Below are positions 1-64,000 of a stretch of DNA of 64,000 nucleotides, one piece after another. A program made the translations under genes and the position numbers. Each line of letters starts with the position of its first letter. Positions within the stretch are counted from its first letter, which is position 1. The notes under the pieces are model-generated. The model worked only from the letters and a program-made list of their open reading frames with translations. It did no database searches and had not been told where the DNA came from. Location: NCBI GenBank assembly GCA_009841615.1, contig VXLL01000014.1:62001-126000 (forward strand), read 5' to 3'. This DNA comes from Gammaproteobacteria bacterium. GTDB taxonomy: Bacteria > Pseudomonadota > Gammaproteobacteria > Pseudomonadales > Azotimanducaceae.

Positions 1-524
1 AAGACTTTATTACCAAATATGAAGAGAAGCGAGCCGGCTGGGTAGAACGGGATATTGATGCTAATCTGGTAGAGAAACAGATTACGTTGTCGATCCTAGA
101 CCAAAAGTGGAAAGAGCATTTACATACGATGGATCACTTACGTCAAGGCATCCATTTGCGAGCTTATGCCCAGAAGCAACCAAAGCAAGAGTACAAACGG
201 GAAGCCTTTCACATGTTTCAAGCATTGCTCGCGAACATTCAGCATGCGACGGTTCGTATTTTGAGTCGCATGGATGTGGGCCAAGAACAGACTCGTCGCG
301 AAGAAGAGTTGCAGCGTCGTCGCGAAGAGATGAAACGAATGCAGTTTCAACACGCGAGCGATTTAGATGGGCAGTCGAAGGGTAAACCGCGACCGGAAGC
401 ACAGAAACCTTTCGTTCGTGAGCAACCTAAAGTGGGTAGAAACGATCCGTGTCCCTGCGGTTCAGGAAAGAAGTACAAACAGTGTCACGGACGAGCGGTT
501 GAACCGCGATCCGAAGTTGGTTAG
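1..524 (+). CDS. secA: SecA preprotein translocase ATPase, C-terminal part (5' end outside window)
   Basis: This is the last 173 codons of SecA, the cytoplasmic ATPase that drives proteins through SecYEG. Reading frame 3 is open from the window edge. What is seen is the end of the helical scaffold/wing region, with the conserved stretch [16 protein letters not shown] followed by [13 protein letters not shown], then a charged, poorly conserved linker, then the C-terminal zinc-binding motif [19 protein letters not shown]. In the family this motif has the form CxCxSGxxxxxCHG and binds Zn2+ and SecB. The ATPase domains lie outside the window, so integrity of the full gene cannot be judged. It converges on yacG, 21 bases beyond its stop; secA close to yacG and pilD is a common gammaproteobacterial arrangement. 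Confidence 0.97.
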
Positions 525-545
525 CAGACTAAGCGCGCCTGCCTC

Positions 546-740
546 TCATTGATCCTCGGAGTCTATGGGGTGTTGCGGTGGAACTTCAACGGGATCTCCC
601 GGAATTGACCGTCGTTCCTCAATCCATTCGTTCAGATCAATTAATTTGCATCGTTCTGAGCAAAACGGCCGGTAGGGATTATCCGGTGCCCACTCGCTAG
701 ACGTTTTACACGTCGGACATTGAACCAAACGCGATCTCAT
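546..740 (-). CDS. yacG: DNA gyrase inhibitor YacG (small zinc protein)
   Basis: A 64-residue protein with the complete YacG signature: CPTC at residues 8-11 and CSERC at 27-31 give the four zinc-binding cysteines, followed by [11 protein letters not shown] and a short acidic tail. YacG in E. coli binds GyrB and inhibits gyrase; that role is from the family, not from this sequence. Length is typical. It is the last of three minus-strand genes (pilD, lipoprotein, yacG). CoaE, often found between pilD and yacG, is absent here and its place is taken by a lipoprotein gene. Confidence 0.95.
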
Positions 741-828
741 CTGAGTTCTGCTTGATTAAGCACCCCAATCATTCTTCGCACAATATACAGCAAATATGAA
801 CTCATAGTGTTTCTACTGAGTATGCGGC

Positions 829-1419
829 CTACTGGGTCTCTTCACTCGTCGGCGTTGAATCTTCGTCAGATTTTTGTGCAATCAAGCCATCTTGCTGGGT
901 CTTTGAAATATCCTCAACACTGCCAATTTGCCGCTGCGAAGAGCCGTTTACGTCAGTGGTCTTTACTTCACGAAAAACCGTTACACTCTGATCTAGCGAC
1001 CACATTGCCCCGGTTAGTGGATCGACTACGAAGAATCCAACCAATGTTGTCCAAGGCCAACTCAAGAAGTTTACGAAGTACCATAAATCAACACCTCCGT
1101 CTATTTGTTTTCGACCTACTACGTTACCTGCATCATAGAGATCTACAGTGTATGTCTCCCGTACAAAGTAGCCTCCGCGCGCATCTAGATTCACGATAGC
1201 GGGAGTCCGTCCGCGGAATTCGATATCGCCATTGCGATCAGTAATTACGATCTCCATGTCCGATGGGACACTGTCAATGTGGACCGGGTACTCTGACACG
1301 CTAAAGGTTGACGCACAACCACTCAACATCAACGTCGATATGCCGATTAACACCAAGCTAAATAAAGGCAAAAATTTAGCGATAGTGCCACGTTTCTGAA
1401 GAAAACCTCTATATCTCAT
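829..1419 (-). CDS. Predicted lipoprotein of unknown function
   Basis: A 196-residue protein starting from ATG at 1419 (an in-frame TTG at 1449 would add ten residues ahead of it, and I prefer the ATG because the signal peptide then has a normal length). The N-terminus is basic, then hydrophobic to a clear lipobox LMLSGC with the lipidated cysteine at residue 35. The mature part has a PEGA-like opening (a short beta region with V-P-S-D at about residue 50), a region rich in aromatic and hydrophobic residues (WYFVNFLSWPWTTLVGFFVVDPLTGAMW) that resembles a membrane-inserting hairpin, and a hydrophilic Ser/Asp/Glu-rich tail. I do not recognise a named family. It lies between pilD and yacG on the same strand and may share their transcript, although gaps of 88 and about 200 bases allow separate promoters. 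Confidence 0.75.
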   Translation of the reverse strand: MRYRGFLQKRGTIAKFLPLFSLVLIGISTLMLSGCASTFSVSEYPVHIDSVPSDMEIVITDRNGDIEFRGRTPAIVNLDARGGYFVRETYTVDLYDAGNVVGRKQIDGGVDLWYFVNFLSWPWTTLVGFFVVDPLTGAMWSLDQSVTVFREVKTTDVNGSSQRQIGSVEDISKTQQDGLIAQKSDEDSTPTSEETQ

Positions 1420-1622
1420 AAAAATTGTTCCGTATTTTGTGGAAACCAATGGTTCCTAGTCGATCACCTAGTCGATGACGCTACCCAACTGCAAACATTA
1501 GGGATCGTGCTGAGCATTTTAGAGTATATTCGAGAACGTTGAGGGAGTAATTGAGGAATCAAATCACTAAGTAAGTCTTTCGTTTGAGGGGTTGCTTGCC
1601 GTTGTACGAAACGATAGTTTGT

Positions 1623-2468
1623 TTAGCCCAACAACGAACGTTCAAACACCAAAAGAAAAAACTCCTGGCGGTATATCACGACGCAAACACAACCCATACA
1701 TAAGGAGGGCCCGAACGGGATTCCCTCGTCTTTTGAGTATCTTTTTTGCAATATTCGCACGAGACCGTAAACAAAACCGAGCACTAAAGCTATAAGAACG
1801 ACAATGGACAACAAATGCCAACCTACCCAAGCACCGATTGCGGCCAGTAGTTTGAAGTCTCCTTGTCCTAAACCGTCCTTGTTGCGAACTATCCGGAACA
1901 AGAAATTGATTAGCCAAAAGCTCATGTATCCTGCGATTGCACCAATGATTGCCTCGCTCGGAGATGGAAACACGTTCGAGTGCTCGAAGTAAATACTAGT
2001 GAGTAAGCCACTCCATAGTAAAACGTAGTTTAACTCGTCGGGCAATATGCCGTGTTCTATGTCGATAGCACTCAGTGCGATCAAAAGTGCCACGCAAATT
2101 GCGGCACACCCCAGAGCCTCAGTAACGGCGAAATGTCCAACCAACAAGATCGCAAACAAACATCCAAGAGTTTCTACGATTGGGTATCGCCACGAAATTC
2201 GGGATGAACAATTACGACACCTTCCTTTGAGTAAGACCCAACTCAACACCGGTATGAGGTCGCGGTAGCGAATGGGTGTTAAGCACGACTCACAGCGCGA
2301 CCGGGGTATCCAAAGATTGAACCTGACATCGCGAGTTTCGTCGTCGTCCTGTTTGTCGGTGTTACCGGCATTAACGATGACGGGCAGACGAGAGATTACT
2401 ACGTTGAGGAAGCTCCCAATGACTAAACCGATCAAACCAGCGAGCGAATAGATGTATAAATTAGTCAT
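1623..2468 (-). CDS. pilD: Prepilin leader peptidase / N-methyltransferase (PilD/GspO)
   Basis: A 281-residue polytopic inner-membrane aspartyl protease that cleaves the leader of type IV prepilins or type II secretion pseudopilins and methylates the new N-terminus. The N-terminal GSFLNVVISRLP segment, two CxxC pairs (C59/C62 and C84/C87) in the cytoplasmic zinc-binding loop, and the two catalytic aspartates, D136 in ALSAIDIEHGILPDELNY and D204 in GQGDFKLLAAIG, are all present, and about seven or eight hydrophobic segments follow the usual pattern. No substrate pilin genes or pilBC lie nearby in the window. A complete, apparently functional gene. Confidence 0.96.
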   Translation of the reverse strand: MTNLYIYSLAGLIGLVIGSFLNVVISRLPVIVNAGNTDKQDDDETRDVRFNLWIPRSRCESCLTPIRYRDLIPVLSWVLLKGRCRNCSSRISWRYPIVETLGCLFAILLVGHFAVTEALGCAAICVALLIALSAIDIEHGILPDELNYVLLWSGLLTSIYFEHSNVFPSPSEAIIGAIAGYMSFWLINFLFRIVRNKDGLGQGDFKLLAAIGAWVGWHLLSIVVLIALVLGFVYGLVRILQKRYSKDEGIPFGPSLCMGCVCVVIYRQEFFLLVFERSLLG

Positions 2469-2623
2469 GTACTATTGACGTATATGTGTCTTTTTTGAAC
2501 CGCGGACTAAAAGTCCTTGTGTGCGACAAAACCTCAGTGTGTATTTAGACGAATAATACACGGTCACCGGTTACATCGCCTCGCAATCGTAGACGTAGCG
2601 TATTAAAATTCTTTTGGCGCAAA

Positions 2624-2700
2624 GCCGGAATAGCTCAGTTAGGCAGAGCAACTGATTCGTAATCAGTAGGTCCGCAGTTCGAATCTGCGTTCCGGCACCA
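2624..2700 (+). tRNA. tRNA-Thr (anticodon CGT)
   Basis: A full cloverleaf can be folded: acceptor stem GCCGGAA (2624-2630) pairs with TTCCGGC (2690-2696), the D stem is GCTC/GAGC, the anticodon stem is ACTGA/TCAGT with loop TTCGTAA, and the T stem is CGCAG/CTGCG with loop TTCGAAT. The anticodon CGT at 2658-2660 reads threonine ACG. CCA is encoded at 2698-2700. tRNA 3' ends are common integration sites, but I found no repeated copy of this 3' end further along the window. Confidence 0.97.
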
Positions 2701-3259
2701 GTCTAACTCACACATCACGCTTTCTATGCAGACAGTTCACATTTTGTGAGGAGTGACTCTTGAAGTTGTCTCCAAGTTCAAATGTGTGAACACAAACCAC
2801 CAACCCTAAGAAGATCTACCCGTTGAGGTCTTGACGACAGCTAGCTAGTCGTCACCCTAGCTTACAACCTTAGATTGGACTATGACGGATCGGGTAATCC
2901 ACATTCCTCAATTTAATCGGAGTCTAGTTCGCCATAGACTCGCGGTTTCAAATATATCTAACGGATCGCCTCACCTTACCCTGAGAAGTCTTTTCTGCAA
3001 TCTCTACTCACGCACCAACTCCCAAATAGCAAACTTCACAGCAGGACCAACTAATTCACTCGCATCCGCAATAAATGCCAATAGTCCAATGTCGATGTAC
3101 ACGGTTTCGTAACTACGTAGTGCCAACTACTGTATTTAAACACTACTCAAACCGCAACAATCGGTGCATCAAGTTCTCTTCACACGTTTTTCTCGGTACA
3201 ATTTTTTTAACAATGCGATCGTTCAACGTTTTCGCTGTCAAGACGCAGGAGACGGGTAG
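2701..3259. other. Non-coding stretch after tRNA-Thr
   Basis: About 560 bases without a convincing gene. The short open frames here have no recognisable protein and no good ribosome binding site. It contains an imperfect palindrome at 2833-2853 (listed separately). Confidence 0.6.
2833..2853. repeat. Imperfect 21-base palindrome
   Basis: GACGAC at 2833-2838 is the reverse complement of GTCGTC at 2848-2853, and the nine bases between contain the self-complementary AGCTAGCT, so the whole element is a palindrome with one symmetric mismatch pair. No T-run follows, so it is not a textbook terminator. It could be a protein-binding site or a chance palindrome. Confidence 0.4.
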
Positions 3260-3748
3260 ATGAGTGATACCTTGCAAGAAATTGGTCGAATCGAACGCTT
3301 CTGGATAGAACGTCCGTTGGTTAGTGCTACACTTACTGCATTGTTTCTTGGTATCGCAGGTATCTGTGCTGAGTTGTTTCTCTTCCCAATCCTCAATTCA
3401 CGTCCGATTAATTGGGGACTTGCCTGTGGTAGTTTGCTTGCAACACCGTTGTATTTCATTGTGTTCTATGCTTTGTTTCGATGTCTCCATGTATTGTTTC
3501 GACGTCATCGTGAAGTTAGAAACGTTTGGGATCACAAAGTAGATTATCTGTTTCGCCTAAATCCGTTACTTGCGTCTATATTTTTCGCTCCTGTTGTGGG
3601 ATTCATGGTAATCTCGAGAGATTATTTTGCTCTTTTAATTACAGGTTCTCCGATACCTTGGGGTACCTTCGTATTTGCCACTATAGTTGTCATGATTAGT
3701 TTTGTTGTTTGCTACACAACTGCTCGTAGCAGGCAAAACGATACATGA
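3260..3748 (+). CDS. Hypothetical four-helix membrane protein
   Basis: A 162-residue protein with four predicted membrane segments at about residues 20-43, 52-73, 100-118 and 130-152, and a basic cytoplasmic loop with HVLFRRHREVR around residues 77-88. The ATG at 3260 is preceded by a good Shine-Dalgarno AGGAG at 3247-3251. I do not recognise a family. It lies 88 bases ahead of the repeat-protein array on the same strand and may or may not belong to it. Confidence 0.7.
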   Translation: MSDTLQEIGRIERFWIERPLVSATLTALFLGIAGICAELFLFPILNSRPINWGLACGSLLATPLYFIVFYALFRCLHVLFRRHREVRNVWDHKVDYLFRLNPLLASIFFAPVVGFMVISRDYFALLITGSPIPWGTFVFATIVVMISFVVCYTTARSRQNDT

Positions 3749-3836
3749 TGACCGCGTAATGTTGCCATTCGTCAGAACTACCATCCCACCAAGTCGATTG
3801 AACGACAGACTACGAATTGCAAGGCTTTGAATCCAT

Positions 3837-5636
3837 ATGACTAGCATAAAAATAAACATCATTTCGTCGTTTGCGCTGGGAGTCTTCACCACTGTCGTGC
3901 TGTTTGGAGCAGGGCTACTAACGTACAAAGTTTTCGCACCTCCAACATCGCTAACTCCCGTTACAGATGTAACCAGCACTTCAACGATTTTCGATGAAGA
4001 GATCAATTTGAGTGAGTTCTTTGGTAGTGTTGGGATCGACATTTCAAATCTCCCCGAAACAGAGAGTAACTATGCTCGTTCAGTTGCTCTTAGGGCGATG
4101 TTGGCATCTAGCGACGAAACAGAGGTACTTACCCTACTTGAACAATCTAAGAAAGTTTCCAACGAGTATCTGCGGCTTACAACTCAGAGTGAAATCTTCC
4201 GACGTTTCGCTTCTCTCAATCCCTCAGACGCTATAGCCCTGTTAAGTAAATTCTCGTGGAACAATCGAAAATTATTAGTAACCGCGGTATTCCGTGAATT
4301 CGCTACATCGGATATCGAATCTGCAATTTCACACTTGAGAACGCTAGAGTTGTCCGATCAACGACTTGCTTTTGCAGCGATACTGAGTGTCAGTGGTGGT
4401 TTGACTGATAGTCGAATCAATGAATTAGCGGTTGAATTAGATCTCGTCATGGTTCCCGAGGATGTTCAGGAACAACGCATCTTAGCTCTGGCTTTGAAGG
4501 ATCCAGAATCAGCTTGGCATGCAATTCTTGAGGATGGTCGTAATGACGAAAATCAGGTTCTAATTCTCGCGACAATTCTTGAAACTTGGTTAATGCAGGA
4601 TGGATCCACTGTAATTGAGCAAATTGAAGACTCTCTTGAGCACTTGAGCTTTCCTCAAAGCGTACTTGGTCCGGTATTTTCACAATGGGCTCGAAATGAC
4701 CCAGACGGTGCGTTCGAGGCTGCTCATCGCTTGACTACGAATGCCATGTCCGATGTTACTGCAATTGTTTTGCAAGCGTGGACCAGTACGGATCCGAGGG
4801 CTGCAATGGATGCACTATCCACAATCGCGTCTGCCGAAGAGCGAATTCAATTTCAGCAACAAATAGCTTACCAGTGGGCAAAACATAACCCGCGCGACCT
4901 GTTGGATGGCCTTAAAACATTCCCGTCACAGATGCGGTCATTTGCGCGATCACAAGCTCTAAGGGGTCTTGCGTCCGAGGCACCATTGGAGGCGATCCGA
5001 TTAGTGGGAAATTCATTAAACTCGTATGAAGTTGGCGAATCCATCATAGGACCTTGGGCGGAGCAAGATGTACACGCGGCACTTGAGTGGGTACTATCAA
5101 AAAACCGAAACAGGAGACATGATTATTTGTGGTCAATCTGGCCCTCTCTTGTAGGAGAGGATCCGGAACTTGCTCTTGAGACGGCAAAAAGTCAAACCGT
5201 TAACAGAAACAAAGTAGCGTTTGAACCAGAGGTAATTAAGCATCTTGCTCGCATTGATATCGATCAAGCCATTGCTATGTTGCCTCGCGTTCGAGATGTT
5301 GCAAAGGTCCCTTCGTATGCGGAGGCCGGCCATGAATTGTTAAAACGAAACGAACCGGAACGAGCGATCCAACTGGGTTTGCAGCTTCCTCCAGCACAAC
5401 ACGACGACTATTTCGTATATCTGTTCAACCAATGGCAGAATGAGGATAAGTATGGGTTGTTCGAATCGATAGATCTTCTACCGACCCCTGGGATCAAGTC
5501 CCGTGCCGCACTTGTATTGCTACAAGGATATACAACGAAACCTTACAAACGCTTTTCCGATGACCAAATTGCAAACATAAAAAGTTATCTCAATGAAAAA
5601 CATTCAAAGAGTCTTTTGCGGTACCGTAGGTGGTAA
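3837..5636 (+). CDS. Membrane-anchored helical-repeat protein, array copy 1
   Basis: A 599-residue protein, first member of a tandem paralogue array. One hydrophobic segment at about residues 8-32 is a signal anchor, so the rest is probably periplasmic. After a low-complexity Thr/Ser linker, the body is a chain of about 32-residue units, each opening with a W-A-x-x-D-P motif (for example WARNDPDGAFEAA, WAKHNPRDLLDGL, WAEQDVHAALEWV) and predicted to be alpha-hairpins of TPR/SEL1/HEAT type. The end has a motif shared by all copies: a short LPTPGIKSRAAL segment followed by a DDQIANIKSYLNE helix. Such solenoids usually bind other proteins; no enzymatic motif is visible. The function is unknown. 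Confidence 0.85.
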   Translation: MTSIKINIISSFALGVFTTVVLFGAGLLTYKVFAPPTSLTPVTDVTSTSTIFDEEINLSEFFGSVGIDISNLPETESNYARSVALRAMLASSDETEVLTLLEQSKKVSNEYLRLTTQSEIFRRFASLNPSDAIALLSKFSWNNRKLLVTAVFREFATSDIESAISHLRTLELSDQRLAFAAILSVSGGLTDSRINELAVELDLVMVPEDVQEQRILALALKDPESAWHAILEDGRNDENQVLILATILETWLMQDGSTVIEQIEDSLEHLSFPQSVLGPVFSQWARNDPDGAFEAAHRLTTNAMSDVTAIVLQAWTSTDPRAAMDALSTIASAEERIQFQQQIAYQWAKHNPRDLLDGLKTFPSQMRSFARSQALRGLASEAPLEAIRLVGNSLNSYEVGESIIGPWAEQDVHAALEWVLSKNRNRRHDYLWSIWPSLVGEDPELALETAKSQTVNRNKVAFEPEVIKHLARIDIDQAIAMLPRVRDVAKVPSYAEAGHELLKRNEPERAIQLGLQLPPAQHDDYFVYLFNQWQNEDKYGLFESIDLLPTPGIKSRAALVLLQGYTTKPYKRFSDDQIANIKSYLNEKHSKSLLRYRRW

Positions 5637-5730
5637 CGAGGTTCTTAGGCTATTTATAGACTTCAATTACCGTTTTTGCCGCGCGAAAGATGATTAATCG
5701 TTTCATTCACCCACATCGTTCACCAAGCCA

Positions 5731-7710
5731 ATGACTACCGCAAAAGACAAAAAAGAATCATGGTTTCGGAAGATCCCATTTGTTCTAGGAATGCTCTTTT
5801 CAGCTGTGCTCTGCTCCACTATCCTAGTCAAATTCACCGGCGAAAACAATCGCAGCACGACGGCTGAATATCAATCCGATGATGAGCAGAGTGAAGAACC
5901 TATGGTTCAATCGATAGAGGAAGTCGCTGACACCAGCGATCCCTCGACTTCTAGCGATATTCCTTCAGGATTGGATGGATTAGAGAACGTCAAATCGAGT
6001 TTTGCGCTTGCTCTCGAGGTTGACAGATTGCTATCTACAGCCGCGTTTGAGGACACATTGGGTCTGCTTAACGAGTCTAAGACGATCGAAGATTTGGCTG
6101 TGAGGGCCATTGTCCAAGACCAGATATTTCGTAAGCTAGCGTCCGTTGATCCTCAACGCACACTGACCTATGCGAACGAATTCCCGCTAATTCTGCGCAA
6201 CCAGTTCACATCAGTGATATTTTCTGAATGGTCATTGTCAGACATCAATGCGGCAATCGAATATGGACGAAGATATATTAGAGAAGTGGATTCGACGCAA
6301 AAAATCGCAGTAATTGCTGGTATTTTCGAATCAAATCCTGGCCTCTCGGAGAGTATAAAGCAGGTAGTCATTAGCGAGTTTGAACTTACATATGACGAAC
6401 TTATTCTGCTGGATCGATCAAGGGACACAACCTTGTTTGAAAACCCTTTAGAAGCATGGAGCAGCATCCTAGCTGATGCCAATAACGACTTTAGCCAAGC
6501 TCAGGAACTTGTCGATGTCGTGCTTGCAGCAGTCGAACGGGATGGGATTAAGGTTTTAGCTGAGATGCATAGTTCTCTTGAAGATCGAAGAACCAGAAAC
6601 GAAGTATTTCGAAAAGTACTAATAGACAACCTCGCGCAGCAAGATGTAGCCGCCGCCTTTGAACACGCAGTGAAATTGCTGGATGGGACGAACCGATCCA
6701 CCGTCTTTGAAATCGCCGAGAATTGGGCTCGTCATGACCCTAACGCCGCATTAAACGCTTTGGAGCAAATATCGGATGATGCATTACGCGAGCACGTTCG
6801 AGGTGAGATTCTTTTAACTTGGGCTCGTTCAGATGCAGAGGTAGCGCTAAGAGCCATCTCCGCGCTTCAGCAAACCGACAAGCGAGACCAAATACTTGCA
6901 GAAGCTCTTTGGGTATGGGCAGGGAGAAATCCGCATAACGTACTTCAACGACTAGATACTCTTCCTAGCGATCTGCAGGCATTAGCTAAGGAACGAGCTG
7001 TGGGTATGTTGGCTCATGAAGCTCCTCGAGAAGCGATTGAATATTTATCTGATTTACCAAACCCACGCGCAAAGCGCAACGTGGCCACTGACATAGTCTG
7101 GAAGTGGGCACAGCAAGACATCCACGCAGCATTTGAGTGGTTGTTGACAGAGTCTGAAGTTGAGGATTATCGAACTGATCTAGTCTTACAAATGCGGTCC
7201 TTTTTAACACCTCAAAACGTAGAGTCTTTGATAGAACAGGCTTTGAAACATTCTCCAAATGAAGCGGGTATCGGATATGAAGGCATATTGCTTTCGCAAC
7301 TGAGTGTCAACGACGTAGACACAGCCAAAGCTTTGCTTTCTAAAGTTCGCGAGGGAAGATCCCGATTAATTGTGCAGGTAGCGATTGGTACCAAATTACT
7401 ATTCACTGACGACGATCCGCAATCAGCATTCGACTTTGGCAAACAAGTACCAGAGGTACAAAGAGCAGAGTATGAGGGTATGGTTGTCGCGGTTTGGGCT
7501 ACCCGAGAACCGAAAAAGGCGTTCGAGTACATTGATCAACTATCAACCTCGGCTACCAAGTCTCGAGCTGCTATGTGGTTGACTGCGTACAACAATATTT
7601 ACAGTACACTCTCCGATCAACAAGTGGAAGAGTTAAGAGGTTATCTAACCGATCGGGAGCTAAAGGAGCTAGAATCGAATAATCTCTGGACAAACGTTTT
7701 TGGATACTAG
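5731..7710 (+). CDS. Membrane-anchored helical-repeat protein, array copy 2
   Basis: A 659-residue paralogue of the preceding gene with the same architecture: signal anchor at about residues 15-34, an acidic Ser/Thr/Glu-rich linker to about residue 90, then repeats with W-A-x-x-D-P signatures (WSLSDINAAIEY, WARHDPNAALNAL, WARSDAEVALRAI, WAGRNPHNVLQRL, WAQQDIHAAFEWL) and the shared C-terminal motif LSDQQVEELRGYLTDREL. Sequence identity to copy 1 looks low to moderate but is spread over the whole length. It lies 94 bases downstream of copy 1 on the same strand. Function unknown. Confidence 0.85.
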   Translation: MTTAKDKKESWFRKIPFVLGMLFSAVLCSTILVKFTGENNRSTTAEYQSDDEQSEEPMVQSIEEVADTSDPSTSSDIPSGLDGLENVKSSFALALEVDRLLSTAAFEDTLGLLNESKTIEDLAVRAIVQDQIFRKLASVDPQRTLTYANEFPLILRNQFTSVIFSEWSLSDINAAIEYGRRYIREVDSTQKIAVIAGIFESNPGLSESIKQVVISEFELTYDELILLDRSRDTTLFENPLEAWSSILADANNDFSQAQELVDVVLAAVERDGIKVLAEMHSSLEDRRTRNEVFRKVLIDNLAQQDVAAAFEHAVKLLDGTNRSTVFEIAENWARHDPNAALNALEQISDDALREHVRGEILLTWARSDAEVALRAISALQQTDKRDQILAEALWVWAGRNPHNVLQRLDTLPSDLQALAKERAVGMLAHEAPREAIEYLSDLPNPRAKRNVATDIVWKWAQQDIHAAFEWLLTESEVEDYRTDLVLQMRSFLTPQNVESLIEQALKHSPNEAGIGYEGILLSQLSVNDVDTAKALLSKVREGRSRLIVQVAIGTKLLFTDDDPQSAFDFGKQVPEVQRAEYEGMVVAVWATREPKKAFEYIDQLSTSATKSRAAMWLTAYNNIYSTLSDQQVEELRGYLTDRELKELESNNLWTNVFGY

Positions 7711-7761
7711 AGTCTTACCCAGACACTTGGTATAAATTCAAAGTACCGAAGTTCCGGCGGT

Positions 7762-8396
7762 TATAGTTTGAGAAACTTTGTTGCTTTACAACTTCGCCAA
7801 CGTTCCATCGCCGAGCGATCTTGGGTTCGCGTACGCTTCAGGGGATTGTCATTAAGATAATTTTTAGGAGAATTTATCAATGGCTGATTCTAAGAGAAAA
7901 CGACGTCGGAGAAGATTTAGCGACGAATTTAGTTCATACCGATCCTCGCCGCGCGTTTGATATTGCTCTTCAGCAACGTATCTTAGAACGCGTGGGCGGC
8001 ATGTACATGCCTGCACTTGAAGCACAGATTCTTGGGCAGATAGTCTATCAAGATTTCGACCTTGCGGTCGAACTGCTACCGAAAAAACGTGAAGGCAGTT
8101 CACGGTCGCAAGTCTATACCTCCGTAGGGAGTAATTACATCAACTTAGGTCAGTCTTCGAAGGCAGTTGACTTAGGGCTCAAACTAACTGCGAACGAGCG
8201 AACGCAATACTTTCAAAGCATCGCCTATACTTGGGCTAGCATCGATACTAGTGGGTTGGTCGAGTCCTTTAAGAATCTACCTACTGCAAAAATCCGATCG
8301 AATCTAGCGCGAACTTTGACGAGTCAGTGGATGGAAGACAATTTCACGGAGGCGCAGCTAGAGGTTCTAGAGTCATATCTGAGTGATTCTGACTGA
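7762..8396 (+). pseudogene. Truncated fifth copy of the helical-repeat family (C-terminal remnant)
   Basis: An open frame from 7821 to 8396 encodes only the last roughly 165 residues of a family member. From NLVHTDPRRAFDIALQQ onward it follows copy 4 (10652-12577) position by position (NLVNTDPRRAFDLAVKQ in copy 4; YQDFDLAVELLPKKREG against YQDLELAVELLPRVRKG), more closely than any other copy. The signal anchor and all upstream repeats are missing, and the first 20-odd residues have no family resemblance except QWLI. In another frame, bases from about 7762 (encoding YSLRNF) resemble copy 4 YVLRNL, so decayed homologous DNA probably reaches further upstream. A remnant of duplication or of unequal recombination in the array. 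Confidence 0.8.
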
Positions 8397-8618
8397 ATAA
8401 CGATGGAGAGTCGACGGTGTGTTTGAGCGAGGACACTTCGACGCTGACGCTGTCAACTTCCAATATGGGAACTCGACATTAGTCTAGAATGTCTACACTG
8501 AATGTCAATCCAGTGTTGACTTTGGATTCAATAGCGAACCTCCTCTAAAAGAATTGGAAAAATCACAAATTGGTTCATTTAATCAAAATAGTCTTCAATT
8601 CTGCCTGCTGCTAGTTTC

Positions 8619-10538
8619 ATGCGCACTTTCCTTAAGCGCGGCGTAGTCGTCATGATCGGCCTGCTAATCGGACTCGGTAGCGTCGGTGGAGCACTCCTTT
8701 TGCTGCAAGATGATATGTCGAGCGTTCCAATCGCTAGTAACTCGACTACTCAAAAAGCTGAATCAGTTCCACTCGCGAATGTCTCAGAACGTGACGAGGC
8801 TAGTGAACGACCTCTGATGGTTACTGTGCCTTCCAGGATCGACGATATGACGTTTCCAAATCGGACCTTCGAACGCAAAGCAGGTATCCTATTCTGGATC
8901 GATACCCTCACTGACGATCAAGTGGTAAACTGGCTCGAGCAAACTACGGATAGGTCTCTGCATGTATCTTTTGTTAATCGAATCGAACTGCAAGCTGCAC
9001 TTTTGCAAAAGCTCTCTACAACAGCACCTGATCGCGCGCTCAACTTCGCGTTAAACAGAGACGCACCACAGCGCTTTTCGATGATCAGGTCGGTGTATGC
9101 AGCATGGGCTCGAAGCGACGTAAACAAAGCTATTGAAAGTGCAAAAACATTGAACGAACAAGATTCCTACCATGCGCTAGCGTCCATCTTTGACGCACGC
9201 ACTGATTTACAGTTAGAAAGACTACAGGACATTGCGGCTGAATTTGGATACGAACAATATGCGTTCGACAGGCACTTTAATAATCTAACCGAACACAAGA
9301 TTGAAAACCCTCGGGAAATTTGGTACGAGATAGTCAATTTAGCAAACCGAGCAAAGGTTCAAAACAGTACGGGAGCTCCTTTAGGTCGAGTCGCGATTGC
9401 TTGGATCGAGGAAAACGGTTTAGAGATCTTGGACGAAATACTGTCATCCATTTCAAACGAACCGAAATACTTTTCAATAATCTCGCAGATACTAGCAGAT
9501 ATTCCGACATCTCGACCAGAGGAATTATTTGATTACATAGTGAACAATCTAGGCGATCGAGCAGCCGAAGTGATTGACATCAGTGAAATTTCCGCCAAGT
9601 GGGCTGAACAAGACCCTAAAGGTATGTTATCAAAGGTACAAATCCTTCCCTCCAGTCGTTTTCGACAGAATCTGATGACGCGCGCAGTTTACAACTGGGC
9701 GAACGACAACCCACGAGAGATTCTCGAACAGCTGAAACAACTACCTCCCAGATTGCGTGACATTGCGAGCAGGCTTGCCATTCAAAAGTTTACAAATAGT
9801 TCACCGGCGGAAGCCGCTAAGTTTATCATGCAAGTTGCAGATGACGGTTTGCAGTCGCATCTTGCTCAAAGCTTTGCTCACGAGTGGGTCAAAGTTGACA
9901 GTAAAGCTGCTAAGGCATGGGCACAAAACTTACCCACAACCGATCCTATGCGTGCTTCATTTATAGGACCGCTAACTAGATCTTTGGTTCAAACAGATCC
10001 TCAGGGAGCATTTGAACTTGCACTTCAACAACCAATCGATGCAAGCGACGGAAGTCCGAACCAAGTAATTGGGCACGAAGTGTGGGTCTTGGATAGGATC
10101 GCAACTTACGATGTACAGCTTGCGCTTGAGTTGCTACCTCAGGTAAGAGAAGCTGGCAGCGCGCGTGCGTACACTAACTTAGGTAGTGCATTGATCCGTC
10201 AGGGAGACTCACAGCAAGCACTCAATCTTGCAACCCAATTGAAGGAAAGGGAGAAAGCCGAATTCTACCAAGGTATTGCAATGAGTTGGGCAAGGCACGA
10301 CCCAAAAGACCTTCTCGAAAATTTCGACGGATTTCCTACATCCACGAAGTCGAGAATTGCGACTGGATTGGTTCTGGCAAATGAAGTTCGTGGTAATTTT
10401 TCCACCAAAGAAATCGTACGCTTAAAAAAACACATCAACGAAAAGGACATGAAACTGCTCAATCAAATTAGAGAAATTGACATAAGTAGTCCATCGGAAG
10501 AAGACTTAGAAATTATCAACGAACTGTACTTATGGTAG
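8619..10538 (+). CDS. Membrane-anchored helical-repeat protein, array copy 3
   Basis: A 639-residue paralogue: signal anchor at about residues 8-29 (a Gly/Leu-rich helix), a polar linker, then the repeats WARSDVNKAIESA, WAEQDPKGMLSKV, WANDNPREILEQL, WVKVDSKAAKAWA and WARHDPKDLLENF. The C-terminal helix STKEIVRLKKHINEKD is present, extended by about 25 acidic residues not found in the other copies. Spacing to copy 4 is 113 bases, same strand. Function unknown; the shared architecture and tandem position indicate a common, probably envelope-associated, role. Confidence 0.85.
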   Translation: MRTFLKRGVVVMIGLLIGLGSVGGALLLLQDDMSSVPIASNSTTQKAESVPLANVSERDEASERPLMVTVPSRIDDMTFPNRTFERKAGILFWIDTLTDDQVVNWLEQTTDRSLHVSFVNRIELQAALLQKLSTTAPDRALNFALNRDAPQRFSMIRSVYAAWARSDVNKAIESAKTLNEQDSYHALASIFDARTDLQLERLQDIAAEFGYEQYAFDRHFNNLTEHKIENPREIWYEIVNLANRAKVQNSTGAPLGRVAIAWIEENGLEILDEILSSISNEPKYFSIISQILADIPTSRPEELFDYIVNNLGDRAAEVIDISEISAKWAEQDPKGMLSKVQILPSSRFRQNLMTRAVYNWANDNPREILEQLKQLPPRLRDIASRLAIQKFTNSSPAEAAKFIMQVADDGLQSHLAQSFAHEWVKVDSKAAKAWAQNLPTTDPMRASFIGPLTRSLVQTDPQGAFELALQQPIDASDGSPNQVIGHEVWVLDRIATYDVQLALELLPQVREAGSARAYTNLGSALIRQGDSQQALNLATQLKEREKAEFYQGIAMSWARHDPKDLLENFDGFPTSTKSRIATGLVLANEVRGNFSTKEIVRLKKHINEKDMKLLNQIREIDISSPSEEDLEIINELYLW

Positions 10539-10651
10539 TTGGTTTGCTCACTACAACTTTTAGCAATCGATGGCATTGATTGTGGAATCCCTCTAAGCGG
10601 TAGTTTTAGTATGTGTGTGCATTTTCGACAAATTGAAGGCGAGAGAATCGC

Positions 10652-12577
10652 ATGAACAGATCATTCCGTATTTACACACTTCTACTTACCTTAAGTATAG
10701 CACTAGGTGGCGGTGGAGTGTATTTATTACATGTCATTATTTCGAACAACACACCCAGTAAGTTTGCTTCGGCCACTACTAATCCCATCAACAATGCACA
10801 CGGTTCTGGTGACCGTTTTCAACTAAGCCTCGAAAACTATCTTAATTTACACGGCAACTATCCGTCATCTGTTTCTCTTACAGACCCGATCTTAAACGAA
10901 AACTCATTCAAACTCCGACTCGCGGTTTATTCCTTCGTGGCCGGTTTGTCCGATCAAGACCTGACGATCGAGTTACAAGCCATTACCGGTCGAACAAGGG
11001 GACTTTCGCATGCAGTTCGAGACATTCTTCAAACAGCTCTTGTGGAGAAGCTTGCGATCTTTAATCCGAAAGCTGCTGTCGAATATGTCATCGAACAAGG
11101 AAAAAACAGAATAGATAGCTCAGGTCTATCATACGGACAACTGGGGTCTTATACTGATGACGAAACGGTTTATTTGCCTGTTGTACAAAGTGTATTTGCG
11201 GAATGGGCATCGGTCGATCTAAACAGTGCCGTTGAGGGAGCAAAAACGCTGGAAGTCGACACCAAGAGTAATGCACTTTCAGGTATATTGGCAACGCAAG
11301 CCGGTCAGTCTGTAGCAACATATCGTCGAATAGCTCTAGAACTTGGAGATGGAAATAGAGGAATAGAACGTTACCTAATGTCGTTGGAAACGCAACCAAT
11401 TGAAGACATTCAAGCAACATGGCACGAGGTCGCGACACTGATCAATCCTGAACAGAAAATCGATTCTCGAACATTCGAGCACATCCTCCGCCATTGGTAC
11501 GATCAAGAAGGAATTGAAGTTCTCAAGGAAATTTACTCCAGTACTCTGGACGAAAATATTAAATTTGATACGATCCAACAACTGTTATTACTGGCTGCGG
11601 AGAGCAACCCCAAACAAACGTTTGAATATGTAGAAACGATTCTGAACGACGGTTTGAACTTCTCACATCTCTACACTGTCGCTAGTGCGTGGGCGACAAC
11701 CGATCCACTAGCTGCATACAAAGTCGTTAGTAATATAGAACAGATTGATCAGCGGGAAACACTGCAAGGAAGTGTTGTCTTGACGTGGGCGAGAACTAAA
11801 CCGCGCTACGTGTTAAGAAATTTGGCTAACTTTCCAACAAAGTTTCAGGATACCGCGAGGGTAGACGCGATTAGAACTATTGCGAAAACGTCCCCGAAAG
11901 AAGCCGCCGAGTTCGCATTACGACAAAGCGGCAGGATTTCGGGTTTCGACCTGCTTCCGACACAGGTTATGCGCGAGTGGGTCAAACAAGATGTAGAGAC
12001 TGCTGTAGAGTGGATATACAACGGACCGGTTAGTACGGAAAATCGTCGCAAGTGGGTTAACGCATTAGTTACCAATTTGGTTAACACAGACCCACGCCGC
12101 GCTTTCGATTTAGCAGTGAAACAACCACTACCGGAGTTCAGTAGTTTCATGGGTGAGGGAATTAACACGGGATTGGAAGAGGATATTATTCGTCGAATTG
12201 CTTATCAAGATCTTGAACTTGCAGTCGAGTTATTACCGCGAGTGCGCAAAGGTAGGACTCAGTCCAGTGCCTTTGCATCCGTCGGTGATCTCTTTATCGA
12301 CCGAGGCCATTCACAAAAGGCTCTAGATCTGGGGCTACGGCTACCCAACGAGGATCAAACACATTACTTTCTAGTAATCACACCTAACTGGGCGACAATC
12401 GATCCGGTTGGATTGGTAGAATCGATAAAAGATCTTCCCACTAAGGAGATTCGTTCGAGCGTTGCATCAGTGTTGTCAAATCGATGGTATCGTAAGAATT
12501 TCACTGACGACCAGCTTGATAAGCTTAAGCAATATCTCAGTGATGCGGATCGGGAAGCATTGGAACAACAGCAATGA
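10652..12577 (+). CDS. Membrane-anchored helical-repeat protein, array copy 4
   Basis: A 641-residue paralogue: signal anchor at about residues 7-30 (Gly-rich), linker, then repeats such as WASVDLNSAVEGA, WATTDPLAAYKVV, WARTKPRYVLRNL, WVKQDVETAVEWI and WATIDPVGLVESI, ending with FTDDQLDKLKQYLSDADRE. It is the closest relative of the truncated copy at 7762-8396. It is the last gene of the array; a dead IS110 element follows 260 bases downstream. Confidence 0.85.
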   Translation: MNRSFRIYTLLLTLSIALGGGGVYLLHVIISNNTPSKFASATTNPINNAHGSGDRFQLSLENYLNLHGNYPSSVSLTDPILNENSFKLRLAVYSFVAGLSDQDLTIELQAITGRTRGLSHAVRDILQTALVEKLAIFNPKAAVEYVIEQGKNRIDSSGLSYGQLGSYTDDETVYLPVVQSVFAEWASVDLNSAVEGAKTLEVDTKSNALSGILATQAGQSVATYRRIALELGDGNRGIERYLMSLETQPIEDIQATWHEVATLINPEQKIDSRTFEHILRHWYDQEGIEVLKEIYSSTLDENIKFDTIQQLLLLAAESNPKQTFEYVETILNDGLNFSHLYTVASAWATTDPLAAYKVVSNIEQIDQRETLQGSVVLTWARTKPRYVLRNLANFPTKFQDTARVDAIRTIAKTSPKEAAEFALRQSGRISGFDLLPTQVMREWVKQDVETAVEWIYNGPVSTENRRKWVNALVTNLVNTDPRRAFDLAVKQPLPEFSSFMGEGINTGLEEDIIRRIAYQDLELAVELLPRVRKGRTQSSAFASVGDLFIDRGHSQKALDLGLRLPNEDQTHYFLVITPNWATIDPVGLVESIKDLPTKEIRSSVASVLSNRWYRKNFTDDQLDKLKQYLSDADREALEQQQ

Positions 12578-12840
12578 TCAAATTGTGTTTAAGAACCTGT
12601 CCCCTGTACCATTTAGCGTAACCTGTCGAAAGAAGAGGAAATGCAATTCGGTGTGCGGCCGTGAGCTACCAGACTGTCCCCAATGACTTTCGATCACCCA
12701 TTAGGGAATTGTGCCACGGCAACGCACCATCGCAATGGAGACCCCGTAGATTGTTTGTTTCTGAGAACGCCGGTACAGGGAAACGTCAGCATTGCAATTA
12801 ACCGAATTGACTGTAAAGAGCACTACTTTGGAGTTCTACG

Positions 12841-13251
12841 TTGGAATTGCAATGGTATGTCGGTGTGGACAGGGAAAAAGCGGAGCATTCAGTCTGCTTT
12901 CTGAACACGACTGGAGTACATGTTGCCGAGCGGAAGACATCGCATACTGGCATTGGTTTTGCTGAGCTGACAACGAGGTTATCGGAACAGACGAATCAGG
13001 CAGAGGCCGCGAACATTGGCGTTGCCTTAGAAACTTCCAGCGGACCAGTGGTTGATTGATTGTTAGCACTGAGTTATGCTGTGTTCTGCATCAATGCGTA
13101 GCAAGCTGATAGCGTTCCGGATCGCTATTCACCACCAGGTGCGAAAAACAATCGGGTATACACATGGGTGTTGGCGAAGGTAGCGTTCTTAGAGCCACAA
13201 CAGTTACGGACCGTGGGAGCACCGGGTACCGAACCGATGGTGACGCAATGA
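12841..13251 (+). pseudogene. IS110-family transposase, decayed
   Basis: A single reading frame shows the N-terminal DEDD/RuvC-like domain of an IS110 transposase: WYVGVDREKAEHSVCFL (first catalytic Asp), then ETSSGPVVD, LLALSYAVFCINA, DRYSPPGAKNN and WVLAKVAFLEPQQLRTV. These match the family pattern (YVGIDxxKxxH, GPVVDALL, YAVFAINPKQ, SPAGAKDDRRDA, WVLADALRT), recalled from knowledge of the family. TGA at 13057-13059 and TAG at 13099-13101 interrupt it in frame, and TGA at 13249-13251 ends it. The second stop sits where the family has the Lys of PKQ, consistent with AAG to TAG. The C-terminal transposase domain is not recognisable downstream, so the element is dead. Confidence 0.85.
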
Positions 13252-14011
13252 ACTTTTTTTACGGCACTGCGGTAGTGTATGTATTGCAACAAAGGATCCT
13301 GCAGCCATCAGTACAGAGTTCTTAATACACGGTTGCCCGTCGATATCGTGTGAAATTTTACTTTGAACGCTCGCTCGCAAAATTTGTAAAGGAGTACGTA
13401 AAGCGCAAACTCACCCATATCCGACGTAAAGTCTATGCCATCAGTTGCGATCTTGTGCACGAACCCGATTTAGGAACCGCAAAACCAAAGTGTTCCCTTG
13501 TGTTCCATAGAAGAAACTGCTCCACTCGGTTATGTACCTTCGATAGAAATTGTTCGCCTTTGCACTCCTGAGTCGTTTCTAGCTCGAATTTAGCGATTCT
13601 TCGATGTACTAGGTGTCCTCTTTGTTAATTCGCCACACAGACATCCATGCTTCGCATGGAAGTAATACTTGATTCTGAGCCGCATCTTGACGAACAGGCA
13701 GTCTGATTGCTTCTTGTGTGTTGAACAGTGGTTCCTAGTGGTACCGACACAGTCTGTTCAGATACGATCATTTCAGCCTTGCCGGTACTCACGACAGTGG
13801 TTCGACCATAATCTAAAATTTAACCTAGCTCAGACCGAGACATCATCATATTTCGTCGCCTACGACCTCAAATATGCCGAATGGAAGTATTAATTCGGTT
13901 CGAGTTGTAAAGGGCAAGAAATAACCGACGGAGATTCCTCATTCTCTTCGAACTCACGCCCCAACGGTGTTTGGACACACTGCCAATTAAATCTGCGTTT
14001 CTATTTGAATC
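13252..14011. other. Non-coding stretch, probably decayed mobile DNA
   Basis: About 760 bases between the IS110 remnant and the metzincin gene. I see only short open frames with no family resemblance. The distal half of the IS110 transposase, if it was ever here, is not readable by eye. Confidence 0.5.
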
Positions 14012-17000
14012 TCATTCTGAAACTTCAGTTTGACTACGTTGACGGACAGTCACGTTCAGCAAATTAATCACGCCATCGACCTCCCGGTCCATTTGATCTA
14101 AATATTCGAGTTCAGCTGACGAAATCAAATATGTTTCACTTGGGTGGCGAGGTATTTTGATCGTAACTATCAAATCAGATTGTCCATCTCCGTCAAAATC
14201 ACCTGCCTCTGCAATATCAGTTTCAACGCGTGATTGGACTCTAGGATGCTGAAGAGCGTAGGAGTGCACAAGATCGGAGCTAAATAAATGAATCAATTTT
14301 CTGTCTTGACTATCGTCGAGATCGTCGAGGACTTCAAAGTTTTCGCGAGAAATAAGGTAGGTAATTGTCGAATCTCGGGATGATCCTTTAACACTGATCG
14401 CAATTGATCGACTGTCAGAACCTTTTGGTCCGTCGAAAGTAGCAACATTGCACCCTGTCCAATTACTCGGACAATCAATCTGCCAAGAATCGTCTCCGTC
14501 TTTAAGATCCGACACAATTACAACTCCATCCTGGTTGCCATCAGCGGAATCCAAATTGCTGAAATTCCTCGCAGAAAGCACGTCTACCCTTCCGTTCTGC
14601 ACCACAATCAAGTCGAGTATCGAATCTCGGTTAAGATCATCTACAACAACCTGTTGCCCCAAGTGTTGATCAGCACTCCCCCCAACAAATTTCCATGAAT
14701 TCGACAGAGAACTAACGGAACCCAAGTTCACATGACGATCTTCGGTGTTGTCTGCTCGATCACCGCTAGCCCAGTCTTTACTTCCAACTAAATACACCGC
14801 GCCTGAGTCCTGGATTTGGTGATCGTGTTCACGGGCACCGATGACTACATCGGCGAGGCCATCTGAATCAAAATCTCCTGAAGCAACACTACTGCCCGCC
14901 CAGTCTTGACCACTTTCTCCAGTAAACACCCAAACACGATGCTCTTCATCTAATCGCGAGAAATTTTCGGTGACACCTTCTAGCGAAATAACTCCATCTC
15001 GTGACGACTCGCGAGGATGATCGAGAACCGGTAGCGAGCTCGAAGACGCGATGAATACGCTGCCGGGTAAATTTGTCCACGCTGGATTGGGAGCACTGAT
15101 GCATATGTCTGGTCGTTCATCACCATCAACATCTTCTATATACGAAGCCGAAAATCCTATTTCAGCACCGTACCAAACACTTTCGAAGCGCCAAGAATTA
15201 CCTCTCCCAGGTATATCAATGAGAGCAACGATACCGTCATTTTTGTCATCGTTTTCGTCAGCTTTTTCGATGTCTGCGGGATATATCACATAGGCATCGC
15301 CCGCAAGATATCTAGACGTTGAAACGAAGAATGAATCCACCGGGTCGTCGGTTAGTTCTCCAACGCGCAGCATTCGCAGAATACCTTCGTCGCCTTCGGG
15401 AATCATAATCTTCCATGAATCCGAAAACGTTGGAATGAAGTGATCGCTAATCTTCCCGTCGCGATTTCCGTCGTTCGCATCCAAAGAAACGAGAACCGAA
15501 CTAGAAACCAAATACACAAAATTACGTTCATCAACTCCTTGCCCTGAAAGCAGCAAGTCAGTCTTGGTATCGTGATCGGTGTTGCCTGCACGACCCGCTT
15601 GAGCACCAACATCTGCCCCTAAGTTCCAAGGAAGGAAGGTCACCGAGCGTAAATCAACCCTCGTTCGGTCTTTCGGAAACTCGTCGTCTACATTAAGTAC
15701 CCCGTCATTGTCCAAATCCGGATCAGAATTATCACCCGTGCCATCCTCATCAAAGTCGCTCCATTCACTAGGGTCGTTTGGAAATGCATCATCGTCGTCA
15801 GCCACGCCGTCACCATCGGAATCTACAGATCTAGAAGCATCTAACGGAAACTGATCGTCCTCATCCGCGACAGCGTCTCCATCATCATCAGTGTCCTCAT
15901 TATTTCCAATCCCATCCCCATCAGTGTCAAGCCATTCATCCGGGTCGTCTGGAAAGGCGTCGGAATTGTCTCCAGTACCGTCTCCATCAGAATCCGTTGT
16001 TTCAGTAGAGTCTAAGGGAAAAGCATCGAGGTCGTCTTCTACCCCGTCATTATCGTCATCCACATCCTCATTGTTTCCTACGCCATCGTCATCCGTATCC
16101 ATCCATTCAGAAGAATCGTAAGGAAATGCGTCGTTTGAGTCCAATACGCCATCGCCGTCATCGTCTGAGTCTTGGTCATTGTTTACACCGTCATTGTCAG
16201 TGTCCAACGGAAACGTGTCGTCAACATCAATAATCCCATCGTTGTCGTCATCGTCATCAGCGTTATTTCCTACTCCGTCTTCGTCTGTGTCCAAATATTC
16301 TCGAGAATCCCTAGGAAATGCATCAAAATTGTCGCCGAACCCATCAGCATCAGAATCCTCCGACTCAGAATCGTCTAAATGAAAACGATCATTGATGTCA
16401 AATACGTAGTCATTGTCATCGTCGATGTCAGCAAAGTTCTTCAACCCATCGTTATCATGGTCTCCCCATAAATCTTCGATCAGTATTAAATTGCCGTTTT
16501 CGGAGGCGCGAGAATCCAATTCTGCTAAATCTTGAGAACTAAGTAAATATAGTACGCTAGTTGCTTTTGAGTCTCGACGATCTCCAGGGGCAGTCACTAG
16601 CAATTCGTCTCTTTCGTCATCGTCTGTTGTGGACATAAAACTCGCACCAGTCCCAAGCATTATGAGACTTCTATGACTCTGTAAATGTCGAATTTGACTT
16701 CTAATTCGAGATGCAAAAATGTACTCTCCACCGCGCGTAGTGGTACGCGCGAGCGACAAAATATTGCTCAATTCGAACTGAAACGTACCGGTCCATGAAT
16801 TCAAAAACGCATTAGAAATTACCACAGACTGACTATTGTTCGCAATATTTCCTGTTGCTCGAATAATAAAGAGCCAAAGAGAATTTCCAGTGCTAAAATT
16901 CCGCGAGCGTATCAGAATATTTCCATCTGTGACGCCATCTGCTGTGTCCAGAGTGTTCAGATCTTGAGACGCTACAAAGAAGAGATCGAGATACTCTCCC

Positions 17001-19729
17001 ATAAAAAGATCTTGTTTTCCATCCCCCGAAAAGTCATCTACAAAGGCAACATTCTGACCCAAGCGACTGTATGAAAGCTCTTCAGATATTTGCCAAGAAT
17101 CATCAAGAGACGCGACATGAGAGAGATTGATACGACCGTCTTCTGTATTGTCTGCGGTATCTGCTGCAGATAGCATTGTTCTGGATAATGCAAACGCTGC
17201 GCCTTTGTTATTTTCTCCATACGTTGGATGGCCAATCAAAATGTTTTGGTCTCCACGACCACTTAAATCTACGCTTGCTCGGTAAGAGTAGCTGTTGCTA
17301 AAATTGTCCGACAGGATGATTCTTGTCGTTTTCGGTCCAACGGACTCGTACAAATTAATGATGCGATCGTTTGCTTCATCGGAAGCGTCAAGCTCTTCGA
17401 ACGTACCTCCAGGAATGAAGTATGCAACGGTAAGCATTTCGGTGTCTTCTAAAGTTCTGAGGTACGTTCCAACAAGCAAGTCATCTGCACCGTCAGCATC
17501 GATGTCCGCAACTGCTATGTTATTGCCAGTGGCTAGCTCATTTTCTGTATTTCCATCTAATCGCCATCCATAGTCTTCTATACCTGACATGTCTAATGAA
17601 ATTAGGCGATCGTCATCCGTATCCATATCGTCAAGATGTTTGAATGGAAGTACGTAAAGAGAACCAGAGTTTGCTCCACCATGGTCTTCATGTGGAGCGG
17701 ACACGATAATCTCAATACTACCATCACCATCTACATCGCCGATTGCAACAGAATCACCAGCTCTGCTCAATTCGCTAGAACCGACCAATTTCCAACACTG
17801 TGTTGATTCCAGAACACTGGACAAACTAGCTACCCGATCAGTCGAACCATCCATACTATCAAGATAATCAAGTTCCTTTATGTTCACGATATAAGCTCCC
17901 CCTCGATTGATCCCGTCATCAAACAGATCGGGTACGCCGATCAGTACGTGAGTATCGGCAGAGTCTGCTTTAGACGCACGAAAACTTACGACTGAGGTGA
18001 GCCGATCATCGTTAGACTCAACCAAAAATTTGTAGGAAAAGAAGTCCGACCTGTTTGCATTTTGTGAGTAGGCATCATCGGTGTCAGGAACACCGTCACC
18101 ATCGTCATCAGGATCCGCATTGTTGCCTACACCATCGTCATCCGTATCCGTCCATTCAGTCACGTCATCGGGAAACGCATCGCTGTTGTCTCCTACGCCA
18201 TCATTATCGGTGTCAAGCCATTCTTCAGGATCCAGTGGAAAGACATCCGAATTGTCGCCATATCCATCGTTGTCTGAGTCAACCCATTCGGTAGGATCTT
18301 CGGGAAACACATCGCCATTGTCCCCATATCCGTCTCCGTCTGTATCCGCCCACTCAGCCGAGTCCAATGGAAACACGTCCACATCATCTGCATATCCATC
18401 GCCATCGTCATCAGTATCGGTGTTATTTCCGATTCCGTCGTCATCTGTATCGACCCACTCGCCGCCGTCATCCGGAAATGTATCGACCGGATCGACGAAG
18501 CCGTCGTCGTCTGTGTCAGGAAAACTTGCTCTAAAACGAGCGTATTGAAAACGTACCGTATTCAAATGAGTCACCGCATCTGCTGCAGCCCGTTGGTCAT
18601 GTTCGACGCCGCACGGCAGATCTTCAGCCCCACAGTCTGCATCGGGATCAGAAAAAACATCTATCCGACTCACAGTGCCGTCTCTGGGATAGGACATCAA
18701 AGTTTTGAAACTTCCATCCTCGGCATGATGACCGCGCGACCACCTCCAAGCTCCCACTTCGTTTTGCCATTCAGAGTGCCCTAGTCCCAAAATGTGTCCC
18801 ATTTCATGCGCTAGGACCCAGCCGGTACAGACCCGACGCGCCCAGACTCTGGCATAAGCATAGGTCAGATCTACATCAGTCATCTCACCCCGTCTTCCCA
18901 CACCGAAAAGCCCACCAAAACCACAAGATGGGTGACTTTCAGGATTAGAAAAAAGTACTGTAAGATCGGAGCCATGTCGCTCACCCTCGACGACTAAATC
19001 ATGTTTATCGTCGAAATCATCTTTCTGGTCGTTCACTTCCACTTGTACCATTCCCACGATACGCCATTTAATGGGTACACCACTGTCTTCAAAGATGTCA
19101 TTCGCTAGCTCGAACACATGTTGTATACGAGTAGAAGGTTCCCAATCGTACTCTTTAGCAAAGCTCTCGCCGTAAAGTGCGACGACGTCAATTACGGAAT
19201 CTCCAGGTGTTGAGGACGCACTATCTGGGTCCGTACCTTCCAATGTTTCGTTGAGGTCTCCTACGCCGTCTTCGTCAGAATCGATTAGATAGTCAAGAAA
19301 GTCAATCGTAAACTCACTGGACGGACTTACCTTTTCTTTCATGAATATGGAGTCATGCCAAGTTCCGTTGCCGTCGACTAGTTCCAGTACAACATAAAAC
19401 TCACCTGCACGGGTGATGTTGGGTGCATTTGTCTCCTTAAAAGTACTCTCAATGAGAGCTCCCCCTGTTGGTAGCGTTTCTTCAATATCTATCGAAGCCA
19501 AAGTGCCGATAGAGCTCCCTTTCAAATATCGGTGTTGCTTTAAATTTACTCTCACTCTCATGTTTGTTAGATCAAATTTTCCGAAGTTTCGAAAACCGGC
19601 TGTTAATTCAAACGACTCGTCGCCGTCGAACTTGAGTGTGCATGGACATTCGAAATACGCCCGGTCCTCATTAGCATACAACGACCACGTGAACATGCAA
19701 AGCACCAATGCAATGAAAAATAAACGCAT
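14012..19729 (-). CDS. Giant secreted metzincin metalloprotease with thrombospondin type-3 and FG-GAP repeats
   Basis: A 1905-residue exported protein. A signal peptide (MRLFFIALVLCMFTWSLYA) is followed by a CARDB/NEW3-like beta domain to about residue 140, then a metzincin catalytic domain with HEMGHILGLGH (H308, E309, H312, H318, the zinc ligands and catalytic Glu) and a downstream Met-turn candidate LMSYPR. Residues about 410-556 and 1093-1356 are two blocks of Asp-rich calcium-binding thrombospondin type-3 repeats (many DxDxDG units, for example DTDDDGVGNN). Residues about 557-1085 and 1360-1890 are two sets of FG-GAP/integrin-alpha-like beta-propeller repeats (GDVDGDGS, GDFDSDGLADVVIGA, GDFDGDGQSDLIV). 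The likely role is a surface or secreted protease with adhesive, calcium-stabilised propellers. No sorting tail for type IX secretion or LPXTG is seen. The start is 4 bases after the stop of the upstream gene. Confidence 0.9.
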   Translation of the reverse strand: MRLFFIALVLCMFTWSLYANEDRAYFECPCTLKFDGDESFELTAGFRNFGKFDLTNMRVRVNLKQHRYLKGSSIGTLASIDIEETLPTGGALIESTFKETNAPNITRAGEFYVVLELVDGNGTWHDSIFMKEKVSPSSEFTIDFLDYLIDSDEDGVGDLNETLEGTDPDSASSTPGDSVIDVVALYGESFAKEYDWEPSTRIQHVFELANDIFEDSGVPIKWRIVGMVQVEVNDQKDDFDDKHDLVVEGERHGSDLTVLFSNPESHPSCGFGGLFGVGRRGEMTDVDLTYAYARVWARRVCTGWVLAHEMGHILGLGHSEWQNEVGAWRWSRGHHAEDGSFKTLMSYPRDGTVSRIDVFSDPDADCGAEDLPCGVEHDQRAAADAVTHLNTVRFQYARFRASFPDTDDDGFVDPVDTFPDDGGEWVDTDDDGIGNNTDTDDDGDGYADDVDVFPLDSAEWADTDGDGYGDNGDVFPEDPTEWVDSDNDGYGDNSDVFPLDPEEWLDTDNDGVGDNSDAFPDDVTEWTDTDDDGVGNNADPDDDGDGVPDTDDAYSQNANRSDFFSYKFLVESNDDRLTSVVSFRASKADSADTHVLIGVPDLFDDGINRGGAYIVNIKELDYLDSMDGSTDRVASLSSVLESTQCWKLVGSSELSRAGDSVAIGDVDGDGSIEIIVSAPHEDHGGANSGSLYVLPFKHLDDMDTDDDRLISLDMSGIEDYGWRLDGNTENELATGNNIAVADIDADGADDLLVGTYLRTLEDTEMLTVAYFIPGGTFEELDASDEANDRIINLYESVGPKTTRIILSDNFSNSYSYRASVDLSGRGDQNILIGHPTYGENNKGAAFALSRTMLSAADTADNTEDGRINLSHVASLDDSWQISEELSYSRLGQNVAFVDDFSGDGKQDLFMGEYLDLFFVASQDLNTLDTADGVTDGNILIRSRNFSTGNSLWLFIIRATGNIANNSQSVVISNAFLNSWTGTFQFELSNILSLARTTTRGGEYIFASRIRSQIRHLQSHRSLIMLGTGASFMSTTDDDERDELLVTAPGDRRDSKATSVLYLLSSQDLAELDSRASENGNLILIEDLWGDHDNDGLKNFADIDDDNDYVFDINDRFHLDDSESEDSDADGFGDNFDAFPRDSREYLDTDEDGVGNNADDDDDNDGIIDVDDTFPLDTDNDGVNNDQDSDDDGDGVLDSNDAFPYDSSEWMDTDDDGVGNNEDVDDDNDGVEDDLDAFPLDSTETTDSDGDGTGDNSDAFPDDPDEWLDTDGDGIGNNEDTDDDGDAVADEDDQFPLDASRSVDSDGDGVADDDDAFPNDPSEWSDFDEDGTGDNSDPDLDNDGVLNVDDEFPKDRTRVDLRSVTFLPWNLGADVGAQAGRAGNTDHDTKTDLLLSGQGVDERNFVYLVSSSVLVSLDANDGNRDGKISDHFIPTFSDSWKIMIPEGDEGILRMLRVGELTDDPVDSFFVSTSRYLAGDAYVIYPADIEKADENDDKNDGIVALIDIPGRGNSWRFESVWYGAEIGFSASYIEDVDGDERPDICISAPNPAWTNLPGSVFIASSSSLPVLDHPRESSRDGVISLEGVTENFSRLDEEHRVWVFTGESGQDWAGSSVASGDFDSDGLADVVIGAREHDHQIQDSGAVYLVGSKDWASGDRADNTEDRHVNLGSVSSLSNSWKFVGGSADQHLGQQVVVDDLNRDSILDLIVVQNGRVDVLSARNFSNLDSADGNQDGVVIVSDLKDGDDSWQIDCPSNWTGCNVATFDGPKGSDSRSIAISVKGSSRDSTITYLISRENFEVLDDLDDSQDRKLIHLFSSDLVHSYALQHPRVQSRVETDIAEAGDFDGDGQSDLIVTIKIPRHPSETYLISSAELEYLDQMDREVDGVINLLNVTVRQRSQTEVSE

Positions 19730-19733
19730 CTAC

Positions 19734-20459
19734 TTAGCGGTGTTCGTCTTGGTGTTCCGGTTTGTGGTGTAGCTGTTCTGGTACGATGTCGTAGTCGTCC
19801 ACCGAGTAGTCAACGTGCTGATCCATGTTCTCGATTGGCATTAGCCAAGCGTACTGGGTATTGCCAACCAATTCAAAACTTCCTTTGGACGTTGTAAAGT
19901 TTGCAAACACGTTCTTTTTCCCCACTGTGATTAACAAAGAAAACTCATGATTATTTTCCCGTATTTTTGCTTTGTAGGATCGGTTGGTTCCAAGAGAAGT
20001 TATTACTTGCTCAATCTGCACACTAAACATCTCACCGGTTTGTGGTAAATGAATCTGCACAGTGTCCTTTTGCTGCCAATCATGCATGTCAGAAGCTAGC
20101 CGTACCAACTCTGCACCGACTACGTCTTCCTTATATTTAGGTACCGATGAAGCAACCACATCTTCGATCTTCACTGCAGTCCAAGCAACTCGAGTCGTTG
20201 TGTCGTCTAGTAAAGATTGGGGATTAGAATTTGAAATCGACGCGCTGTCCTGGACAGCTTGAGATCCTGATTGGTCGGATGAGTCATTACGAGCAGTATC
20301 TGAACTGTCTCGATGGAAAAGAACGACGACTATTACTGCAATTATGAGTAAACAACTGAGTGGAATGATGATTCCGATATAAGATCTTCGCACTTGTGCC
20401 CGCTCCTCGATCTCATTCTCGTTCGCCCGCGGCAATAGAAATTTTACTTCTCCAGTCAA
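19734..20459 (-). CDS. Single-pass membrane protein paired with the metzincin
   Basis: A 241-residue protein: about 25 charged cytoplasmic residues, one strong membrane helix (YIGIIIPLSCLLIIAVIVVVLF, residues about 27-48), a Ser/Asp-rich linker and an approximately 140-residue periplasmic domain of mixed alpha/beta character ending in a His/Glu/Asp-rich tail (QLHHKPEHQDEHR). No named family is recognised. It is the first gene of a two-gene operon, ending 4 bases before the ATG of the giant metzincin, so the two are almost certainly co-transcribed. A role in folding, export or inhibition of the protease is plausible but is inference from position only. Confidence 0.8.
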   Translation of the reverse strand: MTGEVKFLLPRANENEIEERAQVRRSYIGIIIPLSCLLIIAVIVVVLFHRDSSDTARNDSSDQSGSQAVQDSASISNSNPQSLLDDTTTRVAWTAVKIEDVVASSVPKYKEDVVGAELVRLASDMHDWQQKDTVQIHLPQTGEMFSVQIEQVITSLGTNRSYKAKIRENNHEFSLLITVGKKNVFANFTTSKGSFELVGNTQYAWLMPIENMDQHVDYSVDDYDIVPEQLHHKPEHQDEHR

Positions 20460-21151
20460 AAACGTAGATTTTTTACTTTCGCTAGCTGGCTTACAAATCA
20501 GGTCACAGTAGATCTATTAATTACCTTCGTTCTTCAGGACGTGAGAAAAAACACATCCAGGAGATCAAACCATGAAAAACTTAGGGATCTATATACCAAA
20601 GTGCCGCTGGGTACAGCGACAATTTCGGAATTATTTCTCCACGACCTCAAATTTAATATTGACAGGCTGGAGCAACGCTTTCATTACATTTTCCATTTTC
20701 TCTTCCACCGTATCTCCAGCAACGTCAAATTTAACACTCTCCTATAAATCCGCTTTGGTCGGATGGTAAGAGGAAGGTTGGAGAACTTCTGTTTTCTTTT
20801 TCTGTCTGTTGATGTTACCTCAGTTTGATGGACAGCTAGATTAGAACGAGTTGGGTTATCTAGGTCAAGGAGAGACTACATTAACCCTCAGGATGGGTGT
20901 TCTTTTCCATCCGTAGTTGCTCATGAAGCATAATCGATGTCATCGAGTCCATTTCTATCACTGGACAAATTCACTAGGTTATTTCCGATACATATTCAAT
21001 CCAACGGGTCACATTCTGATTTGAAGACGCGGTTGCTGAATATGTACTATTATTCATTAAACACAATTTTTGCCTGTTCATATTGCCATGGTACTAATAG
21101 AAAACTTAGCTTCTACTATGCATAAAGCTTTCAGTTTGAGATGTAGTCGAA
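20460..21151. other. Non-coding stretch between divergent units
   Basis: About 690 bases. It must hold the promoter of the minus-strand metzincin operon, but no -10/-35 pair stands out. Short open frames here have no recognisable protein. Confidence 0.5.
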
Positions 21152-23500
21152 ATGAGCGAAAACACCAACAACCGTAAGCGTTGGATCCTCAACACTCCCT
21201 ATGACGAGCCATTGTTGCACTGAGTTCTAGACTCTCAGGGCCGTGCGACAGAATCGATAGAAGCAGGTCGTAGATTAAGCGCAGAATTGATACCGATACC
21301 GACCGAAACACATGCGAGAGAAGCAAACCCAAACATTGAACCATACAAATCAATTAACAAGATTCGCACTGCGGTCAAACAGTGGCGGTCCAATAATTAC
21401 GAGGGCACTACTTCAGTTTCACACGACTTACTCGAATATTTCACCTCTGATGACTTAGGACTACGCCCTTTTTGGTGCCAGCGCGAGTGTTTAGAAACAC
21501 TAATTTGGCTACTTGAAGCCGGTAGAAATTTACGAGACGAAGCGGATCGAAATTATTGGGAAGCGCTGTTCCAACATGTACGAAAAACAAGTCGTGAACA
21601 GAACGAAGGCATCACAAGATACGATTTCAAAATAGCTACTGGCACGGGCAAAACTAAAGTGATGGCTATGGTATTAGCGTGGCTAGGGCTAGTTAGAAAG
21701 ATTGAGAATGTCTTTGTGATTACCCCAAAACCCTGCGATCAAACACCAACTTTTAGATTTGAAAGAACAAACTCGAGAAATCGTTCCGCGCAAGTATCGA
21801 GAAGCGATTCGCGGTTGAAATTGTCTGTAATGAATTTTCAGAAGTTTGCACCAAAAGATATCTCAGGTTTTGCTGATGCCCCCGCGAAAATTCATCGTCA
21901 AGACGTAGGTGTTTCCGATGATGCATGGCAGGAAACTACCGAACAAATGATGAATCGGCTGCTAAAAGGACACGACAAGTCGAAAAAATTGCGTTGTAAT
22001 TAACGACGAAGCTCATCATTGTCGGTTCACGCCAAAGAAGGAAAAGGGAGAAGATCAACGCGAGCGGAGTCATCGTATGATGTGGGCGAGAGCTATCAAA
22101 CAGATTCCAGACTCTGATTTGTTGGGTATGGTGTTGGATTTCTCAGCAGCACCGATGTATCTCCAACAACAAAAGAATATGGACTCAACACTCTTTCCGT
22201 GGACGATCACCGATTTTCCGCTGTTGGAGTCCATCGAAGCCGGTTTGGTAAAAATACATCGCTTACCCAGTGTTGACCATAAAGAATCAAGTCACGATGT
22301 CGCGCACCGTATTTATGAAAACACAAAAATTAAGGAATTGAAATGTCCTTGCTTGCAAAATCCCGTGTGAGCTTTACTGCATGCACTAGCAGATGGTCAT
22401 GAAAACGAAGCTGAAAGGGTTTGGAGAAAGACTCGAGATGTAGAACCGGTATTTATCGTTGTCGCAAATACAGTTGCGAACGCCTTTGTACTCTATAAAT
22501 ACATTGCCGGTTATGAGGGTGAAAATGGCTGGAATCCGGGTCAAATTCCGCATTTCTCCAATATCCGTAATGACGGTTCTGGACCAGTGCATTCTCCTCC
22601 AACTGTTCTCGTCGCGTTAGATAGTGACGATCCCAAAGAATATTAGGGGAAAGAAGTCAGTCCATATTGGACGAACAGATCAAGGTTCATGCTCCAGAAT
22701 TACAAGACACTCGCGGTGCCCGTACAACCTTTCGGAAGATGCTGCGGGACATGTACATGAGCGTTGGTAAAACAGGAGCGTTAGCCGCGAACATTAAGTG
22801 TGTAGTTTCAGTGTCCATGTTAACCGAGGGTTGGGACTGTCACACCGTGTCTAGTGTTTTTGGATATCGCTAGTTCGGTTCTTCGTTGTTGTGTGAACAG
22901 GTAGTTGGTAGATCTTTGCGACGAACTGAACACACGCTCCAAGAAGACGGTAAATTGACCGAATGTGATGCGGATATTCTCGGTGTGCCGTTTGAATTCA
23001 TGAAGAGTCGCGACACACCACCACCATGAGATTTAATCCACATCTACTCAATCCCGGAACGATCAGAACACTCTCATCTTGAGTTTCCCTGTGTGGACAG
23101 GTATGAGCGTGAAATCATTCAAATTGGTGAGATTCGCCTTGACGCCGACAAAGTTGGTCCGTTTGGTCTTAACGACCTCGGTATCACAGACATCGAAATT
23201 GAAGGGGTGATTGGGAACAGTTGTTTTCTTGCGATGCAAGAGGACTCCAAAAATTCAGTAATGATGAGACTTGCTGCAATATGTACGAACAACTTTGAAA
23301 GCAAGACCACCTACTCTAATAATTTGTCTTCTAAACTTGAAAATACCCATAAACGCGAAATATTTCGACAGTTTTACAAGGTTGTAGTGGAATGGTGGAA
23401 TCATGAACACGTACGAATACCCCCGCTATTTACCGTAGCAAGACTGATATACTATTCTCCTACCACAAGAAACTTGGGAGTTAACTTAAGAAGTTCATGA
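21152..23500 (+). pseudogene. Type III-like restriction endonuclease / DEAD-box helicase (BPTD_3080-like), decayed
   Basis: The remains of one long gene can be read across three frames. ATG at 21152 begins MSENTNNRKRWILNTPYDEP, interrupted by TGA 21221-21223. It then continues with EANPNIEPYKSINKIR and helicase motif I as FKIATGTGKTKVMAM. A frameshift near 21985-21995 leads to motif II, VVINDEAHHC, and then LDFSAAPMYL (motif III region). TGA at 22368-22370 and TAG at 22644-22646 interrupt this second frame, and a second frameshift lies near 22650-22667. The third frame carries SVSMLTEGWDCHTV and, after TAG 22871-22873, motif VI as LCEQVVGRSLRR; TGA 23027-23029 interrupts it again. The order of motifs is that of the Res subunit/BPTD_3080 restriction family (family name from memory). 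No intact modification gene accompanies it. It cannot make a functional protein. Confidence 0.88.
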
Positions 23501-24036
23501 AATCTAGGTCGGAAGAAGAAGGTCGCGCGTGGTTAGCCATAAACTCTGCGAATGACAATATTGTCAAGCTATTCCTCAAATATCTACCACTGATTAATGC
23601 CCTTGCCGTCATCGCGGCGGCGATTATGGGTGTGAGTCTTGTGGTGCGTGATAGTCCGGTGGCTTTTTGGGATTGGCTCGCGTTCATAGTTCTCTGTGTC
23701 TCATGTGCTTTCCTTGCCTATACATCAATTCAGGTACGTCGTAAAGGTGTTGAGGCCTTTGTCAGCGATGAAGGGCAAGAACCGTTGGATCTCTTGTCGG
23801 ATAAGGAAAGGAGGGACTACCATATTCACGTTTGGTTAACAACAGGAATTGCAGCATTATTTGTGGTCGTCGTCTTGCTAGCTCTTTTCCTTCACTTCAA
23901 TGGTGAAATTCGGGTTGTTACCCCGGTTTGGGTGGTTTTAGCTGTTGGTCTCGTGCTTACGGTTTGCTCGTTCTATTGGCTTGTTCGGCGGACCCGCCGA
24001 TTGGTCAGAAAAATGACAACAAAACTTGCCGATTAA
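23497..24036 (+). CDS. Hypothetical four-helix membrane protein
   Basis: A 179-residue protein with four predicted membrane segments at about residues 30-51, 56-77, 112-135 and 140-163, and a polar cytoplasmic loop (about residues 78-110) containing a QEPLDLLSDKERRDYH stretch. Its ATG overlaps the last codon of the decayed restriction gene, so it may once have been translated downstream of it. No family recognised; arrangement resembles the other small four-helix protein at 3260-3748 but the sequences are not obviously related. Confidence 0.65.
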   Translation: MKSRSEEEGRAWLAINSANDNIVKLFLKYLPLINALAVIAAAIMGVSLVVRDSPVAFWDWLAFIVLCVSCAFLAYTSIQVRRKGVEAFVSDEGQEPLDLLSDKERRDYHIHVWLTTGIAALFVVVVLLALFLHFNGEIRVVTPVWVVLAVGLVLTVCSFYWLVRRTRRLVRKMTTKLAD

Positions 24037-24229
24037 CAAGAAGCTACTAGGGTTCAAGACTGCTAGTTCATGATCAAGACAGTTGCTGGGAGAGCCTTTA
24101 TTACCGACAGCGTCTTCAAATTCAAGGAGTCATAGGAAGCGAAGTAGTTAGGGAACTGGGGTAAACAGGTGTATTCGGCCAAAAAATACCAATTAGTGGT
24201 CTGACCCTTTAGTCGTGAGAGGCATCTAA

Positions 24230-27200
24230 ATGAATATGTTCTTTGTGTTCGCACTGACTGAAGTGAAGCAGTCGCTCAAACTGCAACGGACTAAGGCGGT
24301 TTTGTTCATAGCGTTCTTAGTCAGTGCTTCCTTTTACGTATTGGTTGAACTGCAATACATCCTGAGAGCGGCAGAGTCTGCAAGTGTGGGAATCATGGCT
24401 CCAACCTACATAGCAGCAACGCTTGGACCATATTTCATCGCACTCTATTGCATCGCAATGATTCTGCTTGCGTACGACCTGCGCGGGAGAGATATTCGGA
24501 ATAAGATCGACGAAGTATTAGATGTCGTTCCGGCCTCTAATATCGTTGTGCTGTTAGCGCGGTTATTGGGGTTGGTGATACTAATTGCAGTACCCATGGT
24601 TGTGTTCATTGCGTTAATCGTGTTGTACGGTTGGATTGCTGAAATGAACAATCTCGGTTACGGAAATCTCATCGAGTTGCACAGCGTAGCTTCGTTTTTG
24701 ATCTGGGATTTAGTACCGAATTTAGCGTTCTTCGGAGCGTTGACCATATTTCTATCAACGATCATACGATCGAGGATATTGGTCATCGCGCTCGCTATTG
24801 GGGGCGTAGTAACCGTGTTCTGGGTGTTTCTTCGATTGCCTCTCGATTATGCCGGTGTTTTAGTCCCTAGCACGGGTGTCTCACTCTTGCCATCGGAAAT
24901 CGCACCTAGCATTGTATCGGGTGAAATCTTGCTAAATCGATTCTTCATCGTGTTGCTAGCTGCGAGTTTTGTAGTCTTGGCAGGCAGTTATTTACCACGT
25001 CCTTTAGTACACCGGCGACAGTACACAATCGGCGGTATTAGTGCCCTCGCGCTTAGTTGTCTCCTAATAGGTGGAGTACTAGGATTCCAACATCTCAGTA
25101 GATTAGAAGTTCAAGATTGGGTTAGAACCCATAACGCCCAGGAACTCAGCACGTTTCCTGACATTACCGATATGAGAGGTTCTGTAAAAGTTGTCCCAAG
25201 TCGTAAGGTGGAGTTGGACATAACAATTGACTTGATCCCTCCAGAGGACAACGCGCGTGACTATGTCGTGTTGACATTAAATCCTGGATATCGCAATTTT
25301 CAGCTATGGGTTGATGGAGAAGAAATTACTCCCCCTAGTTTCGAGAAAGGAATCTTACAAGTCCCGTTACCTACAAACCACAACAGCTCGGTTGAAGTCA
25401 GAGTGAAAGCTCAAGGTCGCCCGGATGCGCGCTTTGCGTATTTAGATGCGGCGGTGAAATCGAAAGACATTGCAGGTGCGAAAGTCCGGAACTTGTTCGC
25501 ACTTGGGACCGAAAATTACATATTTCATCGAGATTTTGTAGTCTTAACGTCGGGAATTAAATGGTATCCCACTTCCGGTGCTGCTACAGGTGTGGACAAA
25601 TTGGAGGTAAGACCGCGCGACCTGTTTACAGTTGACCTCAAGGTATCAGTTCCGCGAGATTGGTTGGTGGCCGGGGGTGGTCATCGCGCATCCGTGAATT
25701 CAAACGATTCACGTCAATCCACCTATCAAATTGCTCCTGGGAATCCTGTACCAGAGGTTACCTTAGTGAGTAGTGATTTTGAGCGCGCCAGCATCGAAGT
25801 CGAAGACATTGAGTTTGAAGTGCTGTTTACGAAGCATCACCGTCGCACATTTCATGACCTGAGTGCAATCGAAAGGAACTTGAAGACACGTATCTTGAGC
25901 TGGCTCAATTGGCATAGACAGGCTAGAGTCGTGTATCCCTACGAGATGTTCTCTCTCGTGGAAGTCCCGGTTTCTTTACGGGTCTACGGTGGCGGGTGGA
26001 GGATGGACACTATTTTGGGACCGCCGGGCATGGTCATGATGCGAGAATCGTCGCTACCAAACACTCGAATATCAATTAACTCCGAACTTAACTTTGATAA
26101 TCAGTCCGATTACTTTGGTTTTTCACAAGAGGATGAATTACATAGGTTTTCCCCTGGATCAGCAATATCCAAATATTTCAACAGCAATGTGTTTGGAGAG
26201 CACCCCACTATCGGTTTTGCTCGGAACTTTGTCAAATACCAGACTTCAACCACAGAAACAGGTGCAACTGTACTCGATCATGTCGTGGAGGAATTGGTAC
26301 AACACTTGCTCTTTGATTTTAGCATCTGGGAATGGGATCGTATTCGTAGGGGCCCCGGTCGTTCGTTTGTGTTCGAATTGGCTTTAGCGCATGCAAAAAG
26401 AAGCGTGTTCGATCTATTCGATGTGGGTAAAAATGAGGCTCCGAGGAGCCGCGAAGAAAGAGCGTTGCTTCGATATAACACTCGCTCAATTGTTTGGAAT
26501 GATCTAGAGCAATATTCACTCGGTGAACTCACAACCGAGCAAGCACCTCTGAGGAGTCTTCGAGTCATTTCTGCTAAGTCGATGACTTTGAGCCAGATTA
26601 TCTTGGAAATTCTTGGAAGAGGTGCGACCGCGAGGCTTATTGGACAACTCTCGAAGACATTGAAGGGTGAGTCTTACAGCTACGATGATTTGATTCAGCA
26701 AGCAAACAACATCGATCTTGACATAGAAGCCGTTCTTGGTGATTGGCTCAACATGAAAGGTCTGCCCGGCTTTATCGTAGCCGAACCTAGCAGTAGAAGA
26801 CTTCCTGACACCGAGTCAGGACAGAAACGATTTGAAGCCTCCGTCGTCTTGCACAATGCAGAACCATTTGACGGATTCGTGGACGTGTCATATACCAACG
26901 CACATCCTCAAGGGCACGGTGCTCGTCGTTGGGATTCGAGACACTGGTACAAAGCATTTTTGGTTCGTGGTAATGAATCGGTGAAATTGTCCATTGCGAG
27001 CGCGTATCACTGGCCCGTCGATGTGATGTTTGTTGAACCATATTTGTCTTTAAATCGGGACGCTATACGCGTTGACATTCCACCTGTGATTGATTTGAAC
27101 AAGATTGCCGAAACGCAGCAACCTTATGTTGTCAAAACCGAATGGTCGCCTACGTTTAGTCGTGCGGTCATAGTTGACGACCTCGATGAAAATTTTGAGA

Positions 27201-27775
27201 TTGTGTACGGAAGTCCACCATTCACGTTGTTACCCGCAGTTTCTTTTTTGCGCGAGTTATTTGGAACTTCAGTAGTTGAAGAATGGGACAATGGTTTGCC
27301 CGCGTATGTGTTTGAAGACGGTGAACCACCACCCAAGCAGCGGTGGGTACGAAGGTCGGCTCAAAGAGCTTACGGCAAATACCGCACTACCTACGCCTTC
27401 ATTCACCATGGTCGCGAGGGTAAACCATCGTATGCCAAGTACAGTGCTACGTTACCAAAGAAGGGGCGATGGCGACTCGAATATCACCAGCCGGTTGAAG
27501 AACTCACTTTAAGTGATCGAGAGACACTAGTATTGCAATACCAAGGATTATCAGCAGACTGGTTTAAACTGTATCCAGCTGGAAACACCCGGATAAAGGT
27601 AGTTATTGGAGAGCGGGAAAAGACGATTGAATTCAATGCACGGGACGCAGAATATGGATGGCATGAACTCGGCGAATTTGAAGTCGATTCGACGGAGACC
27701 GAAGTTTGGATTTCCGGTTCGTCTGATAAGAAGACTATCTACGCGGATGCGATTCGATGGATCCCTCTCGACTGA
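24230..27775 (+). CDS. ABC-2-type permease fused to M1-peptidase-like region, copy A (no HExxH)
   Basis: A 1181-residue protein. About seven membrane helices (residues about 20-40, 68-90, 112-137, 165-186, 188-206, 236-256, 268-288) with the ABC-2 permease pattern LRGRDIRNKIDEVLDVVPASN in the first cytoplasmic loop. The rest should be periplasmic: a beta-rich region, then an M1-aminopeptidase-like segment (FSLVEVPVSLRVYGGGW, then PPGMVMMRES), then a helical part. I find no HExxH anywhere, so zinc peptidase activity is unlikely. The last roughly 100 residues (WHELGEFEV ... IYADAIRW) resemble the golvesin C-terminal/CBD-like beta domain. Intact relatives are annotated as ABC permease/M1 aminopeptidase and usually have an ATPase partner; none is adjacent. 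Convergent with copy B, 16 bases apart. Confidence 0.85.
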   Translation: MNMFFVFALTEVKQSLKLQRTKAVLFIAFLVSASFYVLVELQYILRAAESASVGIMAPTYIAATLGPYFIALYCIAMILLAYDLRGRDIRNKIDEVLDVVPASNIVVLLARLLGLVILIAVPMVVFIALIVLYGWIAEMNNLGYGNLIELHSVASFLIWDLVPNLAFFGALTIFLSTIIRSRILVIALAIGGVVTVFWVFLRLPLDYAGVLVPSTGVSLLPSEIAPSIVSGEILLNRFFIVLLAASFVVLAGSYLPRPLVHRRQYTIGGISALALSCLLIGGVLGFQHLSRLEVQDWVRTHNAQELSTFPDITDMRGSVKVVPSRKVELDITIDLIPPEDNARDYVVLTLNPGYRNFQLWVDGEEITPPSFEKGILQVPLPTNHNSSVEVRVKAQGRPDARFAYLDAAVKSKDIAGAKVRNLFALGTENYIFHRDFVVLTSGIKWYPTSGAATGVDKLEVRPRDLFTVDLKVSVPRDWLVAGGGHRASVNSNDSRQSTYQIAPGNPVPEVTLVSSDFERASIEVEDIEFEVLFTKHHRRTFHDLSAIERNLKTRILSWLNWHRQARVVYPYEMFSLVEVPVSLRVYGGGWRMDTILGPPGMVMMRESSLPNTRISINSELNFDNQSDYFGFSQEDELHRFSPGSAISKYFNSNVFGEHPTIGFARNFVKYQTSTTETGATVLDHVVEELVQHLLFDFSIWEWDRIRRGPGRSFVFELALAHAKRSVFDLFDVGKNEAPRSREERALLRYNTRSIVWNDLEQYSLGELTTEQAPLRSLRVISAKSMTLSQIILEILGRGATARLIGQLSKTLKGESYSYDDLIQQANNIDLDIEAVLGDWLNMKGLPGFIVAEPSSRRLPDTESGQKRFEASVVLHNAEPFDGFVDVSYTNAHPQGHGARRWDSRHWYKAFLVRGNESVKLSIASAYHWPVDVMFVEPYLSLNRDAIRVDIPPVIDLNKIAETQQPYVVKTEWSPTFSRAVIVDDLDENFEIVYGSPPFTLLPAVSFLRELFGTSVVEEWDNGLPAYVFEDGEPPPKQRWVRRSAQRAYGKYRTTYAFIHHGREGKPSYAKYSATLPKKGRWRLEYHQPVEELTLSDRETLVLQYQGLSADWFKLYPAGNTRIKVVIGEREKTIEFNARDAEYGWHELGEFEVDSTETEVWISGSSDKKTIYADAIRWIPLD

Positions 27776-27791
27776 CAGTTAAAAGACGCTA

Positions 27792-30700
27792 CTAATCCTT
27801 CTCTACCTTAGACCATCGAATTGCGTCTGCCCAAAGAGGTCCTCGTTGCGATGTGCCTACTAGATGAACTTTGACCTCTCCTGCTTCTAGATTGAATTCT
27901 CCTACTGAGTTCCATCCTAGGTCCCAGTTGTAAACATCGAATTCCACTTCTTGCGAACCATTTTGATCGGAAATCTCTAACTCGTACTTAAGCCCCTTAT
28001 GACCAGGTCTATTAAGCGTAACTGGGGCGTGGTAGTCTAACTTCCACAACGCCGAATCAGGGAGTTCCGCAGTAAATGTCGCTTTTCGGTTCGACTGTCT
28101 CACATAATTTATAGCTGCTGTTCTTCGAAATTTTCCGTATGCTTGGGATTCCGTGGTTCGACTCCATTCACCATCTGGTACGTGGTACTCAAACAAGTAA
28201 TGACGACCACTAGCTGGAATGCCTCGATCTAGTTCACCGTCGAGTCGCGGGATCCTAAACCATGCGATCGGACCCGCGCGAGCAGGACGAGCGGTTCGAA
28301 CGGACTTCTGCTCCACCGCAAACCCTGTATCAAGGTCGTCGACAATAATGCCTACTTCTTGAATTGGCATCCAGGAGCTTGCTTCTGCAAAGTCTGCGGG
28401 CTCCGTGTCTGTTAGCTCCCCGGATGTTTCCGGACCCTGAGTGAGTTGAATCAATCCTCGATGTCTAGACAGTCCAGGGTCGACGTAAACACTTCTAATC
28501 TCATAAGAAGTCAGCAAGTTTAATCGCTTAGCGGATCCTCCGTCGATACGAACACCCTTACTTTCAGTGAGATAGGGATACTGCCAATGCGACGTCGCTT
28601 CAGTCGGGAATTGCAATCGAACAAATCCCGCTACCGGTTGGGTATTTCGCACCGATACACTAGTCAGATAACGCGGATTCCCTTGCGCGTCGTCGGCAAT
28701 GCGGGCGGTAGTATAGTTGGATGCTTTGTAGGCTGGAAGAGACATGGTGCGCAACCAATCTGTGAGAAATGGATCAACCATGACCTCGTGTGCTTCAGCT
28801 GATGAAATTAGATCTTGGAGCGCATAAGTTTGACCTGCATGTTGTGTCAAAATATCTGTCAACCACGCGAAGACCTTCTCCGGTCCGTTCACTGACATCA
28901 GCGCGTTTGCAATCTGGTCACTCTTCAAGTGAAGAAGATCAAGATCATGCTGATTGCCCTTTTCGGTTGGTAGATCTGTGAAACTGGTGTCTTCGACATT
29001 GTTCCAAACCGATACTCGAGTTGCATAGTTCTCTCGCAATCTTCTTGCGGTTCCGATAGTACTAGGTACTCGATCATTCGCCAGACCATCTTCTAATCCT
29101 ATCGTGCCTTCAAAAAAGCTCAGTGCGGTTAGGTCTGCGAAGTGAACGGTGGAATGGATGGAGAAAAACTCGTGGTTTCGTCGTTGTAGAGTTGCAATCA
29201 GTGAGAGCACAATTTGATCTAATGCGTTTGCATATTCGCCGCGCGCGGAGACTCGATGCAACCAAAATCGTTCGGGCAAACCGTTCCAAGGATTGTCGGT
29301 CCCCATACCGAACCAAAAATATTCAAAGAGCATTTCCAGTGGTGCAAAAGTAATCGAGTCTGGGTCCTGTTCACGCTTAGATAATCGTTCGAACGCTAGA
29401 TCCATGCGCGCGGATGGAAATCCGTGCTCTTTTATTAGCACCATGCCCGGTAGAGTCTGTAACGAATTCATGCGCCAACCGCTCCCGACTGTCCGTAATT
29501 GCCTAGGGATCTCGACTAAAGACAGAGATCGGAAAGGAAGAGTCAATCCGTGATCAGAGAAACCTTGTAGGTGGCTCTTGACCACGGTTTGAAAGTGATC
29601 GTCAAATTCGTCCCAGAGCTGAAGATTGTTGGCATGTTGCTTATGAAGATACATCTTAAATTCGATGCCTTCAACTTCGATGGAAGCACTTTCAAACTCA
29701 GATGCGAAAAGAGCGATTTCATGAACTGGGCTAGCTGGGTTGACCTGGTAGGAATTTGTTTGGTCTGATACTTGAACGACATCTGTACCTACTAACTGCC
29801 AGCGCTTGGGCACAAGCTCGACAGATAGATCCAAATGAAAATAGTCGATTCCGTTTTGGGAGGAACGATAGTCGCCGCGCACCGGACCAGGTATTGGATA
29901 CCAATACACTCCAGGCATCAAAGCGACATACTTGGGCGAGTAGATAGAACCCTTTTCTCCAAGTAATGAAACGGTGTGGTTTGACACGCCCGACGTCCTC
30001 AAGTAGTCGAGTGGACTATCAAAATACGAAAATCGTTCGTCTGGAATACCGTAGGCAACTATGTCTAAGGTATAAGTGGTATCCGGGTCGAGCGGTACCC
30101 TAGCTGGAATTGTGAGAAGTCCGTCATCGAATGTGTAATTGGGTTCATTACCATTGAGGAACAGTTCTTCAATCTGCATTAACCGATTAAAGGTAAACGT
30201 AAGTGGGTTTGATGTTTGGACGTTCACGTTGAAACTCAACGTAAGATCTGCGACCAGGTGCTTTTTGGGATCGATTTTTACACTTCCCGTGATTGCTTCG
30301 AGATCGATGCGATCATCCCACTCGTGGTTTGAGTGGACTTCTCGCCAATTTTCGGCGGTATTGTGATTGTTGATAACGACGGACCAACCGAAAGTGAAGA
30401 GTAGGGTTCCCGCACACAGACAAGTACCTAGAGGGTAAAACCACTTGCGTTTACTAACACTTTTCTGTCGACACCAAATCAACCCGCCAACTGCGACGAG
30501 TGCCATTGCGGCCAGAATAGTCGCGACACGAAGACCGATGACATGTATCGATGCTAGTTGCGGTAATAAATCGGAAACAAACAGAGTGTCGTTTGACGAC
30601 GGAGAGACGATTTCGAGTAATGAATATGGCGTATTTAGAACTAGGAAAAACCATCCAAAAATTAGAGCACTCGCAACGCCCGCAACAAGCAAACGAAAGC

Positions 30701-31250
30701 GCAGGACGCATGACAGGAACACCACAACGGAACACCAGATCAAGAGGGTAGCGGGACTGTCAATTAGTAGGAGATTGATCAACGAGTACCACTCGATCGT
30801 ATCCGCAATTCCAATATTTGTTGTCGTAGAAATCAGACCCAGTAGTTGCATCACGCAAATGTTCGCCGCCGCGACTAGCCATAACAATCCTGCGATACCA
30901 AATACTCTACCTGCTAGATACTCGAAATTTGTGATGGATTTAGAGTCCAGCACTTCAACAATGCGGTCTCTGTTGTGCAGGTGTGCTGCATCGAAAGCCA
31001 AGAAGAGAACTGCAAACTGAAAGAAGAGAAAGAATGTTGGATCAATGTTGCCGAGTAGGTATTTAGGCACACCGGTTCCGAACGAAGGTGAAGTCAACGC
31101 CGCATAACCAAGGAAGGAGCACGAAATCAAGTATCCAACGATCGAAAAGAGGGATAGGAAAAACACGATCGTCCAGAATCGAGCCCGTCGCCTAGCAGTC
31201 CGTACTTCTGCCTTAGCGACATTGAAGATGTTGATCGCGGATTTAAACAT
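27792..31250 (-). CDS. ABC-2-type permease fused to M1-peptidase-like region, copy B (no HExxH)
   Basis: A 1152-residue paralogue of copy A on the opposite strand. The N-terminus carries the same seven-helix permease-like region, with HNRDRIVEVLDSKSITNFEYLAGR in place of the copy A loop (read in two parts to stay short: HNRDRIVEVLDSK and SITNFEYLAGR). The periplasmic part has the conserved LSLVEIPRQLRTVGSGW and LPGMVLIKE segments, again without an HExxH zinc motif: where a family peptidase would carry it, this protein reads ALDQIVLSLIATL. The C-terminus ends in the same beta domain, NSVGEFNLEAGEVKVHLVG then LWADAIRW. Likely an inner-membrane protein with a large periplasmic domain; substrate unknown. 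Confidence 0.85.
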   Translation of the reverse strand: MFKSAINIFNVAKAEVRTARRRARFWTIVFFLSLFSIVGYLISCSFLGYAALTSPSFGTGVPKYLLGNIDPTFFLFFQFAVLFLAFDAAHLHNRDRIVEVLDSKSITNFEYLAGRVFGIAGLLWLVAAANICVMQLLGLISTTTNIGIADTIEWYSLINLLLIDSPATLLIWCSVVVFLSCVLRFRLLVAGVASALIFGWFFLVLNTPYSLLEIVSPSSNDTLFVSDLLPQLASIHVIGLRVATILAAMALVAVGGLIWCRQKSVSKRKWFYPLGTCLCAGTLLFTFGWSVVINNHNTAENWREVHSNHEWDDRIDLEAITGSVKIDPKKHLVADLTLSFNVNVQTSNPLTFTFNRLMQIEELFLNGNEPNYTFDDGLLTIPARVPLDPDTTYTLDIVAYGIPDERFSYFDSPLDYLRTSGVSNHTVSLLGEKGSIYSPKYVALMPGVYWYPIPGPVRGDYRSSQNGIDYFHLDLSVELVPKRWQLVGTDVVQVSDQTNSYQVNPASPVHEIALFASEFESASIEVEGIEFKMYLHKQHANNLQLWDEFDDHFQTVVKSHLQGFSDHGLTLPFRSLSLVEIPRQLRTVGSGWRMNSLQTLPGMVLIKEHGFPSARMDLAFERLSKREQDPDSITFAPLEMLFEYFWFGMGTDNPWNGLPERFWLHRVSARGEYANALDQIVLSLIATLQRRNHEFFSIHSTVHFADLTALSFFEGTIGLEDGLANDRVPSTIGTARRLRENYATRVSVWNNVEDTSFTDLPTEKGNQHDLDLLHLKSDQIANALMSVNGPEKVFAWLTDILTQHAGQTYALQDLISSAEAHEVMVDPFLTDWLRTMSLPAYKASNYTTARIADDAQGNPRYLTSVSVRNTQPVAGFVRLQFPTEATSHWQYPYLTESKGVRIDGGSAKRLNLLTSYEIRSVYVDPGLSRHRGLIQLTQGPETSGELTDTEPADFAEASSWMPIQEVGIIVDDLDTGFAVEQKSVRTARPARAGPIAWFRIPRLDGELDRGIPASGRHYLFEYHVPDGEWSRTTESQAYGKFRRTAAINYVRQSNRKATFTAELPDSALWKLDYHAPVTLNRPGHKGLKYELEISDQNGSQEVEFDVYNWDLGWNSVGEFNLEAGEVKVHLVGTSQRGPLWADAIRWSKVEKD

Positions 31251-31661
31251 TGGTGTTTAGATTGTGATTGCGTGCAATCTTAAGTAAAAACAAGCAATTG
31301 TCGTGCCATTGATGCAATTGGGTCGAACGACACCGTCTGTGGCGAAATGCATTGGGGAAGACAGTGTGGCGGTGGTGGTGGAAACATGTACACACGTTAC
31401 GTCTTGAGTTAGGGCAGACTACAGGAGCACGGGATACCTAAGCATAGACCAAGGTCTAATTAGCGAAGGAGACTAACCGACCCAACGACGGTCTTCGAGT
31501 TCATAGACATGTGGCGAGCCGAATCTACGAACAGGTCCTAGTGACCTGAAGTCGCGGTGTCCTCTAAAGCAATATTCTGTAAAAGATTCCTATCTACATA
31601 CCATCTATGTCTAACCAGAGTGCGAAACTACAGACTCGACAACAGGATTCAGATCTCTGGT
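31251..31661. other. Non-coding stretch at the left border of the defence island
   Basis: About 410 bases with no recognisable gene. It contains the upstream region of permease copy B and the 3' side of the DUF4238 gene. No inverted repeats or target-site duplications that would mark an island boundary were found by eye. Confidence 0.5.
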
Positions 31662-32534
31662 TCAATATCTTCGGTATTTTTCCAACAGTTCCTTGTCTTT
31701 TGCGACTACTCGTTTACTGTATGTCATCGTAGCTTTGTTTAATTTTTTGACGAATTTGTCCTCGGCGTTAAAGGTTTCATGCCCTAGCCTCTTGAATTTA
31801 TTTGGGAATTCTGAAAATGTAAGCACTATGTCAGGCGCGACCGGAAACATTGGCGGGGAGACGAGCGGTCCATTTGTGTCCTTTTTTTCAATGAAACAGC
31901 ATCCATGACTACCGAGCAGCACGCTCCGCCGTGGATTAGAAATTACCCAACAAGCTAGTCCGTGTTCGTCTGCATATTCGTAGAAGTCAGTGGTTTGACC
32001 AGGTAATTCCCCAGCCGCAAATTTGGATCGAAAGTTAGACTCCTCAAACCTTTTAAAATCTTCGTCGGTAGGAAATATTGATTCCATCGTGACCGAATCC
32101 ATGTTTTGGATGTCAACGTCGCGCTGACTTCTTGAGACTTCTGAGAAATATTCACTGTCAAAATCGACAATTCGATTTTGAGACTCGGTAGTGCGCCACA
32201 TCTGTAAAACAAGGAAACCCTTAAAAAGAAGAATATCGAGTGACGACAATTCACTCGGCTGGTTGAGGCGTGCTCGTTCGACCAAATCTCTGAACAGAGG
32301 TGCCACTTGGCTTTCGAATGTAGCGAACAATCTTTCGAATACGTCGCTCTCCTCAGCATCCGGACCTACCCTTGTTGTATAAGTGTTCTTTTCAACAAAG
32401 ACATTGGTTGTAGCGCATTGGTAGATTTCTTGTGTTTCGTTGTCTAACACCCACACCTTGCCTGCTGCATCAGCCCAATTCTTTATTAGTAATTGTGGTA
32501 TGGTATGGTTTCGCCGCGAAAGTTTATCGGTCAC
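31662..32534 (-). CDS. DUF4238 family protein
   Basis: A 290-residue soluble protein. The opening NHTIPQLLIKNWAD, then VWVLDNETQEIY and the ATTNVFVEKNTYT segment, match the beginning of DUF4238 proteins (family pattern NHxxPxxxLxxW, recalled). The middle is helical (ESDVFERLFATFESQ), and the end has DIVLTFSEFPNK, typical of the family. The biochemical function is not known. DUF4238 genes are frequently found among phage-defence genes, and here it opens a defence island. It is transcribed in the same direction as the following DUF262 gene, with 184 bases between. Confidence 0.8.
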   Translation of the reverse strand: MTDKLSRRNHTIPQLLIKNWADAAGKVWVLDNETQEIYQCATTNVFVEKNTYTTRVGPDAEESDVFERLFATFESQVAPLFRDLVERARLNQPSELSSLDILLFKGFLVLQMWRTTESQNRIVDFDSEYFSEVSRSQRDVDIQNMDSVTMESIFPTDEDFKRFEESNFRSKFAAGELPGQTTDFYEYADEHGLACWVISNPRRSVLLGSHGCCFIEKKDTNGPLVSPPMFPVAPDIVLTFSEFPNKFKRLGHETFNAEDKFVKKLNKATMTYSKRVVAKDKELLEKYRRY

Positions 32535-32718
32535 TTATGAGTTCTCGGTGAGAAAGAGTTTCTATCGGAGTGCTCTTGTTTTCACGTTCACATGGCTACT
32601 ATGTGACGGTATATTAAGCTGCGATGAGTTTCGAGAGTAATATTCGGTGAGACTGTTCAAACTGGCTGCAGATATTTCATACCACATAAACTCACAATCG
32701 AACTAGAGCCGCGGTCGT

Positions 32719-34644
32719 TCAAAGTTCACTTGAGCTTTGAGAGACATCGTGTCCGATATAGGGCCAAATTCGCAGGGCTTTACTTGCTAAGTTTTCGCCT
32801 CGTTCTTGGATTTGAAATTCGTACCAGTAACTCTTTTGTAGAAACCACTTGTTAAGAAACAATCCACTGTGCTTTTCAAACATTGATCGTTTTTCAAGAA
32901 AGCTGTTGTTCGACACTGAGATGTCCAGCTTGTCGGTCAAGAGGGTTAGATTGCCTATAGTGTGAAGCAATCTATTGCGTCGTTCTGCGATAAACTCTCC
33001 GGAATCCCTGTCAACGAACGCAGTATCCTCAAAGGGCCATTTCTCAGTCCAAGTACGTGGTAGCACGTGCTCTGTCCACAGATTGTTTGGCATCGGAGAA
33101 GCTTCGGCAAATTTCGGTCGGCTCCCTACTTCCAGTTCCCAGAGCACGTCCTTGATGCGATTTTGGGGAGCGAGAAAGTAAGCGGGCTGAGACAGTATTC
33201 CTTCACGAAATTCACCGTCACTTGGGAACCGCATACTATCACCTGTTCTCTCCTTGAAGTACCTTTGCATCGTCTCAACGCAGGGTCCCTCCTTCAAAAA
33301 GATCTGCGACATACCTTGAAAAACCTTGTTTAGGTTCTTAGCAGTCAAACCCGATAGAGCACGGCGTACTATGTAGGAATAGATCAATCCGTACAAATCA
33401 CGTTTGTAGTCATCCGGTATGTCACCGGTGCTAATTTGCAATATTACGGGATAGGCTGTAGTTACTTGCCACGCGGCTAACTTTCTTCCAAGCCAGTGGA
33501 TGTCCGAACATTCATTACTTCGATCTTCGAGAGTTTCATAAATGGGTGAATATTGCCGTAAAAGTTGTAGCTCTGTCTCTACGTTGTTGAATCTTGGTGT
33601 ACCCTTTGGAATAGCAAAGGATCGGTACTCTGCGTAGAGTTCTCGCATGGAAATCCTTTCCCCTGTCTGGGCCGCGAGCACATGGGTCAGGAAGTGGTCG
33701 ATCCGGGGACGTCTGGGACGTGCGAACGGTGCGGGTTCGCGCCACCAGGGGTCATCAAACGGATCCCATAGTTCAAAGTACAAGTCCTCGACTTCAATCT
33801 GCTCACGTTCTGCGCGATAAAAAATGTTGTTTCGAACAAGATCCATAGCGAGGAGCGGCTCGCCCTTTGAGTTCAAAGTCTCAAATATAACTTGTGCGTC
33901 GTCGTCGTCATCTAAGGTGATAACGACCAGCTTCATTCGATTCAAAAGAGCAGTCAGTAGTGCTTCAAGACGTTTCTCAATCGCTTCCGAGGTGTCCGTT
34001 TCGTCCTTAATGTTTTCGGTTTCAACGTCACTCGTTTCATCTACACTTATTTCGGTTGAACCAAATTGGCAAAAGTTGTCAATGAGCTGAAAAAATTCTT
34101 CGTATGCACGAAGTGCTCGAAGTGACGTATTTTTTGGAACACCGTTGCCCCAATAGTGTTCTCGGTAGGTACTACGAACCCAGTCGTAGTTTTGTTCCAA
34201 AATGTTGTGAAACAACTTTTGATCGGACGGGGTGGGAGTAACCTTGAATCGGCTGAGTCTATCCGAGTCCTTTGACTTCTTCGTGTTAAACAGGTAGTCG
34301 TGGACACTTTTTGCAATATCTGTACAGTTGTGTTTCAATGCAACCTCACGCAGTGCAGCGAGGAACAGTTGAAACGTGGTGAGTCGCTGCTGTCCATCGA
34401 CAATTTGCACCTTTGGAGTCTTCCCGATTTGTGCTGCTTCTCCGATAGGAGCAAGGATCAATGCCCCCATGTAATGCTGGAATTTACTTTCGTCCTCTAG
34501 CACTTCAGTGGCTTTTGCTTCAACATCTTCCCAGAATGGAAGAATTTGATGGTCGTGCCACTGATACTTGCGTTGGTAAAGTGGTACCATGAATCGTCGC
34601 CCTTCAGCGAGAACTTCTTCAATTGCGTGATCGTCTGTATTCAT
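32719..34644 (-). CDS. DUF262/DUF1524 protein, GmrSD-like type IV restriction enzyme
   Basis: About 641 residues from the ATG at 34644, chosen because the DUF262 motif follows at the usual distance; an upstream in-frame start at 34689 would add 15 residues. N-terminal DUF262: VPLYQRKYQW at residues 20-29 and IVDGQQRLTT with DGQQR at 83-87, the ParB-like nucleotide-binding and hydrolysis motif. C-terminal DUF1524: TEHVLPRTW, then HTIGNLTLL and NNSFLEKRSMF, the His-Asn-Asn pattern of the HNH-like nuclease. In GmrSD this pairing is a nucleotide-dependent nuclease against phage DNA with modified cytosine. In this host, which itself carries a C5-cytosine methyltransferase, the specificity must exclude host 5mC. 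The specificity is not visible from sequence. Confidence 0.92.
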   Translation of the reverse strand: MNTDDHAIEEVLAEGRRFMVPLYQRKYQWHDHQILPFWEDVEAKATEVLEDESKFQHYMGALILAPIGEAAQIGKTPKVQIVDGQQRLTTFQLFLAALREVALKHNCTDIAKSVHDYLFNTKKSKDSDRLSRFKVTPTPSDQKLFHNILEQNYDWVRSTYREHYWGNGVPKNTSLRALRAYEEFFQLIDNFCQFGSTEISVDETSDVETENIKDETDTSEAIEKRLEALLTALLNRMKLVVITLDDDDDAQVIFETLNSKGEPLLAMDLVRNNIFYRAEREQIEVEDLYFELWDPFDDPWWREPAPFARPRRPRIDHFLTHVLAAQTGERISMRELYAEYRSFAIPKGTPRFNNVETELQLLRQYSPIYETLEDRSNECSDIHWLGRKLAAWQVTTAYPVILQISTGDIPDDYKRDLYGLIYSYIVRRALSGLTAKNLNKVFQGMSQIFLKEGPCVETMQRYFKERTGDSMRFPSDGEFREGILSQPAYFLAPQNRIKDVLWELEVGSRPKFAEASPMPNNLWTEHVLPRTWTEKWPFEDTAFVDRDSGEFIAERRNRLLHTIGNLTLLTDKLDISVSNNSFLEKRSMFEKHSGLFLNKWFLQKSYWYEFQIQERGENLASKALRIWPYIGHDVSQSSSEL

Positions 34645-35240
34645 GGTGCGCATTTTAACTTTGAGAATTACATCAGTTAGTCTCCTCAAAAAACTGATAG
34701 GAAAAAAAATGTGAGTCTTCTAAGTGGTATATCCACTTTATTGACTGTCGCTTTGTCCCTTTTAAAGATGTGCACGTTAGTGGGAATGAAACTCTTGAAC
34801 GGAATCGGAATAGTGAGTCATGTTCTTATGCATGTAAGTCGGGTGCATAAACTTTCTGTGTCATTGATCATACTGCCTTTCGCTCTTCCAATTCGTCTCT
34901 CGCCTAGAAAGTGTGGTCTGAAACCCAATCATGAAACGGATGAAGAAGTAGCCGTGAACTACTAAGCGTCACAACGAGAACCACTAAAGAAAAAAATCAG
35001 CCGGATCTGGTTCTTACAATATTCTCAATTTCGTAGCCGACCCCAACAAGCAATCTAGCTCACTGCCCCAAGAAAACAAAGTTAGAGTTTAAATCCATGC
35101 TGAACAATTGCTCCATGATTGACTCTTGGGAAATTAGTTGGGAAAATCAGACGACCGCTCAACACTGACGCATTCAATCCACTGCTTTAGTACTTTGAGA
35201 AATTGACCAGTAGTAGATACATTTCACACTTGGGACAGGG
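34645..35240. other. Non-coding divergent promoter region
   Basis: About 600 bases between the minus-strand DUF262 gene and the plus-strand type IIG gene. It should hold promoters in both directions. A hydrophobic open frame at 34711-34965 lacks a convincing start site and family resemblance and was not called. Confidence 0.5.
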
Positions 35241-38231
35241 ATGAATAAATCAAACTATCAACACGCTATTGCCAGTGCAGAACAATTGCTTTCAGCCGAC
35301 AGGGCACGCCACAGAGTCGAAGGCAACGTTCAATCCGATGTCGAAGCTTTACTACGCGAAATGAACCTTGGGACTCTAGAGGTGCAGTACCAAACCGGCG
35401 AAGGTCCTGTCGACATCTATTTACCGAACCGTCAAACTTTTATCGAAGTAAAGCCTTTTCCTCAGGCTAGAGATCCTGATGCTATCCAAAGTGGACGGGA
35501 TGAATCAGCCAAAGAGCAACTCGACCGCTACGTTCACGCCGAGATCAAGCAAGAGGACATTCTTAGACCCGTAGATCATAGAAATTTTTGGACTGGAATT
35601 CTCACTGACGGAAGGAATTGGCATATTTACGAATATCCACACGAACTTAACAGTAAACCAAGATTAGTAGATTCGCTCATGGTGATCAACGAATCTCAAT
35701 CGTTAGTTAGTGCTCTATACAGTGTAATGGGCGACGAAATGCTTGGTAAAGAATGGATTCCGGCGAAACCTCACGACCTATTCACAACTCGAAAGCAAGA
35801 GCTGGATAAACTGTATTCGGAAATACCCTCAACAGCTGTTGAGTCCACAAACACAAAGTTTAGGCTTTGGTTGGATATGATGAAGGCGTCCGGAATGATT
35901 CCAAATGATGAGCGAGCCCAAGAAAGATTGTTTCTTACTCACTCGTTCTTAATTGTTATCGTGCGGCTTGTGTCTCACTCAATGTCTAGTGGTCGCGATC
36001 CGTGGGAATGGGCTCTTCGCGATGGATTTGCTTCTTGGGTACTAGGGTATTCAAGAGCATGGCATTGGGCCGAACAACTATTCAAGCAAATCGAAGAATA
36101 CGATTGGAAAAAGCGAAGAACGGACGTATTTAGAGATTTGTACCATGAGTTCGTCAGTGAAACAGACCGTAAGCTGTTTGGGGAGTTTTACACACCAGAT
36201 TGGCTTGCAGAGCAGATGGTAGTAGAAGTTTTGGACGAAGAATGGATGAAGCGGTCTATCGATCAAGTGTATGACGAAAGAAAGGACGGTGTAGGTGTCT
36301 TGGATCCTGCTTGCGGTTCGGGTACGTTCCTCTACCACGCGGCGTGGAGACTTGCATCGTCGGAGTATTTAAGGGAACATCCTTATGGAAAACGAGCTGA
36401 CATTATCTGTCGTTTGTTAAATGGAATCGACATACATCCTGTAGCTGTCGAAATTTCGAAGGTCAATATTGAGAGAGCGTTACCTGGGAATCCAACAGAA
36501 GGATCCTCTGCTTTACAAGTATACTTGGGAGACAGTCTACAGATTCATCGCAGAACCGATCTTTTTAACCAGACAGGGATGATGCGTCTCACATCTCCCA
36601 AAGGATCGGAAGCCTACGTACCAATAGACCTTCTACGCGCACCCAGTTTTGACGAGTATTTACGTCGGATGGTCAATGCTGCAACTAAAGACCAAGAACT
36701 GCCGCGAAATGCACCCGCGAATGTTGATCAAGAAAGCCTAAGAACTTTACACAAGCAATTACAGGAAATAATCAAACAAGAAGGGAACTCAGTATGGACA
36801 TGGTACTGCACTAATCTGGCCGGCCCCCACCTCCTAGCAGAGCGCAAAGTGAATCGTATCATTGCGAATCCACCTTGGGTCAAATTTTCAGAGATTCAGG
36901 TATTAGAACGTAAAAAAGCGATCGAAGATTTTGGGAAACATCTCGGCGTACACATGGGTGGAAAGCAAGCACCACATCTTGACATAGCAAAGTTCTTTGT
37001 ACTACACGGTAGGAAACTCTACCTTCAAGATCCGAATACGGATCCCGGCGCTTGGCTTGTTAAGGTTTCTGCATTGCGTGCAGGGCATTGGGAACGATTT
37101 AGAGAATTGCACAAAGACACGTTGAAGCAGAGTGTTGATTTGACAGCCCTACAGCCTTTTGGAGGTGGGGATGCTACACGTTGTTGCATTTTGTTTGAAC
37201 ATTGTCATGTGGAGGAAAATTCGGCATCAAAGCTTGTCGCAAACAAGCGCGTTCAAAAAAAGAGAATTGAACACAGTGAATCGTTAAATCACGCGAAAGA
37301 GAAGTTTGAGCTAGCCGAATCACTTGAGCCTGTACCTCAAGCACCATCAGACTATGCTCGATTACCGATTAGGCAGGGGGCAACTATTGTTCCTCATGTG
37401 CTCGCTCGGCTAGGAGAACTTCCGTCGAGACCGGATCAAACAGGGAGCGTATCCGTTGTAACTGCAAAGTCCTCGCACAAACCATGGCGCGATGTTAAAC
37501 CTCAAAGTGGACAATTATCTGCCGATTGGATCAAAGAGATTTATACCTCCTCTGAGGTGTTGGCGTACGTTACTTTGAAAGAATTACCTAAGGCGATTGT
37601 GCCTATTAGTGATGGACAGTTGATCTCGGAACCGGGAACGGTAAGTAGCTTTTGGAGACGCCTTGACGAACTATGGGACGTTCATCGAGGGCTAGGAAAA
37701 GGCACACCGAAAACGCTACTCTCAAGATTCGATTATTCCAGATTGCTGTCTGTGCAACTGGACATTCGTACTCGAGAACGACGAATGGTTATCTATCCGA
37801 GTTCTGGAGATCATATGCGTGCTGTCCGAGTTGCAGGAGGTTCAGGTTATGTCGATAGCACATTGTTTTGGTTCTTAGTTAAAAGTGCAAAAGAAGCCGG
37901 ATATCTCGTTTCGATTCTAAACTCATCATGTCTCAATCGAGCTTTTTCAGAATCGCGCGAAAGCGGTAGACACTTTCAGTTACATCCATGGAAAAAAGTT
38001 CCTATTCCAAGCTATGACAGTAAAGATCACAGGCATCGTAGGCTTGCTGATCTGTGTGGTAAAGCAGAAGCTCTAGCACGGAAGACTATACGCTCAGCAT
38101 TGAAAGAAAAGCCAAATCTTGGTCAAGTTGGACTGTCTAAGCGAATTCGAGACAATTTGGGTGAATCAGAGATAGGACTTGCAATCAATGACCTAGTCTC
38201 TGAGATTCTTCCAGCTCAAGCACGAGATTAA
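35241..38231 (+). CDS. Type IIG-like restriction-modification protein (nuclease + N6-adenine methyltransferase)
   Basis: A 996-residue single-chain enzyme. The N-terminus has a PD-(D/E)xK nuclease core: GPVDIYLPNRQTFIEVK with D58, E69 and K71. The central methyltransferase has motif I DPACGSGTFLYHAA (from residue 355) and motif IV IANPPWVKF (NPPW at 543-546), the amino-methyltransferase signature for N6-adenine. The C-terminal third, about residues 700-990, would be the target recognition part (SGRHFQLHPWKKVPIPSY is near its end). This is the Eco57I/type IIG layout; an alternative reading is a DISARM class 1-type adenine methylase (DrmMI role), which would be unusual next to drmE. It stands alone on the plus strand. 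All catalytic motifs look intact. Confidence 0.88.
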   Translation: MNKSNYQHAIASAEQLLSADRARHRVEGNVQSDVEALLREMNLGTLEVQYQTGEGPVDIYLPNRQTFIEVKPFPQARDPDAIQSGRDESAKEQLDRYVHAEIKQEDILRPVDHRNFWTGILTDGRNWHIYEYPHELNSKPRLVDSLMVINESQSLVSALYSVMGDEMLGKEWIPAKPHDLFTTRKQELDKLYSEIPSTAVESTNTKFRLWLDMMKASGMIPNDERAQERLFLTHSFLIVIVRLVSHSMSSGRDPWEWALRDGFASWVLGYSRAWHWAEQLFKQIEEYDWKKRRTDVFRDLYHEFVSETDRKLFGEFYTPDWLAEQMVVEVLDEEWMKRSIDQVYDERKDGVGVLDPACGSGTFLYHAAWRLASSEYLREHPYGKRADIICRLLNGIDIHPVAVEISKVNIERALPGNPTEGSSALQVYLGDSLQIHRRTDLFNQTGMMRLTSPKGSEAYVPIDLLRAPSFDEYLRRMVNAATKDQELPRNAPANVDQESLRTLHKQLQEIIKQEGNSVWTWYCTNLAGPHLLAERKVNRIIANPPWVKFSEIQVLERKKAIEDFGKHLGVHMGGKQAPHLDIAKFFVLHGRKLYLQDPNTDPGAWLVKVSALRAGHWERFRELHKDTLKQSVDLTALQPFGGGDATRCCILFEHCHVEENSASKLVANKRVQKKRIEHSESLNHAKEKFELAESLEPVPQAPSDYARLPIRQGATIVPHVLARLGELPSRPDQTGSVSVVTAKSSHKPWRDVKPQSGQLSADWIKEIYTSSEVLAYVTLKELPKAIVPISDGQLISEPGTVSSFWRRLDELWDVHRGLGKGTPKTLLSRFDYSRLLSVQLDIRTRERRMVIYPSSGDHMRAVRVAGGSGYVDSTLFWFLVKSAKEAGYLVSILNSSCLNRAFSESRESGRHFQLHPWKKVPIPSYDSKDHRHRRLADLCGKAEALARKTIRSALKEKPNLGQVGLSKRIRDNLGESEIGLAINDLVSEILPAQARD

Positions 38232-38385
38232 AGTATTAGTTGAAAGAGGCATGGTCCTTGAAATGCACGTACGTTTTAGGACAATCTACCGTACGCAAAT
38301 CCAACTGATTTCATTATTGCCAAAAAGCTCTTTGGTTCGAGCCACAGATCTGCGGACATCCAACAAATCTAGTAGGTTTAATGTC

Positions 38386-39591
38386 CTAAATTTGGTTCCA
38401 GCCGCCACTCAGCGCGTCCAGCATGGCGACTCGAGACTGCCAAATTTCTAACTCGAGTGAGGCTTTAGGTTTTGCAGAGTTGTACCATTTAGATTCTCGT
38501 ACAGGGAAAATCACTTCATCCCAATATCGCTCGTAATCTTGCGGTTTTAGACTTGGCTTAAGGCTAAGTAATCGTTCAAGAGTGCGTTTGTTTACATTGT
38601 TCCAAGGAGTGAAAGTATCAGGCCGTTTTATCGCTAACAGTCGAGCTCCTACGCCAAGACCGTGAGGTTTACCGTTCAAAGCTTCTTTGAATCCCTCTAC
38701 ATATTTCATATAGTCTTCTCGGTACACGACACCATTGTTGGGAATATGGTCTAACCCTTCCCCCAATGTTTGTAGTTGGTTACCATTGACATTACCGTAA
38801 ATGATTTGGGTGAAGTTCCCATAAGCTCTCGCGCGTCCAAAATATCCGATTTCAATTTCGGAAAACTTTCCTTCCTTTGGATGATGCGATCCGGCAAGAC
38901 CTCGCCTTGTGTTAGGAGGGAGTTGATGAAATGGTATGTCTTTTTCGAAATCTTCTAGTGCATACTTCAGCAACATCACGGCTTCCTTTCTCTGACGAAT
39001 TGTTGAACAATTTTGAATTTGCTTGTAATACTCCTTCCAAGTCCACGACAACAATTCACTCTCTACCGTTCTCTCTTTACCTTCGATTATCTGCCTCCTA
39101 TTCCATTGTTCTCGGTAAGTGTTCAGACGACTTCTTGAGACGACTTGTGCTTGATCGTAGTAAGATCGAACGATCTCTAAAGCTCTAGTCTTTAACACTT
39201 CTGAGTCCTGTTCTCGACTACTTACGTGCAGCATCAACTCAGTATTGTTTGTCATTCCTCCTACGGTCAGGTTTGCGCTTCCTACAAGTAAGTCCCATTC
39301 TTTACCAGACCAGAACACATAGACCTTAGGATGAAATACGCAGCTCGTCTTTTCGTCAAAAATGAACTTGATATTCGATCTGTTTCTTACGCACCAGTCA
39401 AGAACCTCCCAATGTGTTTGAGAAAAGTGAGTACCAATGACCCCGTACTCAATCTTACTCTTGGCATTTATGAAACTCTCAAACACTTTCGTTCGGTGAC
39501 TGGCCCACGCGACAGCAAATGCGACCTTGCTATGTTTCGAAGTCAGTTCGATTAATTTTGATGATGTTTCTTGACTGTTAAGAAGTTTCAC
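38386..39591 (-). CDS. PLD-family nuclease-like protein of the defence island
   Basis: A 401-residue protein. The N-terminal domain has a single phospholipase-D-type half-site: FHPKVYVF with H87 and K89, followed by LLVGSANLTVGG containing the conserved GSxN (S105, N107). One such motif per chain means activity would need a dimer. The C-terminal part has ARLLAIKRPDTFTPWNNVN and a YERYWDEVIFPV segment, known from PLD-domain restriction-type proteins. It faces away from the C5 methyltransferase gene (divergent, about 240 bases). DISARM normally includes a PLD protein, DrmC, but this one is longer than the usual DrmC and is not in its position behind drmB, so its identity as drmC is uncertain. 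Confidence 0.8.
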   Translation of the reverse strand: MKLLNSQETSSKLIELTSKHSKVAFAVAWASHRTKVFESFINAKSKIEYGVIGTHFSQTHWEVLDWCVRNRSNIKFIFDEKTSCVFHPKVYVFWSGKEWDLLVGSANLTVGGMTNNTELMLHVSSREQDSEVLKTRALEIVRSYYDQAQVVSRSRLNTYREQWNRRQIIEGKERTVESELLSWTWKEYYKQIQNCSTIRQRKEAVMLLKYALEDFEKDIPFHQLPPNTRRGLAGSHHPKEGKFSEIEIGYFGRARAYGNFTQIIYGNVNGNQLQTLGEGLDHIPNNGVVYREDYMKYVEGFKEALNGKPHGLGVGARLLAIKRPDTFTPWNNVNKRTLERLLSLKPSLKPQDYERYWDEVIFPVRESKWYNSAKPKASLELEIWQSRVAMLDALSGGWNQI

Positions 39592-39828
39592 TTCACATTA
39601 TTCCTTGTTGTGCTGTCGAAAGAAAACAAAACATTTTAGTAAGAGTTGGTTCGAAGCATTGGTGAGATTATTCGACGCTTCCCGTTTCAGTAAGCAAGAC
39701 ATCATGAAGTGCCCGATTTCAAAGACAAAATTGCCACTACGCTAAAATTTGTGCAAATAATCTACATCATGAGCTTAGAGTTATGAAGAATCTGACAGGG
39801 ACTAGTGTCGTTCAGCAGTGAGACTTCT

Positions 39829-41016
39829 ATGACAGCCGATTCTCCTGTTCGAAGATTCATTCTGCAAAACCATGCTGGAGTTTCTCCACGGAAGGTCGGG
39901 ATCAACTGTTTTTGCCCACACAAGTTTGCCCCAAGTACTAAAGGGGACGACTTCACTTTCATCGATCTCTTCTCTGGTATTGGTGGGCTTCGTAAAGCGT
40001 TCGAGACTATTGGTGGAAAATGTGTCTTTTCATCTGAAATCGATCACTTTTGTCAGACGACATACAACGCAAATTACGGAGATCACCATGTTGTAGCAGG
40101 GGACATCACAAAAATTGGGTCTAAAGAGATTCCGCCACACGATATGCTTCTTGCCGGATTTCCCTGTCAACCATTCTCACTCGCTGGTGTTTCCAAGAAA
40201 AACGCTTTAAATCAGCCCCACGGTTTCCGTTGTGAAACTCAAGGCACTTTGTTCTTTGATGTCGTCCGTATCCTAGCCGATTGCCGCCCCCGTTGCTTTC
40301 TGCTAGAAAACGTTAAAAATCTCGTCAATCACGACCGGGGTCGAACGTTTCGTGTGATCAGGGAAACTCTACAGGATACACTGGGCTACCGAGTGCATGA
40401 ACGGGTGCTCAACGCAAGGTTTTGGGTTCCCCAACATCGAGAACGCATCTTTATTGCTGGTTTTCGCGATGATACTGGATTCTCTTTTGACAGCATGAGG
40501 TTGCCAGAAACCTCCAGCCCAAAGCTCGAGTCGATTTTACATCCTGAAAATGGAACGGAGGATCCTGAAATTCGCTTCACGGAAGGTCGACTCGCCAAAG
40601 TTCACTCTCGATATACGTTGTCCGAGCATCTATGGGATTATCTTCGAGCCTACGCAGAGAAACACCGTCGAAAAGGTAATGGTTTTGGTTATGGTCTCTT
40701 TGGTCCGGATGATGTTGCTAGAACGTTGTCAGCTAGATATTTCAAAGATGGATCTGAGATTCTTATTCGACAACGTAAAAATAAACGCCCTCGTCGATTG
40801 ACACCTCGTGAATGTGCGCGTCTCATGGGCTTTGACCAAATTGGACGCGCACCTTTTCAAATTCCAGTATCGGACACTCAAGCATATAAACAATTCGGAA
40901 ACGCAGTGGTAGTTCCAGTAGCAGAAGCGGTAGCACGACATATGGAACCTTTTATCAAATCAGGGTCAGAAGATGTCACGATCCAAGCTCAAGTAGCGTT
41001 GAAACATCGAATTTAG
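39829..41016 (+). CDS. DNA (cytosine-5) methyltransferase, candidate DISARM DrmMII, predicted CCWGG-type
   Basis: About 395 residues from ATG 39829 (an in-frame GTG lies at 39805). Motif order is complete: I FIDLFSGIGGLRKAF, IV GFPCQPFSLAG with the catalytic C113, VI LLENVKNLV, VIII QHRERIFIAGFR, IX ARLMGFD and X QFGNAVVVPVAEAV. It transfers a methyl group from SAM to C5 of cytosine. The next gene, 18 bases on, is an EcoRII homologue, and EcoRII-type systems recognise CCWGG; the characterised class 2 DISARM methyltransferase is also reported to methylate CCWGG. CCWGG is therefore the predicted target, by inference. N-terminal 40 residues before motif I contain a short Cys/His pair (CFCPHKF) that M.EcoRII-type enzymes may share. 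Confidence 0.93.
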   Translation: MTADSPVRRFILQNHAGVSPRKVGINCFCPHKFAPSTKGDDFTFIDLFSGIGGLRKAFETIGGKCVFSSEIDHFCQTTYNANYGDHHVVAGDITKIGSKEIPPHDMLLAGFPCQPFSLAGVSKKNALNQPHGFRCETQGTLFFDVVRILADCRPRCFLLENVKNLVNHDRGRTFRVIRETLQDTLGYRVHERVLNARFWVPQHRERIFIAGFRDDTGFSFDSMRLPETSSPKLESILHPENGTEDPEIRFTEGRLAKVHSRYTLSEHLWDYLRAYAEKHRRKGNGFGYGLFGPDDVARTLSARYFKDGSEILIRQRKNKRPRRLTPRECARLMGFDQIGRAPFQIPVSDTQAYKQFGNAVVVPVAEAVARHMEPFIKSGSEDVTIQAQVALKHRI

Positions 41017-41034
41017 CTAATATCACAATAGAAA

Positions 41035-42249
41035 ATGGCACTGATAGACCTCACAGACTGGCTAGTAGAGAACCATTTCTCCCAAGACAATATCGCTTGG
41101 TGCGTTAAGAGACTTTCTGGTAACGACACGTTTGCCACTAGCTCCCATCAGGCAGGTATATACATGCCCCGCCAGTTTATGTTTGAAGTATTTCCTTCAA
41201 TCGATCGTTCTGCCGATGTTAATCCCGATGTTTCCTTTGACCTGTACATCGATTCACACGCCGGTTACTACAACGCGCGCGCGGTCTACTACAACCAAAA
41301 GTCTCGCAACGAAGTTCGAATCACTCGCCTTGGAGGTGCTACGTCTCCCTTACTCGATTCCGAAAGCACTGGTGCGCTTTCAATATTTTCGTTCAATCGT
41401 ACTAACTCAGCAAACATAGTACAGTGTAATGTATGGGTTTGTAACTCGGTGTTGGAGGAAGATGTCATATTAGATTCTGTTGGATGGGTTGAACCCGGTT
41501 CTTTTCGCGTCGTTGGATTTGACGGGCTTCCTTTAGATTCGGAAACTGGTCGTGAATGCAACCTGAATCATGACAATATTCCTTCGAAGTGGTTCGATTC
41601 GTTTCCCAGTGTCGACGAAGTAATTGAGAAAGTAGTCGAACTTTGCTCTTTTGACACTCTGGATGCCGATGAGCGGCTTATCCGTAGACGAGAATGCGAG
41701 TATGAGCTTTTTCGGAAAATCGAAGAGATTCTAACTTTACCTATCGTCCGACAAGGGTTTGAAACGGTAGAAGAATTTGTGTCAATTGCACAAGCGACAC
41801 TTCAAAGGCGTCGTGTTCGTTCCGGTCGCTCTTTGGAACTACACATGCGCCAAATCCTTAAAGAGGAAGGGTTACAAGAACACAAGGAATTCAGCTATAA
41901 CGTCGAAACTGAGAACGGAAAGCGAACGGACTTCCTCTTTCCGACCAAAGTATGTTACGACGATACCAGCTTCCCATCCGAACACCTTCGGATGTTGGCA
42001 GTCATGACCACCTGTCGTGAGCGATGGCGTACCATCATTTCCGTTGCGAAACGAATATCGGTCAAGCATCTTCTCACACTTCAACAGGGAATTTCTGTTG
42101 AGCAATTTTCAGAAATGAAAAATGCAGGGGTGCAATTGGTGGTGCCAACCGGACAGATCGCTTCCTATCCGCCTCCTCTGCGTGAAGAATTGACCACGAT
42201 AGAGAGTTTTGTTGGAGATATACGTCTCCTCAAGTCGGAGCATCACTAA
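41035..42249 (+). CDS. EcoRII-family endonuclease with altered active site (probably catalytically dead)
   Basis: A 404-residue protein, the same length as EcoRII, in an apparent operon with the C5 methyltransferase. The N-terminal half resembles the EcoRII effector-binding domain and the C-terminal half (from about residue 265, RSGRSLELHMRQILKEEG) the catalytic domain. Numbering runs parallel to EcoRII: D299 (in TDFLFP) and Y308 are present, as is R330. The segment that in EcoRII reads LAVKTTCKDRWR is LAVMTTCRERWR here, so K324 is Met (codon ATG at 42004-42006) and K328 is Arg. K324 is the PD-(D/E)xK lysine, so cleavage should be abolished or very weak. The rest of the frame is intact and well conserved, for example KHLLTLQQGISVEQF and LVVP, arguing against simple decay. 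Confidence 0.9.
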   Translation: MALIDLTDWLVENHFSQDNIAWCVKRLSGNDTFATSSHQAGIYMPRQFMFEVFPSIDRSADVNPDVSFDLYIDSHAGYYNARAVYYNQKSRNEVRITRLGGATSPLLDSESTGALSIFSFNRTNSANIVQCNVWVCNSVLEEDVILDSVGWVEPGSFRVVGFDGLPLDSETGRECNLNHDNIPSKWFDSFPSVDEVIEKVVELCSFDTLDADERLIRRRECEYELFRKIEEILTLPIVRQGFETVEEFVSIAQATLQRRRVRSGRSLELHMRQILKEEGLQEHKEFSYNVETENGKRTDFLFPTKVCYDDTSFPSEHLRMLAVMTTCRERWRTIISVAKRISVKHLLTLQQGISVEQFSEMKNAGVQLVVPTGQIASYPPPLREELTTIESFVGDIRLLKSEHH

Positions 42250-42957
42250 TCGAGCTAAAACTCTAGTTACCTAGCGTCTAACAAATGAATGTTGTACGCA
42301 AATCGTTTTATTACACTCTCTTATAGGTGAGTCTTAGATCTGTGAAGAAATTATCTGTAGCAATGTCGTCTGAACTCGCCAGCAAAGTACTACGTATTAA
42401 TCACGGAATCGTCTACTCCAACGTTTTAAGAGACCAACTTGTCGATTCCCCCGCGAATAACGGTGTTTGGGCCTGTCAAGAAGGCTTACGACGGAGACGT
42501 GCACTCCGTCCAAAGTTCGATTTGTGACATCGACTAGTCATGAGCAACGATGAGTCTTTCGAACGGCTATATTGGTTTGACTCTCCACCATTCGAGACAT
42601 TTGGCTCATTCTAAGGTACGACCACTAAGAACGACAGAGAATCACCGTAAATTGGACCAAAAGAATGATTACCATTAAGCGAAGAGGGTCCCCACAGAAT
42701 CGCTGCCCACAGATTGGGAGACAAAGTCAGCTTAGCCAACCGATATACGGTGTCAAACCTCATCATAACTGGAAACCTTTTCCTTGCGGGGACCGCTACC
42801 CAAGTAGTAGCTAAAAAAATCGGTACTTACACTACCGGACCCGGTAAATATGTTTTGAACGTTCGAACGTCCACGTTCTCGCGTTGTGTCTTTAAATTTC
42901 AAATGACATTCGATCAATCCAACGAAATGTGACGTACGATAATTGTCCTGCCTCACA
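42250..42957. other. Non-coding stretch inside the defence island
   Basis: About 700 bases between the EcoRII homologue and the convergent glycosylase gene. Short open frames exist but have no recognisable protein. A stretch around 42690-42830 keeps a readable frame over some 45 codons but I could not assign it to a family. Confidence 0.45.
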
Positions 42958-43632
42958 TCATTGACGAATTTTCCGACCGAATTGACAAAGTGATAAAAGC
43001 ATGCACCTTTCGCAGCGAGGTCTTCGTGCGCGACAAATCGCGCGGCCGTGTGCAAGAGAGTTTACATGATAGTCGAATCGGAGATGAGGAGGCACGACGA
43101 CGGAGAGTTCTGTATCGACAACTGCAGGATCAGCTGTAGTAACAAGACCTAATCGATATGCAACTCTTGCAGAGTGGGTGTCGACGGGTAGTACTTGACG
43201 ACCCAAACTATACATCAAAATACACTTTGCGGACTTCACGCCGATTCCAGGAAGGGACATCAGGTAACTCTGAGCGCGTTCATCGTCATAGTCAAACAAG
43301 GAGTCAAGGGACACTCTACCGAAGTCTTGGTTCAAACGAGTCGCGATCTGCTTGAGGCGAATTGCCCGATGTCGATATAGCCCTGCGTCGAGAATGAGAT
43401 TCTCTAGAATGGAAAGGGGTATCTCGAGTAATTGATTCCAGTCTGGGATCGCAGACTTTACACGGTCGTAGACACGTTCATAGTTAATACTGTTCGTCAT
43501 CTGTGAAAGAAGAATAAATACTAATTCGTCGAGAGGATCGGACTTGTTGTTCAGTAACGGTGAGTGATAGCTCGCCTTCATTCGGGCAATGCTAATCGCT
43601 GCCCTCTTTTTTCTTGTTCTGAGTGTGTGCAT
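42958..43632 (-). CDS. HhH-GPD DNA glycosylase, endonuclease III / mismatch-glycosylase type
   Basis: About 224 residues from ATG 43632 (alternatives: GTG 43686 and ATG 43581). The helix-hairpin-helix reads LPGIGVKSAKCILM with the catalytic lysine K133, and 18 residues later the catalytic aspartate D151 in VLPVDTHSARVAYRLGL, the same spacing as K120/D138 of E. coli Nth. A [4Fe-4S] cluster motif C-x6-C-x2-C-x5-C (CRARRPRCERCMLLSLC) closes the protein. The N-terminus is basic. It removes damaged or mismatched bases; lysine indicates a bifunctional glycosylase/lyase. Next to a C5 methyltransferase operon, a role in repairing T:G mismatches from 5mC deamination, as for Mig.MthI or, by a different mechanism, Vsr, is plausible inference. 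Confidence 0.88.
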   Translation of the reverse strand: MHTLRTRKKRAAISIARMKASYHSPLLNNKSDPLDELVFILLSQMTNSINYERVYDRVKSAIPDWNQLLEIPLSILENLILDAGLYRHRAIRLKQIATRLNQDFGRVSLDSLFDYDDERAQSYLMSLPGIGVKSAKCILMYSLGRQVLPVDTHSARVAYRLGLVTTADPAVVDTELSVVVPPHLRFDYHVNSLAHGRAICRARRPRCERCMLLSLCQFGRKIRQ

Positions 43633-43686
43633 TCTCGGTATTGTTACAGGTTTTTCCTTTTGACGCTTGAGGTTCGCCACACACAC

Positions 43687-44081
43687 ACAACTTTGCGATA
43701 ACAGACTTCAAATGTACACTTCAGCTTCATGACTAGATGTTTGGCCGTTGAGGAACCAAATTCTTGGGAACAGGATTCGACATCTTTCCACATACGCTAC
43801 GTGATTAAATTGTTTGAAGTTCCGTTTAACCAGGAAGTCGAGCAACAAATGCTCAAATTTACCACATTGTTTTTCTTCCAATCGACGTATATGTTAAATC
43901 AAATTCATACCACATACGTTCGTTGACAGATGGGGTTCCCTCTTACTAGTTGAAAGAAATTTAGGAGCGGAACACGAACGGTTGTACTTTGTAAAATGCG
44001 TTTTTTTCATATTTAGTTGTCAAGTAGTACTTTCAGATCGTAGGTCGTAGAGGTTTGTTTGAGTCTGACTAAGTACAAATT
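43687..44081. other. Non-coding stretch upstream of drmE
   Basis: About 395 bases that should hold the promoter of the drmE-helicase-drmA-drmB operon and that of the divergent glycosylase gene. AT-rich near 43990-44020; no clear promoter pair or operator identified. Confidence 0.45.
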
Positions 44082-46664
44082 GTGAGAAGTCAAGAATCTT
44101 ACCACCAAGACTTAATTGACGAATTACAGCGCAGGTTTCCCTTGGTAGAGCAGCTGGTCGGGAGGTTTGGTACTGATTTGAACGGTGAGTGTATACCGAG
44201 GTTTTTCACTCTCATTATGTCAGCAGCATGCCAAACTGAACAAAGTGCTTGCTGCATAGTGCTTAACAAAACGCAGGGCACTGCTGTTACAGCGGCTTTA
44301 TTTCTAGCTCTCGAAGCTCTGAGAGTCGATCTACCAGAACTGAAGGATCACTATGTTAAGTCAGCACTGCAATATGGACAAAAAGTAAAGGTTCTACCGG
44401 AAAACGCTGTTTACGTATATCGGGGACGTTGTGAGGAATTTCCAGATTTCTTGTGGCTTGGCGCGTTGGGAGAAACGAGCAAAACTACGTTTACAGTTTC
44501 TGAAGTGCTTCGACTAGAGCCAACCGAACGTGTGAAACCTAAGGGCAAGCTCACCGGTCTCTCGACTAAGTGTAGCAAGGGTCGCTTAGACGAACTTCTC
44601 GAACTAAATACTTATGGTAATAAAAGCTTGTTCCAGAATCGGGTTCTGGTATACATGGCGCAAGCAAAGTTTTTGAATGTATTGAATTCCATTGCGCTGA
44701 CCCGAAATAATGTAAAGGAATACACACAATTACAAGAACTGATTCCATGGGGAAGAGTCGACCATCACGGCGACGTTAAACCGAACGACCCTTATCAGGT
44801 TGCTGGCGAACCATTACTTGCTGTTACAAGAATACCCGAAGATTTGGCATTAGCCTGCGCTCGCACTCGTCGTCATAGTAAAGTCGTAATTGTCGACGAT
44901 GTGGCGGGTTTCGCAAGAAACATTCAAGCATTTGACGACATCTCCCAGCTACAAAAGGTTGTGATTTTAGCAGCTCCTCACGAATGCCAAATCATTGATC
45001 TGCTTCGAGACAGAGGGTGTCAAGTGTGGCATATGTCTTCAGATCAAATTTTGTTGGGCGAAAGTTCTCGAGATGAGAGATCGCACCGAAGCCTTGTCGG
45101 TTCCACGGTCTGCGCGGCACGAATTCTTCGAAAACTAAAAGTGGAGGTCATTCACTGCAATGATAATTCACTTGAGTCGATAGAAGCAAACTTGAACCAA
45201 GCTGAACGGGGTTATCGATCATTAGTAGACAAAACTCAAGAAAGTGAGGATTTAATAAGTTCGTTATACGGAGTTCTATTAGATTTCAGTGAAAGCTGTT
45301 TTGGAATCTCCGAAGAAACTAGGACGAGTTTAGAGTGCGCGTCACGAAATTTCTATCAAAATAGAAAGTGGATGGAACCACAGGTTGAACTTCCTATAGG
45401 TAAAGCCATTAGATGCCTAGAAAAGTGCGCAAACGGAATGGGATTTGGACTAGGGAAGGCTCAAGCATTAACTAAGTTTTTCGAGAATAACAGTGAGAGT
45501 CCATGGATTGTTGCAACCCGCACACTAAGGACAGCCCATCGCCTCAGAGCAGACTTTGACAAACTAGCGATCGATGCAGTGGTAAGACCAATCGATGGGA
45601 TGTCCTTTGAATCAGCACACCATGGTACCATACTTCTTGGGTGGCCTGGTCAGCGAAGGTTTGCGCTGTTGAAAAGTCAGGGGATTACATCCAATATTGT
45701 AGTTTTAGCCTATCCTTTTGAGTGCGATTGGTATTCAGCATACGAAAAAAGGACGCGAGACAGCGACCGTTTGAAACGCTTAAACGCTAAGGAGTTGTCG
45801 TTGATGTTGGGCATTCAACCACAACATGCGGCTTCCTTGATGCCTAAGGAGTTAGCTTCTGAACAAATCAATCTTGGCAGAGATCCGTCAATATTCAGAG
45901 TCGAAGAGCGCACAAATCGACGTCGAAAAGCGGGAATTGCGGAAACCAATGTTATGGTCGAAAGCCGGGAAGCTCACTCGGTCGAATTCTACGGTAATTG
46001 CTACGCTTACATGACTGAATGGGCCGAACTTCCGCGTCTCAATGATCTTTTGGATTTGGATACATCAAACATAAAAAGTATCGAACACGTCAGAGTTACT
46101 GCATTGACACCTGGTGACTTCGTGTTGTTTCGAGGTTCCGGTGACAAAGAGATTACTCGGTTGATAGCTGAAGACATTCTCGGAATCGGTGAATATGAAA
46201 GATTACGAGCATTAGCAGAACAGTGGAAGTCATCGCTTTCTTGTCTTGGGAATACTGTAGCAAATATTCACCAGGCGCTCAGTTTGAAGGGACTTCGTCG
46301 AACTTCTACGACGATTCGAGGATGGTTGGAAAATTCTGACCGTATTGGTCCGGGCGATTTGAATGATGTCATGCTGATCGCTGAAGCTACGCAAGACAAA
46401 AAATTGTTGTCAAACTCGGAAGATGTGAAACATGCAATCTCATCGATTCGAAGTTCGCACATCACGGCAGGAAGACAACTGACCTCCCTTATATTGAGTG
46501 AGTTGGGGCGGAAACTTGACGAACTCAATGAGCAGCCATTGTTGTTGGATTTGGAATTCGGAGAAGCATGGGTTGTATGTGTGCAACAAATAGAACCAGA
46601 TTGTCAAGGATATCCAATCAATAAAGTCAACCGTCTAATGTGGTCAGAAGATGCAATATTTTGA
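44082..46664 (+). CDS. drmE: DISARM protein DrmE (class 2)
   Basis: An 860-residue protein starting with GTG at 44082; the start is uncertain because no ribosome binding site is obvious. The central part has VVIVDDVAGFARNIQAFDDI, a Walker B-like beta strand with tandem Asp followed by an R-N/D-x-Q-A-F-D-D-I helix that I associate with DrmE. A second block at about residues 490-580 (SPWIVATRTLRTAHRLRADF, then TILLGWPGQRRFALL) resembles the second RecA-like lobe of a degenerate helicase; no Walker A lysine motif is seen. Biochemical function of DrmE is not established. Assignment rests on position (first gene before drmA-drmB in class 2 DISARM), size and these motifs, so it is less certain than drmA/drmB. 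Confidence 0.72.
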   Translation: MRSQESYHQDLIDELQRRFPLVEQLVGRFGTDLNGECIPRFFTLIMSAACQTEQSACCIVLNKTQGTAVTAALFLALEALRVDLPELKDHYVKSALQYGQKVKVLPENAVYVYRGRCEEFPDFLWLGALGETSKTTFTVSEVLRLEPTERVKPKGKLTGLSTKCSKGRLDELLELNTYGNKSLFQNRVLVYMAQAKFLNVLNSIALTRNNVKEYTQLQELIPWGRVDHHGDVKPNDPYQVAGEPLLAVTRIPEDLALACARTRRHSKVVIVDDVAGFARNIQAFDDISQLQKVVILAAPHECQIIDLLRDRGCQVWHMSSDQILLGESSRDERSHRSLVGSTVCAARILRKLKVEVIHCNDNSLESIEANLNQAERGYRSLVDKTQESEDLISSLYGVLLDFSESCFGISEETRTSLECASRNFYQNRKWMEPQVELPIGKAIRCLEKCANGMGFGLGKAQALTKFFENNSESPWIVATRTLRTAHRLRADFDKLAIDAVVRPIDGMSFESAHHGTILLGWPGQRRFALLKSQGITSNIVVLAYPFECDWYSAYEKRTRDSDRLKRLNAKELSLMLGIQPQHAASLMPKELASEQINLGRDPSIFRVEERTNRRRKAGIAETNVMVESREAHSVEFYGNCYAYMTEWAELPRLNDLLDLDTSNIKSIEHVRVTALTPGDFVLFRGSGDKEITRLIAEDILGIGEYERLRALAEQWKSSLSCLGNTVANIHQALSLKGLRRTSTTIRGWLENSDRIGPGDLNDVMLIAEATQDKKLLSNSEDVKHAISSIRSSHITAGRQLTSLILSELGRKLDELNEQPLLLDLEFGEAWVVCVQQIEPDCQGYPINKVNRLMWSEDAIF

Positions 46665-46678
46665 ATTTAGCTAGTTTA

Positions 46679-48445
46679 ATGGCCAAGATGATTCCACCAT
46701 ACATCGCTGACCTAGCCAATAGTACTGCTGAAAGTAGGGTATTTGCGTTACTTGAAACTGATCAAAACACTCGTAATTGGACTGTATTACATTCACTGGG
46801 GCTCGGCTTCGACGTGGATAGTCCGTTTGGAGAAATTGACTTCGTCGTAATCATTCCGAACGAGGGCATAGTCTGCCTAGAGATTAAAGGAGGAAGATTA
46901 TCTTGTCAAGACGGCGTTTGGTATGTCACGGACCGATTTGGCAGGCGTGAACAATTACAGCGAAGTCCAGTGTTGCAAGCAAGGAACGCAGGGTTTGCTT
47001 TAAGAAGGTCAATAGTTCAAAATTTTGGCATGAGTGCCCCGGAATCTCGTTGCCCCGTGGGATCTGTAGTAGTCTTTCCAGATATAACTTGTCCGCCGGT
47101 ATCACCTGAATTCGAACGATCCGATGTTGTTGACGTTGACGACTTGAGGAATCCATTGTCTACTTCGATTATGAGAGTCGTAAGAAATCGCATGCGAAAA
47201 TATCAGCATGACAATGGAAACCGTCACCCAACAAAAGCTGAAGTCAATACCATTCTCCAATTTCTAAGGCCAAACTTTGACATGATCGTCTCCAGGAACG
47301 TCACAATTGATCAATCTGAAGCCAAACTGTTGCATTTGACTCACGAACAATACAGTAGGCTCGACGAACTCGAAGCTAATCGAAGTTGTTTATTTGAAGG
47401 GGCTGCCGGAACAGGGAAAACGTTACTAGCCATTGAATATGCGCGTCGAGCAGCACTCAAAGGTTCATCTGTGCTTCTTGTTTGCTTCAATCGTCTTCTG
47501 GGAATTTGGCTAAATCATAGTCTCAAACATGAGAATGTCGTAGCCGGTAGCTTTCATTCGATTACAAGACGACTTATATATTCAAGTAGTGCCGCCCGTG
47601 AGTTTGCGCAGTGTGAAACGATCGCTCGTAATGAGCAACATTCGAACTCGCTCTTTGGAGATCCATACTTCACATACTGCGAGCAAGCTCTCGAAGAAAT
47701 CGGAGCTGAGTATGACGTTCTGGTTGTCGACGAAGCGCAGGACTTTAGCTGCCCTCAGTTTGTTGAGGTGTTCGACCAGTTATTGCGAGGTGGTATGGCA
47801 AGAGGGTCTTGGGCTATATTCGGCGACTTTACAAGACAGGCTATTTTTGGACATCCTTCCCGTTTTATTGCAAGACTTGGGGAGTATGGAGAGCATTTTG
47901 TCAGTGCTAAATTGACATTGAACTGCCGAAACACTCGCAGAATTGCAGAAGAGACGTGTGCTATAGCAGGCTTCAATAGACCTCCATTTAAGCTTGCAAG
48001 TGAAACGGGATTACCTGTCGAATATAGATATGTTTGCTCAACCACACACTTAGTGGAATCTGTTACAAGCGTTGTGTTAAATCTTCTACAAGAACGAGTG
48101 GAAGCTAGAGACATTGTGCTCCTTTCTCCGAGACGCTTTGGATCTTCGGGATTAGCTGGTCTCTCGCAAATTGGAGGCCTAAATTTGTTTGAGTCCTCTA
48201 CCGATATTAAAGCTCCAAGAGATACCATTCGTTTTTCTACGATCCATGCATTTAAAGGATTAGAAAGTCAAGTAGTAGTCTTGATTGACGTTGAATCGAT
48301 CGATAGCGAACAAACCCAATCGCTACTCTACTTGGGCATGTCGAGGGCTAAAAGTTTACTAATATTGGTTATGTACGAAAGTGCACGGCAGTCTGTCGAA
48401 AACCTAATCAAAAATTCAATCGTAGATAGGCTAGCGAATGAATGA
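46679..48445 (+). CDS. NERD-domain UvrD-like helicase inserted in the DISARM operon
   Basis: 588 residues from ATG 46679; an in-frame GTG at 46640 would overlap the drmE end. The N-terminal NERD nuclease-related domain has GEIDFVVIIPNEGIVCLEIK, with the D...ExK pattern of PD-(D/E)xK folds. The superfamily 1 helicase follows: Walker A GAAGTGKT with K247, motif II VVDEAQDF (D351-D355), motif III-like GDFTRQAIFG, motif IV-like LNCRNTRRI, motif V STIHAFKGLESQVVVL and motif VI YLGMSRAKSLLIL. All look intact. It sits between drmE and drmA, and its stop overlaps the drmA start by 8 bases, so it is translated with DISARM. The five-gene class 2 system as first described has no such gene; a DNA-processing role within the system is inferred. 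Confidence 0.85.
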   Translation: MAKMIPPYIADLANSTAESRVFALLETDQNTRNWTVLHSLGLGFDVDSPFGEIDFVVIIPNEGIVCLEIKGGRLSCQDGVWYVTDRFGRREQLQRSPVLQARNAGFALRRSIVQNFGMSAPESRCPVGSVVVFPDITCPPVSPEFERSDVVDVDDLRNPLSTSIMRVVRNRMRKYQHDNGNRHPTKAEVNTILQFLRPNFDMIVSRNVTIDQSEAKLLHLTHEQYSRLDELEANRSCLFEGAAGTGKTLLAIEYARRAALKGSSVLLVCFNRLLGIWLNHSLKHENVVAGSFHSITRRLIYSSSAAREFAQCETIARNEQHSNSLFGDPYFTYCEQALEEIGAEYDVLVVDEAQDFSCPQFVEVFDQLLRGGMARGSWAIFGDFTRQAIFGHPSRFIARLGEYGEHFVSAKLTLNCRNTRRIAEETCAIAGFNRPPFKLASETGLPVEYRYVCSTTHLVESVTSVVLNLLQERVEARDIVLLSPRRFGSSGLAGLSQIGGLNLFESSTDIKAPRDTIRFSTIHAFKGLESQVVVLIDVESIDSEQTQSLLYLGMSRAKSLLILVMYESARQSVENLIKNSIVDRLANE

Positions 48446-51400
48446 GACTTTAAGAATGAGATCGAACATTCTTGACTTTTTACGAAAGGAAATCGTAGGT
48501 CCCGCCCCCGGTTATCCTGCGATTCAAATTGATTCTGACCACCAAGAGATTCTTCGTGAACAAGACTCACCCCGGCAAAGGTACAGTGCAGGCGTACTGT
48601 TTCCCCAGCGTTCTAGAGTCCACCGGCAAAGCGAGACTCATGATGATGAATTGGTTCCAGTAGACGCTGACTCACCAGAACAAGCCCCAGATAAAACGAT
48701 TAAAGACTTAGTGTTTGAAGCGAATACGACCGACACCGAGGACGAACAATCTCAAACCGATCGAGATGTGTCGATGGCCAACGAATTCCTCCCTAGTGCA
48801 ATGGGTCTTTCGACACTAGTGCGCGTGCCTGATGTGTTAGAGGTGCGAGTTGAAGCAGGTGTATACGAACGTAGGGAAATGACGTGGTCTTCTCGCAGGG
48901 AGAAAAATAATGGTGAATACACACAGAAGGGTTGGTGGCGTAGCCAGATCGAACAGATAGTTGATGTGAAATCCGATGAGCTGTTAGGATCGAACACTCA
49001 GGTAGTTAATAGAACGGTGTATGAAGAAGAGGGCTGCGTAGCTCTAGAACTTCATGTCGTTAGTCGCATTCTTCCTGATTTCAGTCCGAAGGAAAGACAG
49101 CGACTGGTCACAATCACATTAATCAATCGCAAGCGAAGCGAAAACAAAACGCCGAGTAGTGAAGATTGTTTTTACCAGTGTGGCTTTTCTGTTAAAGCAG
49201 GATCTGATGAACCTTGTTTCTCTTACTATCCTGAACACTCGATCAATTGTAAAAATCTCAACGAACTTTCACTTCAACTGTTACACCTTCATCGACGGTC
49301 GTTCGCTGTTGGACACGGTTGTGCGGCTGACTGGGAGGACACGCAAGGCAACATGGCAAAAGTTGTTCGAACTGAAGTCATGCCTACCTACGAAACTAAA
49401 CCGGTTCTTCCCACTAAGCTTGAAGGACTGAATCTTTGTATGAAACGCCTAAGAGAAGGTAATAAGGAATCTTCGATTCGTCTGTGTGCGCTACTGAGAG
49501 ACAAATATGCAGAGTGGATTCAACAGAAGGAGCAAGACTTGTCGGCTATTGACGATTTATCTCTCGAATTAAGACAAACAGCCATGCGCCATTTAGAGAA
49601 CTGTCGACTATGTCTAAAGCGTATCGATGACGGTATCGCAATATTGACTAAAGATCATAACGTGTACCGAGCTTTTGCATTAATGAATGAGGCAATGTTA
49701 ATGCAACAAGTTCACTACAAGATATCTTCCGAAAACCGTAGGGAGTGGATACTGAACCAAAACGAACTGAAGCTAGAGCGGCCATTTGAAAGACCATCTT
49801 ATGAATCTGATCACGAATGGAGACCTTTTCAACTAGCTTTTATCTTAATAAATTTGCGGTCGCTCGCGGTCCCAAGTTCGTTAGACCGTGAGATCGTTGA
49901 CTTAATTTGGTTTCCTACTGGAGGCGGAAAAACAGAGGCTTATCTGGGACTGTCAACAATTTCTATGTTCTTGAGACGACTGCGAAATGCTGAATGTGCT
50001 GGTACGACTGTCCTGATGCGTTATACACTGAGACTGTTGACTACTCAACAGTTTCAGCGAGCAGCTTCCTTAATTTGTGCTTGTGAGGTACTGAGGCGAC
50101 GCGACAATGAAACACTTGGGGACGAGCGATTTTCTATTGGTCTTTGGGTGGGAGGAGACGTGACTCCGAATAGAGAGACAGATGCGATTCGCGCACTTCA
50201 GAGTCTTCTGCGTGGACAATCCACCAATAAGTTTATTCTTAGAAGCTGTCCTTGGTGTGGCGCGGCAATGGGATCACTGAAAGTCGGTCGCCGATTCGAT
50301 TGTAAAGGATACAAACAGCTTTCACATCCGACAAGGGTGAGACATGTGTGTGAAGAACCTAACTGTGAATTTAATTCGGATTCGGGTCTTCCGATCAGCG
50401 TAATAGACGAACATATCTACAACGAACCTCCTACACTCTTAATCGGAACAGTTGACAAGTTTGCTATGTTAGCGTTTCGACCTGAAGCTCGAAAACTCTT
50501 TGGAATTGACATTCAATGTCCACCACCGGAACTGATTATTCAGGATGAATTGCATTTGATTTCTGGTCCGCTTGGCTCGATGGTTGGTCATTACGAAACT
50601 GCCATTGATGCACTGTGTTACAGGGAATCAGATGGAATACGGATTGGTCCTAAAATTGTTGCGTCTACTGCCACAATCTCGCATGCGGAGAACCAAGTTA
50701 AGAGTCTTTATGGTCGAGATGTATTCCTGTTTCCCCCTCAAGCAATTAGATTGGGAGACTCTTTTTTTGCGGAGGAGCGAGATGATGAAATGGGTCGCCT
50801 ATATGTCGGTGTATTTGCAACTGCGCTGTCTTCGCACGTGAGATCTCAAGTAATAACGATGAGTGCACTGTTACAAGCACCAAATCTGTTTGGAGAGCAG
50901 CACGCAGAAGTCGTTGATCCCTATTGGACGCTGGTAGGATATTTCAACAGCTTACGGGAATTAGGCCACGCAGCGACGTTAATTCGTGCCGACATTCGCG
51001 AACATTTGAATGCGATGTGGAACCGCCTCGGGCTTCAAGTTGAACAAGTTAGAAAGTTGAGCAAAGATCCCCGACGATGGTTGCGATCAAGCGTCGAGCT
51101 CACGAGTCGAGTACAAAGCGAAGAGATTCCTTCGATTTTGCAAAAGTTGTTTGTGAGTTATGATGGCACACAATCCTCTGAAGTGGTTGACGTATGTTTC
51201 GCTACAAACATGATTCAAGTAGGTGTGGATATACCGAGATTGAGTCTCATGACAATAGTGGGACAACCTAAAACTACATCGGAGTATATTCAAGCATCCA
51301 GTCGTATCGGTAGACTTCTAGAACGACCGGGTATTGTCATTACAAATTACAACCCCTCTAAACCACGAGACCGATCACACTACGAAAATTTTCGTTCCTA

Positions 51401-51869
51401 TCACCAGTGTATTTATAGGTACGTAGAACCGACCAGTGTGACTGCTTTTGCAGCACCGGTACGCGAAAGAGCTCTTCACGCACTAGTAGTCATCTTGTGT
51501 AGATTTTGGGGTGATCAGGAGCTTCGAGAGCGACCTACGCAGTGTCCAGACGAAAAACTAGTTCGCAGAGTTAAAGACTGTATAAAGCACCGAGTGAAGA
51601 TAGTAGATCCGGCGGAATGGAGCTTTGTTGAGAATGAAATCGATGAGTTCATTGAAGTGTGGTCGAACACTCTACCCTCTCGATACGGTGATTTCGGTCA
51701 ATTTGATAGTACTCTTCCATTGATGTACCCAGCTGGGGGGCAGCAACACGAAGAGTGGAACAATTGGCCCTATGCCACTCCAACTTCAATGCGAAGTGTT
51801 GACTCTGAATGTTCCGCACGTCAGTTACTCTACGGCTACGGCGTCAATAGTTTCAAAGAGAGCTATTAG
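48438..51869 (+). CDS. drmA: DISARM helicase DrmA
   Basis: A 1143-residue protein with the complete DrmA pattern. The N-terminal domain (to about residue 450) is followed by motif I WFPTGGGKTEAYLGLS (W491, K498), LMRYTLRLLTTQQFQRAAS, a CPWCG zinc-finger-like insert (about residues 605-645), GTVDKFAML, motif II IIQDELHLISGPLGSMVG (D703-H706), motif III STATISHAENQ, then YWTLVGYFNSLRELGHA, ATNMIQVGVDIPRLSLM (motif V) and QASSRIGR (motif VI, from residue 952), and the DrmA-type C-terminal VEPTSVTAFAAPVRERALHA. DrmA with DrmB forms the DISARM core that binds unmodified incoming DNA. The ATG overlaps the end of the helicase gene upstream. Confidence 0.95.
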   Translation: MNETLRMRSNILDFLRKEIVGPAPGYPAIQIDSDHQEILREQDSPRQRYSAGVLFPQRSRVHRQSETHDDELVPVDADSPEQAPDKTIKDLVFEANTTDTEDEQSQTDRDVSMANEFLPSAMGLSTLVRVPDVLEVRVEAGVYERREMTWSSRREKNNGEYTQKGWWRSQIEQIVDVKSDELLGSNTQVVNRTVYEEEGCVALELHVVSRILPDFSPKERQRLVTITLINRKRSENKTPSSEDCFYQCGFSVKAGSDEPCFSYYPEHSINCKNLNELSLQLLHLHRRSFAVGHGCAADWEDTQGNMAKVVRTEVMPTYETKPVLPTKLEGLNLCMKRLREGNKESSIRLCALLRDKYAEWIQQKEQDLSAIDDLSLELRQTAMRHLENCRLCLKRIDDGIAILTKDHNVYRAFALMNEAMLMQQVHYKISSENRREWILNQNELKLERPFERPSYESDHEWRPFQLAFILINLRSLAVPSSLDREIVDLIWFPTGGGKTEAYLGLSTISMFLRRLRNAECAGTTVLMRYTLRLLTTQQFQRAASLICACEVLRRRDNETLGDERFSIGLWVGGDVTPNRETDAIRALQSLLRGQSTNKFILRSCPWCGAAMGSLKVGRRFDCKGYKQLSHPTRVRHVCEEPNCEFNSDSGLPISVIDEHIYNEPPTLLIGTVDKFAMLAFRPEARKLFGIDIQCPPPELIIQDELHLISGPLGSMVGHYETAIDALCYRESDGIRIGPKIVASTATISHAENQVKSLYGRDVFLFPPQAIRLGDSFFAEERDDEMGRLYVGVFATALSSHVRSQVITMSALLQAPNLFGEQHAEVVDPYWTLVGYFNSLRELGHAATLIRADIREHLNAMWNRLGLQVEQVRKLSKDPRRWLRSSVELTSRVQSEEIPSILQKLFVSYDGTQSSEVVDVCFATNMIQVGVDIPRLSLMTIVGQPKTTSEYIQASSRIGRLLERPGIVITNYNPSKPRDRSHYENFRSYHQCIYRYVEPTSVTAFAAPVRERALHALVVILCRFWGDQELRERPTQCPDEKLVRRVKDCIKHRVKIVDPAEWSFVENEIDEFIEVWSNTLPSRYGDFGQFDSTLPLMYPAGGQQHEEWNNWPYATPTSMRSVDSECSARQLLYGYGVNSFKESY

Positions 51870-51903
51870 CTATCGTTCGGGTCTTATAGGTTAAGAATTG
51901 CTG

Positions 51904-53739
51904 ATGCCTAACTTAAAGCCGATTCGTCGTAGTCAACTCATTGCACCTTTTGGCGTTGGCGCACTCGTGGATTTCCGGAATGACGAATCTTTGATGACTG
52001 CAGGTTTAGACGAGTGGCCCGATGCGAACGATGAGTGTCCCTCCGATTGGCTTGTAACGGAAGAAAGATTGCAGACTCGATTAGGTGTTAGTCACTTCAG
52101 ACTTCCCGCCGATTATCGGGAACAAGGATCCCAATCCGCACTGGAGAATCGGCACATTCCATTTGTACGTTTTCCGCTGTGGCACTATTGTCCGATCAGA
52201 GGAACGATGGCAAAGCTGAGGCTATTTAGTGGTCGTGTGCGATGTCCGTGTATGAAGGGTTTAGGCTGCGGATCGCGAAGACCTCTACTTATTCCAAGCC
52301 GATTTATAGCTGTGTGCCCGAAGGGACACATTGAGGACTTTCCTTTTATGGAATGGGTTCACAAAGATGGATATTGGGATGACACGCACAAGTTGCGCCT
52401 TCTTCCTGGTCGATCGTCTGCGAGTCTGTCTGGAGTAGAGATTCAGTGTTCATGCGGAAAGTCCGAAACAATGGTTCGCACCTTTAATTTCGATGCTAAT
52501 TCTGGAGGATCTCTTCACTCAATTGGGTTCGACTGCTCTGGAGGGAAACCTTGGTTAGGGGCTGAAGGTGGACGTAATCAATGCGGTGAATTTCTTCGAG
52601 TAGTGCAACGAGGAGCGTCAAATGTGTATTTTCCGTGCACAGTTTCCTCTATTTATTTACCACTGTGGGGCACAGACAGCACTCGAAAGATAAATCAGCT
52701 AATTCAGGAACCAAAAATCTGGAAAGTTCTCACAGCGGGATTGGACGACGGCAAGTACATACAGGCAACACGGTGTGACATTGTCGCAGAAATGCTAGGA
52801 GTCAAATCTGAAGAGCTCAAGCGAGTTGCACAGAAAAGACTGGATGGAGCTCCGTTAGTTCACGAGCATTCCGAAGAAGCATTCAGGCGACAAGAATATG
52901 ACGCGCTACGAACAGGTAGTGGGGGCGTAACGACAGAGTTAATGGTCAGTGTTATACCAGGAGACAATTTTGCGACGGACGTGGCACACTTTGTTCAGAA
53001 CGTCGGGCTGGTTAAAAAGTTGCGAGAAACAAGAGCACTTGTTGGGTTCTCTAGGCTCTTACCAATAGAAGATCCGACTTCGTCGAAGCTTCTACCAATA
53101 GCCGAACGTAGGGAAATGAACTGGTTGCCCGCTTCTGTGGTATACGGCGAAGGAATCTTTGTCGAATTTAACGCTGACACGATTAGAGAGTGGGCTCTCA
53201 GACCGGTCGTCATCGATCGTATAGCTGGACTGCTTAATACCTACAATCGAAGGAGAGTCGAACGTGGTATTAAAGAAACTCGAGTGAGTGCGAAGTATGT
53301 TCTTCTGCATACGTTCGCACATGCACTGATCCGAGAATTGAGTTTTGCTTGTGGATATGGAAGTGCAGCGCTCAGAGAGAGGATATATTGCGAGTTGGAC
53401 AATGTTGAGTGTCCGATGCAAGGTGTTCTCATTTATACGGCATCGGGTGACTCAGAAGGATCTCTTGGCGGATTGGTACGCCAAGGAGAACCAAGTAGAT
53501 TCAACATCGTTGTCGAGAATGCTATTCGACGAATGGCTTGGTGCTCTAGCGATCCGGTCTGCATAGAGAGCAACGGGCAGGGTATTGATAACGCAAATCT
53601 TGCGGCATGTCACGGGTGTGTACTACTTCCCGAAACTTCGTGCGAACACGGAAATCGTCTTCTTGATCGAGGATTACTTGTTGGAACGTTACAGGATTTC
53701 AACCTGAGATTTTTTAAACAATTCGACACAATCGAATAA
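51904..53739 (+). CDS. drmB: DISARM protein DrmB (DUF1998)
   Basis: 611 residues from ATG 51904; an in-frame TTG at 51898 would add two residues. The opening IRRSQLIAPFGVGALVDF, the CPKGHIEDFPFMEW block and the DUF1998 region (from about residue 467: LLHTFAHALIRELSFACGYGS; then GVLIYTASGDSEGSLGGLV; AACHGCVLLPETSCEHGNR, quoted in parts) are diagnostic for DrmB. Conserved Cys pairs suggest zinc binding. DrmB pairs with DrmA to form the DNA-engaging complex. It lies 34 bases after drmA and is the last DISARM gene: no drmC follows. Confidence 0.95.
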   Translation: MPNLKPIRRSQLIAPFGVGALVDFRNDESLMTAGLDEWPDANDECPSDWLVTEERLQTRLGVSHFRLPADYREQGSQSALENRHIPFVRFPLWHYCPIRGTMAKLRLFSGRVRCPCMKGLGCGSRRPLLIPSRFIAVCPKGHIEDFPFMEWVHKDGYWDDTHKLRLLPGRSSASLSGVEIQCSCGKSETMVRTFNFDANSGGSLHSIGFDCSGGKPWLGAEGGRNQCGEFLRVVQRGASNVYFPCTVSSIYLPLWGTDSTRKINQLIQEPKIWKVLTAGLDDGKYIQATRCDIVAEMLGVKSEELKRVAQKRLDGAPLVHEHSEEAFRRQEYDALRTGSGGVTTELMVSVIPGDNFATDVAHFVQNVGLVKKLRETRALVGFSRLLPIEDPTSSKLLPIAERREMNWLPASVVYGEGIFVEFNADTIREWALRPVVIDRIAGLLNTYNRRRVERGIKETRVSAKYVLLHTFAHALIRELSFACGYGSAALRERIYCELDNVECPMQGVLIYTASGDSEGSLGGLVRQGEPSRFNIVVENAIRRMAWCSSDPVCIESNGQGIDNANLAACHGCVLLPETSCEHGNRLLDRGLLVGTLQDFNLRFFKQFDTIE

Positions 53740-54085
53740 CCTCTAATTTGTAAAGATATTTGTCGACGTATAACGTTTAAGTTCTTTCTAACTGAGAGTG
53801 TCGAGGAAAGTCCAAACAATTTCAATTTGATGCTCAATCTTTGCCAAACACCCATGAGTTCTTGTGCCGTCAGTGTCGAATTATCTACAGAAGAATAATC
53901 GGTCACATATTTCGAGTGCAGTCTTGGTTTGCAGAATGAATGGACTCTCCCAACGAGTTCATTGGACAGGGAAACAACAGAGTAATTCTGCCAAGAGTTC
54001 GAAGGACCACAAAAGAAATATGCGATCTATTACCACTCTCGAATTAACGTGATCGTATTCAATGTAGAGATAGAAGGCATTCCTC
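53740..54085. other. Non-coding stretch after drmB
   Basis: About 350 bases where drmC could be expected. No open frame with PLD motifs (HxKxxxxD or GSxN) can be read in any frame. Nothing else recognised. Confidence 0.55.
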
Positions 54086-54820
54086 ATGAGTGATCGATAC
54101 CTCAAAGAACCAACCAATACCGAGCTTGAAATAGCGACAAGGATGCAAAAAAAAGTCGTGACTGTCCTCCGTTCAGAAACCGATCGTGAACGCGCTCAAC
54201 AACAGCAGGCATACATGAAGTCCGAAATGCCGTATTTCGGTTTGAGTGTACCACGATGTCGTCGTATCGCTCACGAAGAGTTGAGTGATCTCCCACCGCA
54301 AAATTCTGATGTTTGGGCGACCTCTATTCTTCTACTATGGCGCGACGCGACACACCGCGAGGAACGCTATGTAGCGATCGAATTGTTTCTTAACAAAAAA
54401 TTTGCCCATTGGTTGGTCCCGGACCAACTACCAGTCTTAGAAGAATTGGTGGTTACTGGTGCATGGTGGGACTATGTGGATGCACTCGCTACTCGAGGCG
54501 CAGGAACCATGCTCGTCAACGAGTCTGTTCAAACAAAACGCATACTCTATAAGTGGGCGAAGGATCAGAACATCTGGAAGCGACGCGTTGCGATCTTGGC
54601 GCAGCTTAAGTCAAAAACAAACACCGATGTCGAACTTCTATCTAAATGTATCGAACCTTCGATCGGTCATTCAGAGTTCTTCCTTCGCAAGGGAATTGGT
54701 TGGGCACTACGTGAATATTCCAAGACTGATCCTGATTGGGTTAAAGAGTTTGTCGAGAAACATCCGGACCTCTCTGATTTGAGTCGACGAGAAGCACTCA
54801 AACATATTACTCGTGCCTAG
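54086..54820 (+). CDS. AlkD-like DNA alkylation repair glycosylase
   Basis: A 244-residue all-helical HEAT-like protein of the AlkD family, which removes N3- and N7-alkylated purines and opens no base pocket. Family residues are visible: MPYFGLSVPRCRR at residues 48-60, VTGAWWDYVDALA with W128 and D132 at the places of AlkD W109 and D113, and FFLRKGIGWALREYSK with a Trp at the place of W187. The end SRREALKHI is also typical. It is 347 bases downstream of drmB on the same strand with its own leader, so membership of the DISARM transcript is doubtful; it may be a border gene of the island. Confidence 0.92.
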   Translation: MSDRYLKEPTNTELEIATRMQKKVVTVLRSETDRERAQQQQAYMKSEMPYFGLSVPRCRRIAHEELSDLPPQNSDVWATSILLLWRDATHREERYVAIELFLNKKFAHWLVPDQLPVLEELVVTGAWWDYVDALATRGAGTMLVNESVQTKRILYKWAKDQNIWKRRVAILAQLKSKTNTDVELLSKCIEPSIGHSEFFLRKGIGWALREYSKTDPDWVKEFVEKHPDLSDLSRREALKHITRA

Positions 54821-55261
54821 GTAACTGAAGAATTTTCGATTTCGTTCCTGTAAGTCGTTTAAAAAACCACAACTTCGTACGTAATGTATCTCTTCTGTTT
54901 AATCGCTTCAAATTCAATCTGTAAACGAGATGGAAATGCCTGATCGAGTAGCAAACAAGAGATTCAAGAAGACCTCGGAGCCCTGAACTTCAGAATACAG
55001 AATTTGCGCTAAAAACCACACAAAAATTCACAACTAAAGAAGGAACAAGCAGGGACACTGCAATCTCCGTGGAACACTGTTACAATAAACACTCCATTCT
55101 TCGCTGTGTGGCTATTAACCTGAATGTGATCGCATCGACGATGTCGACCTTGAAAGCATTCAAACACTGGTTGCGATGTGTACCTGCATTCATACTGCTA
55201 GTCCACTTTTTTTTTGAGGCACAATTCGTTCGCATCACAAGTCTAAACCCCCTGATCTAAC
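54821..55261. other. Non-coding stretch at the right border of the defence island
   Basis: About 440 bases between alkD and permease copy C. One 63-codon open frame near its end has no recognisable product and abuts the permease start. No boundary repeats seen. Confidence 0.5.
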
Positions 55262-58200
55262 ATGACCAAAATCTCTACGCACGCAATGAATATTTGGCAT
55301 CTCGCTGTCATAGAGATGCGAAGTTGTACCAGAATGGCTCGGACCTGGCTACTTGTCGTCCTAGGGTCAGGTATTTTCCTTCGTATGACTGGTAGTTGGA
55401 GCTCACAAGCGGGACTCTATTCATACGCGTCGTTGAACTCTCCCGCCGTGGGTGTATTTGCACCTCGCTACATGATCGCTTATTTGGCTCAGCTTATCGT
55501 TGTGTGGCTCGCGCTATGTATGTTCTTTTTTGCGTTCGACATAAGGTCTCGGGACGTTCGAGATCGCGTTTTCGAAGTTTTGGATTCTCGTCCTGTAACA
55601 AATTTAGAACTCCTCGCAGGGAGATTGCTGGGGCCCACGATCCTACTGATAATTCCTGTGGTACTGATCATCGCCTTGATCTTGGTCATGGGTTTTCTGA
55701 ACCAAATTGTGGGTGGGGATATGAGTGGTGTGGTCGACCCAATTAGTGTTTTGTCCTTTCTCACATGGGATATTGTTCCGCACGTAATTTTGTGGGGAAC
55801 TTTGACGTTACTGTTATCTACGGTTCTGCGGTTTCGAGTAGCAGTAGCACTCGCCGCACTGGGCATCATGTTGTTCTACTTTTTGTTCCACGTCGCAATG
55901 CCGCTGTATCTCAAGACCGGACTTTCGACTTATACCAGTATCGCGTTTCTTACTTCCGATATTGCTCCACAATTTATAACGTGGGACATCTTTCTCAATC
56001 GAACTGGAATGTTGATCCTCGCTAGTTCCTTTCTGTTGCTCGCAACAGGTCTGTATCCCAGAACGGTCAATCGTCCCGTGCGACCACAATGGATAGGCGC
56101 TGGTGTCAGTGTGTTTCTTGTCGGAGTTTTGACTCTAGGTGGATTGGGATATTCAAAAATTCTGGATTTACAAGATGTAGAACGTTGGGCTAGCGTCCAC
56201 AAAGAACTTCAATCACATCAACAAACCGATATCCAATCGATTAGAGGAAGTGTAGAGATTCGTCCAGGACGATCAATCATGCTCGATCTCACCCTGGTCA
56301 TGGCACCTCAGACTGACGGGAACCTCGACGCCTGGATATTCTCGCTAAATCCCGGTTATCGAATAGACAGCATCGCAGTTAACGACGAAGTTGTTGCCGA
56401 TGACGACTACGAGTTCAAGGATGGTATTCTCCGCATACCGACGGTGAACAGCCTGGATTCAGCAGGCACCGTGCACCTCGTGGCACAGGGTGTCCCTGAC
56501 CCCTTGTTTGCGTACCTAGACAGCGAACTGGATTGGAAGACCATGGAACCGACGAAGGCCAAGCGGCTCTTGTTGCTCGGACATCGACCTTACGTGTTCC
56601 AATCACAGTATTTTGCTTTGCTCTCTGGCGTCAGTTGGTTTCCAACTTCGGGATCTGCCTACGGAAAACATGTTTTCGAGACTCACGAGAGAGACTTTTT
56701 TGATTTAGACCTCGAGGTCAGGGTACCCAAAAAATGGATCGTAGCAGGACCGGGAACTCGACAGAGTTTAGACTCACCGAACACGGGATTTCGGTTCAAT
56801 CCGAGTCAGCCGGTTCCCGAATTCGCGCTGATAGGTTCCAAGTTCGTGCGCCGATCGTTCGAAACGAATGGCATCGAATTCGAACTGTTGCTGAGTCCAA
56901 AGCACACGAAGAACCTGTCTGCATTGGCATCGGCGGTACCAGCTTTGCAGGAGTGGGTCGCAAGACAAATAGATAGTCTGGAGAGAGCTGGCTTACGTTA
57001 TCCTTTCGGAACTCTGTCTTTCGTCGAGGTACCGACTCATTTACGTGTGTACGGCGGCGGCTGGAATATGGGTAGCGCATACTCTCCGCCCGGAATCCAC
57101 ATGATCAGAGAATCGGGATTTCCTATGGCCCCGTTCCATAGTGTCAAAACCGACGCCGAAAAGGAGTTCGGTGACGATATCGAGAGCGTGGGAAGCTACC
57201 TATTCGAACACCTTAAGCACTATTTTCAGTACGACCTTCACGGAGGTAGTCCCATGGTCAGCCTCGGCGAACAGATTCTTGGCTACCAGACGACACCCCA
57301 CGGGAAAGGGGCAACTGCACTCCACGCATTCGTTAACGAACTTGCGGGCAGCTTGGCGTTGGAGGGGGATAGTGTGTTTTCGGTCTATTTCATATTCGAG
57401 GATCACTCTTTGCGGGAAAGTACGGTCATACCAAGCGTGAAGTTCGAAAGAGACTATCTCAGCTTATTTCGCAGCGGACGCTTCAACCGAGCCCGAGTTT
57501 GGAAACCGGGTTTATACACAGCGTTAACGGACTTGAACTTTGAGACGGAACCAAGAAATTCACTCGAAACACTCTTGCTCAAGAGCTATGCGATTTCTAG
57601 GACGGTGCGGGAATTGGTTCCGCGAGAGAAAGTCAGCGCGTTCTTGGGAAGGCTCATTTCCGAACACCGCGGTGGGTCCTATACAGAGCAAGCGTTTTTC
57701 GAGATTGCATCAGAGACTGGCATTGACTTTGAGTCGTTAGTTGGAGATTGGTTGAACAGCACGGAACTGCCCGGGTTCCTCGTGCGTAAACCGTTTTTCC
57801 AGCGGGTCCCGAACGAAGAGGGTAAATTAGAGTATCACACTGTCGTCGTTGTGAGAAACGACGAACCGATCCCGGGTGCGGTCAGCATTGACTATACGGT
57901 AGAGGACCAATTTGAAGTATCGTGGGCCGATACGGTGCATTTCCCGGGAAACACCACGTTGCGAGTAACTTTGCGCACTGACACCCCGGTTGAGCGCTTG
58001 AAGTTGCATCCTCACCTTTCTCTCAATTCCGGTGAGATTCGACGTGGGGTTTCGCAAGAGCGATTCACTTATTTCCAACCCGGGGAGTCTGTACCTTATA
58101 TCGAAAAATACGACTGGGTTCCCGCTGAAGACGACGCTATCGTGGTCGACGACTTAAGTGACGGATTTTCCCTTGTGAACAGTCCCGATTATTCAACTCA

Positions 58201-58732
58201 GCGCTACAGACCGCGCTCGATAGCGGATTTCTTCCGCTCCAACGAGTTTACTCCCCTTTTGTATTACGGGCTTCCATCCACGGTAAATGGGCCAGACTTT
58301 GCCGAGCGCGGGGAATATTCCGTCTGGTATCGTCAGTACGATGGCACGAGTCACGGCAAGTACGACCGTACGTATGTTTCGAATGTTATGGGAGCTAAAG
58401 AATCTCAACCGCGGTTCTCTGCTAAGCTTCCATCGGAGGGACGTTGGCTACTTGAATTCCATCTACCGGAGGTCGGAGACGAGTGGCGATTCAGACTTAA
58501 AGAAAGACAAGAGGACTACTTTTGGTTGCTTCGCTGGCCGGGGAACCACAAATTCGAGATCAAGGTAGGAGACGCGATAGAGTTGGTAGAACTCGACCTC
58601 TTTAAAGAGTACCCAGGATGGAAACAGATTGGCGTTTTCGATACAAGCTCACGCGATGCGCAGGTAACCATCGTCGAAGTGACCGACGGCATCGCGATTG
58701 CTGATGCGATCAGATGGACACCAGTTGAATAG
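55262..58732 (+). CDS. ABC-2-type permease fused to M1-peptidase-like region, copy C (no HExxH)
   Basis: A 1156-residue paralogue of copies A and B with the same plan: about seven N-terminal membrane helices with SRDVRDRVFEVLDSRPVTN in the first cytoplasmic loop, a large periplasmic region with LSFVEVPTHLRVYGGGW and PPGIHMIRES, and the C-terminal beta domain KQIGVFDTSSRDAQVTIVEV then IADAIRW. The zinc motif is absent (ALHAFVNELAGSLAL at the place expected). Compared with A and B, the GC content appears somewhat higher and codon use more GC-ending. It lies 24 kb from copy B with the defence island between. No ABC ATPase gene is adjacent. Confidence 0.85.
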   Translation: MTKISTHAMNIWHLAVIEMRSCTRMARTWLLVVLGSGIFLRMTGSWSSQAGLYSYASLNSPAVGVFAPRYMIAYLAQLIVVWLALCMFFFAFDIRSRDVRDRVFEVLDSRPVTNLELLAGRLLGPTILLIIPVVLIIALILVMGFLNQIVGGDMSGVVDPISVLSFLTWDIVPHVILWGTLTLLLSTVLRFRVAVALAALGIMLFYFLFHVAMPLYLKTGLSTYTSIAFLTSDIAPQFITWDIFLNRTGMLILASSFLLLATGLYPRTVNRPVRPQWIGAGVSVFLVGVLTLGGLGYSKILDLQDVERWASVHKELQSHQQTDIQSIRGSVEIRPGRSIMLDLTLVMAPQTDGNLDAWIFSLNPGYRIDSIAVNDEVVADDDYEFKDGILRIPTVNSLDSAGTVHLVAQGVPDPLFAYLDSELDWKTMEPTKAKRLLLLGHRPYVFQSQYFALLSGVSWFPTSGSAYGKHVFETHERDFFDLDLEVRVPKKWIVAGPGTRQSLDSPNTGFRFNPSQPVPEFALIGSKFVRRSFETNGIEFELLLSPKHTKNLSALASAVPALQEWVARQIDSLERAGLRYPFGTLSFVEVPTHLRVYGGGWNMGSAYSPPGIHMIRESGFPMAPFHSVKTDAEKEFGDDIESVGSYLFEHLKHYFQYDLHGGSPMVSLGEQILGYQTTPHGKGATALHAFVNELAGSLALEGDSVFSVYFIFEDHSLRESTVIPSVKFERDYLSLFRSGRFNRARVWKPGLYTALTDLNFETEPRNSLETLLLKSYAISRTVRELVPREKVSAFLGRLISEHRGGSYTEQAFFEIASETGIDFESLVGDWLNSTELPGFLVRKPFFQRVPNEEGKLEYHTVVVVRNDEPIPGAVSIDYTVEDQFEVSWADTVHFPGNTTLRVTLRTDTPVERLKLHPHLSLNSGEIRRGVSQERFTYFQPGESVPYIEKYDWVPAEDDAIVVDDLSDGFSLVNSPDYSTQRYRPRSIADFFRSNEFTPLLYYGLPSTVNGPDFAERGEYSVWYRQYDGTSHGKYDRTYVSNVMGAKESQPRFSAKLPSEGRWLLEFHLPEVGDEWRFRLKERQEDYFWLLRWPGNHKFEIKVGDAIELVELDLFKEYPGWKQIGVFDTSSRDAQVTIVEVTDGIAIADAIRWTPVE

Positions 58733-59041
58733 AAAGTTTCGTGATCGCACGCAATGGGTGTGCCGTTACTACAGCACCACCCGCCCTGTAAAGGAAGCTT
58801 TTGCGGGGACCACTTCGTGTCATAACGTCTGAGTAAGGAAGACAGATAGAGTCCAATATTCTCAGTCTTGAACACTCATCTTCACTGCAGAAAGTGGAGT
58901 AACAAGAAGTTTGTTTATGCCTTGTCGCCCGCGTTTAGATCACCGTTGGCATCCCCCTAATTCGCGAGCAAACACTCTTATGCTCGTACTGATCGTTTGG
59001 TATCATAAGACTTTGAACAAATTTTGATAGACGAGGTGGAT
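58733..59041. other. Non-coding leader of sodC
   Basis: About 310 bases. It should carry the sodC promoter. No clear terminator for copy C or promoter elements identified. The sodC ribosome binding site GAGGTGG lies about 4-10 bases ahead of its ATG. Confidence 0.5.
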
Positions 59042-59713
59042 ATGTCCAATCGCTCTGAAACCAAGAATAGTAAGAACAGCTTCGATATGAAGGCTGCAAT
59101 GGGAAACGGACTACTGTCGATTTTTCTCGTGACTGCCGTGATTATTCTCGCAGTCGTATTTGTGTCGATTAGTTCGTCGATCGCTGATGATCACGACTCC
59201 GACGAGAATGCGGAATCGTCTGTGATCGCGCGCGCATCCCTAGCATTTTGCGAAGACTCTACCGTTGAGGTTGGAACAGCAGAACTTGTGGAACGGTGGT
59301 CTGAAGAGGGAGTGAAACTTGTGGATGTTTACATTCGTGTAACAGGACTCGCAGATGAAGCGGGTCTTCATGCCGTACATATACATGAAACCGGTTCATG
59401 TGATCCTTGCTCGGCTGCAGGTGGTCATTTCGACCCTGGACCGCACGGCCATTCGCATCCTGATGGCAACCATCCCTTCCATTCCGGCGATTTGGTCAAC
59501 ATCAGGGTCGATGATTCAGGCGATGGAGAACTCAGGACCACTACATCCCGTATAACACTGTCGCCAGGTCCATTGTCGATCTTTGACGAGGACGGTGCAT
59601 CGTTGATCATCCATGTAGATCCAGATACATACTGCCCGGGTGGCGAGGAGGCAGGTTGCGCTGGCGGGGCACGACTTGCATGCGGAATCTTCGAAATTCA
59701 CGAAGAAACTTAG
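59042..59713 (+). CDS. sodC: Cu,Zn superoxide dismutase, membrane-anchored
   Basis: 223 residues from ATG 59042, preceded by a strong GAGGTGG ribosome binding site; an in-frame TTG at 59024 is less likely. An N-terminal signal anchor (about residues 20-42) places the enzyme on the periplasmic side, where it converts superoxide to H2O2. Metal ligands are in place: HAVHIHETG (HxH), GGHFDP (bridging His), HSHPDGNHPFHSGDL, and SLIIHVD (Cu His). The active-site Arg lies in GGARLACGIF, as in bacterial-type SodC. Extra cysteines (SCDPCS and YCPGGEEAGC) are not in the E. coli enzyme and might add a second disulfide. Stands alone on the plus strand. Confidence 0.94.
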   Translation: MSNRSETKNSKNSFDMKAAMGNGLLSIFLVTAVIILAVVFVSISSSIADDHDSDENAESSVIARASLAFCEDSTVEVGTAELVERWSEEGVKLVDVYIRVTGLADEAGLHAVHIHETGSCDPCSAAGGHFDPGPHGHSHPDGNHPFHSGDLVNIRVDDSGDGELRTTTSRITLSPGPLSIFDEDGASLIIHVDPDTYCPGGEEAGCAGGARLACGIFEIHEET

Positions 59714-59828
59714 TATTGTTCTAAAACTTTGGGTATTACATCGTTATTTAAACTGTTCGGTAAACCCTGATTTAAGTGGGCTCTGAGGTCTCAGATTTCT
59801 GAGCGTCTTTCTGTTTTCTCTGCCACTC

Positions 59829-59951
59829 TCAATTCGCTTCCTGCGATGCCTGGAGCAATTTTCCTACCAATTTTTGGAATTCGCCCATCGTCAGATCGGA
59901 TTCTTTCTCTTGTGGTTTTTGTTGGCGTTTTTTGCGCTTAGAGCCGAACAT
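59829..59951 (-). CDS. Small charged protein, 40 residues
   Basis: An ATG at 59951 is preceded on the minus strand by AAGGAGGC (59960-59967), a near-perfect Shine-Dalgarno with 8 bases of spacing, one of the best in the window. The product begins MFGSKRKKRQQKPQEKESD, then a short amphipathic helix TMGEFQKLVGKLLQASQ. The longer in-frame extension upstream is not needed. The strong ribosome binding site and basic N-terminus followed by a helix suggest a real small protein. No family recognised; function unknown. Confidence 0.6.
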   Translation of the reverse strand: MFGSKRKKRQQKPQEKESDLTMGEFQKLVGKLLQASQEAN

Positions 59952-60307
59952 AGATAGGTGCCTCCTTACCCCGCACCAGTATAAAGGCTGTAGAATTCGT
60001 CGTGGTAGGCGTGGCCGGGTTAGCCATGCCTGTAATTGCGGATTGGTTTTTTGGGTAAAGTTTCCCGGATCTGCTCCCACTTCAAATTACTATTTACAAC
60101 AAGTATTCGGCTATTTCTTAGTCGATAGTAAAATGTCTCTTTGCAAATTTCGTCCGATAGTTCTAGGTCGGGCTGATAACTGAAAAAAAGAGCTCGTTAG
60201 AGCGAATACGTTATAGTGTCACCGATCAGGTGAAATTTGCATAGCCCGACGCCCTTTCTCGGGGCTTGGGTTTCAACTTGTTTGCAAACACTTACCTGAG
60301 ATGCCCA
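59952..60307. other. Intergenic region with a possible hairpin
   Basis: About 355 bases between divergent genes. It holds the strong ribosome binding site of the 40-residue gene and, near 60243-60264, an imperfect stem (AGCCCGA paired with TCGGGGCT with one bulged G) in the leader of the plus-strand gene at 60308. I could not match it to a known riboswitch or small RNA. Confidence 0.4.
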
Positions 60308-60808
60308 ATGACTTACCCTGATATTAGCGCGCACCCGACCGCGCACAATCCACAGATAAAATTCCGCCACATCAGTCTTGCTATTAGTTGTCTTGCTATC
60401 GGTTTTGGACTCGGCTTGGTTATACGTGGTTTGTTCTTTGAAACTGAACTAGAGAACGCTCGAACGGAAGCGTCAATCAGTAGTAGCTTGGGACCGCCTC
60501 CTGATCCACATCAGACGCCAGCATGGATAACAGAATTAGCTGATACTTCGGAACTCAACTCAACGAAAATAAAAATTGCTTTTATGTACGGTGCGGCACT
60601 TGGTGGTGCGGTAGACTTTATGTTGTGGGCTGAACCCACGGAGGTTGAAGTATGTACGTATATAACGGATCACGTAACGAATTCTGGAGTAACAGCCCTC
60701 GCAAAAATGCCGGTTGGGCAAGACGTGAGGGAAGATGCGATGTTCTACATAGAAACCACATTAAGGAATGCCGATATTGATTGCTCTGACGTTATGGACG
60801 AATGGTAG
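60308..60808 (+). CDS. Hypothetical single-pass membrane protein
   Basis: About 166 residues from ATG 60308; an in-frame start at 60266 would add 14 residues that look less protein-like. One membrane helix (ISLAISCLAIGFGLGLVIRGLFF, about residues 24-46), a Pro/Asp/His-rich linker and a periplasmic domain of about 90 residues with three cysteines (VCTYITDHV, DIDCSDVM). No family recognised. The leader contains a possible hairpin. Confidence 0.6.
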   Translation: MTYPDISAHPTAHNPQIKFRHISLAISCLAIGFGLGLVIRGLFFETELENARTEASISSSLGPPPDPHQTPAWITELADTSELNSTKIKIAFMYGAALGGAVDFMLWAEPTEVEVCTYITDHVTNSGVTALAKMPVGQDVREDAMFYIETTLRNADIDCSDVMDEW

Positions 60809-60855
60809 AATCACCACAATTTGGCTAATTTACCAATAGCTAAAGAAGCTATTAA

Positions 60856-61077
60856 ATGAGAAATAAATTCAGATCAGTCCATCTTATACTATCAGAGAAC
60901 GAAGATGGTACAGCTCTGGGATGTTTAACCGTTACCAGGCGTAGATTGGACGACGAAGCTCTTGAAACTAAAGTACGAACTGATAGAGGAGAGATTGTGT
61001 CTTATTTGATTGACCTAGTCCAAGAGCTCCAGTGTGGAATCATTACTAAAGAAATCGACCCCAACGTGGAAAATTGA
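60856..61077 (+). CDS. Hypothetical 73-residue protein
   Basis: A short, polar, predicted alpha/beta protein (VHLILSENEDGTALGCLTV, then a helix GEIVSYLIDLVQELQCG). ATG at 60856 follows an A/G-rich stretch (AAAGAAG, about 9 bases upstream) that can serve as a ribosome binding site. It lies 47 bases after the previous gene on the same strand and may be co-transcribed. No family recognised. Confidence 0.45.
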   Translation: MRNKFRSVHLILSENEDGTALGCLTVTRRRLDDEALETKVRTDRGEIVSYLIDLVQELQCGIITKEIDPNVEN

Positions 61078-61684
61078 TTCTTCTGTAGTTACTACAGTAC
61101 TTTCTGCGTGACCTAGATTACACTGTGAAATGCACTGTTTGTGTGTGGTGCTGCATTTAGAATAACGAATCTAGTATTGTAATGGGTAGCTAGATGTCGA
61201 CGAGTCCTGTCCACTACCGGACCCGTAGAGGTTGTTAATACCTCGTGACAGCAGGGTTTACCGAATGTTCTAAATAACGATGTAATTCCCAAAACTTTAG
61301 TTCAACAAAGAGAACCAAAGGACTCGATCTAAATTCTTTGTCTGAGTTGCTGTCCGAGTAGTAACACAGACATCCTGTTGAATGTGTCGGTGTTGGTAGT
61401 AGCACTACGGGACGGAGTGTTGCGTGTGCGCACCGTACATTGATGAAGCGTCAAAATGTAAGAAGCTTGCAGCATATATCGCTTTGAGTGAGAGTCACTT
61501 TTTTAATCTAGCTCGCTCTTGATCCTGCGAAAATCTGTGTATCGGAAGCAAAAACAGAGAAGTTGAATCCGATTCCAGAGTCTCCATCATCTGTCTTAAC
61601 ATTCAAAGACCAATTTATAACAAGTTATGTATAGGATATAAATGCATATAATAATCGATATATAATGTATTTAGTTAGTTAGGT
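61078..61684. other. Non-coding stretch upstream of hipBA
   Basis: About 600 bases with no convincing gene. The last 60 bases are very AT-rich and carry the likely hipBA promoter-operator (listed separately). Confidence 0.5.
61647..61680 (+). promoter_or_regulatory. Candidate hipBA promoter/operator
   Basis: Two TATAAT hexamers at 61647-61652 and 61661-61666 lie in an AT-rich stretch 19-38 bases ahead of the HTH gene. No good -35 hexamer at the usual spacing is seen. Short palindromic TATA-rich units could be operators for autoregulation by the antitoxin, as is usual in hipBA, but the E. coli TATCC-N8-GGATA operator is not found. Confidence 0.35.
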
Positions 61685-62041
61685 ATGAAAAAGTATTCAA
61701 GATCGATATCCCGAGCAATCGCAAGAATAGGCGACGATGTGCGAACAGCGCGCATCCGTCGTCGGTTGTCCCAGAAAGATTTAGCGATGAATATGGGAGT
61801 ATCCATCGGTACCGTTCAACGAATTGAAGCTGGTGATGCGGGAGTTTCGTTGGGTAACATTGCCATGGCATTTCTCGCTTTGAATTGCCTTCCGAAACTA
61901 GAACAGGTGTTAGCTCCGTCCGCCGATGAAATTGGCGCGACGATGGATCTGGTGTTGATGCCACAACGCGTGCGCTCGGCGAAACGTCCAAAGTTAGCCG
62001 AAGTGTCTCCAAACAAAGCGTCCGAGGTTATTTCGTTTTAA
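61685..62041 (+). CDS. hipB: HipB-like antitoxin, XRE-family HTH
   Basis: A 118-residue DNA-binding protein. The HTH is plain: VRTARIRRRLSQKDLAMNMGVS then IGTVQRIEAGDAGVSLGN (first part quoted in pieces: RRRLSQKDLAMNMGVS, GTVQRIEAGDAG), about residues 20-58. Downstream helix AMAFLALNCLPKLEQVL is typical of HipB-type regulators. It would bind the operator and neutralise the HipA kinase encoded 8 bases later. The tail of about 30 basic residues (PQRVRSAKRPKLAEV) is longer than in E. coli HipB. Confidence 0.9.
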   Translation: MKKYSRSISRAIARIGDDVRTARIRRRLSQKDLAMNMGVSIGTVQRIEAGDAGVSLGNIAMAFLALNCLPKLEQVLAPSADEIGATMDLVLMPQRVRSAKRPKLAEVSPNKASEVISF

Positions 62042-62049
62042 CGCCTGAG

Positions 62050-63303
62050 ATGCGACGAATACAGGTGGTGTTGGGCAGAGCCCAACATCCTGTGGGTGTA
62101 CTGGTGTTCGACGAGAATCCTTTACGTCTACATTCGGCGTTTTCCTATGACGAGAATTGGATCGAGCATCCATCAGCATTCCCGCTCTCGCCAAAAATGC
62201 TGTTATCGAGTGGTTGGATGTCTTTCTCTGGTAGTGGTCGAAACGTCCTACCGAATCCCATATCGGATGCAGCACCGGATAACTGGGGACGCAACGTGAT
62301 TCAAGCTGCGCTGGGACGCGTCCCGAGTGAACTGGAATACCTGTTGAGTGCAAACGACGACACACGTGCGGGTGCTTTGCGTTTCGTGGACGAAAATAGT
62401 CAAATCAGATCGACTGACACTCCGCCCGTACCCAGAATTCACTCTCTGGTTGACTTACGTCGTCTAAACCAAGATTTTGAAACGCCCGATAGCGACGTCG
62501 CACTAATCGCTCGCCAATTACGCGGTACTGGAGACAGTCTTGGTGGGACTCGCCCAAAGTCTGTTGTCTACGACGGCCACACTCTCTCAATCGCAAAGTA
62601 CAGTTCTGTTAAAGACGATTTACCGGTGGAACGAATGGAGGTTGCCACGCTACGATTGGCAAAGGATGTGGGCCTTCGAGCATGCACATCGAGGTTAGAA
62701 CTAGAAAACTCAACCCATCCTGTGGCGATCATTCATCGTTTCGACCGCAAGGGTTCGAATCGCGTTCCCTATATTTCAGGACGCAGTTTTATCGACCTCA
62801 GGGATGACACCGAAACTCACTACTACACGGACTTAGCAGATGTGATGCGCGGACACTGTGGAAATGGAGAGCAGACGCATGCGGAGCTCAAGGAACTCTA
62901 CCGAAGAATCTTATTTACCATTTTGGTATCCAACACCGACGATCACATGAAGAATCACGGCTTTTTGTGGACACAACCAGGACGATGGAGCTTATCTCCA
63001 GCCTTTGATATCAATCCTCAGCCATATGGAAGCACCCACCTAAAGACAGGGATCAGCGAATTAAGCGGATTACAGCCATCGATTCAAGCTACTATTGAAG
63101 TGGCACCGTTGTTTGAGATTGATGAAGAAGTAGCATCCACTATGGCGTTTGAATTGGCGACAAAGATTCACAATACGTGGCGACAGAGATGTGCCCAGGT
63201 AGGTATGACTGCCCGAGACATATTGAACTATGAACCCGCGTTCATACACTTCGAGATGAAATTTGCATTAAACTTGGCGAAGATATCCGTGGTAGTACCT
63301 TAG
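62050..63303 (+). CDS. hipA: HipA-like serine/threonine kinase toxin
   Basis: A 417-residue kinase of the HipA family, which in E. coli phosphorylates glutamyl-tRNA synthetase and halts growth. The N-terminal domain (GVLVFDENPLRLHSAF, then PLSPKMLLSSGW) is followed by the P-loop-like GTGDSLGGTRPKSVV with the SLGGxRPK motif, the catalytic NTDDHMKNHGFL with D297 and N302 in the D-x-H-x-x-N arrangement, and SPAFDINP with the metal-binding D320. Length is normal, so this is a full-length HipA and not a split HipBST type. It forms an operon with the HTH gene 8 bases upstream. All catalytic residues intact. Confidence 0.93.
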   Translation: MRRIQVVLGRAQHPVGVLVFDENPLRLHSAFSYDENWIEHPSAFPLSPKMLLSSGWMSFSGSGRNVLPNPISDAAPDNWGRNVIQAALGRVPSELEYLLSANDDTRAGALRFVDENSQIRSTDTPPVPRIHSLVDLRRLNQDFETPDSDVALIARQLRGTGDSLGGTRPKSVVYDGHTLSIAKYSSVKDDLPVERMEVATLRLAKDVGLRACTSRLELENSTHPVAIIHRFDRKGSNRVPYISGRSFIDLRDDTETHYYTDLADVMRGHCGNGEQTHAELKELYRRILFTILVSNTDDHMKNHGFLWTQPGRWSLSPAFDINPQPYGSTHLKTGISELSGLQPSIQATIEVAPLFEIDEEVASTMAFELATKIHNTWRQRCAQVGMTARDILNYEPAFIHFEMKFALNLAKISVVVP

Positions 63304-63371
63304 TACTAAAGCAATGAGCTCTGGATGTGTTGTCAGACAAAACTCTTCGACACAAGGATGTTAGTTTTTTA

Positions 63372-63578
63372 TTACTCCTGAACGCGCATCGAAAAATCTA
63401 GTGCCGCAACATCTTTTATGAGCGTGCCTAAAGAGATGCAGTCAATACCTGTTTCTGCGACTGCGACTATGTTCGACAGATTGATTTGACCGGATGCCTC
63501 CAATTCCGTGTGTTTGTCGTGTACTCGGTCAGAGTTTCTCGCGATTTGAAGTGCTTCTTTGAAGAGATGGACGGCCAA
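63372..63578 (-). pseudogene. NadC (quinolinate phosphoribosyltransferase) C-terminal fragment
   Basis: A 68-codon frame whose last 45 residues read as the NadC C-terminus: TELEASGQINLSNIVAVAET then GIDCISLGTLIKDVAALDFSMR, against the family pattern LEASGxIxLxNIRxxAETGVDxISVGALTKxxxxLDxSMR. Everything upstream that would form the N-terminal and most of the barrel domain is missing; a different gene begins at once on the same strand. The conserved Gly-Val/Ala-Leu-Thr-Lys is slightly altered (GTLIKD), as expected for a decaying copy. A leftover of a rearrangement. Confidence 0.75.
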
Positions 63579-63615
63579 CTCCTGCGCTGGTCCCGATTGG
63601 GAAAGTTTTTTTTGG

Positions 63616-63849
63616 CTATGAAGAAATATTCTGTGTGAAGTAAGAAGTCAGCGCGCCCAAGCAGGTCGTACCGATACCCATAGTAACTAGAGAAATGTCA
63701 TGTTGATCGTAGAGTGCTAATAAAATTGCGCTAACTATAGCGGAAATTGCCACTCCTGCGATGACAAACGCTGAGAAGCGAAACAACAGCTTGTCTTGGT
63801 GGGGATCGTATGGTTCGAGTGAGATTTTGTGCTCATCATTCAATTCCAT
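63616..63849 (-). CDS. Small two-helix membrane protein
   Basis: 77 residues from ATG 63849 (an in-frame TTG directly before it could add one). A polar, acidic N-terminus (NDEHKISLEPYDPHQDK) is followed by two membrane helices at about residues 25-46 and 53-71. The start overlaps the stop of the upstream gene as TGATG, which suggests translational coupling. No family recognised; holin-like or small toxin-like topology, but no specific resemblance. Confidence 0.6.
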   Translation of the reverse strand: MELNDEHKISLEPYDPHQDKLLFRFSAFVIAGVAISAIVSAILLALYDQHDISLVTMGIGTTCLGALTSYFTQNISS

Positions 63850-63998
63850 CAAATTTTCATCACAAACTGATTGGACTTGCCATTTTTCTCGGTCAGAACC
63901 ACTCTGCCACCTTCACTAATAACACGAACAACTTGCTGAGTTATATCAAGCGATTCGTTGATAACAGCGTTTTCAGTTTTGTGTTTCAGAGCAGTTTT
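63849..63998 (-). CDS. Partial CDS running off the right edge, unknown protein
   Basis: An open minus-strand frame from the window edge to TGA at 63849-63851 encodes the last 49 residues of a protein: helix-forming KTALKHKTENAVINESLDIT, then VVRVISEGGRVVLTEKNGK. Its stop overlaps the start of the next gene. The start codon lies outside the window; family not recognised. Confidence 0.55.
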   Translation of the reverse strand, partial: KTALKHKTENAVINESLDITQQVVRVISEGGRVVLTEKNGKSNQFVMKI

Positions 63999-64000
63999 GA

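Follow-up and report, generated by a model that had tools for sequence, protein, structure and literature searches.

A likely variant of class 2 DISARM with a NERD/SF1 nuclease-helicase between drmE and drmA and without DrmC

The segment 39829..53739 of the window (the whole stretch of 64,000 nucleotides that was analysed) and its flanks carry genes of DISARM type next to genes of restriction-modification type (Table 1). The drmA and drmB calls of the first-pass annotation are upheld, both products exceeding their curated cut-offs, as is that of drmE, and neither DrmE nor DrmB scored at background level. The window's DrmA also matches the solved DrmA structure 7s9v at 1e-146. No PLD gene lies downstream of drmB, which agrees with the reported absence of drmC at that place. 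The HhH-GPD gene and the PLD gene upstream of the methyltransferase, both on the reverse strand, had been omitted from that annotation. A promoter scan returned 9 sites versus 19.4 in shuffles, fewer than in the shuffled sequences.

Table 1. Genes of the locus and its flanks, with positions in the window.
Feature	Position	Strand	Profile evidence
PLD-domain protein upstream of methyltransferase, not DrmC	38386-39591	-	PLDc_2 26 bits (cut-off 27); RE_NgoFVII 25 bits (cut-off 23.8)
C5-cytosine methyltransferase, Dcm/M.EcoRII type, candidate DrmMII	39805-41016	+	PF00145 274 bits; dcm 313 bits; DrmMII 428 bits
EcoRII homologue, ORF intact, active-site residues altered	41035-42249	+	EcoRII-N 149 bits, EcoRII-C 178 bits, above Pfam cut-offs
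HhH-GPD endonuclease III-like DNA glycosylase	42958-43686	-	PF00730 49 bits
drmE	44082-46664	+	NF038316 175 bits (cut-off 80); DrmE_C 44 bits (cut-off 27)
NERD (PD-(D/E)xK) nuclease domain + SF1 (UvrD) helicase	46640-48445	+	NERD 50 bits, UvrD_C_2 36 bits, above Pfam cut-offs
drmA, SF2 helicase, short form of DrmA	48438-51869	+	NF038325 968 bits (cut-off 950)
drmB, DUF1998/MZB protein	51898-53739	+	NF038324 446 bits (cut-off 240); MZB 34 bits

The methyltransferase and EcoRII genes are separated by 18 nt, and 1.8 kb with the opposite-strand HhH-GPD gene inside it lies between EcoRII and drmE. Thus, a C5 methyltransferase is present and adjoins EcoRII, as had been claimed, but the pair stands outside the drm operon. 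The NERD gene was correctly placed between drmE and drmA, and its frame overlaps that of drmA by 8 nt; the overlap also claimed with drmE hangs on the GTG at 46640. Relatives of the NERD protein begin near MIPP, which fits the ATG at 46679 or 46688, and the gene probably starts at one of these two codons instead of the GTG, leaving a short gap after drmE.

PADLOC assigned no family to the window's drmE protein, and its structure model is of too low quality to be used (pLDDT 49). A tblastn search of plasmids with this protein gave no match, and the same search with the DrmE of L024 gave two Nostoc records with about one fifth of the query covered. The drmE search of the class draw (350 genomes) returned the locus of the window and, below the threshold, a single further match (20 bits), and in three loci of that draw (L122, L123, L134) the DrmE model misses the gene upstream of NERD. 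The DrmE assignment at L005 is based on weak similarity (76.6 bits by tblastn, with no NCBIfam or Pfam match), and there is moderate support for DrmE being encoded in two genes at several loci (hhalign probability 58.7, E 9e-5).

In the NERD protein, E31, D67, E81xK83 and the Walker residues are kept in 10/10, and the predicted catalytic residues are intact. Its structure model (pLDDT 79) has SLFN11, SLFN14, IGHMBP2 and UvrD as best PDB matches. A scan of viral_contigs with alignment A1 found three loci, of which two carry a NERD helicase, and the stretches read contained no drm match; the scan of the same set with a single NERD protein found no relative, and phage records contained 2 partial NERD matches.

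The proposal that this gene is a recurrent drm neighbour, which would have failed had it never been found beside drm genes in relatives, was tested and passed, the order drmE-NERD-drmA-drmB recurring in other phyla. Among 398 genomes of the phylum draw, drmE exceeds the cut-off in three, and NERD adjoins it in all of them; of the 15 drmA genomes of this draw, four have NERD next to drmA or drmB. In the class draw, drmA lies within the fetched stretch in 9/17 NERD genomes. The scan of species genomes gave 22 loci, and once the 11 weak partial matches (L035-L045) had been dropped, drmA was present at 6 of the 11 near-full-length NERD loci, one of the six with a divergent drmA. On plasmids, drmA accompanies eight of the 12 NERD matches opened, out of 34. 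These counts treat neither a match of 80 aa and 43 bits after drmB in G216 (L064) as NERD nor one of 115 aa and 42 bits in L009 as drmA. Of the 18 NERD loci examined, 11 have a DrmE-like ORF immediately before NERD, five of the 11 unused in model building, and at L012 all three junctions of the quartet overlap by 4 nt. Two drmE loci, Nostoc L014 and Priestia L020, have no NERD in the stretch read, and the same is true of all five plasmid loci reached by the DrmA search (L014, L019-L022).

In a DrmA tree, whose rows were chosen partly through the NERD search, the window's DrmA falls in a clade of five rows, all with the order drmE-NERD-drmA-drmB (SH-aLRT 98). This is nested in a 14-row clade (SH-aLRT 100), in 12 rows of which NERD is directly upstream of drmA, and the DrmC-bearing DrmA form a separate clade (SH-aLRT 97). 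The tree leaves out 11 of 45 DrmA-like ORFs, namely fragments (L010, L071), partial copies (L099-L102, L113) and divergent forms (L033, L075, L124, L125).

Taking into account that NERD genes also occur without drm genes, in 8/17 cases of the class draw (four of the eight on contigs shorter than 11 kb), 4/11 of the genome scan and 4/12 of the opened plasmid matches, the NERD/SF1 helicase family must be regarded as promiscuous. The helicase might then be a defence gene in its own right, found beside DISARM for no other reason than that both reside in defence islands. PADLOC does have systems of other kinds with a NERD helicase, and the window's protein matches best the reverse-transcriptase-associated one (157 bits). 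However, a chance island neighbour is expected to vary in place and strand, whereas in several phyla this gene holds the same place, after drmE and before drmA, its frame overlapping or abutting theirs, and the NERD-bearing DrmA form coherent clades; such independence is improbable. Because the order recurs across phyla, the clades are coherent and DrmC is absent near NERD-bearing drmA, we consider the NERD protein very probably a true DISARM component. Among the papers searched, none was found that connects NERD with DISARM.

With regard to DrmC, the upstream PLD protein was tried as a candidate and rejected, since it scores 19-20 bits against a DrmC_I cut-off of 133; it is probably a neighbouring defence gene. 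DrmC above the cut-off was found near drmA at 0/12 NERD-bearing versus 3/11 NERD-free loci (p=0.093), and a PLD protein of any kind no more than 10 kb from drmA at 1/12 versus 6/11 (Fisher p=0.027); the single NERD-bearing case is the window's own protein, weak and on the opposite strand, and its exclusion gives 0/12 (p=0.0046). Removal of divergent drmA from both sides gives 0/10 versus 3/8 (p=0.069). The exclusion of PLD proteins from NERD-bearing loci therefore depends on the choice of criteria and is not robust to every choice, and the comparison takes its NERD-bearing set from the class draw (8 loci) and one other draw and its NERD-free set from a single draw, with genomes that are not independent and some short contigs. 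In G359, a genome with the drmE-NERD-drmA-drmB quartet, a PLDc_2 match is absent genome-wide. The window has no DrmC, which the PADLOC 2022 definition of type 2 DISARM requires; the available part of PMC10270631 has both subtypes sharing drmABC, and that of PMC9142583 describes DrmC as dispensable and often missing. The locus was thus filed as a variant, short of strict membership of type 2.

The methyltransferase shows the motifs PCQ and ENV in its translation; it is Dcm/M.EcoRII-like, and its target region is alike in the alignment, as judged by eye. Its match to DrmMII is not DISARM-specific, since the general type II methyltransferase model of PADLOC scores higher (479 bits), and it shares 65% identity across 378 aa with dcm from an EcoRII restriction-modification operon in Acidiphilium. 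CCWGG is plausible as the site shared with EcoRII; an EcoRII-paired methyltransferase would recognise it with or without DISARM. The nearby HhH-GPD glycosylase aligns to endonuclease III 8a5c and, taking into account that a relative adjoins a C5 methyltransferase in L030, it is possible that it acts as a mismatch-repair partner of the methyltransferase.

The EcoRII homologue aligns to 1na6 over 8-397 (5e-92), and both of its domains are present. Its PD-(D/E)xK centre, the catalytic residues of which are presumably D299, K324 and E337, keeps D299 and carries K324M, E337V and P298T; a look-up of EcoRII residue roles found none. The Lys at position 324 is kept in all 23 other loci (those left of the 25 supplied after removal of a duplicate and of the copy in the window), and the Glu at 337 in all 11 full-length relatives. 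In total, 8 of 89 otherwise invariant positions are altered in the window, six of them at 298-337, within a region (296-340) picked after the changes had been seen; in the same test on relatives, L081 is altered at 6/87 scattered positions, with 0 to 4 alterations in each of the ten others.

It could be thought that EcoRII is an active restriction enzyme working with DISARM at the same CCWGG sites, given its closeness to the methyltransferase, the dcm-type genes that accompany its relatives elsewhere and the mild scarcity of CCWGG in the window (47 seen versus 61.6 expected), but this deficit lies within about two standard errors by our own estimate, the catalytic Lys and E337 are lost, and EcoRII is not found at 12 of the 13 NERD-drmA loci having a C5 methyltransferase. 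Elsewhere it appears near drm genes sporadically: G277 has a truncated EcoRII-C next to its NERD gene, and in a Photobacterium plasmid about 5.6 kb separates an EcoRII-C gene from drmAB. An active DISARM partner was accordingly rejected as very unlikely, and the earlier view that EcoRII functions within the system is not supported; the homologue has probably become a dead relic. In an improbable reading, having lost its nuclease centre but retained its DNA-binding domains, it would act as a binding-only subunit, a sensor of unmethylated CCWGG through which DrmAB and the NERD nuclease-helicase are recruited or licensed; if true, this would give DISARM sequence-specific sensing.

The identity with an EcoRII-paired dcm and the distance from drmE would also suit a decayed restriction-modification module unrelated to DISARM, the latter having no dedicated methyltransferase or using another. 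This is the less likely course, although it deserves some weight, because 13 of the 16 loci in which NERD precedes drmA, or in which the sequence stops short of drmA, have a C5 methyltransferase in the stretch read (the other three are truncated by contig or record ends), and in G359, whose genome has no EcoRII-C match, a methyltransferase 42% identical to the window's, with a target region alike by eye, stands 42 nt before drmE. On balance, the methyltransferase may well serve both the EcoRII module and DISARM, as the self-mark of the latter.

The interpretation that we favour, with reasonable confidence, is a variant of class 2 DISARM composed of drmE, the NERD-helicase, drmA and drmB plus a C5 methyltransferase, without DrmC; in this respect the first-pass proposal stands, except for EcoRII as part of the system. 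According to the available part of PMC9142583, DrmAB of Serratia translocates after loading onto unmodified DNA that carries a 5' single-stranded overhang, and the window's DrmAB would do likewise. As its family suggests, the methyltransferase would mark the CCWGG sites of the host, and the NERD protein, with its SF1 motor and N-terminal PD-(D/E)xK nuclease, would join DrmAB and cut or unwind the engaged DNA, taking over the work assigned to DrmC elsewhere. That NERD supplies the DISARM nuclease in place of DrmC has an even chance. DrmE would be an adaptor, and EcoRII and the methyltransferase a neighbouring restriction-modification module, in which the nuclease is probably dead and the methyltransferase probably doubles as the mark for DISARM. 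Since DrmC is given as dispensable and often missing in that part of PMC9142583, a multi-phylum lineage with NERD at a fixed operon place and DrmC absent would offer a concrete candidate for the effector that destroys phage DNA, and a detection rule requiring DrmC, such as that of PADLOC 2022 for type 2, would miss it.

With class 2 DISARM (drmE, drmA, drmB, drmC, drmMII) the window shares DrmA, DrmB and DrmE, which pass curated profiles, and a DrmMII-type C5 methyltransferase; it differs in lacking DrmC, in the NERD/SF1 nuclease-helicase between drmE and drmA, and in the place of its methyltransferase, which lies next to an EcoRII homologue and not in the operon. The window resembles EcoRII/M.EcoRII restriction-modification in having full-length EcoRII-N and EcoRII-C with an adjoining Dcm-type methyltransferase, but the active-site residues are altered, and an HhH glycosylase stands nearby, where two related plasmid modules have Vsr. 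TALON consists of a YprA helicase with a NERD nuclease, together with TPR-CSD and TBP genes (PMC12458937), and likewise unites a YprA-family helicase and a NERD-type nuclease in one operon; membership was rejected, since its helicase is unsplit, whereas the window encodes DrmA and DrmB in two genes of DISARM type and carries NERD as a fusion with an SF1 helicase. Finally, the RmuC/ShdA protein of DISARM-like operons, reported as limited to Pseudomonas in the available part of PMC10270631, sets a precedent for an accessory nuclease-like protein in such operons, the NERD protein of the window belonging to a different family.

The locus is a member of a recurrent class 2 DISARM variant, in which a NERD nuclease-helicase occupies a fixed operon position and DrmC is absent. 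Its recurrence is directly observed; that NERD acts as the nuclease, that the methyltransferase is shared and that EcoRII is dead are inferences. The first-pass annotation had proposed such a variant, with an EcoRII module and a NERD/UvrD helicase; given the layout of the open reading frames (ORFs) and the matches to NCBI curated and Pfam profiles, the gene coordinates and most of that description are therefore borne out. The NERD and drmA frames overlap by 8 nt, and the proposed drmE-NERD overlap exists only if NERD starts at the GTG at 46640, relatives pointing to the ATG at 46679 or 46688. With GmrSD-type and type IIG-like genes just upstream, the locus belongs to a defence island.

Genes of the DISARM locus and its surroundings in the window
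Feature	Position	Strand	Profile match or remark
GmrSD-type (type IV) restriction protein; type IIG-like N6 methyltransferase/endonuclease	32719-34689 and 35241-38231		just upstream of locus
PLD protein, not DrmC	38386-39591	-	
C5 methyltransferase	39805-41016	+	DrmMII 428 bits; general type II model 479 bits
EcoRII homologue	41035-42249	+	EcoRII-N and EcoRII-C above Pfam cut-offs
HhH-GPD glycosylase, endonuclease III-like	42958-43686	-	
drmE	44082-46664	+	above NCBI curated cut-off; no PADLOC match
NERD/SF1 helicase	46640-48445	+	NERD and UvrD_C_2 above Pfam cut-offs
drmA	48438-51869	+	above NCBI curated cut-off
drmB	51898-53739	+	above NCBI curated cut-off

The complete quartet drmE-NERD-drmA-drmB is found in the window, in genomes G359 (locus L012, with a 4-nt overlap at each of the three junctions) and G289 (L013), in a Verrucomicrobia genome (L024) and in Salinarimonas (L025). 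A version whose DrmE-like ORF is shorter also appears in Rhodococcus (L005), Microbacterium (L028), Thermoanaerobaculia (L030) and, incomplete at a contig end, Ornithinimicrobium (L029). The DrmE of L013 (4613-9991) carries a fused N-terminal extension of roughly 900 residues with weak AAA matches.

Of the 18 NERD loci examined, 11 have an ORF immediately upstream of NERD that is matched by a custom DrmE model built from seven sequences; six of these 11 ORFs served to build it, and the remaining five score 31.9 to 61.6 bits. The upstream ORF falls below threshold in four loci (L122, L123, L134, L006), and three have no ORF directly upstream. Curated models are less generous to DrmE: the L005 ORF has no match in NCBIfam or Pfam, that of L014 reaches 65 bits against a curated cut-off of 80, those of L024 and L030 reach 19.9 and 26.4 bits against a Pfam cut-off of 27, and that of L025 has no Pfam match. 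An ORF of 313-351 aa, resembling the N-terminal part of DrmE in profile comparison (hhalign probability 58.7), lies upstream of the short DrmE-like ORF in L014, L018, L020, L028, L029 and L030, as if DrmE had been split into two genes.

NERD recurs with drm genes. Among 398 genomes of the same phylum (drmA accepted at E up to 1e-40), NERD adjoins drmE in all three genomes where drmE exceeds its cut-off, and adjoins drmA or drmB in four of the 15 with drmA (the window's own, G359, G289 and G277). In the class draw (369 genomes, NERD at E up to 1e-30), 17 genomes have NERD; drmA lies within the fetched stretch in nine, and was not found there in eight, four of them on contigs below 11 kb. Two of the nine (G558 and G515) have a divergent drmA facing NERD; these loci hold Vsr, a C5 methyltransferase and NERD convergent with a divergent drmA/drmB pair. 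A scan of species genomes gave at least 22 loci; among the matches listed, 11 are near-full-length NERD helicases, six of them with drmA (divergent in L033), and in L026 drmE precedes NERD, after which the sequence ends. Regarding plasmids, 34 records contain NERD and 12 were opened: drmA adjoins NERD in eight, including one locus disrupted by an insertion sequence (L010) and one spanning the record start (L018), and does not in four. Counting against the association, a DrmA search matched 87 plasmid records, and NERD was not matched in the stretches of the five opened (L014, L019-L022).

Alphaproteobacterial plasmids (Rhizobiales and Azospirillum) and G277 show an alternative order, in which a UvrD gene is followed by drmA, drmB and NERD. 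This second conserved order (L015, L016, L017, L023, L066) means that NERD has joined DISARM in another arrangement too.

In a DrmA tree of 34 rows, the window and four other quartet rows form one clade (SH-aLRT 98), nested in a 14-row clade (SH-aLRT 100). NERD lies upstream of drmA in 12 of these 14 rows but not in the other two (Nostoc, Priestia). Because rows were partly found through NERD, these proportions do not estimate frequencies in the population. The three DrmA that come with DrmC group in a clade of their own (SH-aLRT 97), and the five alphaproteobacterial-type drmA-drmB-NERD rows in another (SH-aLRT 100). NERD is also present in rows outside these clades.

In 10/10 aligned proteins, the Walker residues and the residues predicted to be catalytic in NERD are conserved. 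NERD may be the nuclease of the variant. The structural model of the helicase (pLDDT 79) is nearest to SLFN11, SLFN14, IGHMBP2 and UvrD-type helicases, the human Schlafen proteins SLFN11 and SLFN14 giving Foldseek E values of 2e-16 and 2e-13.

A PLD protein occurs within 10 kb of drmA in 1/12 loci with NERD and 6/11 without (p=0.027). The single case is the window's own, weak and on the opposite strand; not counting it, the figures are 0/12 and 6/11 (p=0.0046). For DrmC above cut-off they are 0/12 and 3/11 (p=0.093), or 0/10 and 3/8 (p=0.069) excluding divergent drmA. Mutual exclusion is suggestive rather than firm: the class draw supplied eight of the 12 loci with NERD and the phylum draw all 11 without it, and some contigs are short. 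PMC9142583 proposes that DrmAB may make use of a different PLD nuclease; quartet-bearing G359 bears on this proposal, having no PLDc_2 match genome-wide.

The methyltransferase is probably shared between DISARM and the EcoRII homologue. Plasmids contain one dcm-Vsr-EcoRII operon, and also another Vsr-EcoRII pair that is preceded by a methyltransferase match, so the window's pair looks like such a module, with the HhH glycosylase replacing Vsr. Of 16 loci in which NERD precedes drmA or the sequence breaks off before drmA, 13 have a C5 methyltransferase in the stretch; nine of the 13 have Vsr or an HhH glycosylase, and one has EcoRII. EcoRII-C is found in 22/398 phylum-draw genomes, at a drmA locus in two, the second copy being truncated. 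An HhH-GPD glycosylase also lies near the methyltransferase in L030 (6755-7360), several other loci having Vsr there; it may repair T:G mismatches arising from 5mC deamination.

The EcoRII homologue aligns end to end with EcoRII and its ORF is otherwise intact, but position 324 is Met, versus Lys in 23/23 other loci, some only 24-30% identical. Eight of the 89 positions invariant across 11 full-length relatives are changed. This count alone is not extraordinary, the relatives themselves showing 0 to 6 changes when each is left out in turn, but the location is. Six changes, including K324M and E337V, fall among the 22 invariant positions at 296-340 (hypergeometric p=0.0025, the region having been picked after seeing the changes), and 1/29 in the first 170 residues. 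The simplest reading of these substitutions is a dead nuclease; conceivably, a catalytic residue has instead moved.

In the open-licence PMC texts searched, as far as their available passages go, no link between NERD and DISARM was found, and the NERD-containing variant is undescribed there. In these passages NERD is named for TALON only (PMC12458937), assigned to Mokosh I and Nhi-like systems (PMC10952713), or placed in BREX PglW and DndF with no DISARM (PMC12839542). A review gives CCWGG as the DISARM mark (PMC12926258). The PADLOC type 2 definition requires DrmC, and PMC10270631 treats drmABC as common to both subtypes.
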